Positions 1 to 64,000 of a stretch of 64,000 nt of DNA are shown piece by piece; positions within the stretch are counted from its first letter, which is position 1; each line of letters opens with the position of its first letter. The notes beneath the pieces were generated by a model. The model saw only the letters and a list, made by a program, of their open reading frames with translations. It searched no databases and was not told the origin of the DNA. A program made the position numbers and the translations under genes. Origin of the DNA: Selaginella tamariscina (Eukaryota; Streptophyta; Lycopodiopsida; Selaginellales; Selaginellaceae); NCBI GenBank assembly GCA_003024785.1, contig PUQB01000795.1, positions 32,908 through 96,907 on the forward strand, in the 5' to 3' direction.

Positions 1-182
1 AAGAAGAAAATCTAATGGAGCTTTACATGTAATGTGTATGTGAGTATAAAGAATAACTTATATACCTATACATACAAACAACCATTATATGGAGTGGCAT
101 AATGATGCATATCTTTGTGAGTGTTTAATCTTAATTATAAATATACCAAATAAGCTTCCCATTTATTTAATACAGTGGAAGC

Positions 183-442
183 CTAACATCTGACTTTTAG
201 AACTTGCCAGAATAAGGTATTGCAATAACAATTATTCCTGCAGCCACCGCTGCTTCTGCATTGCCGCCGTTTCCACTGTACAACCATGAAAATAGAAAAG
301 AAACTTTAGAAATATTGCTTGCTTCCATGCATACATTTCTTACCTTGGAGCCATTCCCTTGGAAGTTGGAATGAACGATCTTAGAGAGTGTATAAAAATG
401 AACAAGAAATATGAGCAAGAACAAGTGCTGATAGCTTTGCAA
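183..442 (-). CDS. Candidate secreted cysteine-rich peptide, two exons
   Basis: Exon 1 (442-344) encodes a start Met, a hydrophobic signal-peptide-like stretch of about 20 residues (rich in F, L and I) and a short linker. It ends at a canonical AAG/GTAAGA donor. The 68-nt intron has a pyrimidine-rich 3' part and a TTGTACAG acceptor. Exon 2 (275-183) then reads in frame as 30 residues ending at TAG. Exon 2 holds five cysteines spaced C-x5-C-x3-C-x-C-x11-C, with basic residues around them (WKRRQC at its start). Unspliced, the frame instead reads through a hydrophobic, cysteine-poor tail. The precursor would be about 63 residues. Size, signal peptide and Cys spacing recall plant cysteine-rich secreted peptides (antimicrobial or signalling), but I cannot match a named family and five Cys is an odd number. 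No function is claimed. Confidence 0.4.
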
Positions 443-2478
443 ACCTACAGTTTATATATTAAGGTACAGTCGTTAAATTTGAGCCACGGGGCCAAGAACA
501 GATAAATCTTTTCTTTTCAATTTATTTAAAATTGATTTAGAGCTGGCAAGAACTTAATCCGCCTATTGTTTTTCTTAAGAAAATAATTGAAACTGGCACC
601 AGCCTTTTATTTTTCTAAGAAAATTATTAGAGCTTGTAAGCAACTGGCTGCACGATCTGTGCACGATGGTTTAAACATTAATTTAATTAACATGTTTCTC
701 ATGTCCACGGATGTATTAGAACAATAATTTATAACTTGATTACGTGATAATCAGCTATATGTTTGAGATAACTTAAAATCTTATGTCATGATTAAAAGTT
801 ACATATAGTTTTATAAGAAAATCAACTTAAAATATTAATTTACATAATAATTTAGCATAGCTTAAATGTTTTTTTTTTATATATAAAATTGGGGTTACCC
901 TTACAAAATTTGAAACCACATGAACATTTTATGCAAAATTAATTTTTCACCAGTAATATAATACTGATGTGATTTAATTTTATATTTCTTAAATAGATTA
1001 TTAAAACTGTTAAAATTATAAATATAATCGAATGAATTAATAACTTTACATTATCAAATCAAATTTAAATTTAAATGTTTAATATAAATGATTAAGTTTA
1101 TATACAAATTAATATTGGTTAAATTTTATATTTTCCACATGTAAAAGTTATTGTTTTAATATCTTATATCGGCTAAAAGATTATTTAAATTACTAAATAT
1201 ATAGTATAAAATTGAAATCTAAATTTAGATGTTTAATATAAATAACTATTACCTCTAATATTTTAGACACATATTCTTAATTATACAAGTTACACTATAA
1301 AATCAAAATCAGTATTTAAAGTAATTTAAAAACCAAATTTAAAATAATTAAAACTTTATTAATGTTTTAAACACAAGTTCCCACGCGCGCGCACACACAC
1401 ACACACAAACACACATTTCAACCTGTTGAGTATAAGGGTATTGAGCCTGAGGGGTTTGGAGATGAACTCTTCTGAAGTTTTGCAGGATTGCTTAAACTGC
1501 ATTAATAATATTTTAGCTTCTATAAATAAAATAACGTATTAAATATACAGTCCAGCATATTAATATATGTTACATTAAACAAACCATTTCAAAGTGTGTG
1601 GCCTTTATAATTATTTCCCAATGCCGTCAGATACTTACAAGTTTTGCGTGCAGCAGCGATCTCGCCGTTCCTTCTCTCTAAACCTTGCTGAATATGGAGC
1701 CTCTGTCACATATATATATATATATATAGGTAAAGTGTATATGTGATGTTTTTAAACCTTGACAAATATTTGTGAGGGTCGCATCACTGGCCAACTCCAG
1801 ATTCAAAAAACCCTAAATAGGAAAAAAAAACCTAAATAAGATGAAAACTTACTTTACCATTTAGTAAGACGACACCGTAAAAAGGAACAAGCAGTATTAA
1901 GAATAAACTATAAGATTAATTTGTTCTGAAATTATATAAAAATAAATTTCAAAAGTAAAATGTTAACAAAAATAATAATAAAACCATTGTAACAATAAAT
2001 AATTTGCTAGAAAAATGACCAATACATAAATCATATTAAATAGCAGTAAGTTATCATTTATCCCTTTAACCTATACAAATTTTAACAAATTTAATCTCCA
2101 TTCAATAAAATGATGTTCTATGCATATCACAAAATGTTCTTCTTTAAATTTTTATCTTTAGATTGAAACATGTTTTAATACAATCCATTAGAAAAACTAG
2201 AAATAAAAATAATAATAATTAGAAACAATCTTTGCATTTTAATGATTATATACTTATGTAATAATTTAAATCTAATATATATTTTGTTATTAAGATTTAT
2301 AATTAAAAGATTCTTTATTTATTAACAAAGAGAATATATTTTTGATCTAAACTTCTCTTAAACTATTTTAAATTAATAAATGATGTTAAACTTGTTTAAT
2401 TAATGAAGATTTAATATCATAAGAATATACTAAAATATATTAACATATAATAAGAATATTCAATGCCAATATTTGAGT
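443..2478. other. AT-rich intergenic DNA
   Basis: I see no supportable gene. The stretch is strongly AT-rich, with a (CG/CA)n tract at about 1384-1412 and a short (TA)n tract at about 1709-1728. Its left end would hold the promoter of the small minus-strand gene. Confidence 0.6.
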
Positions 2479-3444
2479 GGTTGTCACGATGGCTACTCTT
2501 TAATTAGTATTAATTTTAAAATTTTAAAAAAAATAGTTAGGTAAATATGTTAATTAATATATTTAAGGTAAATTAAGCTTTTCAAATGTGAGAAAATGTG
2601 TGTGTATGGCATTATGGAGATTCAATATGTTAATTAATTCATGTAAGTTCGAAATTACACATTTAAATTTATATATATATATTTGTGCTCAAATATATTT
2701 ATTTTAATATTAAAAGAATTTCAATTTATAAAATGCCACTACATATCTAAAATTATTTTAAATTATTTAATGTAATATATCTTAAGATCATTTTAGCATT
2801 TTAATAATTATTTCTTAAATTAATTAATAAGCTGCTCATGTTTACAACCATAGTCTTTCTAGGAATAATTTAATTTTTAAATTTACAATTTCCTTTTTCA
2901 TTATTTTTATACTAATGAGAAAGATAAAAATTAATTTAGTTTTTATGCAATAAAAAGCAATTTTCTATTCATAAATTAATGTTAAAATGTAAAAAGTATA
3001 GAAATAAATTTAAGAACTGATTATAAATATAAAATAAAAAAGTAAGGAGCTTAACTTGTATAGCTTTTTATACTATATTATTATAATGTTACATTTGAAT
3101 AAAATGAACTTGAAAAATATATTAAATATAAATTAAAAACAATTTTTAATATGCTATGTATCTTATAAATTCAGTATTGGAATTTTTCTTTTATTAAAAT
3201 AAACTTAACATAACTTTAAATATATAGATAAAAACTAAAAAATGTGTAATTTTGCACCATGAATTAATTAATCTCCATATTATATGGCATAGACTTACAT
3301 ACATACACATGCATGTGCACACACATTTTCTCACATTTGTGAAGCTTAATTTACCTTAAATACATTAATTAATATATTTATTTAGCTAATCTCTTTTTAA
3401 ATTATAAAATTAATAATAATTAAACTGATTGCCAGCGTGTCACC
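2479..3444. repeat. Long-inverted-repeat element, copy 1 (non-autonomous DNA-transposon-like)
   Basis: The left arm (about 2479-2660) and right arm (about 3255-3444) are imperfect reverse complements over more than 100 bp. Both contain AAGGTAAATTAAGCTT and GTGAGAAAATGTGTG in opposite orientation. The outer ends read GGTTGTCACGATGGC and, on the other strand, GGTGACACGCTGGC. The centre is AT-rich and non-coding. Long terminal inverted repeats without a coding region fit a Mutator-type or foldback non-autonomous element. I could not define a target duplication. Confidence 0.55.
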
Positions 3445-3654
3445 TAATTTAAGGCATTAGACGAACCCAACATACCAACGGCGCAATGTACGGATTGCGA
3501 TAAATCATGTGATTATCATTATTTTGGATTATTATATAATTAAAATAACCTGGTCCAAAGTCGAGACTTTTTTAATACTGTTATTTTATCTTGAATAACT
3601 TAGAAAACAATTCAAAGTTATTACATAATATTTATTAATGATAAACATCCAAGT

Positions 3655-4385
3655 GTTTAACTAGTATTAATCTTAATCTTAATTATAATTTTAAAAATTA
3701 GCTTAACTAATGTATTTAAGGTAAATTAAGCTTTTCAAATGTGAGAAAATGTGTGTGTCTATATGTTGATGGCATTCATTATGGAGATTTAATATGTTAA
3801 TTAATTCATGTAAGTGAGAAATCATATATTTTTTATTTATATATTTGTGTTCAAGTAAATTTATTTTAATATTAAAAATGTTTTAGTACTCCATTTATAA
3901 ATGCCACTACATAATTAAAATTATTTTAAATTATTTAATGTAATATATCTTAAGATCATTCTTATTCAAATTTAACATTTTATAATTTTTTTCCTAAATT
4001 AATTAATAAGTTGTTTATGTTTATAGCCAAGGTTTCTAGGGATAATTTAATTTTAAATTTATATTTTTCTTTTTCATAATTTTATACTAATGGTTAAATT
4101 AATAAAAAATTAATTTAATTTTTATGCAATGAAAAGCAATTTTGCACTTTCATGAATTAATTAACATATTGAATCTCCATATTATATGCCAAAGACTTAC
4201 GTACAAACACATGCATGTACACACATTTTCTCACATTTGTGAAGTTTAATTTATCTTTAAGTATATTAATTAGTTTATTTATCTGACTATCCCTTTTTTA
4301 ATTATAAAATTAATAATAATTAAACTGATGCTTAGGTGGCATGCCACGTTATCACCAGCAAACCATGTCATTTAACACATAAGCC
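3655..4385. repeat. Long-inverted-repeat element, copy 2
   Basis: This is a second, diverged copy of the element just upstream in the same orientation. It has the same left-arm block (about 3718-3815) and the same right-arm block in inverse (about 4150-4330). Its right end GGTGGCATGCCACGTTATCACC-like sequence differs, and its left outer end looks eroded. The middle is AT-rich with no coding sequence. Confidence 0.5.
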
Positions 4386-4871
4386 TTAAACGTATTGCAC
4401 GATTTTATCTTTTATTCATATTTAAACATGTTACTTACCATAACAAATGTTTTATCAGTAAATTATATATAATTTACTAATTTAGATTAAAAGTTGTTAA
4501 AATATATAAATTAAAATATAGATTTTAACTATATTGAAAACCTTTATGTAAGTTTATTGTTGGACTTAGAATAAAAAAATTAAGACTAATAAAATATAAA
4601 TGTATACATGTATTAAAAAAACATATATATACGCACGTGTATAAAAAAAAAACACATTAGATGTCATTATTTAATAATGTAATATTTGCATTGTAAGTAA
4701 TATTATATATTAGATAAAGAAAGACTATTATCTATATTTATATGTATTTATAAATACACAAAAGTAATTTGTATTCAAAATGTTAATGCTACAAGTTAAT
4801 AAAATTTTAAAAAATGTATTTCTAAATTTATATATGTTAAGATCGAATGGATTACCACCAATAAATACATA

Positions 4872-4902
<31 letters not shown>

Positions 4903-5080
4903 ATTTATATTGGTGTTTAATTACAATATTATTTTATTTTTGAAATGTTATTTTATATAATTTCAAAACAAAATAATAATTATTTATAATGTAGTGTCTT
5001 TTTAACAATTAGATTTCTTACTAAATCAAATGGTATGTTTAATTAAAGTAAGTTTTATCTTATTGAATTTTACCTTTAAT
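4386..5080. other. AT-rich intergenic DNA with (GT)n tract
   Basis: No gene is visible. A (GT)n tract of about 12 units lies near 4878-4902. The segment leads into the promoter of the PAP2_C gene. Confidence 0.6.
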
Positions 5081-5087
5081 AAATAAA

Positions 5088-5126
5088 GCTTTAGGGTTCT
5101 TGAATCCTCTGTTTTAGGGTTTTTAG
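5088..5126 (+). promoter_or_regulatory. Telo-box pair upstream of the PAP2_C gene
   Basis: Two TTTAGGGTT motifs, about 10-50 bp before the start codon at 5137, match the plant telo-box (AAACCCTA and its complement). In plants this motif is typical of promoters and 5' leaders of broadly expressed genes. The TSS was not determined. Confidence 0.45.
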
Positions 5127-5136
5127 TTCCGGGTCA

Positions 5137-5860
5137 ATGGCAAAGCTGGGACTGGGCTTGGCAGCGATCTGCTATATTGCCATAGATTATCTCCGTATTA
5201 CAGCCCCTACATTGCACGATACGTTGCGTCCCATATTGTGGGGTTCTCTGGCACTGGGAGCAATCTCTCGTTCTCTCTCGTATCCCCACTGGTCAGCTGA
5301 ATTTCGTAGTGCCTTACTCTTCATCGCATGTCTCCTCTTTATGCTCTCATGTCTTGTTGTGGAGGCCATCTCTGTTCAGTTGTTACCAGTGTCTTGGCAT
5401 TGATTGGCACCAGTAAGTTTTATATATATATAGAGAGAGAGAGCGGGGGGGAACACATATATGTTACATATATATATGAATATGTGTAGATACATTTATA
5501 TAAATGCATGTATCAATTTGTGTGTGTGTGTGGGCGTGCAAAGAGACTTCGATTCTGTTCGCATATATATATATGCATTTTTTTAAAATATGGACACGCG
5601 CATAAATTTTGAATATACATGTGTCTGCAGTTATATATATGTAGACTATATATATGCATAATAACAGTATAAACACATATAGGCAGAAAGATGTTTATTT
5701 ACATTCACGTGTCTGGACTGTGTTCCATTTTGTACTATATAGTAATAATAAACTTTACATTATTTTGGTGTAAATTCTACTTCGTAATTTGCAGAACTGC
5801 AAAACCCTTACCCGACGTGGGACAATGGCTTCTACTTGCACTCAACGAGGTATAGCGCTT

Positions 5861-5895
<35 letters not shown>

Positions 5896-7960
5896 TGTGT
5901 GGTGAGAGAGAGAGAAGAGAGAGTAGTTTTCAACATTCTTATGGTGCAGAAACTTCCTTCAACTATAGTTGAAATGCTTCGAGCACCAATTATTGGTCTC
6001 CATCACTATCTTATGCTCTTCATAATGCTTGCATTCTCTGTGTTGTATGGATGTATTAGAGCTCCTGGGCTAGGGCTTGCTTCAAGATATCTTTTCACTA
6101 TGGGAGTTGGCAGACTTCTCAGGTATAAACATTCGCATATATACACATACATGCAAGCATACATACATATAAATATATCTTCATAACTGGTGAATAGTTC
6201 AATAGTTGAATCACTTGAACTTTAAACAAGCTGAGTTATGGTACCTGTACGTTTCTGTATGTATGGACGTCTATGTTGTAGTTTCTTTTTATGTACTGAT
6301 ATTTCTTACACACACATTATTTTAGTATAATAATGCAACTATGGCTAATATATCCAGGTAGCAACATTTGTGGGTACAATTCTGCCTTCAGCAAGGCCTT
6401 GGTGTGCTAGAGCAAGGTTCAGAGTACCAGATCATCCTCATCCATGGGCACAAAAGTATTATGTTCCTTATGCTTCTGATCCCAATGCTATCTCTCATCT
6501 GTTGCACACTGATACAGCCTTTGGTAAGTTGATTAGTTTTCATTATTACTATCATATGTATACCATAATATAATAGCACTTTAGTACCATAATATAATAT
6601 ACTAGTTATGTATATAGTGATACTTCTATTGCAGCTGAGGCACCGGAATATCCTGAAGAATATGTACCAAAATGGGGACGGATGCAGTTCTTGGCCATTT
6701 TCTAAGGCCAGTGCATCCAAATGCATCTAACTTTAAAGACGAGTCATGGTTTACTACTTTGAAGAGAGCTGGTGGAGGCTGTAATGATCTTGTATTTAGT
6801 GGGCATATTCTCGTTTCCGTACTCACAGCCATGGCATGGACGGTAGGCACACACATATATGTTATGTATATGTACAACACACACAGAATACCTACATATC
6901 ATCCATATACACACATGTGTATGTTGCATGGGCTAAGTTTTTGTTGTTTTTGACTAGGAAGCGTATGGGGGATGGTCATCGTATTTATTTGGTTACTAGT
7001 GGCACATTCTGCACAAAGAGAGATTCGGGAGCGGCACCACTACACAGTGGATTCATCTCAGGAATATACGTTGGAATCTTGCTCTGGAGGACGACATCTT
7101 TCATCTGGTCAGCTGTTGATAGGCGTCAATTTGTCAAGGCAATCGGGTACTCACCAAGCTCTCTCTATATAAATAAATAGATAGATAGATGCACATTTAC
7201 ATAACAAATCTATTATATTTATGTATTTACATAAATTGATGTATATACATATATTATATGGGGAAAATTCATCTGTCATATTTGTGTGTATATCCCCGAA
7301 ATTGCATTTTTAGAATATATTTTAGAAACTACATAAAATTTTAAAATATTTGTAATTCATGTTAATAGATCCAATTAATTACAATATAATATAATTATTT
7401 TAAAAATTTATTGGGATTTTCTTTTTTCATTACAATTTTATTTTATTATAGTTTCAATCTGTTATAAATTAATTTTTTGTATTTATTAATTTTACATTCT
7501 AATTTTCAACACAATACAATAAATTAATAATAAAAATATTTCGTTAATTTTTTAATAAAGTGTAGGTTTTCTTATATTTAAGTTAAATCTGTCTTTTGAC
7601 TTTTATATAAGTTATTAATATATTGTGTTGCTCAGTTTGATAAGGGTATTTAGTAATATTTCAGGGGTATTTAGATAATTTTAACTTATATATATATATA
7701 TAGTTTACACAATAACATTCTCTTTTCAGGTGAAGAGGATAGAAGATGGGCTTGTTTAAAGCTGCAAAGGATGGAGAGATGGACAAAGTGAGGGTTTACA
7801 TCGAACAGTTGCGTGTATTAACGAAGGAGAACGAAACAGGAGATTTGCAAGGCAAGTCCGGAGTTTTCAAAAGTGGGCATTACGTGGGTTTGCTTCAGCC
7901 ATTATCATATGTTCTCTGGCGCTTGTGCTCCTTGCATTTACATGGACTGCCGACGGATAA
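5137..7960 (+). CDS. PAP2_C / sphingomyelin-synthase-like multi-pass membrane protein, seven exons
   Basis: Exons are about 5137-5412, 5795-5849, 5950-6122, 6358-6523, 6635-6842, 6958-7148 and 7730-7960, with GT-AG borders. The reconstructed protein has several membrane segments. It carries the lipid-phosphatase/synthase signatures GGCNDLVFSGH (exon 5) and RERHHYTVD (exon 6), matching the C2 (SGH) and C3 (HxxxD) motifs of the PAP2_C family, which contains sphingomyelin and inositol-phosphorylceramide synthases. Exon 7 encodes a cytosolic helix (FKAAKDGEMDKVR) and a final membrane segment ending LAFTWTADG. The likely role is phospholipid or sphingolipid head-group chemistry in an internal membrane; the substrate is unknown. 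At least five one-base losses break the frame: two near 5380-5400, one at the start of exon 4, TTTCTAAGG for an expected TTTCCTAAGG at about 6703, and two in exon 6. Exon 7 also has a frame conflict near 7758. The gene is either decaying or affected by consensus errors. Confidence 0.8.
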
Positions 7961-10429
7961 GCTGCCATTTCACAAGTAAACTAGTTCTGTAACCATTTAT
8001 GTGTGCGTGTACATGTGTATCTACACATATTACCATGTAATATTCAGTTTCTCAATTTATTTGTGTGTGTGTGTGTGTGTCTATTGTGTGTGTTATTGCA
8101 GACATAATATATTAATTAAAATCTTTTTATCCTTTTTAATTATTACAGGAAAAGTCGAACTTATAACCTCACGGTTTTTATTTCTATACAACTAATTCAG
8201 TATTAATCACGACTTATTTAAACAAGAAGAAAAATAAAATATTATGTGATATGTATAAAATTTATAAGAAATATATATGCTGATATATGTCCTTGTAAAT
8301 TTATTTTTTACAGAACATTAATTGTTATAACATAATTGTTTACAAAATGAATAAAATTGCTGATTAATATCATTATCTTAGATATTAGATATATGTAATC
8401 TATATTAATACTTTTTAGAATATGACATTTACAGAAACACTGTTAAAAATTAATAAATAAAATGAGTTCCTTCGTTAATTGTTACGGAAATCCGGTAAGT
8501 ATTTTTATGTATGATTAATACTTTTATGTGTGTGTGTGTGTGTGCGTGCGTTGTGCATGTTGTGCGCGCGAATGCACTCCAAATATCACACACATTTTTC
8601 AGTAAATTAAACATGTACTGAAATTTAATAAGATACCTCCACGTTATACACATTTAGTTTGATGTACGGATATTTTAATTATCGATTATGTAATTGCTTT
8701 TATAACCATTCTTTCTTAAAAATGAAATTTTAGAAAAATAACAATATTAATACATAATGATTTTAAAGTTCTGCATGATGAAATAGCATATTATTTAAAG
8801 TATATTCTAAAATATAATTTTATTTTTATATTAATATTATTGTTAATATTATTATTATTAATAATTGCTCTAAACATGCATAATTTATAAGTCTTAATAC
8901 TTATACTGCACCAGGTGAATTTATTAAAAGTATTATTTAAATGCAATGTATTCTACTGTTAAAGTGAAATTTTTATTTTATTATTATTTTAAAGTATTTT
9001 AAGAAATTCAAATGCTTAATTTTAATATTATGCTAAGTGAATTCATTTTTAGTCTTGTGCCAAAACAATAAATAGTGTTTAAAATATCATTTAATGTAAT
9101 GTGATTTTCATTTAATTTTAATTTAATTTAGGACTAATACTTATTGAATTGAATAAAACACTAAATTAAATTCTTAGAAATTATGAATTAAGACTTTGGC
9201 TTCTTTTATTTTTATTATCATTATTATTTGGAAACATGTTTATTTTATAAAATTTATTATTATTTTGAAACACCCGTGTTTTGTAAAATTTAAATACTTT
9301 AAAGTTTAAATACAATGTTGACATAGGATAGTGGGGATAATTTAATATCTTAAACATAACATAATGTTAAAACTTATTAAATTAAATTTAAAATTAAAAA
9401 ATTAAATATTCTTACAATTTATTTTCAATGTTGTAATACTTTTTAGATTTTCTATATTTCACACATGTAATGTTAATTAACAAAAATAATGTGCTATGGT
9501 GCATCCATTGTTATCAATACCAAAGATGACGAGGAAAATATAAATATTTCTAAATATTATTTAATTATTATTTAATTTAAGGTTGACTTACTAACTTAAC
9601 TTATGCTTAAATTATGAGATAAGATTGTGAATTTTTTTATGTTATTATTATTGTTGTTAATGTTGTTATAATTTAATTTTTAAACACACACATTTTATAA
9701 ATTTAAATTCTTAAATATTTCCTGTGCAAAGACGATGAAGAATGTTCAAAATAATTTTTAAAATTAATTTGTTTTTGATTTGATTTATCACTAAAGATGT
9801 CTACTTAAGTTTAAATCTGATGGAGAATGTTCAAAATTATTTGTATATAAAACTTATGTTCAGTTTCAAAAAATAAAAACAATGACACCTTTGCTATTCA
9901 TTCCTACAGTCACAAAATATTGTAATGCATATTTAGTATAGTTACCTTATAAATAACTATATAAGCTGAATAATATTAGAATATTTAAGTATTGTTTAAA
10001 TAATATGTACGGACTAATAATTTAGTTTGGGACGAATTATGGTATTAGTGATAATAATTAATAAATATTAAAAATTAGAAAAAAACACATGTATTTAAAA
10101 AATTTATATATATATCAAATCATGCATGTATTAATTTTTATTTATATTGTTTAAATACATATAAAATCATTAAAATAATTAACTTAATTAACTATAATTA
10201 AGGGAGGGGCTGTATAACAGAACTTACCCGTGTGTTTGGTAATATACCGGTGTGTTTAGTTACTAAAATAATTTTTTCTTATTTTGTTTTTTGTTCATAA
10301 CTAAATTCAATATTTTACTCGATGGCATTGATAGACAATGCAAAACACATTTTAAACGATAGCACATGAGTCACAAGTCATAGTCCAAATCCCCAATTAA
10401 GATATATGTCTGTGCGTTTATCTACTTGT
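7961..10429. other. AT-rich intergenic DNA
   Basis: I see no gene. Short (GT)n tracts occur at about 8061-8093 and 8525-8545. The rest is low-complexity A+T. Confidence 0.6.
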
Positions 10430-10597
10430 ACAGACCTGTATACCAGTCAGTCCATAATAAACATTATCAACTTATTAAATAATATTTCGCGTGGGACAAA
10501 AGATCAACTGTAACATAAGCCTGACAGAACACACGCACGCACACGTTCGCTCATATATATGGGCTATTATTATATTACGAAAGCATGTAAGAAAGCT
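10430..10597 (-). repeat. P450 3'-flank block (family-wide repeat)
   Basis: This block lies directly downstream of the minus-strand P450 that ends at 10598. It contains CCAGTCAGT, GTGGGACAAAAGATCAAC and a (CA)n/ATATATG stretch. Related blocks occur at about 28650-28760 (+), 31740-31860 (+), 39400-39450 (+), 41080-41160 (-) and 56870-57000 (-), always tied to P450 3' ends except the last. Confidence 0.6.
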
Positions 10598-13101
10598 TTA
10601 ATACAGTTCAATTGGTAATCTTGGTGTAGCAAATGCCTTCAAAGGGAATTTCCTACTCAGGTGATTCCAGACACTTCTTCCATGCTAAGCATTTCCTCTT
10701 CCACCCTCCACTCAAATGCATGCACAAGATGGGCCAGCGTTATCTCAACCATCCTTAACCCAAGTGACAGACCAGGGCACATTCTCCGGCCCGACCCAAA
10801 TGGTATCAGCTCGTAATCTTTCCCCTAACATCAATGGGTTTCTCACAACCTATCGGGATTAAACACCCCGGTGACTCCCACGCACTTGCATAACAAACAC
10901 AAAGTTAGTCCGTGTGTGTGTTGGGAGAGAGAATGTATACTTTGGATCTCTTCGATTGCCCAAACGTTAATGAAGACGGTTGTTTTTTGGGTATCTTATA
11001 ACCATTGACCACACACTCTTGAGTTGATGCGTGAGGAAACCAACAGAGTCCAGGTGGATGTAAACGAAATGTCTCCTTAACAACAGCACGAAAATAGTCA
11101 AGTTTACTGAGATCTGCTTAGTTACCATCCGATCACAACCAACTAGACCGTCGATCTCCTGGCGACTTCTCCATATATTTAGGATTTTTTATGAGCTCAG
11201 AGATTGCCCATTCCGTTGTTATTGCGGATGTGTCCGACCCTGCTGAGAGAAATCCTGCATAGAATAAGGGGTAAGATTAAACCCTAAACTCATACCTTAA
11301 AACTTACCAGGATCAGAGCTTTGATGTCAGTGTCACTACCCCCTTGAGAGAGAGCACTCAACAACATCCTCTACATCAATTTTCTTGATATTTCTCGACA
11401 ACTTGTGTTCGTCCACAATTCTCTGCAATGTGACATCGAGTTTCTTATGTAAAAACTCCATTCTGCTAATAGGACCCTCTTAAATCCAGCCACCACAAGA
11501 AAGGAACATAGTCCCCTATGATAAATGCCCCCAGTAACTTCGAGATTTCATGCAAATACGCCAAGAAATCCCCCAAAGATGACTCACCAATTAACTTCTT
11601 ATGAAATGCCATCATGCTAATCACATTAGTTAAGCATTTGTAACCTGGTATGAATATCAACTCCATTTTGACCCTCTTTAACTATCGAGTAAGGAAGCTG
11701 GAATCTCCTCTAACCTTATGCTTTGTGATTCCTCTATCCTTCGTACTGTAAATAGCTCTACGACATATCTTCTTCATCATTCTCAGTGTTGTCCGTACTC
11801 CGAAAGTCCCACATCCTTGCGTTATAAACATGAGCCTCGAGCTGTTTCTCTGGCCTTGAAGGATATACATGATGTTATACAGTTGCTATTACATTAAATT
11901 ATTATATTTCTTCTACGAGTATAGGAAAGGACTCAAACAAATTATGCATGTTATAACTAAAATGGGCAGTCTATAGTTTTTTTTAATAATATTAATAATT
12001 TTAAATATTTAATTAACATTTTTAATATTAAGAAATATTCTTTAGAAATAATATATGTTTAAAAAAAGATTTAATTATATATTTATTAAATAATTAATTA
12101 AAAAAATTAAAACTTAAGCAATAATTAATATTATTTTTTATTTTCATTTTCCTATATCATGCCCATTTTAGTTACAACGTGCNTTACAACTTGCATCACT
12201 ATTTAAATTAGAAAATTTAATAATTACTTAAGATAATAAAATAAACTGAGACTTCTAATTTAAAATTATACAGAGAAGTTTCCTCCCTTAATTCTGGAAT
12301 AACAACGTAATCACTATATTTGTTTCTTATTTTGAAATATTAGATTGAATCCACGAATAATTAATAATACAATCCTTAATTGAGTATGAAGTATATCAAG
12401 GTAACACTTCATGGTTCAGACTTATAAATATAAATTTAAAATATATACATTACTGTATAAATTAGTCTCAAAATATTAAACTATTATTTATCAGAACTAA
12501 AATATATAAACAGATCTATTCATATATGATATGTATTTAAATTTATTTAACTTTATAGATGTATAAAAAACTTGTGAAGACATTATATTTACTTACAATT
12601 TACATATTGTAATAATAATATTTATATATTCCTTTTTTCACATTTGCATATATAGTTAATGCATTCATGGATTTATTAAATATTTTAACTTGTTAAAACA
12701 AATTTAGTACATTCTAACATATTTGAATAGTATATATCCAAACCATAATATTTACAATATTTTATACTGTCATTATGCTATTGTTATGTCATGAACTACT
12801 GTATAATATCTTATACAGTACCTGGATGCAAACACAAGATCGTGTGTGGAAAGGACCTCCCTCGCAACTTCAGCTGAAGAAACCACAATGGTCGGAACTA
12901 AACCGAGTTTAACCATCATAATTGGACCGTATTTCTTAGATAGATTGAAGAAGGTTTGATGAGGTAAAGCTCCTAACGTAAGCAAGTTTCCCATAATGGG
13001 AGGCCTGGCGGACCAGGTGGAAATCGACTGCCTTGTTTTCCTTTGAAAAACCATATTGCAAGCAAAGAAAGAATTGCTATTGCTATAACTATGGCTTCCA
13101 T
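10598..13101 (-). pseudogene. Cytochrome P450, A-type (CYP71 clan), near full length, frame-broken
   Basis: There are four exons. Exon 1 (13101 to about 12822) has a membrane anchor, a proline-rich hinge (PPGPPG), GNLLTLGALPHQ and FASR at the splice. Exon 2 is about 11870-11330, exon 3 about 11280-10950 and exon 4 about 10900-10598. The I-helix AGSDTS, K-helix ETFR and heme loop [10 protein letters not shown] are all present, and the protein ends LPIELY. Heme-thiolate monooxygenases of this clan sit on the ER and oxidise specialised metabolites; the substrate here is unknown. Three introns sit after FASR, before the I-helix and before the W-E-S-P-E segment. Frameshifts occur in exon 1 (one base lost before the GNLL motif), exon 2 (around 11690) and exons 3-4. 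Intron 1 carries a MITE. Confidence 0.7.
11946..12182. repeat. MITE in P450 intron 1
   Basis: A 237-bp AT-rich segment is bounded by inverted repeats: GCATGTTATAACTAAAATGG at the left and, on the opposite strand, GCACGTTGTAACTAAAATGG at the right. It has no coding capacity. One end of a second copy lies at 57784. An ambiguous base (n) follows at 12183. No target duplication could be defined. Confidence 0.65.
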
Positions 13102-13136
13102 CGATTATATACAGTATATAATCTGTCCGATGGATT

Positions 13137-13167
<31 letters not shown>

Positions 13168-13460
13168 TCAATTTGGGAAGAAGATAAACAGCAACCACAT
13201 GACACATGTGACACAAGCCGAGCAAGTGGTGATGGGATGGATCAACCACAAGGAGAGCACGTGGTGATGGGATGGATCAAACTATGGCGTCCATCGTTTA
13301 CATACAATACATAGATTATGTATACATATTGGAATAAATTGGGAAGGTGATTGTATTGTCTTTTTAGAAATGACGTGGCTTCATACATGTATGTACATGT
13401 GGCATCTCATCATGCAAGGATATCTTTATGTCGTTTTTTCAACACACAAAACACGCATTC
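13102..13460 (-). promoter_or_regulatory. Chimeric P450 upstream region with ACGT-core box
   Basis: The first ~160 bp upstream of the ATG at 13101 match the flank of the P450 fragment at 47.3 kb. From about 13280 the sequence restarts with a vestige of a second P450 start (a reverse-strand ATGGACGCCATAG). It then follows the flank of the 43.6 kb P450. The conserved box GCCACGTCAT (13370-13379) has the ACGT core of bZIP binding sites and recurs at 43696-43705. Confidence 0.4.
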
Positions 13461-13539
13461 TGTCGCATGTATGCATGTTTCTATAGAAAATCTTATACAA
13501 TGTGAAAGTGAAACAGATAAATTAAACATAGATTAACAT

Positions 13540-13985
13540 GTTAATCTCATCCTGTGTGTGTATACACATGATGCCTTTAACATTTAACAAGCTCAGCATG
13601 TTATATGTGTGTGTGCGTGCCCGTGTGTAAGCATAATACATATAATATGTGCATACGTCTTTTTATGTAAATACATAAGCAATTACATTGTGTGTAAATG
13701 TGCATGTGCATATGCGTGAGTGTGTGTGTGTGAGAAAGAGAGAGCTTGTGTGTGAGTACACAGCCCGTATGTTGTCTCTGTGTGTTTTACATATGCATAA
13801 CATGTGTGTGTGTAATATCAGTACATAAGAAGACACAAACCTACAGGTACCATAACTCAACTTGTATAAATAACTTAAATAGTTCAAGTATTAAACTGTT
13901 CAGCAGTTATAGCATGTACGTATGCATATACATTCGAATGTATATACCTGAGAAATCTGCCATACAATACACGGAATGAGAGCAT
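13540..13985 (-). pseudogene. Fragment of the PAP2_C gene (exon 3 end through intron sequence)
   Basis: Read on the minus strand, 13985-13840 matches the PAP2_C exon 3 / intron 3 junction region at about 6045-6260. The exon is internally deleted: TTGTATGG is joined to CAGATTTCTCAGGTATA. The intron text follows (GCAGTTTAATACTTGAAC... GAGTTATGGTACCTGTA). The remaining part to 13540 parallels the second copy at 53.9-54.45 kb in reverse. It is not functional. Confidence 0.55.
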
Positions 13986-14351
13986 TACTCTCTCTCTCTC
14001 ACACACACACGTATAAATACGTGTGTGTGTGTGTGTGCAAGAGCAACCCACACGAACACGTGCACACATATTTCATTATACATATCTAATGCTCTCCGGT
14101 GCATCTTTATAACAGAATCAAACGATTATGATTGAGACACGAGTACTTGGGCTGATTTTTCCGAGGAATATATAACCAATTGGTTTTATGATCTAAACCA
14201 TTTAGGCAATATGGTTTTATTACTCTTTTTAAAAGTTGAAGCTTAAGTTTGATCGAAGTTAACATAAAATGTGTACATGAACACATATATACATTGTGTG
14301 CATATGTGCTTATCACACACACACACACGTGTGTGTATCTATTTATCTATC

Positions 14352-14382
<31 letters not shown>

Positions 14383-14825
14383 CATCATTTAAGTTTGCTG
14401 GTTGACGCGCGTGTGTATTGGCATGGGTGTGTGTTCACATTAAAGCTAAACATGCAGGAGTTAAAAGACATTGACAAAAAAAATTCTGAAACTCTTTCAT
14501 AATAAATATTATATAATAACTTTGAATTATTTTCTGAGAAAAAAATTATGAAACTACAATATTCCAAATATAATAAATTAAACAATATTTAAAAGTCTCC
14601 GATATATACTAATTTCGACCAGGTTATTTTGCATTCGAGTCCAGTTGGATGTGTGTGAGCCCGTGTGTGTAGTAACTAACACTCTAAGACAATCTAATCT
14701 GTGATTCTGTGGTATTAAACTAGCACATACACACACAGACAACACAAATTGAATCACATTGATTTCTACAATATATTTTATAAATTATATAAAAATGATC
14801 AGTCGTTAGTTGAACTCGTACAACA
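13986..14825. other. Low-complexity intergenic DNA, P450 distal flank
   Basis: (GT)n and (CA)n tracts are visible (about 14020-14037, 14313-14335, 14357-14381). The portion from about 14500 is repeated at 32.7-33.0 kb and partly at 47.6-47.8 kb. I see no gene. Confidence 0.55.
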
Positions 14826-14835
14826 CATAAAGACT
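14826..14835 (+). repeat. 10-bp target-site duplication, left
   Basis: CATAAAGACT here is repeated exactly at 22754-22763. The bases just outside differ (a versus t), so the duplication is 10 bp. Confidence 0.75.
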
Positions 14836-14997
14836 GGGGTCTCGGCGAAAAGGAGGCTCCGGCTCAGGAGGCTTCATATTATTCTAGTATATTCGCGGAT
14901 ATTCTGGTTTATTCTAGCAATATTCTCAAGAATATTCTAGAATATATAAGTTTTTTTAATATGCCGACTGGCTTAATAAAGCATTTTAATAAACCAT

Positions 14998-17900
14998 TTA
15001 TCCTTGTAGCACCGGTGGGTCATGAACTCTGCTGCAATTCACCAGCAAACGGTGGACCTCCATCTCACTGAGCGATCGCCTTTGTAGAAAATATGTGACG
15101 TCCGGGTTCAAGCCAAGCACACGGCTGTAGACGAAGTACATGTGTACACATGGGCTCCAACTTTTGCTCTTCTGAAAGTAGAACAACTGCATGTAGGATA
15201 AGTATTAATAGTCACCTTTGCAGAGTCATTTCCTGCCGACACAACGAAAGCCTCCTTCCGTCCTCTAGCTGTCACTTCAACATTTCTCACACGACCTAAA
15301 AACGTCTTGGCCTTGTGGAAATTCTTCTCTTGTTCCTTAGACATTTTTGTTGGAGTCCGGACCATACGTCCTTCGAAAGGTGGAATTGTTGTAGATCCAG
15401 CTCCACGTGGTGGCGATGGTGTTTTGTCCTTCTGACCCTCATCTACTCTTCCTGCCATCCCCTGTAAACCTTCCAGAACAAAGCCTGCATCCTGTAGTTC
15501 TCTGACCTCCTCACTTGTCAGCTTCGTTTCCTTGAGCACAGGCCAAACCGTTGGTGGTGTTGGAATTCGTGACTGAAGAATTTTGCCGTTTGGCCGCGTG
15601 AAACACCCTGAATCTTTTGGGCAGAACCACATCATCTGTTGTACATACTCCTCATTCCCCAAGGCATCAATGTACATTCGTTTTCCATAGAATCCTGGTG
15701 CTGGCACTCTGCTTGGATAACCGATTGGTTTTCCACACAGAGCAGTTCCTTCCTGATTCATCCCCAAACACTTAACCTTACTGATGCTCCGATTCGTCTG
15801 ATGGCCCACTCTGTTTGAGCAATCTCTCTCTCCAAAACCTCTTCGAACCTTAACCTCTTTCTCCTGTTGTTTTGGACCACCCGCTCTGTGTACTCTACAT
15901 CATGTCTGTGTGAACGTCGAGCATCAGACTGTTCTGTTCCTGTGACTGTTCTCCTAACAGTTTGCACTCGAACGTTAGTGGTACTCGTGAACTCCGGGCT
16001 GGTCAAGTGTTCCTCGCCTTCCACCAGATTGATAATTGTTGATGGAGATACACTTTTCCCCTCAGAGAGTTTGCGTTGCACTCGTTTCAACAGAGTTTCC
16101 TTCGAAGGCCCTGACCCTGTATACCTCCCTTCTATTGCCGCTTTCACCTTCGCACTCTGCATAACTGCATCGGTGAGGTCTAACATTGTCGCCTCCAGCA
16201 GTGGTACTCTTTTGGCCAATCTTGCTCTTCTTGCTCTCGTGAATCACTTCAGCATTGTTTGTAGTTGGAACGCTCGCGAGTCCTTCTTCTGTCATGTCTC
16301 CCAGTTCCGCCATGGAGATGTGGTCCTCATGCCATGTCTTCAAAGCTCGAATGTTTGACGCTCGTCCTTCCCAAAAAGACTCGAGAATTGCTAGTTGTTC
16401 TTTCTTAGATTGTTCATTCAGTGCTGCAGGCCAGGCACGAGCAAGCTTCATGTGTTCTTCGCGATGTTCTTCTGCGATCCATTTCTTTGTCACCTGACGC
16501 ACGGATTGCATAAAGTGAAACAGACAGCTTCTTTCCCTCCCTTTCATCTTTGCTCCGTTGTTGAATACTTGGCGCAAGGCTATCCATATCGCTCCAGCCT
16601 CATCCGACATGAAACCAGCAAAGTTGACATTCTCCAAACCCTGCTTCTTACAAACCTCTAGCATTGTGTTCAAGAACTTCAGCACTGCAACATTATCTTC
16701 GCGGCACAATATCTGCGTAAGCTATAGTCACCATGGATCTGACACTGTAAGAGAGCATTAGATAACAAAGATTAGAAAGTGTTATGAAGAGTTCTACAAC
16801 TTACAATGGGTCATAAAGGTGTATTCCAATTGTCGCCCAGTCTGGTATACGGTGCGTGTGGTCCAGAACAACCCATTGATCATGAAGGTCTCCTCCACTT
16901 TGACACCTTCTGATGTAGTCAACTCCTGAACCCGGTCCCTCAACTGTCATTTTGAAGATCAGAGGCTGCTCCTCAGCACCATGCAGTTCCATCCCTGGAA
17001 CATGTATGACGTGAATGAAAGGTATTGGCAACTTTGTCTTCAGCTCCAGAAGACCCTCGTAACCCTCTCTAAAGTGTGTCTCCTTCTGTCTTGATTGTGT
17101 AATCCAGTCCCGAGTCCTAAAGGAAAGGTCACGTCAGTGTGTAGAGATCTAAAGAAAAATACCTTCGATGGTTTGTTAGAGGTTCAAGTTTTGAGAGTAA
17201 ACCAGTGTACGAGACTTCTCCTTCTTCCTTGAAAAGTTCTTCAAAGATGAGCTCACGCCAGCTTGAAACTCAATCACTCGTTGATTGGTTCGCGGACTGC
17301 TCTTTACCACGTTGCTGACACTAGATCTGGCACGCTGAACGTTTGAAGCTGACACTGAGGGGCTGACTGGATGCTGATGAACACCTCTGTGAATGAACAA
17401 CCTTGTAAAAGAAATGTCGTCTGGCAGAATGTAGTACACATAAGCCGGACAAGTGTGCACTAGCAATGGCTCCTCTCCACAATGCTTACATTTCATGCCT
17501 ATTACTTTGCCTGTCTCAGTTGTCTTTGCCTTCTCCACAGCACCCTTGAAGTGACATTCATTTGCTTTCTTCTCAAAAGCCAAGTAGGGGCAGGTAGGAT
17601 TGATGCATTTGAGATGTCCGACACATGAACTTCGACTGACTCGCCGGAACATGCCAGTGTGTTGTGCTCGGGTGTGTCCAATGGTAGCAGCCATCCTTGC
17701 GATTCATCCCCAAGTACTTCTCTGTGCTTTCTTTCTTTGGAGGAAGTTCGTAAATGACATTTCCATTGTATATCTGCGGTAGTTCAGAGACTCGTTTAAC
17801 TTCAGACGAACCAATGAGATCCTTCCCTATCCTACATTTGTCTGCTCTTAGAAGACACACCAGCATGGATTCCTCACGCTCCTTGTCCGCAACCTGAACA

Positions 17901-18128
17901 ACGGGCCCTTTGCCGGGCACAATGTGTAAAAGACAAACTGGTTTGATGCATTGCCTTCTGGTAACAACTCCACATCTTCTCCAGAACTCGCAGAAACTGA
18001 CATCAATTGAACCACATGTATACTGAACCAACAAGGAATGTTGAAAGCAAGTGAAGATCATGTTCAAACACAAAAGCATTTCCATCTTCATCGACTGGGA
18101 AATCTTTGTCATAGGTAACTCTGGCCAT
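14998..18128 (-). CDS. Mutator-like (MULE) transposase with SWIM zinc finger, frame-broken
   Basis: The start at 18128 opens MARVTYDKDFPVDEDG. Exons run about 18128-17163, 17116-16805 and 16744-14998, with GT-AG introns. The order is an N-terminal Cys/His-rich zinc-binding region (KCINPTCPYLAF; MKCKHCGEEP; C-P-A-Y-V-Y-Y), a segment HDQWVVLDHTHR with a candidate first catalytic Asp, FAGFMSDEAGAIWIALRQVF with a second Asp, the C/H motif RSCLFHFMQSV, then a C-terminal SWIM finger (PTCSCSTF, then after a one-base slip SPCVHMYF: CxC...CxH). Frame slips near 16715, 16200, 15790 and 15190 interrupt it. Transposases of this type cut and paste their element in the nucleus. It diverges from the plus-strand gene across about 1.2 kb. 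I am confident of the superfamily but not of the exact catalytic triad. Confidence 0.72.
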
Positions 18129-18199
18129 GACAACGCAAGGAGAAAGCTCGGTGGTTTAGGAAAGCAAAGCAAAAGATTAAACACACTCTCGTTCGCCAA

Positions 18200-18600
18200 A
18201 AAAAATTATAATCGTTGATAATAAACGTGAATACACTTTTGTATATAATTAATTCTACCCAGCTCACAGTGTTCTTAATGCTGTCCTCTCTAGTATCACC
18301 GATTTAATTTAATTACTACCTTTTATGATTTGAAATATCTTCACCTTTACCAATTATTCACATATTTTAATATTAACCCTAAATATTAATGTCACATTTA
18401 TTCCGTAGGGTTCACTGTTTTCATTGCGGCTAGGGTTTTTTGGTAGATAGGGTTTACTGTTTCCACTGCGGCTAGGGTTTTTTCAATCTCAGATCTGAGT
18501 TCTGAAATCTCCTCCAAGGGGCTTGAGAGGAGCGGCGCCATCCATTTCGAGTCGATTCGTGCAGCGCCCAAGTAAATCAATCGAGATTTCTGTGCCGATT
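18200..18600. promoter_or_regulatory. Bidirectional spacer with telo-box-like repeats
   Basis: Between the divergent genes a near-duplicate of about 40 bp occurs twice (about 18408-18445 and 18446-18485). It contains GCGGCTAGGGTTTTTT and TAGGGTTTACTGTTT. The TAGGGTTT telo-box cores are common in plant promoters. The tract plausibly drives one or both element genes. Confidence 0.4.
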
Positions 18601-19383
18601 TAGATTGTCGGCACCATCCTGCTCAGTCGGCGGCCACAAGGTATGTGCAATTTCTTTATTTTATGATTTGCGGCTCAAATAATTTATTTTTCAGAGTAAA
18701 GGGTCTTCCCATTTGTGCCGACTGAGAGTGACGGCACCATCCTGGTTCAGTCGGCAGCCACAAGGTATTTTCAATTTGTTTATTTTTTGCTTTGCGGCTC
18801 AAGTATCGTATCACAATGTTTTTTTTTTCAGAGTTAATGGGTCTTCCATTTGTGCCGACTGAGAGTGACGGCACCATCCTGGTTCAGTCGGCACACAAGG
18901 TATTTTCAATTTGTTTATTTTTTGCTTTGCTCAAGTATTCGTATCACAATGTTTTTTTTTTCAGAGTTAATGGGTCTTCCCATTTGTGTCGGAATCCCAG
19001 AGATAAAGGGTCTTCCCATTTGTGCCGACTGAGAGTGACGGCACCATCCTGGTTCAGTCGGCAGCCACAAGGTATTTTCAATTTGTTTATTTTTTGCTTT
19101 GCGGCTCAAGTATTTTTTTTTTTCAGAGTTAATGGGTCTTCCCATTTGTGCCGTCTGAGAGGGACGGCACCATCCTAGCTCAGTCGGCACCATTATCTCT
19201 TCAGTGCCGTCTGAGAGGGTGGCACCAACTGTCTCAGTCGGCAGGATATGTTCTTCTACTTCTCTGTGCCGACTGAGAGGGTCGGCACCATCTAGCTTGA
19301 GTCGGCAGCCACAAGGTTAGTCATCTTTGATTTTTATTTTTATTTTGTCTCCTAATCAATTGACTTGTGTGTTTGCTTTCCAG
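18600..19383 (+). repeat. Tandem hairpin array built as exon plus mini-intron units (5' leader of the ParB-methyltransferase-like gene)
   Basis: Repeat units of about 120-150 bp each hold an inverted-repeat block followed by an intron-like block. The first can pair two ways: GTGCCG with CGGCAC, or TGCCGACTGA with TCAGTCGGCA. Copies begin near 18715, 18852, 19022, 19148, 19204 and 19266, and a partial one near 18608. The second starts CACAAG/GTATTTTCAATTTG and ends TTTTTTTCAG/AGTTAATGG. Five such introns can be drawn (about 18641-18694, 18765-18831, 18900-18964, 19072-19126 and 19316-19383, 54-68 nt each). The last acceptor sits 10 nt before the ATG at 19394. Confidence 0.7.
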
Positions 19384-19393
19384 AGTTTACAAA

Positions 19394-22300
19394 ATGGTGA
19401 GAGCTTCAAAACGTCTTACTAGAGACTGCGCCTGATGAAGAGCCAGGGAAGAGAAGAGGATATCGAAGCACAAGCGAGGCAAGAGAGGAGAACCATCTAA
19501 TGTAGCAAAGGAGGATCCTCCAGTGACTCAGTCTGAAGTAGTACCAGTTGAGCAGGAGCAGCCTCCATCAACCATCACAGATTTCCCGGAGAGCTCGTCG
19601 CAGTTGCCTCCTTCATCCGCTGAGGTTACAGTCCTGAACGAGCAAGTGCAGATGACAGAGGCAGTTGAAGCTAGCGAGGACGACTTGGAGGAGGCAGTCA
19701 GCAAAAAGAGAGGCCGCGGGAAAGCTGATCCAAAAGGCAAGAAGGCGAAGAGCGATAAGGAGCCGAAGGAGTTATACAGCATACCGGCTAGCCTGCATTT
19801 GGAGAGCTCAGCGAACCTGCTCGACAAAATTACTATCAAGGGACTTGGTGATCCTCCTGATGTGCCCATCTGTAGAATGCATTCGAACGAGGTGGTTCGA
19901 CGAGTGAACCCAGGGGACTTGGACATGCTGGTGTCATCGTTGAAGAAGGCTGGTTATCTACGCAACACGGCCTTGTTCATTCTGTCCATCGGAGATCCAC
20001 TCACTACTGAGGAGCTATCGGAGCTGTCGAAGGACACGGTTCAGTACGAGCAGCACCGGTCTTTCGAGCAAGCTCTTACTCAGCCGGAGTACAAACAGTG
20101 GGCTTCGAGGCTCTCAAACCGGAAGTTCAGCTGCTGGAGGAACCATAGGCTACAGGCTTTGCAGAAGCTCTACCGGGAGGATGCAGAGGACAACCAGCGA
20201 TGGGCTATTCGCGTTCGATCGAGTTTCATCTCCACGGAGAACCTCGACAATCTTCAACTGGTTTCGATGTTCCAATCGATAAACATGTGAGTATTTTCTT
20301 TTCTTTTCGTTAAGGGTCTAGACTTACAGTTTCATTGAACAGATCTTCAGCAACATCTGTGGAAACAACGCTACCACATATTCTCCTCGCTATAAAGGCG
20401 GTCTGCACTAGTACCGAAGGAACTCAAAAATCCTCGAGTCACTCACGGAGGTTGATCGTCTTGAGGTGCGGAAGTGGAAGGAGAGTTCAACAGGAAAGAC
20501 GGCTTGGCATCCTCTTCCAAACCTGATCTGCGCAAAGATCCTTTTCAAGGTAACCTCAATTTGATTGATAGGAAAGAAGTTTTTAACTTATTTATGTGCA
20601 GAACGAGATCGACGATGATCTCGAAAGCAGTCACTAGTGCTAAAGGCAATCCACAACTTGAGCTTGAACCTGAAGCAGCTAGTGTACAAGAAGCATGACA
20701 AGCGTATGCACAAGTTCCTCTCTATCATAGACCCAGAGTTGGGGGAGGAGTGGTTCCAGAAGGTGACGAACATCTCTCATAAGCAGTGTCACTGGATGGG
20801 CATTGAGAAGCTGTACGCGATGTCAAAGGCGAAGATTTCCAAACATGCTGCAACTCCGATACTTGAACAAGCTCACTCGTCTCGAATCCAAGGCAGAACA
20901 ACAGACACTTGGGCTACCAGGCATGCAGGACAAAGAGTGGATCAAGTGGTTCACCTTGGACTTATATTGGAAGTGTGTGAGGAAAGCCATTCAGATCCTT
21001 AAGGTTGCGAGAGGATGGTGAAGAAGTTGGAACGGATGTCGACTTCATGAGCTGGTTTGACGAGATGCAAACTCGAAGCAAGTGCCTGGTCTTTCAGCCC
21101 TTCCATGACTGCATACGGTTCACTTTTGATGGAGCCGAATGAGTTTCTGGAGTGAGGATCTGCACGGATGATATGGAGGTAAGCTTTCATTCCAGCATTG
21201 CTACTGACTAACTTTGTGTTACAGGTTCATACTGGCGAAGAAAATGGCACCGTCTCAACGATGAAGCTGTGGATAGATCATACAAGTGAGCCTCACATGT
21301 GGTCGAAGAGCAGAGGAGCTCTAACACCGTTCGAACAGGAGCATGTTCCATTCTGGCTCGACTGTCCGTCGCAACAGCCACCAGCTTGGGAGAGCTCACT
21401 GTTCGACGTGCATGGCAATGATCTACCAGCGATTGTTTGGGAGCCAAAGTAGAGGCTATCAAGAAGAGCAAGATGAAGAAGACGGTGCGGAAGACATCTA
21501 CACCTGCAAAGGGATCGGGAGCGGGACCAAGCTCTTCTACAGCACCTCCGCCGGCAATCGACTTTACAATCAATGAGGTGCAGCCACTTGTAGCTGGTTT
21601 GGACATCAAGGACGACCTGATGACCTTCATCCCGACACTGGCTGCATCCCGTGGATCCTACGACCTGGTTGTGTGATATGGAGGAGATGAGCAGGTCTTT
21701 CTTCGAGCCGGGTGCTTCTTAGACAGAGGTGTACACCAAGCTCCGACAACAGGTTGACAGACAACATACGGCTGAGTCACAAACGGTGTTCCAGGAAGTG
21801 GTAGGTGAATACGGCTTCAACCTCATCATCCTCGACTTGCCCAATGAGCTTGTATATGGAGGTGCTAGCATCAACAAGGACATTGTGCAGCTAGATCCGG
21901 TGAAGTTTGAGGAGGCCTTGCAGTTCAGTGGAATGCACTTGGCAGCGATGGTTTCATGGTCGTCTTCGCGAGTTCTCCTTCTGTTTCGGTGTGATTCAGG
22001 CGGTTGCGTAATCAACTTGGAGGTTGCAGGACTTACAGCGTCTACCGTGCACGAGGCTGGGGATACCGTGACAAAATTAAGGTAAGCTAACTATTCAAGT
22101 TCAAGTTAACTTGTCTATGTGGCAGGATAACTTGTTGGTTCTCTTGGTGCTGCAAAGCTCTGAGAAGAAGTCGAAGAGGCCAAACCCTTTGGCATTGACG
22201 AACATGATCCTCGTCGATACCGCCGACCATTTTCAGGAGCTTGGTAAGGAAGTACTTTACTTTGTTATTCCTAATGGAAGTTTGTGTAGGATGATGATTC

Positions 22301-22572
22301 AACCGAAGAGTGTTCAACTCATGCAACTTTTGATGAGCGTCTCAGTAGACCTGGCGACCTAGTCTGGGATATTGGTTCCAGAACCGAATCATCGTTGTTA
22401 TTGCCATCGAGCTCGGAAGAAATATTATAGGAACCGAGAAAGAGTTTCGAACTCTCTAGGTTGGCAACAAAACAAGCTCGCAAAGGAAATACCTGCTCAG
22501 ACACCTCCACGTCCAAGCCTAAATGGTGGTTCGAGAACTGCAGCTTTACTTAAGATGAAGAAGAAACTTTAG
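19394..22572 (+). CDS. ParB-like domain fused to a beta-class amino-methyltransferase-like domain (locus 1)
   Basis: Exons run about 19384-20285, 20343-20549, 20602-21178, 21225-22081, 22126-22243 and 22290-22572. The N-terminus is acidic, with a basic nuclear-signal-like run (KKRGRGKADPKGKKAK). A ParB-N-like segment follows: PICRMHSNEVVRRVNPGDLD, then KKAGYLRNTALFIL, then KFSCWRNHRLQALQKL, the last resembling the DGxHR-type motif of ParB/Srx folds. The middle is helical and charged. The C-terminal part reads FNLIILDLPNELVYGG (position of motif IV, D/N-P-P-Y), GFMVVFASSPSV, a later segment DNLLVLLVLQSSE, then GDLVWDIGSRTES and IELGRNIIGTEKEF (motif I region). The IV-before-I order is that of beta-class N4/N6 methyltransferases, but both motifs are altered. 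One-base slips occur near 20640, 21440, 21940, 22390 and elsewhere. Homology is by eye only. Confidence 0.6.
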
Positions 22573-22753
22573 CTAATGTGTATTAAGTAATAAATTAAGC
22601 TAATATAAAAAGAATAAGGTAAAATACAACAGTTTTACTAGAAATGTTTTTTTCCGACTGAGGCTAGACCAGAAAGAATATTCTAAAATATTCTAGAATT
22701 TCTAAAATATTCGAGCCCATGCTCCTGGCCCCAAGCCTCCAAAATGCGACACT

Positions 22754-22763
22754 CATAAAGACT
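22754..22763 (+). repeat. 10-bp target-site duplication, right
   Basis: CATAAAGACT repeats 14826-14835 exactly. From here the P450-flank sequence resumes (ATGCAATGTCCGATAGCACTT), as in the uninterrupted copies at 33.0 and 47.8 kb. Confidence 0.75.
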
Positions 22764-23200
22764 ATGCAATGTCCGATAGCACTTGACAACCACTCAATAT
22801 CTACGCAGAACCACTCTACCAAACGTGTGTGTGTCTCTGTTTGATAAGATAAATATTATCAGAGATTCCTCAGAAACTGTATCTGTTTGACGTGGTGTGT
22901 TCATAGTCTGAGTCGTACATTATAAATACTCACAAGACTTCTTCCATTTTTCGTTCAAATACGTTTGAAACAATGCCTTCCATCGATTATACTTATACAC
23001 ACACACACTATATATAAATATTCTATTAAATAGTAAGCGCTATACCTCTTTCTACAAATGATGACGTTCAATCATATACGCACATTGGTAGGCGACTACT
23101 GTCTCTTTTTTAAAATGAAATATGTACATTGGGAGGTGCTTATTGTTTCCGACACAACTTCATACATACGAAAGCACGATGGCATTTCTAAGAAGCTAAT
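22764..23200 (-). repeat. P450 5'-flank fragment without its gene
   Basis: ATGCCTTCCATCGATTATAC at about 22973 keeps a vestige of the P450 start on the minus strand (ATGGAAGGCAT). The following ~180 bp (GTAGGCGACTACTGTCTC and around) match, in reverse, the upstream region of the P450 at 29.26 kb, and also 33.71-33.83 kb. The gene body is absent. Confidence 0.5.
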
Positions 23201-23915
23201 TGATGGGTAATTTCTCAGATTAGTTTCATGAAACCTTCTATTATAATAATATTAGTGTATTATGTGTCGATGAACCTTTCAACATTGCGATCTCACACAC
23301 ATAAGTGAAGTGAATACATCTGTATATTTTAATCATGTAAATCATAACAATAAATTAATTATATTCCACCTGCAATTTCAAATTTAGAGACTAAATATTA
23401 TATATTAGTTTTATTTCCATATTAAATTCAATATTATATTTATTACTATGTTATATTATATAATATTGTACGCTTTTTAAAATATTTTTAGTTGATATTA
23501 TATTATCACTACAGCAAGATTTTGAAAAACTTACAGTGAGAATTTTTATTTTCAAAATAAAATTCCATCATTAAGTAAAAATTATTAAATTTAGAAACAT
23601 TTTAAACTTGAAATTATCATTGATCCTGTAAATTTGTGTTACTGATTTAATTCGATCCGTTCTTTTTACTAATTTGTTATTTTCCCGTTGGCTTAAATAA
23701 TTTTTAATTTTTTCTATTTATTTATCTAAATATATATAGTATTCTTCTTAAAATATATATAGTAAACTATATCTTATATTAATAATATTTTAAAAAGACC
23801 AAGGTACAACATTTTTAAAATTTAAATGGAACAACTTAAATTTAAATTCCTTTGTGCTTAAAAGTAAGAGTTTAGGGTTTACCCTATTACTCGTATCTCT
23901 GAACTCAAAATATCC
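23201..23915. other. AT-rich intergenic DNA
   Basis: No coding sequence or clear repeat is visible. Confidence 0.5.
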
Positions 23916-24393
23916 AAACGTATGAAGAAAGTTGGGGAGGAAATCACGGTGTAGTTGATTGTCATGGTGTATAACTGAAGCAGATCTCAGTAACCTTTAT
24001 TGCTGTTGTTAAGGAGACATTCCTTTTACATCCACTTACACCTTGTTGGTGCCCGCACGCATCAATCGGAATGTGTCGTCAATCCAAAGTATACATCCCT
24101 CCCTCTCGCTCCCACACACAAGGACCAGCTTGTGTTGTTATGCAACTACGTGGGAGTCACCCGGTGTGTTTAATCCCGGTGAGAAACTCGTTGATACCAT
24201 TTGGAGAATGTGCCGTGGTATGTTCTTGGGTTAAGAATGGTTGAGATACCGCTGGCCCATCTTGTGCATGCATTTGAGTGGAGAGGTAGAAGAGGAAATG
24301 CTTAGCATGGAAGAAGTGTCTGGAATCACTCTGAGTAGGAAATTCGCTTTCAAAGCATTGCTACACCAATTGAATTCTATTGAAGCTTGTTTA
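23916..24393 (+). pseudogene. Cytochrome P450 3' remnant (K-helix to C-terminus)
   Basis: The piece preserves the K-helix region (VVKETFL-like, about 24007), the PERF-type segment after a short (TC/CA) intron, part of the heme loop, and the C-terminal text (GITLSRKF-like). The heme loop is shortened: ATTTGGAGAATGTGCCGTGG has lost the bases for G-S-G-R. Many indels are present. It ends where the copia 5' LTR begins. Confidence 0.7.
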
Positions 24394-24558
24394 TGTTGAG
24401 CTGAAATCAAGGAGATGATGGCCTCAATCTTTGGCTGCTTTCAAGGCTTAATAGTCATTAAGATATTTCAGAATAGAGTTGTATATATTATGTGTGAACT
24501 AATAGGCAAGAGCAGTTGTTTCCTTTCTTTTCTGATTGAAAGATCATTCATTCGTTCA
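24394..24558 (+). repeat. Copia 5' LTR
   Basis: A 165-bp repeat begins TGTTGAGCTGAAATCAAGG. It shares its text with 28472-28617, including GTGAACTAATAGGCAAGAGC. It ends CA directly before the primer-binding-site-like stretch. Confidence 0.75.
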
Positions 24559-25651
24559 TGTATCAAAGCAGGGTCAAAAAGATGGAGATGCTGCTACCGT
24601 TACATTCTTCAACGGCCATTCCATTACCATTTATGGTTCTAGAAATTTCTTAAGATGGAGACGCCGGATGAAGCTCATCCTCAAAGGCAAGGGAGTGTGG
24701 GGCATGGTCAATGGAGACGAGCTCAAACTAGGAGCTGATGCTGGATACAAAAAATTGGACACCTGGAGTCGGCGAGAGATAAAGGCATGGCAACAATTGG
24801 ATAGCTATGATGGAGAGTGTGTTGGATGATCTCAATCTCGAGGACAACTACACCAGCAAAGATCTATGGAGAAGCTCTGCGACAAGCACAAGTTGCAAAC
24901 TCATGTGCAGATTGGACACCTCTACACATAGATGGTCAATTATGTGGTGGTCTGAATTTAATAACTTTGACCAGTTTGGGACAAAATGAAAAACACATAC
25001 AGGCAGATTGAGGAGTATGACAAAGACAACAAGCTTCCTCCTTCCCTCCAAAATTACTTCTTTCTTCAATCTAATTTTTTCATTCCCCTCGAAAACTTGA
25101 TGCAAGTTGAGAAGCTTCACTTACTAGATGTAATACTTCCGTCAAGGAGGAGATAATCATGCGGAAGGATGTGGGAATTGGCAGTTCAAATTCTGATCAA
25201 GCCTTGTTTGCAGGAACTTCTAAAGTAAATTAGAAAGAAGAAAAAGAACAAGGTAAAATCAAAAGGAGATTCAAGCTAAAGGAGACTAGGAAGGATAAGA
25301 AAAAAGAATAATTGGGTTACTGTAACAAAGCTAACCATGATGACAGATTGAAGATAAACATCTTCAAAAGCAATTGGAGGAAATCAAGTTTGGGAAGCCA
25401 TCAACTTAACTATGAACGCCTATTAGGAGGCTTGGTTATTGAGATCAAAACCGAAACTTGCAACAACACAATGGTAAAAGGCTCTTTTGTGATAGTACTA
25501 CTCACTTGACTTGGCATAAGGATCATTATGTTAAGTATTATGACTGTCTTGGCCAACATGCAATTCAATTGGGAGACAATAGTGAATATCACGTGCATAG
25601 AATCGATGAAATCAACATTCACACATTTGAAGGGGATCTCACACTCGCTGG

Positions 25652-27338
25652 GTAATGTTATAGTTTTTACTATGACTCGACCTTACTTTGGAGATTGATT
25701 GTTGTTACCTACTATAATATGTTGATGGACCTTAGATGTAATGAGAAACAGTCCCACTTAGTGCACTTAGGTGTTTAGGGGTAATCGGCCAGTTATCCTT
25801 AGATATCGCGAGAAACTCTAAATGAAGGTAGCACTTACCTTCTAAAAAACCCACCCCAATTTTGACTTTCCAGTTAAATTGATTAGTTAAGACATATGAG
25901 TTTGGCGTATTAAGTAGGGTTAAGAACACCCGTAGGATTGACCTAACCCTAGGGTTGCCCTAACCCCCACCCGCTTGGGTAGGTTTTTAAGGTTAGGAGG
26001 TAGGCTAAGTTAAACACTCATCTCGACTAAATAAGGGGCTGACTAATTTCGTGCCAGCCTACTTACACATTTAGGAAAAAAGGGGGCTCTATCACATAAA
26101 TAAAATAAAGTATATAGTAGGAGACCTCATGGGTTCATGACTGAGTTCGTTGCTCTTTTGCCGATGCAAGCTTTATCTTGTGTCGTTAAGTTACAACCTT
26201 ATGTTATGTCATCTTAACTTTCAGATAATAGGGGTACGTCCCACCTTCAAGGTAGCTCACCCTTAATATTGATAAATTCATGCTTGGAAGGTCTTGTAGA
26301 GAATGCACGTTTCAAGAGGCAAAGGTTGAGCTTGTCTTTATTTTCCTCTTCCACGTCAGTTAGGTGTAGCACTCATGCCCAAGCAAGGCACATTCATGTC
26401 CTTATCCAACTGTGGGCATGGATTTTGTTTGACAGATTCACGTTACTCAATTCTTAAGGTTCATTGAGGGGTTTTAGAATTGGCATTTAAGAGCCACATT
26501 TATGGCACTTGTTGCAACTCTTGAATCTAAGGGACTATGGCATGATAACTTACATCATGGAAGGTAGTGTCACATGAAGATGTGATACTGGGCTAAATGT
26601 CACACGATACAACGCCCAAAGCACACCCTTTTGAGTTGTGTCATGAGTTTGTTGCCAAAGGGTTGGATACTTTAGTAAATGCTTATGCTCGCATTAGGGT
26701 GCTAAGCCTTGGGCATCCACTAAATGGAGGTTAAGTTTCGTAACTAGGTGTGCTTTGGCACACTTGACTAAGGAGTGTTCTCTTTGGAATCCCAGGGTTA
26801 AACAACCTAAGCTTGTTAGTAGGACCTTTTCATGAGCACTCACAAAGTCATGTACTTAAGGTTATCCAAGCCTAACCTTAGGGAGTTTACTTAGCAAAAC
26901 ACTCGTGTCCTCACTAAGTATTAGCCTTAGGTTTAGGGTATGACTTAACCACTCAAACCCTAGTCGTGGTTTAGGGTACCCCTTGTTGCCCTAAAAGGGT
27001 TTTATTCCCGGATGAGGGTGATTTCTCAAGAAATAAGTGACGATGCCTTAACTCTGTCATAAGGGTATGTGTGAGACACATTTCCTTTGTGGGTTAGCAT
27101 GAGCTTATCTCTACTGGGAGGATCCTAAAGTTTATACTTGGAATATCCTCTAGGGTTTGGGATGGTCATTTTAGAGGACTTAGGGTAGACTCTAAGTCTT
27201 CTGTTTAACTAGGCATCTGAGTCAGACTCTTGGGTCATCTTGGAAGATTTAACGTTGCTCACACATGGTGATGACACCGGATGGTCACTAGGCAGCCACG
27301 TGTTGGCCTTTTAGGTTAAAACTTTGACATGTAATGTT
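25652..27338. mobile_element. 1.67 kb non-coding insertion with 8-bp target duplication, nested in the copia
   Basis: GTAATGTT occurs at 25652-25659 and 27331-27338. Between them 1671 bp interrupt the copia frame, between the gag-pol segment ending FEGDLTLAG and the segment LHKDLLSI. The insert has no convincing ORF and contains many TTAGGGT/ACCCTAA-like strings. Part of it (about 26030-26240) matches 49920-50110 in reverse. An 8-bp duplication fits a hAT-type non-autonomous element, but I see no clean terminal inverted repeat. Confidence 0.6.
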
Positions 27339-28471
27339 TGCTCCTTCTTTACACAAAGATTTACTTTCTATTGTTAAAATAATTAATATGGGTAATACAA
27401 TCGTTTTTAAAGATACAACTTGTATTATTCAAAGAAAGTATTCTAACAACGTGGTTACCATAGCACCTAGGGAAGGAAATTTGTACTATCTTAAGGACAA
27501 GGTGTTAACCAGTTCCTTAATTCTTGTTTCAGTCGGCAAAGTAGTTGTGACCTTTGGCACAAGCAACTAGGTCATTACTCAATTTCAGGATTGGAAGTTG
27601 AGACCAATGGTAAATGGTTTGAATGTATCTAACAGTTTAACTCTTTCAACATGAGGCATGTGCTCTTGGCAAGCATCATCGTCAACCATTCAAAACAATC
27701 GAGAGTAGGGCACATGAACTGTTGCAGCTGGTCCATAGTGACGCATGTGGCCCAATCCGTTTCCATCTTTTAACAAGGCTAAGTATTTCCTGCTAATCCA
27801 AGTAAAAGCACTGGGACATGGCTAAATCGGTGATGCATTATGTAAAGGAGACGCTTGGTTATGGGTGTTATACCAACCTAGTGAGATGTTCATGTTAATT
27901 GCCTACAGCGACAATAGCCTGGCAGATGACTGTGACAATTACAAGTCCACTACAGGATTTTGTTTCCAACTTGGAAGCAGTCAGTCTGGTTCTATGGAAC
28001 AACAAGAAGCAAGTTCACGTTGCTCTCTCTTCTATAGAGCAGAATACCTTACTACCTCTACTGCTTCACAAGAAATTCTTTGGTTTTAAGATTTCCTTGG
28101 GAGCTCTTGGCCATGAAATATCACCAATCAAGCTTCATGTTGACAACAAAGGAGCTATCGATTGGTGTAACAATGAGGTAACACACTGAAAGTCTCGACA
28201 TGTTGCCAAGCATTATCAACTATGTTTGAGATTTGGTAAAAGCAGGATTGTTAAAAGTTGAACACATTTATTCACGTCATCAACTTGCTGACATTTTCAT
28301 GAAGCCCCTGGCCAAAGTATTATTTACTGAGCATTGGTCAGCAATTGGAGTCATGACAAGACCTTGACTGAGGAGGTAAAGCAATTGGAGTCATGGCAAA
28401 CCTTGACTGAGGAGGCTAAGTGCAGATGCAAAGCAGCTGCAGCAGCAATCATCACCCTTGTTTAAGAAGAG

Positions 28472-28617
28472 TGTTGAACTGAAATCAAGGAGATCTCCGA
28501 CAGCTTCTCTGCCGCTTTCAAGACTTAACAATTGCCGAGATATTTTCAACATGGAGTTGTATATATGCTATGCGTGAACTAATAGGCAAGAGCAGTTATT
28601 TCGTTTCTTTTCTGATT
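28472..28617 (+). repeat. Copia 3' LTR, truncated
   Basis: It matches the first ~145 bp of the 5' LTR and then passes into P450 3'-flank DNA (CTAGAAAGCCCATATATA). The last ~20 bp of the LTR appear lost. Confidence 0.7.
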
Positions 28618-29255
28618 ATGCTTTCATAATATACTAGAAAGCCCATATATACGAGCACGCATATATATATCTGTGTGTGTGTAAATGTGTATGTGTGCGT
28701 GTCTATCAGTGTCTATCTTACAGGTGATCTTTTGTCCGCTCCAGATATTATTTAGATTCCGATTTAAAGTTATTATTATTTAGACTTGTCAATTCTAACT
28801 TCATTAGGAAAAACCATTTTATGTTAATACTGTCATTTTTAAAAATATTCATTTTTAAGTTGAAAAAAATGTCATCACGTGTTCCCTTCCCAGATTACAG
28901 AAAAGTACAGTTGTGTATGTTTTTCATCCACACACACATATACAGATTGAAATTATTAATTATACATTGTGTAATTAATATTGTACAAACGTATATTATA
29001 TATTCAAAGTATTAATCATACATATTATGTTCCTTATGTTATCTCTCGTCACTTTGAATAGAGCTGAGCTTCTATTTAGTGGCCATTTTACACGTGATTT
29101 ATAATGTACATATATCATTTAAAAGGGAGACAGTAGCCGCCTACCAAATGTACATGTATGATTGAACGCGTAATCATTTGTAAAAAGGAGATATTGATAA
29201 ACAGAAACATATAGATAAGAGAGATAGAGAGATGTATTCTGTATGTAAGTATAAT
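28618..29255 (+). other. P450 3' flank joined to the next P450 5' flank
   Basis: The 5' part matches the 3' flank of other copies (GATCTTTTGTCCGCTCCAG). The part from about 29060 is the upstream region of the following P450, with GTAGCCGCCTACC also present at 23.08 kb in reverse. There is no separate gene. Confidence 0.5.
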
Positions 29256-31720
29256 ATGGAAGCCATAGTTATAGCAATATTAATTCTTTCTTTGATTACA
29301 ATATGGTTTCTCATAGCAAAACAAGGCAGTCGATATCCACCTGGTCCGCCGGGTTTCCAATCATGGGAAACTTGCTCATGTTAGGGGCTTTACCTTATCA
29401 AACCTTCTTCAATCTATCAAAAGAAATATGGTCCAATTATGATGGTTAAACTCGGTTTAGTTCCTACCGTTGTGGTTTCTTCGGCTGAAGTTGCGAGGGA
29501 GATCCTTTCCATGCACGATCTTGTGTTTGCATCCAGGTACTCTATAAGATATTGACATAATTATTTCGAACTTTAATTTCATGTTGGATATATAAAATAC
29601 TAATAAAGGACACCTCAATGGCTACAATTGAATTTTCTTTATTTAATTTTAATTAAAAAGAAAATTAATAAATCCATGATAGTTTAATAAATTAGGGCCA
29701 AAAACATGTATTAATTAGCCAAAAATATATATTATATATACTTATATATATAAATATTATCATTTAATAATAAATACTTTTTAGATTATAAGTAGTAGAG
29801 AAGTCACACTTAGTCACTATATGTAAAGAGGAACTAATATCATATATCTATATAATGTATTTTTTTTAATGATAATTATATCAAAGTAATTAATAACGTT
29901 AATAGTTAATTATAAATACTAAAACTTGATACATATTTATATTTCTAAAATTCACGTGCATACACATCTATCAAGAAATATTAGTTTATATAGTTTATTT
30001 CTCATAAGTAATCCTTTAATATTTTAATACTGAAATTAATTCAGTTGACAATAAATTTATTTAAACATAGTTTGTTTTACTAGATTAAAAGGTGAAATAA
30101 GAAAACAATATAAATTGTTACACTGAGGGCATTTCTGATTACATAGTTAAGGTTAAAAGAGAAAGACTTTTATATGTAATTTAAATTAGAAGTCCCCTTA
30201 TTATCCATATTGAAATTTTATATAAACATTTAGTAATTAGTTAATTTTTTAATTTAAATAGTGTTAAAAGTCAAGTCTTTTGGTATACCAGTAGAAGATT
30301 TTATGTTGATTATAATAGTTTTAATGTAAAAACAAGTGATTCTTGTTATATAAATATCATGGCATAAACATGTATGTTCTTTTAGGCCAAGCACACAGGC
30401 GCAAGGCTCATGTTTTATAATGCAAGGAATATGGGATGGTCAGTGTACGGACCACACTGGAAGATGATGAAGAAGATATGTACGGTAGAGCTATTTACAA
30501 TACGAAGGATAGAGGAATCACAAAGCATAAGGTAGAGGAGATATCCAGCTTCCTTAACTCCATAGTTAAGGAGGGTCAAAATGAAGTTGATATTCATACC
30601 AGGTTAAAAATGCTTAACACTAATGTGATTAGCATGATGGCATTTCATAAGAAGTTAATCGGTGGGTCATCTTTTGAGGGTTTCTTGGACAATTTGCATA
30701 AAATCCTCGACTTAATGGGGACATTTATTATAGGGGACTATGTTTCTTTCTTGTGGTGGCTGGATTTAACAGGTCCTATTAGCAGAATGAAGTTTTTACA
30801 TAAGAAATTCGATCACACTTGCAGAGGATTGTCGACCAACACAAGGTGTCCACAAATACCAAGAAAATTGACGTAAAGGATGTTGTCGATGTGCTCTCTC
30901 TCAAGGGTAGATGATATGACATCAAAGCTATGATCCTCGTAAGTTACCATTTGTGTCGTAGTTAAGGGTAAAGGGAAGGTCTAGGGTTTAGGAGTCTCTA
31001 TGTACCCCCATTTACTCTTTTCTACGCAGGATTTCTTGTTAGGAGGGTCCCACATCCTCAATAACAACGGAATGGGCAATCTCTGAACTCATAAGAAATC
31101 CTAAGTATATGGGGAATGTCCGTGAGGAAATCGATGGTGTAGTTGGTTCTGATCGAATGGTAACTGAAGCAGATCTCAGTAAACTTCACTACCTTCGTGC
31201 TGTTGTTAAGGAGACATTCCGTTTACATCCACCTGCACCTTTGTTGATGCACGCATCAACTCAAGAATGTGTGGTCAGTGGTTATAAGATACCCAAAGAA
31301 GCAACCGTCTTTATTAACGTTTGGGCAATTGGAAGAGATCCAAAGTATACATCCCTCCCTTCCTCTCTCTCTTTCTCTCTCACTCACATACACACACACA
31401 CGGACTAACTATGTGTTTGTTATGCAAGTACGTGGGAGTCACCGGAGGTGTTTAATCCCGATAGGTTTTGTGAGAAACCCATTGATGTTAAGGGGAAAGA
31501 TTACGAACTGATACCATTTGGGTCAGGCCGGAGAATGTGCCCTGGTATGTCACTTGGGTTAAGAATGGTTGAGATAACGCTGGCCCATCTTGTGCATGCA
31601 TTTGAGTGGAGGTAGAAGAGGAAATGCTTAGCATGGGAAGAAGTGTCTGGAATCACTCTGAGTAGGAAATTCCCTTTGAAGGCATTTGCTACACCAAGAT
31701 TACCACTTGAACTGTATTAA
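29256..31720 (+). pseudogene. Cytochrome P450, A-type (CYP71 clan), near full length, frame-broken
   Basis: The exons are about 29256-29536, 30386-30938, 31030-31344 and 31429-31720, with GT-AG introns; the third intron is only 84 nt. The start reads MEAIVIAILILSLITIWFL (ER anchor), then PPGPPG, KYG-type helix text and FAS at the splice. Exon 3 has [10 protein letters not shown]; exon 4 has [12 protein letters not shown], the heme loop [10 protein letters not shown] (31514-31546) and the end LPLELY. One-base losses occur at about 29357, 30534, 30807 and 31611, with a compensating gain nearby. The I-helix is damaged: GGSHIL replaces the GGSDTS seen at 41.8 kb, removing the conserved Asp-Thr pair. 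With those slips corrected it would be the most complete plus-strand copy. Confidence 0.72.
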
Positions 31721-32540
31721 AGTTTGTTTACATGCTTTAGTAATATAATGAAAGCCCATATATATGAGCGAACTTGTGCATAAACGTGTATGTGTGTTGT
31801 GTCAGGCTTTTCTTACGGTTGATCTTTTGTTTCACGCCAGATATTATTTAATAAGTTGATAATGTTTATAGGAACTGACTGGTTTACAGGTACTTAGATG
31901 TATAATAGTATACATGACAATGCTTTAAAAAGTCGGTGAGAGAGTTTTTAATTTGACAATGCACGTCATACGACAGTACAAAGCAAAATTATTAGTGTTT
32001 AACTAGAAAAATAATTAAAAAATCAGTAATTACTAGGCATGTCAACTGTTAACTGTCAACAATATGGTAACAGTCAACAACGATGACATGATTGAGAAAG
32101 ACAGTTAAAATTAAATATAGCTTAGTCATTAGTATGATTGTAAAAAAGAAGATGGAGATTGAGATTAAGAATCTTCCTATTAAGAACCTGTCGAAAAGGA
32201 TCGATTAATCGTAATGTATAACATTCAATTAAGTGTTAAGCTATGTTTATATTCATTGTGGTTGAGTATATTAAAGGACGTTAAAGACAAAAACATGCAT
32301 GATAAGTATTTTCAATTAATTGTTCTCGATAACTTCAAAATGTAATGAAATCTTATTAAATAATATAAAGTTTCCGGATTGATAAACTCGACGATGGATC
32401 GAAACTTAGCTCCGGCAGCTAGATAAAATAGCTTGTTTAGCATAACTATGTTGATGCTGAGTGTGGATAATTTGCTCAATTTTACTTTGTTAAAAATATC
32501 GTCTTAAACAAGTGAAAGGGTGGAATAATATGAATTTGAG
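31721..32540. other. P450 3' flank and intergenic DNA
   Basis: The first ~150 bp are the family 3'-flank block. The remainder is AT-rich with no gene. TCAACTGTTAACTGTCAACA-type repeats lie near 32040-32075. Confidence 0.5.
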
Positions 32541-32690
32541 TTTGTTAAGAAAACTGATGCAAAGGATGTCGTCAATGTGCTCCTCTCTCAGGGCATAAAT
32601 CAGTGACATCAAAGCTATGATCCTGGTAAGTTACCATTTGTTTTTTGTGTTGTGGTTAAAGGTAAAGGTAAGGTTTAGGGTTTGGGAGTC
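32541..32690 (+). pseudogene. Cytochrome P450 remnant (end of exon 2 and start of intron 2)
   Basis: AAAACTGATGCAAAGGATGT... to ATCCTG/GTAAGT matches the end of exon 2 (KKIDAKDVVDVLLSQG...IKAMIL) and the donor of full-length copies, followed by the intron text with GGTTTAGGGTTTGGGAG. Nothing else of the gene is present. Confidence 0.65.
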
Positions 32691-32699
32691 ACTACCTAA

Positions 32700-33075
32700 T
32701 AAATATTATAAATAACTTGAATTATTTTTTGAGTAAAAAATTATTAGACTACGAAATTTCAAATATAATAATTAAACAATATTCAACTACTTTCGACCAG
32801 GTTATTTTTCATTAGATATTAATTCGAGTCCAATTGGATGTGTGTGAGCGCGTGTGTAGTAACTAACACTCTCAGATAATCTAATCCGTGATATTAAATT
32901 AGCACATACGCAGATAACACGCATTTTGCAAATTGAATCACGTGGTTTGTATTTTATAAACTATATAAAAATGATTAGTCATTAGTTGAACTCATACAAA
33001 CACATTAAGATTATGCAATGTCTGAATAGCACTTGGCAACCACGCAGAGCCATTCTACCAACCTTATCCTGTGTT
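32700..33075 (+). repeat. P450 distal 5' flank, uninterrupted counterpart of the transposon target
   Basis: It matches 14505-14835 joined to 22754-22830. Across the junction it reads CACATTAAGATTATGCAATG, without the 7.9 kb element. A third copy lies at 47.63-47.83 kb. These are the pre-insertion-site paralogs. Confidence 0.75.
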
Positions 33076-33389
33076 TAAAAATAATGAACATCCATGTGTG
33101 TGTCTCCTGTTTGATAAGATGAGAAACTGTACCGTCAGTTCAAGTTGTTGTGTATCTTGTTTGGCGTACGTGTGCTTCCATTTTTCGTTTAAGACGTGTT
33201 TGAAACGATGGTTTATCATTAAATTGAATTTAATTAGAATAAGGTTTCACTTGCGATCTTTATATAAAGCCAAAGGTATTCAACATGTGTATTTGTGAGG
33301 GCGTTCTTCTTATGTAGCTAAGCATTTAAAAATAAATTTATATATCTAATATGTCGCCCGTATAAATCGTATAATATAATATTTTATCA

Positions 33390-33631
33390 AGACTGCGCGT
33401 GGAAAGATCTCCCTTGCAACTTCAGCTGAAGAAACCACAATGGTTGGAACTAAACCGAGTAAAAACCATCATAATTGAACCGTAGTTATTCGATAGATTG
33501 AAGAAGGTTTGATGAGGTAAAGCTCCTAAGGTAAGCAAGTTTCCCACGATTGGAGGAAATCGACTGCCTTGTCTTACTATGAGAAACCATATTGTAATCG
33601 AAGAAGGAATTGCCATTGCTTTAACACTCAC
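33390..33631 (-). pseudogene. Cytochrome P450 exon 1 remnant
   Basis: The minus strand reads an anchor (ITIWFLIVRQGSRF), then IVGNLLTLGALPHQTFFNLS, then a frame slip before the VVSSAEVA segment (in the text TCGGTTTAGTTCCAACCATT). The PPGPPGLP hinge is deleted. The next exon is not adjacent. Confidence 0.7.
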
Positions 33632-33639
33632 TCACTCTC

Positions 33640-34084
33640 AACACACACACACTCTCTATATCTCTCTCTCACACACACACGCACAATATTTCTGTTCAAT
33701 AGTAGGCGCTTATTGTGACTTTCAATCGTACGTGTACATTTGGTAGGCTACTATATATGTACATTAGGAGGTGCTTATTGTTTACGACGCAACTTCATAC
33801 ATACACAGCACGATGGCATCTCTTAAGAAAGTTATTTGGTGGTCACCTTTTTGGTCATTCTCAGACTAGTTTCATGAAACCATGGGTCGACCAGTCTCTG
33901 GACGATTCAGATATGTCACACGTAAGCAAAATAATTGTATATATATATCAACCTTATGAAATGTACAACGTCTCACTCACTATAGATGATTCAGATATGT
34001 CATACGTAAGAAAAAAAATAATTGTATATATATCAACCTTATAAAATGTATATATATATATATATTATATATATATATATTCCT
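33640..34084 (-). repeat. P450 5' flank with a tandem duplication
   Basis: 33640-33850 matches the upstream block seen at 22.98-23.17 kb. At 33900-34050 a unit of about 85 bp (GATTCAGATATGTCACACGT to AACCTTATGAAATGTA) is repeated twice. An (AT)n tract follows at about 34048-34080. Confidence 0.5.
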
Positions 34085-35102
34085 GAAGTGCATCAATGAA
34101 CTATACATTTATTAAAGCAAGTTGTAAGTAATATCAGGAATATTCCTTATCTTGGCTGTTTTCTTAATCAGTCTCATTGTAAATTTCATATACATTGTAC
34201 ATTTTAAAAAACGATTGAATCATTGTTTAAATGCTAAGTCACCTTTTGGTGCATGCAAGATATGATGTATGCATGCATGGGATTAATATTGGTCATTATG
34301 ACATACATACTCGTGAATACATGCATACATCATGGCCCATTCTCTAATGTTCATTCTGTGAATTCACTTTATGCAATGTCATTTAGTTAATTTGATTCTT
34401 TGTTTATAGGTTTGAAATAGGCTTTTATAAAACTAGAAAAAGATGTCATGTGATAAATATTACATTTTTGTTATTTTTAAATTAATTATTTATGGTAAAT
34501 AAATTTGGGAAATAAGAAGGCATTTTGCATATTTACGGTAAGATTATATTATGATTTTTTTTATTTCATTGATAATATAGTTTGGCTGCACCAGAGGTTT
34601 TTGTCTCAATAGGATCTTTTCAATTATGTGAGTTGTCATAACTTACAATATGACATAATAGAAGATATTATAGATTAGTTAGGAACCAACCATGCGACTT
34701 TATACTATACTTTACATGGATTAGTATTTTCATATCCAATAGTGTTTTAGATATTGTAAAGTTGTTTTTACATTTGTTGTCATAAGTTAATTTTGCACTA
34801 GATTGGGATTTTATTATGACCACAAGCATGTTGTATAAAGCAGTACTTAGGGTGAGTTGTGCTGTTATTATTAGGTTTTAAGGATTGCCATAAAGATTTG
34901 AAAGAAAAAAGATTAAAAAAAGGAACTATTCTCAATGCTTAGCAATAATAGCACACATTGATAATATGTGTCATGTGTGCTGTTGACTATGAAGTATTTA
35001 ATGCATAAATTGATTACACAATGGATGCTCCATTGTGTAACATGTTATGCCCCATTGATAATTAATACATTTGTTTTTAGGTCATTGCAACTTGGCGATA
35101 TG

Positions 35103-35140
<38 letters not shown>

Positions 35141-38100
35141 GTGTTGTGTGTGTGTGTGTGTGTGTGTGTTCTCTAGACTTCTCCACTTTCTCCACATAAA
35201 TATCGAACAAAATAACTTATTCTTTCATGTGGTCACCCTTGCTACTATATGTAACTTGTGCCACCATTTATGATCACACACACACACACACAGGTGGAGA
35301 AGCTTAGATGACTGAAGATAATATGATTTAATTTTGCAAGGGAGTTTAGTCTTGTGAAAAAGATAAATAATTCATGGTCTAAAGAGTGCGCTTTCATTCA
35401 TGGCGGCAATGTACATAATCAGGTAGGTTAGTTTAAAGTGTAACCATAGTTGAAATGTATCAATGGTAGTTATCATTAATTGTAATGCAGTGTATAGAGC
35501 ACATGTGGAAGGACCTTTACAATCACATTACATAGTTTTATAGGGGCCTTCTCTACAAGCTAGAGAAGTCTCATCTTCAATCGATTGTTAAGATTAATAA
35601 CAAAAAGACTTTAATATGTTTAACATTAAACTAATGATTTTCTTATTTAATCTAAAAACTTCTTAACATTATCTTTGCAAAAAGAGAAAATGTGATACCA
35701 CCATTATTTTTGTGACCATTGGATTAGAACATGATGAATAATAGACATTTTACCGTAAACATTTTTAAAAAAAAATTCACATGCATTATTTATATTTATT
35801 CTCATCCCAGAATTGTTTGTTAAGATTGCTACAACTCACAATGTATAAATAAATAACAAGGCATTCATGGATATTTATTGTTCTTAATATCTAATTTTCT
35901 TGAGCGAGCATGGTATTTCACTAAGATTGATCTATGCTGATATGATTTGGATTTGTCCAAGCGATGAATGAAAAACTACTTTTTGCACTCGTTATAACGA
36001 AGCTAGTTGCAAGATTTTCTCAATATATTGATAGAATGTCTCGAGCTTGTTTGGACATAGCCCATAGTAAGACTAAACAAAGGTTCCTTGCTTTCTTTTA
36101 AATTTATTAGATAGTCGTAGGGTTGATGCTCGAGCAGTTGCACAATCTTCTTCTTGTCAAAGACATTTACAAAATCAATATACCAAGCATGGAGGCCTGT
36201 GAAAGAAGAGAGGCATCAGAGCATGATGAATGATGACACCAAATGCCATATTGGGATTCTACTTTGCCTCACAGATGATGCGTTGTAGAGAGATTATTGA
36301 GATCTATGTATGTTGAAGCCTACTATTACAAAATTGTCAATGTAAACTATTGTGCCTTTTGTCAGAATTTCTTTATGTTTGACCAATAAAGCATAACAGA
36401 TAGACCATCTTGTTGAGGAGCAACAACTTTGCTATATTGCCAGGTAGAATCTATAATTGAAAATTAACAAGACACCCAATTGATGCTTGGTTATGTAGGT
36501 CAAACCACACAACACCTAGTGACTTTGGTGTGCCAATGATGTTAAAGAAGATCCTACATTTAAAAGGTTCAATCTAAATTCAGAGTGGTTCTGTTGCATG
36601 TATGACGACTCGAGCTAATCGAATGGCCATTAACTACATCCATAGTTGATGGCACTCAAAGCTTATCGAGACAGATTCCTTTCTATTTGGTAATTGATGA
36701 AACATGCATTAACATTAGAATTCAAAAGAACTTGAACATTAAACACTAGAGATTTGCCACCAGAGATGTATCCTTAAGTTTTGAATGACCTTCCAATGTG
36801 TGTAGCAAGAATGTCATAGGAGCTTGAGGCAAAAAGATCTTTATTGCATGCGTCTAAACAAATAGCTTCTAATACCTAGACATGGAAGTTTAAAGATTTT
36901 TTGTGATATGCACTAAGTTCAATGGTGTTAAAGGTAAAAGTTAGGAGAATAGGACATCTTATTATGGAAAGAATAAAAGCAGAAAGGTTTGTAACTAGTT
37001 TAGAAAGAAGGTTATTTAAGAATGAAATCCTTATCGAGAGGAAAAGAAGAATGGAAGTCTCGAAAGGAAAGATGCATAAGAAAGGAAAGTGGTTATTGAT
37101 GTGGCAAGAGGAGGATATAGGAAAGTAATTAAGGCAAGAGAGAGTCTCCACACTTACTCTCTGTATTCATGTTAGTAAGAAAAGTGTATATTATAAAATC
37201 TCTTGTGTATAGAATATAGACTTCCAATGGATATGTCTAATAAAGCAATAACTAAACTTTGTTCTTGCCCTTGACTTTAGAGATAGTCATTGTGACATTA
37301 TAAGGAAGATATTGATATAAATATACTTGAGAGCATGCAAAGGGGGGAAACATTGTAGCCTTTTCTATTTATGTGAATATATGTGCAGAATAAAAAAATG
37401 TGAGCTTTTTTCATCAACAATTTGTGACCACAGAGGGATTTTGTTATTGCATTGTTAGAACTCATTAGAATGAGGTATTAAAATGATCAAATTAATTAAA
37501 ATTTTAATGATAAAAAGGGCTCGGAAGGATAGAGCGGAATATGTGGTATGGACCTTGAAGAAGTCATAGTCATGATCTGGCATTAATTAATTAAAGAAAT
37601 AAAAAAACATACTCATAGAGAGGCTACCCAACAACAACTTTAATATGACAAAAGTAGACATCACAATATCCTCGAGAAGATAATAAAGAATATTGTGGAA
37701 ACAATTTAAAAAGCGAAGGCTGATTTAGAAATTAAAATAATATTAAATAGCTAATCTAAAAGAGATTGTTAGAAAAGGAAGGGAAGAAGTTCCATTCAAC
37801 AAACCGAGACACAAAGGAAACATAAAAGGAAAGGAGGAAGGTGAAAGAGGAAATATCTCAAATATGGTATTTTTCTTGGGGAAGTACACCGATGTATCTC
37901 ACATTTTCTACAAGAAAGAAAGAGAATCTGAAAAGACATTTATAGAAATTTGAAAAAGTAATTAAACTGTATAAAATGATTAATTAAAAGGTTATTCATA
38001 TTTTCATATATTAAAAAGAAATGCTTTGATTAGTATTATAATCTTAAGAAAGAAGCAAAGAGGATTATCATAAAGTAACAAATGTTTTTAATAAGTATTT

Positions 38101-38350
38101 TAGGAAAGAGGAATTGCTTAAGGAATATTTAAAAAAGCTTAGAAATATCCTCCCGGCAAACAAAAACCATAAATGAATATACCTACCAATTTCAAAACAT
38201 GAGAAAAAATGTAATGTATATGTACTAATTTAATGGTATAAGCAACTGATTATACCATACCCAGATATATGGAAGGGAGAGGATGATCTTATTAATCAAC
38301 TGAAACTTATGAAAAAAAAGAAAAGGCAAATTAAAAAATTGCAAAGAAAA
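34085..38350. other. Inserted repetitive block, possibly an old retroelement
   Basis: This block separates the exon 1 remnant (minus) from the next P450 piece (plus). I see no intact gene. On the minus strand near 36350-36300, GTIVYIDNFVIVGF resembles the catalytic loop of a reverse transcriptase (YxDD-type, here Y-I-D-N), flanked by stops. An (AT)n(GT)n tract lies at 35106-35168. The right half (37.5-38.3 kb) is A-rich. The boundaries are unclear. Confidence 0.35.
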
Positions 38351-38351
38351 A

Positions 38352-39366
38352 GTTGAACACTAATGTGATTAGCATGATGGCATTTCATAAGAAGTTAATC
38401 GGTATGGGGATTTCTTGGTGTATTTGCATGAAACCTCGACTTAAATGGGGCATTTTAGGGGACTACGTTCCTTTGGTGGCCGGATCTAAGAGGTCCTATA
38501 ATTAGCAGGATGAAGATTTTACATAAGAAACTCGATGACACATTGCAGAGGATCGTGGATGAACACAAGGTGTTGCTAAATACCAAGAAAATTGATGCAA
38601 AGGATGTCGCCGATGTGCTCCTCTCTCAAAGTGACATCAAAGCTATGATCCCGGTAATTTACCATTTATGTTGCGGTTAAGGGTAATGGCAAGGGTTTAG
38701 GGTTTAGGGTTTAGGAGTCTCTTACCTCCGTTTACTCTTTTCTATGCAGGATTTCATCTTAAGGGGGTCGAACACATCCTCAATAGCAACGGAATGGGCA
38801 ATCTCTGAACTCATTTAAAATCCTAGATATATGGAGAAAGTCTGACGGTGTCAACTGAAGCAGATCTCAGTAAACTTGACTACCTTCATGCTGTTGTTAA
38901 GGAGACATTCCTGCTTATATCCACCTGTACCTTCGTTGCTGCCTCACGCATCAACTCAAGAATGTGGTCAATGGTTATAAGATACCCAAAGAAGCAACCG
39001 TCTTCATTAACGTTTGGGCAATCGGAAGAGATCCAAAGTATACATCTCTCTCTCCCCCCACACACGGACTAACTTTTTGTTTGTTATGCAAGTACGTGGG
39101 AGTCACCGGAGATGTTAATCCCCATAGGTTTGTGAGAAACCCATTGACGTTAAGGGGAAAGATTACGAGCTGATACCATTTGGGTCGGCCGGAGAATGTG
39201 CCCTGGTATGTATGGTTGAGATAACGCTGGCCCATCTTGTGCATGTGTTTGAGTGGAGGGTAGATGAGGAAATGCTTAGCATGGAAGAAGTGTGTGGAAT
39301 CACTTTGAGTAGGAAATTCCCTTTCAAGGCATTTGCATCACCAAGATTACCAATTGAACTGTATCA
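38352..39366 (+). pseudogene. Cytochrome P450, exons 2 (part) to 4
   Basis: The copy begins abruptly inside exon 2 (NTNVISMMAFHKKLIG-like) after an A-rich junction. Exon 2 runs to about 38652, exon 3 is about 38750-39044 (K-helix ETF, with an extra base in the following LISTC text) and exon 4 is about 39093-39366. Losses include several bases in the LWWLD region and one base in the heme loop (TTTGGGTCGGCCGGAGAATG, missing a G). The S-L-G-L-R text after the heme loop is gone, and the usual TAA is replaced by CAG after L-Y. Confidence 0.7.
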
Positions 39367-39369
39367 GAG

Positions 39370-41085
39370 CTTGTTTACATACTATTACTTCCATATATAA
39401 TAAAAGCCCATATATATGAGCGAGCGTGTGCACGTAAATGTGTGCGTACTTTTATCGCCCCAAGTGTTACTCAAATATACTAAAATCCAAGGTCTGAAGT
39501 ATAACAGAATATAAAACACAGTTTATTTTTAAGTTCAAGACTTACGATAAACTGTATAGAAATCGTTATGCAGTTTGATATAATAATACAGTATACAGTG
39601 TGTGTGTGTGTATAAACAAACACAGTATACTGGACATATGTATCTTATATATTACAGTATTATACTGTATGTATGTATGCTGTTTTACATTCAGTTGTGC
39701 TCAACTAGTTACACAGTGGTAACCTGATTGGACTGTAGTATGTACTACAGGATCTAATAATACTCGTCTATATATCACAGTATGCAAAATACAATAGTAC
39801 ACGTTATATAATACTGCAAATACAAACACTGTGGGCTTTCAAACTGTGCTCATTCAAGCACATTGCAATGCTTATTTCCAATTATATAACTTTTTTCATC
39901 ATCGCCCATATAGTATAGATATAAATAACAATCAATGCTATGTATGTATATCATACATACACCCATACATAAATGTGTATCTGTATCTGATAACGATTTC
40001 ATTAATCATAGATACACTTGCCTGAATTACAATACAATAATATATACAAGTTTTGAGACAGGCAAGAAGAGCAGCTTCTGAACGCTGAAGCATCGGAATG
40101 AGATATGCATATGCATAGAGATTCGAACCGCTTGCTGCTATTTGTTGTTAGAAATTAGCTTAACTTAACTATATTTATATAGATGTATAATGTACGACTC
40201 AGAGAAGGCCTTGCCAAGTGTGTGCACTCCTGGCAAAGATATAACTCCAAACTTTTAAATTATTACTAGCGTTTAATATACTAAATACAGAATAAACTTG
40301 TATTAGTTTTATAATTATATAGTATTATAGTTTTATCTAAGTGTATGTGAGAATATTCAAGAGTCGTGTTTTATGTTAAATGCAAATACCATATACAAAA
40401 AATAAAGAATCATTCTCTCTACATTTGCATATAACATTTAATATATCTCGTTCGTGAAATTTCAATACGGATCAATATAAATATACGTACACAAACGACA
40501 CAAGACAGACAAACATAACATAATACAATAACGCAAACATACACATCCTCTCTCATAGACGTATAATAAACACATACTATCTCTCATTTTTATACCAGAG
40601 AAATAAAGATACACATATTTTAATATTAATATATTAATGACATGGACACTATTTTACGATATCTTATCGTTTCGTCTATAATGGTTATACATCGTATAAT
40701 AGCAATCTATAGCGAAAAACACAAACAATACGAAAACAGAAACGTTTTAGCCTCACGTGCGCGTGTTATGTATAATATTTATGCTTTAATATATACTATG
40801 TAGCATCATATTGCAAACTTAACGTGCATAAACGCAGACACGGTTTAGAACTAACCTTGGGTGGTAGAGAAGAGGTGAAGCACGTTCCACAGTTATATAT
40901 GCACACCTTTTAATGAAAAATTTGTACTAAGGAACATATATGTAGAAGAAGATATAATGGAGATAATATGAGATTTTTCGATTGCATTAATAGCTAATTC
41001 CATTCGATTTGCATTAATATCTTCCACATCACTTTAAAACGTCTATAGGATTACATTACTTCTACACACCAGTCAAATAATATCT
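39370..41085. other. Intergenic DNA rich in TATAC/ACAGTA repeats
   Basis: The left ~70 bp are P450 3' flank. The rest has CAGTATAC/TATACTG-like short repeats (39.58-39.70 kb) and no supportable gene. Confidence 0.5.
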
Positions 41086-41166
41086 GGCGTGGGACAAAAG
41101 ATCAACTGTAACATAAGCACACGCACGTTTGTGCACGTTCGCTCATGTATATGGGATTTTATTATA

Positions 41167-43609
41167 TTAGGAATACAGTTCAATTGGTAATCTTGGTGTA
41201 GCAAATGCCTTGAAAGGGAATTTCCTACGCGAGTGATTCCAGACACTTCTTCCATGCTAAGCATTTCCTCTTCTACCCTCCAATCAATGCATGCACAAGA
41301 TGGGCCAGCGTTATCTCAACCATTCTCAACCCAAGAGACATAGCAGGGCATATTCTCCGACCCGAGCCAAATGGTATGAGCTCGTAATCTTTCCCCTTAA
41401 CATCAATGGGTTTCTCACAAAACCTATCGGGATTAAACACCTCCGGTGACTCCCACGTACTTGCATAACAAACACAAAGTTAGTCCGTGTGTGTGTGTGG
41501 GAGAGAGATGTATACTTTGGATCTCTTCCGATTGCCCAAACGTTAATGAAGATGGTTGCATCTTTGGGTATCTATAACCCTTGACCACACACTCTTGAGT
41601 TGATGCGTGGGGAAGCAACAGAGGTCAGGTGGATGTAAACGAAATGTCTCCTTAACAACAGCATGAAGGTAGTCAAGTTTACTGAGATCTGCTTCAGTTA
41701 CCATCCGATCACAACCGACTAGACTGTCGATCTCCTCGGACTTTCTCCATATATTTAGGATTTTTTATGAGTTCAGAGATTGCCCATTCCGTTGTTATTG
41801 AGGATGTGTCCGACCCTCCTAAGAATAAATCCTGCAGCAAATGGGGTGAGATATAAACCACAACACAAATGGTACCTTACCAGGATCATAGCTTTGGTAT
41901 CACTGTCCTCTACCCCTTGAGAGAGGAGCACATCGACGACATCTTTTGCATCAATTTTCTTGGTATTTAGCGACACCTTGTGTTCTTCCACAATCCTCTG
42001 CAATGTGTCATCAAGTTTCTTATGTAAAATCTTCATCCTGCTAATTATAGGACCTCTTAAATCCAGCCACCACAAGAAAGGAACGTAGTCCCCTATAATA
42101 AATGCCCCCATTAAGTCGAGGGTTTCATGCAAATACGCCAAGAAATCCCCAAAAGATGACCCACCGATTAACTTCTTATGAAATGCCATCATGCCAATCA
42201 CATTAGTGTTCAGCATTTTAACCTGGTATGAATATCAACTCCATTTTGACCCTCTTTAACTATCGAGTTAAGGAAGCTGGATATCTCCTCTAACCTTATG
42301 CTTTGTGATTCCTCTATTCTTCGTACTGTAAATAACTACCGTACATATCTTCTTCATCGTCCTCCAGTGTTGTCCGTACTCCGACCATCCCATATCCCTT
42401 GCGTTATAAAACATGAGCCTCGAGCCTGTTGCTTTGGCCTAGAAGAATATAAATGATGTTTATACAGTTGCTATTACATTAAAACTATTACAATTAACAT
42501 AAAATCTTCTACCAGTATACAAAGACTCTGACACATTATTTAAATTAGAATATTTAAAATTACTTAAGTAATAAAATAAGTAGACTTTTAATTTAAAATT
42601 ATACAGAGAAGTTTCTTCCTTAATTCTGGAATAACAACGTAAATCTTACCTTCACTATATTTGTTTCTTATTTTGAAATATTAGATTGAATCCACGAATA
42701 ATTAATAATACATTCCTTAGTCGAGTAAGTAATGCTAGTTTAATATACTAGTAGATTAAATGCACTTGTGGTTCAGACTTAACATAAATTTAAAATACAG
42801 TATTGTATAAATTAGTCATTATATATTAAAATATTAAACTATTATTTATGAGAACTAAAATATATAAACAAATCTATTCATATATGATACATATTTAATA
42901 TATTTAAAATTTATATTGCTTTATAGATGTATAATAAACTTATGAAGAATATATATTTTTTTATTTTTAATATTTATTTTTTTACATGCTTAATATTTAT
43001 AATTAACACATTATATTTAGTTACAATTTATATACCGTAAACATAAATATTTATATATTCCCCTTTTCACATTTGCATATATGTTTTTGACAGAGCCTAT
43101 TTTCGGTGCAAAATCTGTATTTTAAATGCATAATTTGATGTAAAAACCCTAAAAATTATGCATTTAAAATGCAAGGCACTAGTTAATACATGCGTTATTT
43201 ATTCAAATATCATGGATTTATTAATATTTTAACTTTTAAAACAAATTTAGTACATTCTAACATATTTGAGTAGTATATATTCAAACCATAATATATACAA
43301 TATTATATACTGTCGTTGCTATTGTTATGTCATGAACTAGTGTACCTGGATGCAAACACAAGATCGTGTGTGAAAGGACCTCCCTCGCAACTTCAGCGGA
43401 AAACCACAATGGTAGGAACTAAACCGAGTTTAACCATCATAATTGGACCAGAGAGAGAAGAAGGTTGATGAGGTAAAGCTCCTAACGTAAGCAAGTTTCC
43501 CATGATTGGGAGGCCTGGCGGACCAGGTGGAGATCGACTTCCTTGTTTTCCTTTGAGAAACCATTGCAATAAAAGAAAGAATTGCTATTGCTATAACTAT
43601 CGCATCCAT
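41167..43609 (-). pseudogene. Cytochrome P450, A-type (CYP71 clan), near full length, frame-broken
   Basis: Exon 1 runs 43609 to about 43345 (MDAIVIAIAILSF anchor, PPGPPGLP hinge). Exon 2, about 42440-41885, is the longest intact stretch in the family (MLNTNVIGMMAFHKK... to LLSQGVEDSDTKAMIL). Exon 3 is about 41840-41530 with an intact I-helix GGSDTS and ETFRLHP. Exon 4 is about 41465-41167, with heme loop FGSGRRICPA whose last Gly is Ala. The end reads LPIELYS then TAA. Defects are a two-base loss in the anchor (ATTGCAATGG), a larger deletion in exon 1 replacing the KKYG region, and one-base losses in exon 4. Its 5' flank contains the ACGT-core box. Confidence 0.72.
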
Positions 43610-43689
43610 CGTTTATATACAATATATAGATTATACATACATATCGGAATAAATTGAGGAAGGTTTCGCTCAGTAGCAGTGCCTCGTTT

Positions 43690-43760
43690 TTAGGAATGAC
43701 GTGGCTCTGTACATGTATGTACATGTGGCATCTCATCTTGACTAACATGGCAAGAATATC
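43690..43760 (-). promoter_or_regulatory. Conserved P450 promoter segment with GCCACGTCAT box
   Basis: GCCACGTCAT (43696-43705, minus strand) and the nearby ATGCCACATGTACATACATG-like text are conserved upstream of the 10.6-13.1 kb P450. The ACGT core is a bZIP-type site by family knowledge; binding is inferred. Confidence 0.35.
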
Positions 43761-43799
43761 TTTATGTCTTTTCGCAAAAAAAGGCAAGCACACAATATT

Positions 43800-45464
43800 A
43801 CACAGATATCTGTCGCATGTACAGCTCCTAAATATACATGCGTATGTATATGCACGTCTATATAGAAAGTCTTATACAATGGTGATGTTAGTGATGTTAA
43901 ATAGGTAAATAATGTTAAATTGTTAAATTGTTAAATTGTGCAGTGTAAAATGTTAAATATTTAATTTATTTTGCTTCTATTTAACAACCTACATAATTAA
44001 ATATTAAACTTTATGCTTAACCTTGTTTTTGTTTACACAAGAGTGTTAAATTTGAAGTTAACTTTGTTTGTTTTGTACATAGTAGCCACCAAACTGGTTA
44101 TGTGGAAACACATTTAACAATTGGCGTTGGGGTTTTTTAAAATTAGTCTTTTTGAATTTAAAAAATATTTTTTTTCTTGGAATTTTAATAGCATTGATAG
44201 CTATACAATGAAGTCAAATGGGTTACAATTTTAGGTTATGATTTAAATAGTTAAGTTAATAATAAGTAATTAAAGCAATGTAATAAGGTTTATAAAATAA
44301 TTATCAATAATAGTAAATTTTTATGTATAATGTATGAACTTTGGATTGAAGTTATAATTATTTAATAGTTTAATAAGTGAAAATGAAGAATTGAGTTTGA
44401 GAATATGGAGTATTAAAAAATTACAAAAGAAACAATAGAATTAACATTGTCAATATAATTTTGTGATGAAACCTTTAGAGGTCCTTTGAAAATTAATGCT
44501 ATCTAACTCTTATAAGATATTTAAGCTTGCAAAGTTTTAAATAATAATTTAATAATGTAAGTGTGAATAATCTGTGTTCATTAAAATATGGTTAGAGAGA
44601 AGCATGTACGTATTCATATTACTAATCTTTATTTTATTCTTAAGTTCTCATACTTGAGAGATGAATTAAAACACATTCATGCCTGGCATGAATAGCATAT
44701 TAAAACACTTTTACCCAATATAGAGATTTAATCACATTAAAATGAATGTGATTAATTAAAAAAAAATTAAGATGTTGCATCATTTAATTCAATTACTTTT
44801 GATTATGAAAGCAATTTAGCATGTATCTATTATTTATACAAAAAATTAAAACCCACCATCTATTATAACAAATGTCATATCATGGTATTTATAATAGTGC
44901 CAATATAGGTATTTATTGTAAAATCTATTTGTGAAGAACATATTTACTTTCACATTATTAATAAGGGCATTTCTTATAAAGCATGCATGCGAAAAACATT
45001 TTATAGACATTACAAACTAAAATTTGATTAATTTTATGATATGTTCTATATATGAATTGATGTTTCTTAAATTAATTTATGTTTTAGGCATTACGAAATC
45101 TGGAGAATGATTATTGAGTAAAATGAAATTGGTTTTGAAATGAAATTGCAAATCATGCTTTTAATTATATTCACATGAGAGAATTTTTCAGAGATATGTT
45201 TATAGTCATTGTGTTTGTCATTGTTTAAATCTTTTAATTAAAAATATTATTGGCCTTGACTGGGTGAAAACATTAATCAATATAATTATGATGTTGTCAT
45301 GTATATTATTCAAAAACCATCTTTATCGTGAGTATAACAAATGTGAATTTGTATGACTAGCGAAAACACATTTTATATATATTTATTATAATGTTAAATT
45401 AAGAAGTTCAAATGTTTATTGTTATAAAGTTTAAATCAAACATGAATTAAAGATGAAGATGCTA
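43800..45464. other. AT-rich intergenic DNA
   Basis: No gene is visible. A short TTAAATTG repeat occurs at about 43913-43938. Confidence 0.55.
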
Positions 45465-46232
45465 AGGGCCGATTTACATCACACATTAACTTATTAACAT
45501 TAGCTAAATTTAATGTAATTATCTTCACACCAGCTTACATTAAATTTTAAAAAGATAAGTAATGTCATTTATTAATGTAATTTATTCATACCATTTAACA
45601 TTAAATTAAAAGATAATGTTCACTTAATGTTTTCTTTATAAAATTTGGCATTAAGTTAATGCCAAGATTTCCTGGCATTAACTTAATGCCAATGCTTTAG
45701 GTTTACATTAGGCGTGGAAACGGTGAGACTTCAAACGCTCCTGCATGAAAACGGCGAGACCTCCAAACACTCTTGCATGGAAACGGCCAGACCTCCAAAT
45801 GCTCCTCTCACATTGTACATAGTTGAGCATTAAATTTTAAATTAAATTAATTCTTGTAATTAAAATTTTTAAATATTAAATATTATTTTAAACCTCAATT
45901 TGTGTGTGTGCATGTGTATGCAGAAACTAAAGGAAATTCAAAATTTGCAGAACTTAAAATAATATTTAATATTTAATTTTAAATATATAATGAGCTTTTA
46001 ATATAAAGTTAATGTAAAACATATGTGAAAAACACATATATGTTAATAACTTTAATGTAATATGGTGTGAAGTCATTTACATTACATTAAATTAAGTTAG
46101 GTTACATTAACTAAAATTTTCTAATGTTATGATTAACTAATGCTGGTGTGAAGATCAATGATATTAATTAATAACATTAAGTTAATAACAGCTAATTAAT
46201 TTCACAACTTAATTGTGGTGTGAATCGGCCCT
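45465..46232. repeat. 768-bp inverted-repeat element (large MITE-like)
   Basis: The ends read AGGGCCGATTTACATCACA and, on the opposite strand, AGGGCCGATTCACACCACAA, continuing as imperfect inverted repeats for more than 50 bp. The flanking dinucleotide is TA on both sides (45463-45464 and 46233-46234). A TA duplication suggests a Tc1/Mariner-type origin, while the GGGCC ends also recall PIF/Harbinger. The interior is rich in TTAATGT and carries a tandem repeat. Confidence 0.65.
45714..45812 (+). repeat. Three-copy ~32-bp tandem repeat inside the inverted-repeat element
   Basis: Units start GGAAACGGTGAGACTTC, GAAAACGGCGAGACCTCC and GGAAACGGCCAGACCTCC. The tract is GC-richer than its surroundings. 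Confidence 0.6.
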
Positions 46233-46595
46233 TACTATGCAGAATCGTACGTAATTAGTATGTCAATTTTATTATCTCACGTGTAGTTATGTATTACCAA
46301 TTGAAGTGTGTTTAATTTACCCTGTTATAATCTATGAATTTAAAAAAATTATTTAAAACTAATCTTGTGTAATGACAAAGGATTAGCAAGAGATCTCGGT
46401 AGATTAAGATGATATTGTAAGGCGAACTTAAGCTCTCAAAAGGTTAAAGACGTGGATTTAAATTTGTAATATGCTTAGCTTTAGGCATGGTATAAATTTT
46501 AATAAAATTGTAAGAACATTTGATTAGTTTAATATAATTAAATTATTAAAATTATAAGAACATTTGACTAATTTGATGTTAAAATAATTAAATTT
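46233..46595. other. AT-rich intergenic DNA
   Basis: I see nothing supportable here. Confidence 0.5.
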
Positions 46596-47284
46596 AACTT
46601 TATACATATCTTTTCATCATCCTCCAGTGTGGTCCGTACTCCGAAAATGCCACATCCCTTGAGTTATAAACACGAGCCTTGCGCATGTGTTTTTTGGCCT
46701 AGAAGAACATATATGTTTAATATGTTGATATTTCCAGTATATTGACTTTTAACAGCATTATTTAAATTAGAAATTTAATATTACTTATGTTTATATAGAA
46801 CAACAATATGGATAATAAGGGACTTATGATTAAATTAGGCATATCATATAAACGCATATATTTTTGTTATTCTTTTCTTATTAACTTAATAAATTTAATA
46901 CATTCTAACAAATTTTCAGCATATTTTAGTAGTATATTTCCAAAATGATCTAATATGAAACGATAATATATATAACATTATAATTATGTCGTTATGTTAT
47001 AATAATTATAATATACCTGGCAAACACAACATCGGTGTGGAAAGGATCTCCTTCGCAACTTCAGCTGAAGAAACCACGATGGCTGGAACTAAACCGAGTT
47101 TAACCATGATAATCGGACCGTATTTCTTAGAAAAATTGAAGAAGGTTTGATGAGGTAAAGCTCCTAACATAAGCAAGTTTCCCATAATTGGGAGCCTGGC
47201 GGACCAGGTGAAAGTCGACTGCCTTGTTTTCCTTTGAAAAACATATTGCAATCAAAGAAAGAATTGCTATTGCTATAACTATGG
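46596..47284 (-). pseudogene. Cytochrome P450 remnant: exon 1 and start of exon 2
   Basis: Exon 1 (47284 to about 47015) reads from ATGGAAGCCATAGTTATAGC through [20 protein letters not shown] to VVSSAEVA, with one-base losses in the anchor and before GNLL. After an intron of about 300 bp the first ~90 nt of exon 2 follow (46695-46605, FYN...EYGPHWR-like). The sequence then leaves the family. The rest of the gene is absent. Confidence 0.7.
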
Positions 47285-47625
47285 CTTCCATCGATTATAT
47301 ACAATATATAATCTGTCCGATGGATTATACATATATATATTGGGAAGAAGATAAACAGCAACCACATGACACATGTGACACAAGCCGAGCAAGTGGTGAT
47401 GGGATGGATAACCACAAGGAGAGTCGTTCGTCGAGGACAAGAAAGCAGTGTGAAGTTCCTCAATTGATAGTTAGTTTGACCAAACAATCAACATCAGGGA
47501 CCTCCAAAGCTTTATACACGTATGTACATGTGGTATTGACTAACATGGCAGGAATATCTTTATAACACAAACACGCACGCACATGATATTGTAAATATTC
47601 TGTCGCATGTACATCTCTAACCTGG
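47285..47625 (-). other. P450 5' flank
   Basis: It matches 13102-13260 upstream of another P450 copy (GAAGAAGATAAACAGCAACC, then AAGCCGAGCAAGTGGTGATG), followed by unique sequence. There is no gene. Confidence 0.5.
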
Positions 47626-47840
47626 TATTAAACTAGCACTAGCGCGCGCGCGCACACAACACACACACACACATTTTGCAAATTGAATCACGTGTTTCTA
47701 CAAATATTTTATAAATTATATTAAAGTGATTAGTCATTAGTTGAACTCATACAAACACATGAAGATCATGCAACGTCAGAATCGCACACTCAAATATCTA
47801 CGCAGGCCATTCTACCAACCTTATCCTGTTTTAAATAATG
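47626..47840 (+). repeat. P450 distal 5' flank, second uninterrupted counterpart of the transposon target
   Basis: It matches 14720-14835 joined to 22754-22830: GAACTCATACAAACACATGAAGATCATGC runs through without the 7.9 kb element (shown here only as a landmark at 47741-47769). It is paralogous to 32.9-33.07 kb. Confidence 0.7.
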
Positions 47841-49140
47841 GTGTCCCATCGGACATCCACACACATACACACAGAGAATAATATATACATACATATATAA
47901 TATATATATATATATATATTATATATATTTATATATGTATGTATATGATGTATATTTTTTGTCCTGTTCGATAATAGATTATCAGGATTTCTCCAGATAT
48001 GTACCATCACTTGACATGTGTATGGTTGTGTGTGTGTGTCATAGTCTTAGTGAAATACTCACAAAGATTTCTTCCATTATATACTGTTTGATAAGATAAC
48101 TACTATCATTTCCTCAGAAAGTGCCATCCATCACTTGACGTGTGTGTTGGTTGTGTTGTGCATGTGTGTTGAGTCTTAGTCATACATTAGAAATAACTTC
48201 TTCCATTTTTAACGTGATGGTTTATCATTAAATTAAACTTAACTGAATAAGGTTTCACAGAACTAAACGTATAAATTCACTTTTAAATGCTTAGCTACAT
48301 AAGAGAACACCCCCGCGCATACACATGTTATATGTCGTATAAATCACGTGGTTAAGGAAAATATAATAGAATATCACCTATGTTTATTAAATTAGGAGGT
48401 TATATATATATATATATTATATATATATATATATATATTCCGTTAAGACTGCATTCTATATGAATTAATAAAATAGGGAAATTACAACGTACCCCTAAAA
48501 CTTTCATAGTTATATATATACCGTCAAAGTTTTTGAATTTTATACTTTCACTCTTAAAGAATCTTATATTTACATAAATATCCTTATTAAAATTTAATTA
48601 ACTAAAATTAACAAATCAAATCACAGTTTTAATTAACATTTAAGATTTTAATTATTATTAAAAAAATTAATTTAATAAATAACAATCCAACAATAATTAA
48701 AATGAAACAAAATTGTTTTAAAAACTTTATATAATATTTTAACAATGCTTAATATAGACCTTTATCTAAGCAAGTCGAAATATTAGTATTTTGATTTATT
48801 TTTTCTATGTATATTTAATACATAGAAAATCTAATAAAATAGAATGAAAAAAAATAATAAGTAAATTTAATTTATAATAAAATGGAATGAAATAATTTAA
48901 GTAAATACCATAATTTTTTAATTAACTATATTATATACCAACATATTCTATTTGATTAATTGTGTTTCGGAGTTAAACTTAATTCTAAACATTTATGTTT
49001 ATTTTGAGAACTATATTCTCAAAATGCATAATGTTTTAAATTGAAATTTAATAGGTAAAAATGTAAATTTTAAACTTCAAGCACATTGGGGGAAAGGAAA
49101 CTCCTCTGCACTTATCTAGAAGGCTATACCTATAGTTATT
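47841..49140. other. AT-rich intergenic DNA
   Basis: (AT)n tracts occur at about 47895-47935 and 48400-48440. Two copies of a TGTTTGATAAGATAA / TTCCTCAGAAA flank motif lie near 47.97 and 48.09 kb. I see no gene. Confidence 0.5.
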
Positions 49141-49142
49141 TA

Positions 49143-49240
49143 GGATGGTTCTATCAACTTTTATTTGGTGTTATTTGGGATGGTTCTATCAACTTCTACT
49201 TGGTGTTATTTGGGATGGTTCTATCAACTTCTACTCAGTC
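49143..49240 (+). repeat. Three-copy ~35-bp tandem repeat
   Basis: GGATGGTTCTATCAACTT followed by TTATTTGGTGTTATTT or a near-identical spacer occurs three times in a row. Confidence 0.7.
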
Positions 49241-49920
49241 CACCACTGCTTAAGAACTCCATAAGAAGAGGGTGACGATAATGTTCTCACTTTTGCTGTT
49301 TGCATGTTAGTTCTTCCCATGTTTAGCCATTGTTTGAGCATATCTTAGTTTCATTAGCTTCAAGTAATCCTTGGTTACTTGTACATTTAACTTAATGTCT
49401 ATCCAAGTTTATGACAATATATTTCTAATCACTCTTTGAAGTGCCTAATCAACTTTTGGTTCATTACCTTGGTAGGGAAAGAAGGCATGATTGTGCTTAA
49501 GTTAATTTGTAGCTCACGATTGAACACCAATTTTACTAGCACTCATAATTAATTCCATCTCTTATAGAATTACAGATGTCGACTTTTCTTAGGTGGGTAG
49601 GAGTTAGACATCTTTCTTAACAATGACATCCTTTTTGAGAATGAGGTGTTTAATAAGTGGGTGAACATCATCAAGGAGATGAAGAAGAAGCTAACACCTA
49701 TGGAGAAGCCATCCACCTTGAAAAAATCAAGTAAATTAGTGAAGCATAAGGTTGTCTCACCTTTGAAAGAAATTCACACCAACTTAAAGCTCACGTGGTT
49801 GAAGCCCCTTGAAGATAAAATAGTAGGCAGGATAAATCCCACCGAAGAACTTTTTTACCATGTATGATGTGATTTAATGACCACATGTTGTTGTGGCTCT
49901 GAATGGACAAAGGTTTTCCA
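49241..49920 (+). other. Repeat-derived sequence with a short lysine-rich reading frame
   Basis: A 73-codon frame at 49646-49867 encodes a K-rich segment (EMKKKLTPMEKPSTLKKS). It has no recognised domain and is probably an eroded retroelement fragment. No function is assigned. Confidence 0.3.
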
Positions 49921-50320
49921 AAGATAGGATGTACCCCTATTGTTTAGAAATTAGGGTGGCACAATAGTTATAACGACACAAGTTAGAACTTGCATCGACA
50001 TAAGAGTAACAAACTCAGTCATGAACATAAAAACTCTCCTATATGTACTACTTAATATATGTGACAGGGTGGGCACCCTGCTCCCCCCTATTTCCTATTT
50101 ACATAAGTGGGCTGACAGGAAATCTCATTCCAAAATAAATATATTTGGTGAGTTAATTAATGACCCATTGACCCTTAAACCCTAACATGAGGGGTTTAAG
50201 AGGGCAACCTCTAAGGTTATGTCAACCCTAGGGGTGTTTCTACTCATATCATCGGAACCACCCAAAACCTAATTGGGACACAAAAATTAAAATAAGAGTT
50301 TTTTTAAATAGAAGTGTTAG
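49921..50320 (+). repeat. Second copy of the repeat family nested in the copia
   Basis: GATGTACCCCTATTG... ACGACACAAG...TTGCATCG...ACTCAGTCATGAAC and the (C)n-rich CTGCTCCCCCC text match 26240-26030 read in reverse. ACCCTAA-type strings also recur (50195-50240). The copy boundaries are unclear. Confidence 0.55.
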
Positions 50321-50646
50321 TTTCGCCTTAAGTTTTTTATAAATACCTAATGACACTGATTGAACCATCACTAAATATCCAAATGTATTAAGCGGGCCTA
50401 TTTTTTTTTACACCTAAGGCTTATTAAAAATAATAATAAGTAACAACAATTAAACATCCAAAATTAAAAAAAAATCATAAGTACTACCTTCATGTGAAAA
50501 CATTAGGTTACCTTTTTAATGTATTGTTATTTTCTCACCACCTAACTAATCCCCAAAGTTAAGGGCAAGAACTTACTTTGGCCACATCCATGTTGAATCT
50601 CACATGAAGTTCTCTCAATAAAATCTCATATATATATATAATTATA

Positions 50647-50690
<44 letters not shown>

Positions 50691-52495
50691 TTCTCATAAA
50701 ATACATTTGCATTACTAGATGAATACAGAAGATAATAAGCATGAAAACTTTCTTTCTTCCATGCCTACCTTCTCCCCGTGACCATATCAACTCCAACTAT
50801 TGCAATTATCCTTTCTTCAAGAGGATCTCCATTCTCTTGAAAAAAATTCTTTCTTCTAAACTTATAAAATCTCCTTCTTAATTAGAAGAAAGTTTTCTTT
50901 ATGAACCCTTACTTTATTCCTTCGTAGTAGGTCATTCTATGAATATATTTATTTTATCTTTAATAAAGGCATTTGTAAGAAACCAACCAAGTCTAGTCCC
51001 TAAACTTATTGGTAAAATAAAATGCAAATGTCCCTTATACAATATTCTTCTCTCGAAAGTTTAACAAACTTGGCAATCTCACTCCTTGACATTCTTGAAG
51101 AAGATCAACCAAAAATAACATTGCATTGATTATTTGTGTCCATCATAAAATCTTTTATGACATTGCTTGATGATTTATTTACCCAATGCTTGTCAAAACA
51201 CACCATCTCACACTACTTTACACTCTCATATTAATATCTTACATAGTGAACGAGTAAAGAGTTAACTAACTGATGCCTTATATGGGCATGTGATAAAACA
51301 ATTATAATCTTTTTGAAACATGACTTTGAACTTTTACTATATTAAATATGATGTTAAGGGGGGAATTATGACCCAAGTGATGTGGACACTCCAATGTACC
51401 CTCACCATTGGCGAGTAGATATTTCAAGAGCATCCACATCACTTTGAATCACAAAAATTATCATTAAATACTTAGTCTATTATACATTAATGAGCCCTCT
51501 AAATGATTTCAAAGTTATCACACATTATAAAATATATTAATTTTACAGCTATTTTTACATATTCAATCTTAATATTGTACACTCTTTATGTATATATATA
51601 TTGGATTAAATATTCACATATATATAACATGTATAAGGTGCTATTGAGTTCACTGTTCAAGTCAATGGATTAGTGGTGGCACGTGCACATGCATGTGACT
51701 GAGGTTCATGGTTTCCTAGGGCTTTTAATTAATTTACCTCAAGGCTAATTAAATTGTATATGTAAAACTAATAATAAGATTAAAATATGCTAACAATTTT
51801 TGTTAACACGTGGCATGAATTTTAGACGACTCCTTAACCCATAATACACTCATAACAATGATAACAGATAAAAAACAATTTAAAGGAACACTTATAATGA
51901 ATTAGGAGTATTACTGCTATTATTAATACGAACAAAAGTTTATAGATTTCAATTTTAATGTTTCAATTGATAGTAGGATTTATATTTGAATATGCAAATC
52001 TCACTATTAATTTTGTGATTTTAAATAAAACAATATATACAATCTAATGTAGTTAATATAATATTTTAAATAAATTAAAAATTAAGTGTAGTTTAATTAA
52101 GATATTATACTAATACATTAGATAATATATATTTTATTAAAATCACATAATAAATTTAAAATTAGATATTTAAATTATAACTTAAATATTTTAATTTAAC
52201 TTTTTTTTAAAATTAATAATGAAATTTTTCGTGTTCAAATATAAATCCACTGCTAATTCAAATATTAAAATTAAAATATATTAAAAGTTATAAACTTACA
52301 TTAATAATATTATAATTTACAATGAATTTGCTCTGTTGCCCAACACTATCTTGTATTTTATTTATAAACTACTAAGACATGTTTAAGTAAAAAAAACTTA
52401 AATATTTATTTGAAACCTGATCAAAAAAATTATCTTTAATTCGTAATAAAAAAAACAGCACTTTTAATAACATTAGATGTGAAAGATAACTCTTT
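50321..52495. other. AT-rich intergenic DNA
   Basis: An (AT)n tract lies at 50629-50688. No supportable gene is visible. Confidence 0.5.
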
Positions 52496-52572
52496 CTCGC
52501 ACACACCTAGGTGCACACGCTCGCTCTCCTGTATATGAGATTTTTATTATATTACGAAAGCATGTAAACAAG

Positions 52573-53275
52573 CTTTAATCAGTTCAATTGGTAATCTTGG
52601 TGTAGCAAATGTCTTCAAAGAGAATTTCTACTCAGAGTGATTCAAGATACTTCTTCCATGCTAAGCATTTCCTGCTCTACCCTCCACTCAAATGCATGAA
52701 CAAGATGCGCCAGCGTTATCTCAACCATTCTTAGCCCAAGTGACATACCAGGGCACATTCTCCTGCCGACCCAAATGGTATCAGCTCCTATTAACATCAA
52801 TGGGTGTCTCACAAAACCTATGGGGATTAAACACCTCCGGTGACTCCCATGGACTTGCATAACAAACACAAAGTTAGTCCGTGTGTTGAGAGAGAGATGT
52901 ATACTTTGGATTTCTTTCAATTGCCCAAACGTTAATGAAGATGGTTACTTCTTTGGTTATCTTATAACCATTGACGACACATTCTTCGATTGATGCGTGG
53001 GGCACCAGGTGGATGTAAAAGAATGTCACAGCATGAAGGTTATTCAGATCAGTTATACCACCTATGACAAACCAACTACACCGTTTATTTCTTCCCCAAC
53101 TTTCTTCATACATTTCAGATTTCAGAAATTGCTGCTTGTTGAGGCTCCTAAAAGACATCCTGCGTAAATGGGGGTAAACCCTAAACCCTTCCCTTAACCT
53201 TAACCACAGCACAAATGGTAACTTACCAGGCTGCACAAAATCTCTGCAATGTGGCATCAAGTTTCTTATGTAAAT
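52573..53275 (-). pseudogene. Cytochrome P450 remnant, end of exon 2 to exon 4
   Basis: Exon 4 (about 52860-52573) keeps GFV/HPL text, a damaged heme loop (GRRMCPG kept, but preceding bases lost) and LGLRMVEITLAHLVHAFEWR. Exon 3 (about 53060-52915) keeps [14 protein letters not shown]. The I-helix and K-helix regions are largely deleted. A short piece of exon 2 end lies at about 53235-53275. Confidence 0.68.
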
Positions 53276-53279
53276 TTTT

Positions 53280-53780
53280 TATGCCACGCCACAAAAAAGA
53301 AACATAGTTTCTAAGTTAAATTTTAAGCTGCTTCCTGTGAATGTAGGTTAATATTTTGATAAAATACTCACACACGTTTAAGAATCAATATATTTTGTAG
53401 TTTATGTTATTTGTGGTTTTTTTAAAAATCACTTTAAAATATTATTAATATAAGATATAGCGTATTATATATATTTTAAATAGAATTATATATATATGTT
53501 AGGATGGATTACATAAAGAAATAGACAATATTGAAAATTAGTTAAAGCATTGTGTGAAAATAACAAATTCCTAATGGAACGGATCAAATTAAATTAGTAG
53601 CACAAATTTACAGCATCGATAACAATTTCAAATCAAAATGTAAATTTCTAAATTATAATAATTCTTATTTAATGATGAAATTTATATTTGAAGATGAAAT
53701 TCTCACTGTGAATTTTTTTAAATCTCGCTGTACTGATAATATAATATTCAAATTAAAATATATTTAAAAAGTGTATACAA
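53280..53780. other. AT-rich intergenic DNA
   Basis: I see nothing supportable. Confidence 0.5.
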
Positions 53781-53884
53781 TGTGTGTGTCCTGTTTGATA
53801 AGATAAAATTAATACTATCAGGAGATTTCCTCAGATTTCTTAATAAATATGTGTGCATTGTGTTCGTGTGGGTATACATTGTGT

Positions 53885-54440
53885 ATAAATACATGTGTGT
53901 GTGTGTGTGTGGTGTGAGAGAGAGAGAGAGAGAGAGAGAAGAGAGAGAGAGTAATGCTCTCATTCCGTGTGTTGTATGGCAGATTTATCAGGTATATACA
54001 TTCAGATATATACGCATACATACATGCTTATAACTGGTGAATAGTTTAATAGTTCAATCACTTGAACTATTTAAGTTATTTATAAGAAACAAGTTGAGTT
54101 ATGGTACCTATGGGGTTTGTGTATATATCTGTATCTTCCACACACACCACACACATGTTTATGCATATGTAAAACACACTATGAGAGGATGCTCATCATA
54201 TTTATTTGGTGGCTAGTTGCACATTCTGCAGAACTACATCTTACTCACACACAAGCTCTCTCTCTCTCTCTCACACACACACTCATGCACATTTACACAT
54301 ACAATGAAATTGCTTATGTATTTACATATTATATGTATTATGTTTACACACATGGGCGCGCACACACATATAACGTTCTCTTTTCAACTAAAGAGGGTTG
54401 TTCAATGTCAAAGGCATCATGTGTATACACACACATAATG
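53885..54440 (+). pseudogene. Fragmented second copy of the PAP2_C gene
   Basis: The order follows the gene at 5.1-8.0 kb. First come a (GT)n(GA)n tract like that of intron 2, then exon 3 with the same internal deletion as at 13.98 kb (TTGTATGG joined to CAGATTTATCAGGTATA), then intron 3 text (ACTGGTGAATAGTTTAATAG; GAGTTATGGTACCT). An exon 6-like piece follows at about 54187-54231 (TCATATTTATTTGG, GCACATTCTGCA), then an exon 7 border-like piece near 54376-54400. It is clearly non-functional. Confidence 0.6.
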
Positions 54441-54606
54441 CGATTAAACATGTTAATCTATGTTGGTCCCATCCGCACTTGATGTTAAAATGGCTAAGTT
54501 GTTAAATTTTTATTATTTTTATGTTTCATAGATTTAACATTAATAACCATTTTAACTCTACAGTGTTAATTGTGTTAGTAACTAAAATTAGCTTAATCTC
54601 ATTTAA

Positions 54607-55808
54607 GTCGGTAGAGCTATTTACAGTACGAAGGATAGAGGAATCACAAAGCATAAGGTTAAAGGAAATATCCAGCTTCCTTAACTCCATAGTTAAGAGG
54701 GTCAAAATGGAGTGCAGTGATATTCATACCAGGTTAAAAATGCTTAGCATTAATGTGATTAGCATGATGGCATTCCATAAGAAGTTAATTGGGTGTCATC
54801 TTTTGGGGATTTTTGGACAATTTGCATGAAATCCTCGACTTAATGGGGCATTTATTATAGGGGACTATGTTCCTTTCTTGTGGTGGCTGGATTTAAAAGG
54901 TTCTATTAGCAGAATGGAGTTTTTACATAAGAAACTCGATGTCACATTGCAGAGAATTGTGGACGAACACAAGTTGTCGAGAAATACCAAGAAAATTGAT
55001 GTAAAGGATGTGTGTTGATGTGCTCCTCTCTCAAGGGGTAGATGACACTGACATCAAAGCTCTGATCCTGGTAAGTTTTTGTGGTTAAGGTAATGAGTTT
55101 AGGGTTTAATCTTACCCCTTACTCTTTTTCTATGCAGGATTTCTTCTCAGCAGGGTCGGATACGTCCTCAATAACAACGGAATGGGCAATCTCTGACTCA
55201 TAAAAAATCCTAAATATATGGAGAAAGTCCGCCAGGAGATCGACGGTCTAGTCGGATGTGATCGGATGGTAACTGAAGCAGATCTCAGTAAACTTGACTA
55301 CCTTCATGCTGTTGTTAAGGAGACATTCGTTTACATCCACCTGTACCTTTGATGCTGCCCACGCATCAACTCAAGAGTGTGTGGTCAATGGTTATAAGAT
55401 ACCCAAAGAAGCAACCGTCTTCATTAACGTTTGGGCAATCGGAAGAGATCCAAAGTATACATCTCTCTATCTCTCTCTCACACACACGGACTAACTTTGT
55501 GTTTGTTATGCAAGTACGTGGGAGTCACCGGAGGTGTTTAATCCCGATAGGTTTTGTGAGAAACCCATTGACATTAAGGGGAAAGATTACGAGCTGATAC
55601 CATTTGGGTCGGGCCGGAGAATGTGCCCTGGTATCTGTCACTTGGTTAAGATGATTAGGAATAACGCTGGCCCATCTTGTGGCATGCATTTGAGTGGAAG
55701 GTGGAAGCGGAGATGCTTAACATGGAAGAAGCGTCTGGAGCCACTGTGAGTAGAAAATTTCCTTTAAAGGCATTTGCCACACCAAGATTACCACTTGACC
55801 TGTATTAA
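54607..55808 (+). pseudogene. Cytochrome P450, exons 2 (part) to 4
   Basis: It starts inside exon 2 (VELFTVRRIEESQSIRL), with no exon 1 or 5' end of exon 2. Exon 2 ends at about 55069 and exon 3 runs about 55139-55453 with the I-helix AGSDTS intact and ETF at the K-helix. Exon 4 is about 55515-55808, with heme loop [10 protein letters not shown] intact and the end LPLDLY-TAA. One-base slips occur at about 54790, 55013, 55195, 55329 and 55640. Confidence 0.72.
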
Positions 55809-56809
55809 ATATATAAAAGCTTAAAAAGCTCCTTAGCTGAGTTTCGAGTTGTTACGTAATTTAGGACGAGTTTTTAATAAAACTTATTAAAGAATATTTG
55901 TATGTTTTAAGTGTTGGGTGGTTTAAAAATATGATATATTATAATACTATATTAAGTATAAAAAAAATTAAGGTAAAAGAAAAAAAATAAAAGTAATGGT
56001 CATATATTTTTAAATTTAAATTCAAATTCAAGTTGGATTAAATTACAAATGTAAATTTATTAAATCATTTTTTAAATTTTAAAATTAATAATAAGAAATG
56101 CTTTTTAATTTTTTATGTTTAAAATTTTTAAAATATTTTTGAATTTGCAGTATCTTATTTAAAATTATAATAGCTGTGAAATTATAAGAAGTAAATGTGT
56201 GTGTATTTATATCCTTTTCATTAAAATAGCATATCTTACAAATATTATTTTGTATGTAATTAATCTCGACCGTTTGATACGGTCGCTCACCCATAATACT
56301 ATCTACATATATGTATGTTTGTGTACGTGTGTGCGCGAAAAGAGTTAATACCACCGCATATATATAAGCGAGCGTGTGTGCATATAGGTGTGTTACGTGT
56401 GTGTGAGAGAAAGAGTTAATAGCACCCACATATATATAAGCGAGCGTGTGTGTGAGAGGGAGAGTTTATCTTGCTTATGTTAAGGTCCCACGCCAAAATT
56501 ATTAAAAAATGATAATGTTTATGTTCCGTAAGTACAGTTTATTACTTATAATATAATTAAAAACATGGTTCTTATAATCTCGTAGAACTATGATTCAAAG
56601 CTCTCAAATTTTTTTATTTATAACTTCAAAATTTAAAGTTTTTGTAATTACAACAGTATATTAACTTAGGCTATCCAATATATTTAAAACAAAACGGTGG
56701 TAAGATATTTTTTATCAGCCATTATATAATGATATTTTTCACAATATTGTATGTTTTATTGGCACGCACTCTACTATATTAAAGTAATGGAAATTTGAGA
56801 GCTTCCACA
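55809..56809. other. P450 3' flank remnants and AT-rich DNA
   Basis: At about 56350-56470 the 3'-flank motif CATATATATAAGCGAGCGTG occurs twice in tandem, followed by GTCCCACGCCA at about 56486. The rest is AT-rich with no gene. Confidence 0.5.
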
Positions 56810-57000
56810 ACACTTGGAATTGCATAGCTACTAAAACGTCTATACGATTATATTACTTCACAAATCTGTATACCAGTCAGTTTCTATAAACATTATCAAC
56901 TTCTAAATAATATCTGGGGTGGGACAAAAGATCAACCTGACACAACACACACACACACACACGTTTGTGCACGCGCTCGGTCATATATATGGCTCTGTGC
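56810..57000 (-). repeat. Orphan P450 3'-flank block
   Basis: AAACGTCTATACGATTA, CCAGTCAGT and GTGGGACAAAAGATCAAC match the minus-strand 3' flanks at 10.43 and 41.03 kb. The gene that should follow on the right is missing. Confidence 0.6.
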
Positions 57001-57783
57001 GTTGTGTGAGAGAGAAATTGAGCATGATGATTGAGTAATGTTTAGCAGTGGCAACCGGAGGTTTAGGGGAATAGACTGAACTGAACGGGGAAATATAAAA
57101 AAGTTACGCGAATTTCAAGTGGTCAACCCTAATCGACGACGGTAAAATTCAGTCAAACCAAACACACATATGAACAAAAAGTCTAGTAAAGTTGTCTAAC
57201 TACGGATATATATCGTGGGTTTATTATCTTTACTATATATATATTCATGGGTCCAAGATTGTTAGTGGTGTGATAATATTTCACTTGCAATTTCAGTGTT
57301 TTTATTATACTATATGGTTTTCATTTGTGTTTTAGAATTTATATATAATATATTATATTTATTGAAATATAATAAACAGATTATTAATTTTTTCATTTTT
57401 GTGTAAAATTTATAGACTTACATTTAAAACTTAAAATTATTATAAATTTTACAGTGAATTTTGTTACTTTTAATAAGTCGATATAATTTGTTTTTGTAAT
57501 ATATAATATATTACCTTAATTTAATAATAGCTTATTTTTTTCTTTTTTTATTTGTTTATTCCATTCTTAAATATATATAGTAGATTATATTGTTATATTC
57601 TTAAATGAATTACATGTAATGTAAGTTGCAGAATATATAGATGTTTTAATAAATGTTTTTATAAACTTTATTAAACATTAACTTATTTTCACATGAACTC
57701 AATTATATATTTTTTGATAATTTGCCACATTCCATGTGTTGGAAATCATACAGGGCAAGGTTGATAGAATGGCTTTAGATAAT
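57001..57783. other. AT-rich intergenic DNA
   Basis: No gene or clear repeat is visible. Confidence 0.5.
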
Positions 57784-57932
57784 TAATGCACGTTGTAACT
57801 AAAGTGGGCATGATACGTGAAAATGGGAATATAAAATAAATTACTAATTAATACTTAAGTTTTAATTATTAATTAATCATTTAATTAATATGTAATTAAG
57901 CCTTAAATATTAATTAATTAATTAATTAATCC
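57784..57932. repeat. One end of a second MITE copy
   Basis: GCACGTTGTAACTAAAGTGG and the following ~140 bp match the right half of the MITE at 11946-12182 in reverse. The match stops within a (TTAA)n run where CCTTCAATAACC begins. The other inverted repeat is not in this window. Confidence 0.6.
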
Positions 57933-58030
57933 TTCAATAACCTTACTTAGTAAGGAATATTCCTAAAATATCTTAGAATATTCATATTATTCTAAAAATA
58001 GTTTACAATAATGAAGAAATACTATCAAAC
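57933..58030. repeat. Possible terminal region of a second Mutator-like element
   Basis: TATTCCTAAAATATC, TTAGAATATTCATATTATTC resemble the TATTCTAG-rich subterminal zones of the element at 14.8-22.75 kb. It lies just beyond the 3' ends of the HAD-like and ParB-methyltransferase-like genes, as the right end does at locus 1. This is a weak, inferred call. Confidence 0.3.
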
Positions 58031-58057
58031 ATAATTACAAATGAAATCATTTTCTTA

Positions 58058-59330
58058 TCAACATGTTAATTTTTTATAAATACTTTCTTCTATCATACAA
58101 AGAAATCTTTTCATTTTGTCTAAATCATCACTCTCCGGATTAATCAAATCATTTTGGTCAATATCTTGATGTTGTTGCCACCACTTAACACTCTCACGAA
58201 TGCAATTGGGAGTTGCCATCCTTGTTAATACATAAGATGTGATAAGAGAAGGTCTGCATAAAGGCTCATCTAAAAACTGACGTTCCTTAAGAATAATATT
58301 ATAAAGCGCCCGGTTGCTATCCTTCATTTTATAAAATTCAATATCACGAGAAAGAAAAGCTTCAGGAAATGTATGATACGGTGGATACTGCTCACAAAAA
58401 TTTTCGAGATTCTTCTTTCTGAGGCACGTATCCAAGTAGTTCACTAGCTCATCCATGATATCGGTATCAGAATATGGATCGAAAGTGATTGGATGAATAC
58501 AAGCAATGTTTTGGTTGAGCATAGCCTTCTGAGGAGAGTCGTCTACTACTAACATCTGTGCGTTCTTCATTATCCTTAAGCGACTGATCTCCCCATGAGT
58601 CCCAATTATTCTTTCATTCTTGAAGAAGTATGGCTTGCTTTCCTTTCTTATATTGTGAAATTCGAGAGGTTTATACACATTCGCTGGTCAAAAATCCAAT
58701 CTTTACGAATCACCTCTTCTGCAACACTACAATGTTTCTTAAGTAAATTCAACAGCGGTGTTAAGTTATGAATCTGCATGCATGACCAAATCCCCACAAG
58801 CGCACCCATCTCCTTAAGCTTTTGAAAGAGACGATCCAACCCTGGACGAAAAATAATATCATATCGAAATTTACCATGACAAGGAATGAAATCTCCTTGT
58901 TTGATTTCTTTTTTCTATCCTCGGGCCTTTGTCGATGAAGCAGAACACCATTGACATCCAACAACACAATATGGCCATGAGTAACATGAGATAGCGTTGC
59001 CTCTTGAATACTTTGCAAATCACTTGTTTGCTCCCTTTCACATTTATCCGTTGCCACTATCTCGTTGCCTATCCCTTCATCATTTAATTGTACATCATCC
59101 TTACAAGATTCAGATATTGCATGCGCTGAAGAAATTGATTTCGGAATTGAAGCCAATAAAAATGATGATGAAGTGGCCCCCATGGTAACGATGTTTTGAG
59201 CTGCATTATTATCCATTTCCTGCATGAACTCTGTCATTCTGACATGTGGCACAAGAAATTGTCGCCAAACCCCTCTCTTACCTCATGGCAATGCTGAAAA
59301 TCCATGTTCTCAATTATTTCATTACATCTG
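58058..59330 (-). CDS. FCP1/NIF-type HAD phosphatase-like protein
   Basis: On the minus strand an acidic N-terminal region (with possible earlier exon at about 59330-59285) leads to HIVLLDVNGVLLHR. This is HAD motif I, in which the usual D-x-D-x-T is D-x-N-G-V. A frame slip near 58900 is followed by FRPGLDRLFQKLKEMGALVG and IWSCMQIHNL (motif II region). A second slip near 58680 is followed by MLVVDDSPQKAM (motif III, acidic pair kept) and a C-terminal helical domain ending KKLTC. Family members with DxDxT dephosphorylate proteins such as the RNA polymerase II CTD. Loss of the second Asp suggests weak or no phosphatase activity, though D-x-N-G variants are known in plants. It follows the ParB-methyltransferase-like gene on the same strand by about 200 bp and may be part of the same mobile unit. 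Confidence 0.62.
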
Positions 59331-59509
59331 CAAAATGATAATTAGCTGACCTTAAAATTATCAAGGTATATTATTTACCTTGTTAATGTGTGACCCATGT
59401 TTGAACTAAAAGCTTCATTAATCCTTGAGAATTTATTTTCTGTACAAATATAAAAGAAATATACAAAAATGCCTTATGTTACACTCATTTACAACTATTC
59501 ATCACTCTA

Positions 59510-62500
59510 TCAATTCATTATCAATTCTTCTTCGCTATTACCTTCTGAGTGAGGCGAAGAAGGTCTAAGCCGCTTGTGAGATGGTTCAAGATCTTCTGCA
59601 TCTTCTATTGATGTTTCCATGGGTCCTGGAGTGTGCGAATGTTCTGTACTCCTCGAGATAACTTCCGGTCTAATATCTGATTGAAGTTCGTTCTCAGACT
59701 CCGAGATTGAACCAGATTCACCTTCAGAGCTATCGCACTTATCTGGAGGGAACTTTCTCAAATACGCCTTTATGGATTCGTTGGGGTACTCAGTTGAGAC
59801 CCAATCTATCCACTTGTTCAGGTCCTCAACCATGGTCTTATCCTTTTCAACGGCAAACACACATGTATGCCGAAGGTAACACTCCTTCAAGACGGACCCC
59901 CTAGTGCAGTAGTCAAAAACCCACGCATCACTGTGAGGACCCCTGATCAAGTTGACGATGCTCCGTGCCGCTTGACTTGTAATGTTTGGATAACGTACAT
60001 TGCCGAATACGTCACTCATACCTATCGGTGTATCGGATGGAGGTTCAGGGCCGTTGGAGTGCAAACAGATGCCTGGCCAGTCATTTGGAAGCTTGAAATT
60101 GTTTGGCGCATTCCTAACAACCAAGTGAACAACGGTATCAATGCACTTGGGATTAGCATCGTTCATATAAAATCCTGTCCAACGATGTCTATTCTTCTTG
60201 GCGAAGGCGAAGGCAAAAGTATCGGTGACATGAGCAAGAATCAAGAAATAAATACCTGAAAAAGTAGGTATCAGTGAAGAGCGCAAGCATGAATTCAATA
60301 ATAAATACCTTCTATGTATATGCTTGCACGGCTAAGTTTCTCCACCAGATCCTCTAGTGCCCTATCTGTCGAAAGATTTTTTGACACCCGCCGATCCATC
60401 ACGAACAATTGAAACGGTTTCCTACAAGCAGTGATGTTACCCCATAAAGTCTCCGAATCTAACAACAAACATCTGTAGGGCTTGTCGTGATTCGTAGCAT
60501 CCTCCTTTATAAGGTTCAATTCGGTTCTCCGCTGCTGAAGGACTGCCATAAGAGAAGGCGTCATCCCAATGTTCTCCTTTTTGGCGTTGGCGTGCAATAG
60601 ATTCTTGCCAGATCTTCCGATTGGTTCACCCATTCGACAAGCATATCATCGTTCGTCACATGCAAATATTTGCTGACCTCTTCATATGTTGAAGTCGAGG
60701 TCCAACCCAGTTTGTGGCAGTGTATTCCCAACCACTCCTTGAAATGCCTGACCGTCTTCAACTCCATTGCCTTGAGATGAAAAGGAGAGGTTGGGCTGCT
60801 GTTATTAATTTAGTTTGCCATCGATCACCAAATCAGCCAAGACTTCCATCTCCTCCATCGTTGTTCCATTTAAAGGCTTCAACCATGTGAGCTTGAAATC
60901 GTTGTCTACATCCTTTGTAGATTGAACAGACTTAGCCTTTCGGCGTCTTACTGGGTTTTCTTGGCAGACTTTTTTGAGGGCTCCCCTTCACTTGTCTGCT
61001 TCTTCTTCAGTGTTCCTTTTGAAAAGGATTCCATAATCCCCAACCATTTGGCAAAGATCCTATCTTCGGGGCAAGAAATCAACATCATCAGAAATGATGT
61101 TTCCTTCCCGCCCACCTGGGCAAAATCAACTGCTGCAATTTCTTCAACTCTCTGAGGAAAAAGACAGATTAATATACCGGCGAGATAAATCCCGCCAAAC
61201 AATTTGCTTACCCGGTATTTCCGCAGATTGTGTATTCCCTGCGGTAGCTCTTTGTGGTCGCTGAAGAGATTCCCACACGGCTCGCGTGTGTTTAAACTTC
61301 TCCCTTTTGCTGTTGTAGTGGTTGGTGTCGGCAGCGTCCCATTCCGCCGATAACTTATGGTACTGCTCGATTGTGAGATTCGGCTTAGCTAAACGCCGAT
61401 CTTTTTGTCAGCTTCTCACGGGTATGCTCGGAAAGTTTGTTGCCATCGTTCCTTTGTTGTGTTCATCGAGAAGTCGTTGGGCTGCCGTTATTGTGTGCTG
61501 GCCACTAATGATGTAGTACTTGATAGATTTTTATTCTCCGTCTGAATCTTCATGAGTTGTTCTGGTGTTGTGATCCAGACTTTGTCAGCGCCCTTCCTTC
61601 TTTCATAGTATGGACACAAAACAGCATTATGTGGAACGGTATAAGAATTGTCGTCCTTCATCTTCTCCATGAGCTCAGCTACACGTTCCTGGTTGAGTGG
61701 CCTGTAATTGAAGTTTGGGTTGACGCTGCAATATTTAACCCTACAAGGATAAATCTTATCATCCAACATCATTTCCTTGTGACTTATTGCAGCATGAGAT
61801 GCCACAGGTGCAGCTGACAAAACGATTGATGATTTTCTTTTGCGATCCGAATCAACATGTGTGATCCCCGACTGCAGCTGTTCTAGTGTTCTCGGTACAC
61901 TCTTCCAGCTCCCAAATCCTAAGCAAATTGAACGTGATCTGTAGAGAACCTGAGACCGAGCCACCCTCTCAATCTCCATTATGATGTCGCTGTGTTCTTC
62001 TTCAATGTGAAGAGGGAAGATTGCTCACTTGCTGATTTTCTGTATTGTGAAGCAATATCTCCTGACAATACACCTACTCGATGAGTCTGAAGATTTCGAA
62101 GTAGACATCCAGATGGATCCCCTCCATAGATGGGCTTTCGTTGAGTTGAAGAAGAACTCCAAGGTCAACATCATTAGTGAACACGTGAACGTCATTATCC
62201 ACAAGTCGACAAAACCACCCGAAATTAATGTTGTAACTGACGACCTCTGGATCCGAGAACGTGACATTGGATGGAACAAGGCATAGTGTCGAGAATCGTC
62301 CAATCTGGGTTCGCAGCCTGCTTTCGGGTGCTTGACTAGCGAATCTACTTTCCATTGTTTTGCTTGTCCATGAGATGTGACAGAGGTTAATTTGACAGCA
62401 GCCATGGTTGCTCCAATGCGCTTCCCATTTATCTTAAAATATGGCCAAGTTGATTCCAGAATCCCCCTGCCCATCTCTTCTCCTGCTCTTGTCTTTAATG

Positions 62501-62602
62501 TCACCTCAATTCCACATCTGAATACAAAAATGATTAGTTCAAGTATCCGAGTATAACAGATTTTTATTTTAATTCTTACCCAGAATTTGACGACGACTCC
62601 AT
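59510..62602 (-). CDS. ParB-like domain fused to a beta-class amino-methyltransferase-like domain (locus 2)
   Basis: The ATG at 62602 opens MESSSNSG; an intron (62579-62518) joins it to CGIEVTLKTRAGEEM. Later exons cover about 62517-62030, 61979-61213, 61154-60309 (probably interrupted) and 60255-59510. The ParB-N-like part has YPCRVKYCSVNPNFNYRPLN, VAELMEKMKDD and then YYIISGQHTITAAQRLL (about 61530-61480), resembling the DGQHR motif. A basic segment KKKQTSEGEPSKKSAKKTQ follows. The methyltransferase-like part has YRCLLLDSETLWGN (motif IV position), a hydrophobic strand IYFLILAHVTDTFAFAF, then DAWVFDYCTRGSVLKE and CVFAVEKDK (motif I region), and an acidic C-terminal tail. Domain order and several positions parallel locus 1. 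Frame slips occur near 62350, 61530, 61400 and 60610. The assignment is by eye. Confidence 0.58.
61179..61196. repeat. Single array-type palindrome inside an intron
   Basis: GGCGAGATAAATCCCGCC sits in the intron at about 61212-61155. It differs at two positions from the array unit GGCGGGATTAATCCCGCC found 1.8 kb upstream. Confidence 0.6.
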
Positions 62603-62744
62603 ACTAATGACTCGATCTCCTTGTTTGATCAAATCGTCCTTCTGCAAAATAATACACTATGAATACAAATCATATAAAAACGCACACACACTTGTATAAA
62701 CCCGAATATACAAAAATAATACACAGAGAGAAGTAGACGTAATT

Positions 62745-62831
62745 AACTGTCCGAAGCTCACATTTGTGTTAGTGCAAAAGAAAGATAACATTTCGTTTTA
62801 GAACCACCACAAATGTGAGCTCTGGACAGTT
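62745..62831. repeat. 24-bp-arm inverted repeat (hairpin) upstream of locus 2
   Basis: AACTGTCCGAAGCTCACATT... at 62745-62768 pairs with 62808-62831 with two mismatches (GA/AG) across a 39-nt loop. It lies between the gene start (62602) and the palindrome array. It could form a stem in the leader RNA or be a binding site. Confidence 0.55.
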
Positions 62832-62939
62832 TTACATAGATTCCTAGCTTTTACTCGAAATATTATGATAAGATGATAAAAGTAAATAAAATGAGATATG
62901 CAACTTATATATACTAATACACATATATATTCACATGGA

Positions 62940-64000
62940 AGGTGCGGCGGGATTAATCTCGCCACCCCTTCAATGCCTCCTGAAAGAGTGGGCGGGATTA
63001 ATCTCGCCACCTTTCTGGAGGCCTTGAACGGGAGTGCGGAATTAATCTTGCCACCCTTCTCGGTCTCAGAGAGAACTGGGCAGGATTTATTTCTCACACC
63101 CCTTCAGTGACTCCAGAAAGGAGGCGGGATTAATCTCGCCCACCATGTAAGGATGGTTAAATGAATTTCCCACCCTTCCCATTCTCTCCATTGGTATGTT
63201 GAAACCTTCTACGTCTCAGACAGAAACGTTTGGGATTGGTCCGACTCACCAATGGAGAAAAAAGGAAGGGTGGCGGGATTCATTCCTCCAACAGGCATTG
63301 AAGACTCGGCGGGATTAATCCCGCCGCCCAGGGCCTTCACTCGGTCCCTATGCGGCGGGATTAATCCCGCCGGACGCCAATTCCCTGCGCGGAATCGGGC
63401 GGGATTAATCCCGCCGCCTAGGCACTTCAGGCAGGCCAATGGCGGCGGGATAATCCCGCCCGATTCCGCGCAGGGCATGCGTACGCGATTAATCCCGCCT
63501 CCCAGGCCCTTCACTCGGGCCTTAGTCGGCGGGATTAATCCCGCCGAACGCCAATGCCCTGTGCGAAATCTTGCGGGATTAATCCCGCCGCCTAGGCCCT
63601 TCAGGCAGGCCAATGGCGGCGGGATAAATCCCGCCCGATTCCGCGCAGGGCATGCGTACGCGGCGGGATTAATCCCGCCCACCATGTAAGGGATGGTGAA
63701 ATTAATCCCACCACCCTTCTCAGTTCCCTCCATTGGTATTTTGTAAACCTTCTCCGTCTCAGACAGAGTTAGTCGGGATTGATTCAACATACCAATGGAG
63801 GAAAAAAGAAGGTGGCGGGATTAATCCCGCCACCGGGTAATGAAGGTTCGGAGAGACTAATCCCGCCGCCCTCTCGTAAATCATGCGCTCACACATATAT
63901 ATTGGCTGCGGCATTTTGAACAGGGATGGGTGGGGGCGGGATTAATCCCGCCGCTTATATCCTGCGGAAGTGCCTGAGCGGCGGGATTAATCCCGCCGCC
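62940..64000. repeat. Palindrome array, unit GGCGGGATTAATCCCGCC
   Basis: Perfect 18-bp palindromes start at 63308, 63354, 63398, 63528, 63662, 63814, 63935 and 63980. One-change versions lie at 63444, 63572 and 63618. Versions with CTCGCC for CCCGCC lie near 62946, 62992 and 63123, and half units at about 63485 and 63857. The units sit in larger inverted structures: CCCTGCGCGGAATCGGGCGG pairs with its complement downstream. A direct repeat of about 540 bp relates 63150-63280 to 63685-63820. The array is sharply GC-rich in an AT-rich region, begins about 340 bp upstream of the locus 2 start, and runs off the window end. Confidence 0.85.

What the first reader, a model, noticed from the sequence alone, without database searches (positions are those of the whole stretch)
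18600..22572. Possible ParB plus cognate-palindrome module in plant mobile DNA, seen twice
Two genes in this window (19394-22572 and 59510-62602) share an N-terminal ParB-like region and a C-terminal beta-class methyltransferase-like region. Each is preceded within about 80-340 bp by an array of inverted-repeat DNA whose sequence is specific to that copy. Bacterial ParB proteins recognise short palindromes (parS), and ParB-methyltransferase fusions are known in bacterial and phage mobile DNA. I infer that each protein might bind its own upstream palindromes, for autoregulation, for marking the element, or for copy segregation. I know of no described plant system of this kind.
Basis: partly seen in the sequence, partly recalled or inferred. 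Interest (0 to 1): 0.92.

Follow-up and report, generated by a model that had tools for sequence, protein, structure and literature searches.

The report
Transposon proteins with matching DNA arrays
Jumping-gene families in this genome each carry, next to their transposase gene, a gene for a large protein (methyltransferase-like in two of the three families seen) and, just in front of it, an array of short inverted DNA sites particular to that family, which suggests that each family has its own protein-and-tag system for controlling or unsilencing itself.

Summary
The arrays and both genes are real. The window holds two DNA transposons. Element A (14836-22754) has a 9-bp target-site duplication. 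Element B's right end is at 57786; it runs past the window end. Both have one layout: transposase gene, central array of inverted sites, then the ParB/methyltransferase-like gene, divergent from the transposase.

The methyltransferase part is confirmed for A in an intact copy (Pfam N6_N4_Mtase 1.1e-8; SAM motif kept, DLPN where DPPY is expected). It is not detectable for B. The ParB assignment rests on motifs only; every profile test failed.

I found a third family, X (ParB-like region 61% identical to A), with the same layout and its own perfect 22-bp palindrome. Main sites differ by family: A GCCGACTGA, X GCCGACTGG, B GGCGGGATTAATCCCGCC. The X palindrome occurs 1,092 times and the B palindrome 27,128 times in 300.7 Mb; reversed-pattern controls gave 0.

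Best reading: a transposon-encoded DNA-binding protein with cognate arrays, working like VANDAL/VANC anti-silencing but with an unrelated protein and inverted sites. Binding, and any effect on silencing, are inferred. Partition is unlikely. A transposition role for the sites (A also has half-sites near its ends) is the main rival.

The parts
14836..22754 (.). Transposon A (7,919 bp), Mutator-like by its 9-bp target-site duplication
   Evidence: TSD ATAAAGACT at 14827-14835 and 22755-22763, the only two occurrences on the + strand of the window; ends located by comparison with copies C837, L033, L034
15108..18205 (-). Gene A2, transposase-like, divergent from gene A (broken in this copy)
   Evidence: Pieces; second copy in C837, main pieces 71-96% identical; X2 homologue divergent from X; DDE/SWIM-like by eye only, no Pfam hit
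18589..19310 (.). Array A: inverted half-sites of GTGCCGACTGAG / CTCAGTCGGCA, unit spacing 118-170 bp
   Evidence: 10 half-sites against 0.01 in shuffles
19394..22572 (+). Gene A, ParB-like / methyltransferase gene (broken in this copy; a 992-aa intact copy is spliced from L033)
19775..20287 (+). ParB-like region of gene A (motif level only; start approximate)
   Evidence: motif WDGNHRL in the intact copy L033; no profile support
21650..22456 (+). N6/N4 methyltransferase-like region of gene A (limits approximate)
   Evidence: intact copy: PF01555 E 1.1e-8, PHROG 67 E 1.3e-10, MboIIA 4.5e-4
62936..64000 (.). Array B: GGCGGGATTAATCCCGCC units; continues past the window end
   Evidence: 15 units; 9 perfect palindromes against 0.055 shuffled; palindrome columns outside the 8-bp anchor 77-100% conserved over 13 units, spacer columns 31-69%
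59510..62602 (-). Gene B, ParB-like / methyltransferase-like gene
   Evidence: 141 scored near-identical copies of its 273-aa last reading frame, all without stops, of 5,856 candidates
61411..61770 (-). ParB-like region of gene B (motif SGQHT; frame broken here, in frame in copy L021)
   Evidence: no profile support
59513..60645 (-). Methyltransferase-like region of gene B (resemblance by eye only)
   Evidence: not above shuffles in hhalign
61180..61200 (-). Single B-type site (GGCGGGATTTATCTCGCC) in an apparent intron of gene B
   Evidence: GGCGGGAT at 61189
58058..59282 (-). Gene B2, NIF/FCP1-like phosphatase carried downstream of gene B
   Evidence: PF03031 E 9.9e-12 on joined pieces
57786..57812 (-). 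Right terminal inverted repeat of transposon B
   Evidence: shared right boundary in 10 of 10 copies; TIR 23 of 27 in copy C335, element 14,669 bp

Best explanation
Each element is a DNA transposon with two divergent transcription units. One is its transposase. The other is a large ParB-like/methyltransferase-like protein, and an array of family-specific inverted half-sites fills the space between them. The second protein most likely binds, as a dimer or oligomer, the half-sites of its own family and coats the shared promoter. The result would be sequence-specific anti-silencing plus autoregulation: it keeps the element's promoters open against host silencing without touching the rest of the genome, as VANC proteins do for Arabidopsis VANDAL elements. 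The methyltransferase-type domain in A and X keeps the SAM-binding motif but has DLPN in place of the catalytic DPPY (motif recalled). It may be a regulatory pseudo-enzyme or a changed enzyme. Shown: layout, family-specific sites in the copies sampled, genome-wide site numbers, the methyltransferase fold in A/X by profile. Inferred: that this protein is the binder, that it dimerises, and that the outcome is anti-silencing.
For: Same layout in three families: A, X, B. For B, 9 divergent DUF7869 / gene-B pairs lie 10.2-11.5 kb apart on the contigs shared by the two printed lists (19 of 141 listed gene-B sites and 38 of 150 listed DUF7869 sites), with 0.1 expected by chance; one further pair lies at 17.9 kb and one in the same orientation at 4.0 kb. 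The main site type follows the protein family. A and X, whose ParB-like regions are 61% identical, share the core TGCCGACTG and differ in the next base and in arrangement; the distant B has an unrelated site. Of 9 clusters of the X palindrome in the listed part (50 of 1,092 sites), 6 lie 3,151-3,164 bp upstream of a listed X methyltransferase exon. In B the palindrome is conserved while spacers are not. Methyltransferase domain in A. The precedent, a transposon protein binding arrayed motifs in its own non-coding DNA with loss of methylation, is shown for VANC21 (PMC5735166, abstract and sections 8 and 9 read).
Against: No binding, expression or methylation data. Covariation rests on three families, two of them related, and X arrays also hold 1-2 A-type half-sites each. 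Arrays without the gene were not surveyed. The array also lies in front of the transposase, so the transposase could be the binder. In A, half-sites also occur close to the ends. On contig C1 the B-type arrays sit 2.1-2.4 kb from 6 of 6 listed DUF7869 genes (compared by hand), and whether gene B is beside them is unknown. In A the sites are only slightly better conserved than the spacer between them. The ParB fold is not shown by any profile, nor is gene B's methyltransferase.
Confidence: 0.5

Rival explanations
1. The half-sites are transposition sites, bound by the transposase or by the ParB-like protein acting like TnpA of En/Spm in end synapsis (TnpA recalled, not looked up). Regulation is secondary.
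For: Arrays lie in front of the transposase gene too. In A, 1 half-site (window) or 3 (C837) lie near the left end, and 1-2 GCCGAC sites near the right end in 4 of 4 other copies viewed (L033, L034, L069, L070); the window's own right end has none intact. B arrays accompany 6 of 6 listed DUF7869 genes on contig C1 (compared by hand).
Against: In the window copy of A the bulk of sites lies more than 3 kb from either end, between the genes. The two ends of B copy C335 hold no GGCGGG or CCCGCC in 444 and 433 bp.
Confidence: 0.22
2. The protein is an active N6-adenine or N4-cytosine methyltransferase that marks its own sites as self.
For: PF01555 above its cut-off and an intact SAM motif in A and X.
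Against: Motif IV reads DLPN in A and X, and DRRV in the place of B that I take for it, not DPPY (motif recalled); B's domain is not detectable.
Confidence: 0.13
3. The arrays act as RNA: hairpins in the transcribed 5' leader. In A each unit carries splice-like GT...CAG signals, so units could be small leader exons.
For: Splice-like signals bracket A units (read by eye); inverted repeats can pair.
Against: A and X keep the half-site but change its arrangement (abutting in X, spaced in A), as expected for DNA half-sites. Three of 15 B units have a one-sided change in the arm (GATTAATCTCGCC). No folding test was run.
Confidence: 0.06
4. Tandem-repeat by-product without function, carried along by amplification.
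For: Arrays vary in unit number between copies.
Against: Site kept while spacers diverge in B; same core in A and X at about 60% protein identity; same position in all three families.
Confidence: 0.06
5. ParB-parS style segregation of element copies.
For: ParB-like motifs and palindromes of about the size of parS (recalled).
Against: Elements are integrated; no ParA-like family in the Pfam scans of element genes (no dedicated search); no profile support for a ParB fold.
Confidence: 0.03

Closest known systems
VANDAL elements with VANC anti-silencing proteins (Arabidopsis, Mutator-like); PMC5735166 abstract and sections 8-9 read, PMC10398659 abstract read
   Same: An extra gene beside the transposase; short motifs in dense arrays in non-coding parts of the element, different between related families and variable in number; 9-bp TSD in A fits Mutator-like elements (recalled)
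   Different: VANC has DUF1985/DUF287 and its motifs run in one orientation (PMC5735166); here the protein has a methyltransferase domain (A, X) and ParB-like motifs, the sites are inverted, and the same layout occurs with an unrelated transposase (DUF7869, element B)
DNA transposons that carry TET/JBP dioxygenases in fungi (PMC12730594, abstract read)
   Same: Several unrelated transposon lineages carry a DNA-modification protein thought to help escape silencing
   Different: No cognate site arrays are mentioned in the abstract; the enzyme class differs
Bacterial and phage N6/N4 methyltransferases (Pfam PF01555; MboIIA, DpnA, CcrM in PDB)
   Same: SAM-binding motif and the segment before it
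   Different: Motif DLPN instead of DPPY; long N-terminal ParB-like part; in an intron-bearing transposon gene
ParB/Srx domain proteins and parS sites
   Same: Motif GNHRL/GQHT placed after a VPxxRI...N..R..L..L-like stretch (comparison recalled); inverted sites
   Different: No significant profile match; no ParA seen; no plasmid
TnpA of En/Spm (recalled)
   Same: Second element protein with many short sites
   Different: Sites here are mainly central, not subterminal

Membership tests
PF01555 N6_N4 DNA methyltransferase (gene A, intact copy L033) | Profile score above the curated cut-off | tested here: met
   35.8 bits, cut-off 26.7; matched part is profile positions 164-219 of 221 only
PF01555 N6_N4 DNA methyltransferase (gene A) | Catalytic motif (D/N/S)PP(Y/F/W) (motif recalled) | tested here: not met
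   DLPN in A and X
PF01555 N6_N4 DNA methyltransferase (gene B) | Profile or profile-profile match | tested here: not met
ParB_N (PF02195) / ParB | Profile match | tested here: not met
   No hit; 0 candidates in the whole genome while 11 of 14 control genomes ring; hhalign to RepB and SopB not significant
ParB | ParB/Srx fold | not testable with these tools
   Structure prediction switched off
ParB | Binds its palindromes; CTPase; ParA partner | not tested
   Needs bench work; no dedicated ParA search was made
Mutator-like (MULE) element, element A | Target-site duplication of about 9 bp (recalled) | tested here: met
   ATAAAGACT on both sides
Mutator-like (MULE) element, element A | Transposase profile | tested here: not met
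   No Pfam hit for A2 or X2 pieces
DUF7869 transposon (element B) | DUF7869 domain | tested here: met
   E 4.4e-22 for a half-element in C660 with the same arrays and a similar end; a DUF7869 hit lies inside B copy C335 and in 9 divergent pairs
VANC anti-silencing protein | DUF1985/DUF287 domains | tested here: not met
   Not among Pfam hits of the intact A protein at E up to 10
VANC-like function | Sequence-specific binding and loss of methylation of own copies | not tested
   Needs EMSA/ChIP and methylomes

The most novel reading that the evidence does not exclude
A general transposon-borne tagging system: unrelated DNA transposon families in one eukaryotic genome have each taken up a ParB-like/methyltransferase-like protein that recognises its own inverted half-sites. 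A and X differ mainly in the base that follows GCCGACTG and in the arrangement of the half-sites. Tens of thousands of sites would form a private, element-specific chromatin state, a eukaryotic analogue of ParB-parS coating used against silencing.
Probability: 0.35. Interest if true: 0.93.

Novelty: new variant of a known kind. Interest (0 to 1): 0.8.

Why it matters
If the protein binds its array, these would be natural pairs of DNA-binding protein and site whose specificity changes between relatives (A and X) by about one base. That would make the question of how transposons escape silencing without harming the host testable outside Arabidopsis, with a different protein class, and would supply element-specific epigenome-targeting proteins.

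Tried and rejected
Rejected: partition (integrated copies, no ParA-like family seen in the Pfam scans); A as a perfect-palindrome array (0 perfect palindromes of 12 bp or more); gene B as a proven methyltransferase (hhalign score 15.5 against phage enzymes, highest of 40 shuffles 21.4). PDB profile hits to alphaRep proteins are judged repeat artefacts. The relatives near B copies in C538a and C660, and A relatives in C335 and C538b, are decayed and were not used for the site test. A phage search with the gene-B ParB-like part and a viral-contig search with the gene-A part found nothing. SopB, RepB and RedRock records were fetched as ParB yardsticks; RedRock ParB was too short and unused, SopB and RepB gave no significant match. 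The strongest PF01555 hit (C1293) proved to be family A. Literature searches (listings only) showed no paper that I recognised as describing a ParB-like/methyltransferase gene in eukaryotic transposons; the library is open-access only, so this does not prove absence.
Full report
What is in the window. Array A lies at 18589-19310 and gene A starts about 84 bp on, at 19394. Array B lies at 62936-64000 (window end) and gene B runs from 62602 down to 59510 on the minus strand. Both arrays exceed 200 shuffles by far: 9 perfect palindromes of 16 bp or more in B against a mean of 0.055, and 10 GCCGACTGA half-sites in A against 0.01. Array A contains no perfect palindrome of 12 bp or more; its units are inverted half-sites with spacers.

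Element A is a transposon of 7,919 bp (14836-22754). It is bounded by ATAAAGACT at 14827-14835 and 22755-22763, the only two occurrences on the + strand of the window. The ends were found by comparing copies. It carries a divergent gene A2 on the minus strand (15108-18205). Its transposase nature is by eye (DDE-like and SWIM-like motifs, recalled); Pfam gave no hit for A2 or its homologue X2. The 9-bp duplication fits Mutator-like elements (recalled).

Element B is larger. Ten of 10 fetched copies share the right end, at window 57786. Beyond gene B it carries a NIF/FCP1-like phosphatase gene (E 9.9e-12 on joined pieces). Upstream of the array, in the opposite direction, lies a transposase gene of the DUF7869 kind: seen divergent in C960, C335 and C837, with a DUF7869 hit at C335:416864-417211 inside the element. 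The domain was first read in a half-element in C660 that has the same palindromes and a similar end (E 4.4e-22). In copy C335 the element is 14,669 bp with terminal inverted repeats matching at 23 of 27 positions; a 4-bp duplication ACAT is possible but was read by eye in one copy only. On the contigs shared by the two printed hit lists, 9 gene-B copies have a DUF7869 gene divergent at 10.2-11.5 kb, where 0.1 is expected (the lists hold 141 of 5,856 and 150 of 4,250 candidates, and 19 and 38 of those listed lie on shared contigs). One more pair is divergent at 17.9 kb and one is in the same orientation at 4.0 kb.

Domains. Pieces of the broken window copy of gene A gave no Pfam hit. An intact copy, L033, splices to 992 aa in six coding exons. 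It hits N6_N4_Mtase at 1.1e-8, above the curated cut-off, PHROG 67 DNA methyltransferase at 1.3e-10 and MboIIA at 4.5e-4. The hit covers the SAM-binding segment (WDIGSGTGSSLLAAVELGRNIIGTEK); hhalign of A+X against seven phage enzymes gives 97.8% probability over 63 columns. The catalytic motif reads DLPN in A and X instead of DPPY (motif recalled). For gene B no method found a methyltransferase; the best alignment puts the right motif opposite, but its score (15.5) is below the highest of 40 shuffles (21.4).

The ParB-like part is a motif-level resemblance. A and X have VPICRI..N..VRRVNP..L..L..S..K...GY and later CWDGNHRL. B has YPCRVKYCSVNPNFNYRPLN and later YYIISGQHTITAAQRL. hhalign puts these opposite each other (A+X against B) but at probability 0.5%. 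Pfam, PHROGs, NCBIfam and PDB searches were negative, and PF02195 gave no candidate in the whole genome although it rings in 11 of 14 control genomes. I therefore say 'ParB-like', not ParB.

A third family. Searching the genome with PF01555 gave 150 scored matches of 739 candidates. The commonest open frame in that list is 106 aa. Two loci fetched whole, L064 (106 aa) and L068 (113 aa), and the upstream regions L071-L074 of four more 106-aa hits, all belong to a new family, X. Its gene is related to A (61% identity over 241 aligned residues of the ParB-like region and the stretch after it). It has a divergent gene X2 related by eye to A2 and an array just before its ATG of perfect palindromes CCCAGTCGGCATGCCGACTGGG.

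Sites follow the protein family. GCCGACTGA: 4-13 in each of 10 A upstream regions, 1-2 in each of 6 X regions, 0 in 10 B regions. GCCGACTGG: 0 in 10 A, 4-24 in 6 X, 0 in 10 B. Perfect X 20-mer: 2-11 in 6 X regions (2 in the rearranged copy C531), 0 elsewhere. GCGGGATTAATCCCGC: 2-11 in 10 B, 0 elsewhere. Of 14 A loci held, L033, L034 and L076 had no upstream DNA and L066 is rearranged, without the array next to gene A; two decayed A relatives were not counted. B copy C837 was left out for a run of N. The four X loci L071-L074 were fetched where the array was expected, and all four had it. For some A copies whose start was not found a fixed 1,000-bp stretch was taken. The 52.7-kb window background held one GCCGACTGG, which lies inside element A's left end (14963), and one GCCGACTGA (27529). 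Arrays without a neighbouring gene were not surveyed.

Genome-wide, the perfect X palindrome occurs 1,092 times and the reversed control 0. The listed part (50 sites) holds 9 clusters: 6 lie 3,151-3,164 bp upstream of a listed X methyltransferase exon, 2 are on contigs with no listed X exon, and 1 (C132) is 28 kb from the listed one. The B palindrome occurs 27,128 times, reversed control 0. By a uniform-base estimate of my own, 0.004 would be expected. On contig C1, 6 of 6 listed DUF7869 genes have B-type sites 2.1-2.4 kb upstream (compared by hand). This shows that the array belongs to the transposase side as well and is not proof that gene B is the binder.

In array B the palindrome columns outside the 8-bp anchor are 77-100% conserved over 13 units, while spacer columns are 31-69%. 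In array A the contrast is weak: over 29 units from 4 copies the second and third half-sites average about 92% and 80% against 73% for the spacer between them (my arithmetic; the first half-site is biased because it was the anchor, and indels blur the rest). Units of A are bracketed by splice-like signals (by eye), so the array may be a leader made of small exons; this is inference.

Mechanism. The anatomy resembles VANDAL elements: an extra protein beside the transposase, with motifs arrayed in non-coding DNA of its own family that change quickly. For VANC21, binding to YAGTATTAY was shown by ChIP-seq and EMSA, and multiple motifs in one orientation at high density mark its targets (PMC5735166, section 8); related VANC proteins affect different elements (abstract). 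A survey of Mutator elements describes VANC as an anti-silencing protein of these non-TIR elements (PMC6446971, passages). Fungal transposons of several superfamilies carry TET/JBP enzymes, likely against silencing (PMC12730594, abstract). I therefore judge anti-silencing plus autoregulation most likely (0.5). The main rival is a role in transposition, because A has half-sites near its ends: 1 (window) or 3 (C837) at the left, 1-2 at the right in 4 other copies, none intact at the window's right end. B copy C335 has none in 444 and 433 bp at its ends.

Novelty. The function type would be known (sequence-specific transposon anti-silencing); the protein class, the inverted sites and the recurrence with two different transposases would be new. 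In six literature searches (listings) I saw no report of such a gene in eukaryotic transposons.

Noticed in passing
58058-59282 (-): Element B carries a NIF/FCP1-like phosphatase gene; its first motif reads LLDVNGVLL, with N where the second Asp of DxD is usual (motif recalled), so its activity is doubtful.
   Followed up: partly
49378-49810: Decayed stretch similar to the middle part of gene B (49% identity over 55 aa and 42% over 65 aa), an old relative.
   Followed up: no
61520-61540 and copies among L001-L027: 15 of 16 rows printed (window and fetched copies of gene B, some loci overlapping) share AATAAAAATCT, which breaks the frame inside the ParB-like motif; L021 differs there and is in frame. 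Assembly error, real mutation or recoding not settled.
   Followed up: partly
18589-19310 and L029-L032: Array-A units carry GTATTTT...TTTTTTTTTCAG signals, as if the array were a run of small 5' leader exons and introns.
   Followed up: no
L009/L010 (C660): Nested insertions, read by eye: a B copy sits in a decayed phosphatase gene and a DUF7869 half-element in a decayed gene-B relative.
   Followed up: partly
12773-13249, 41773-42216, 52874-53260: Cytochrome P450 gene fragments (Pfam E 9.3e-10, 7.3e-7, 2.9e-5).
   Followed up: no
L066: Rearranged A copy in which the transposase-like gene is fused to the middle of gene A and the array next to gene A is lost.
   Followed up: partly
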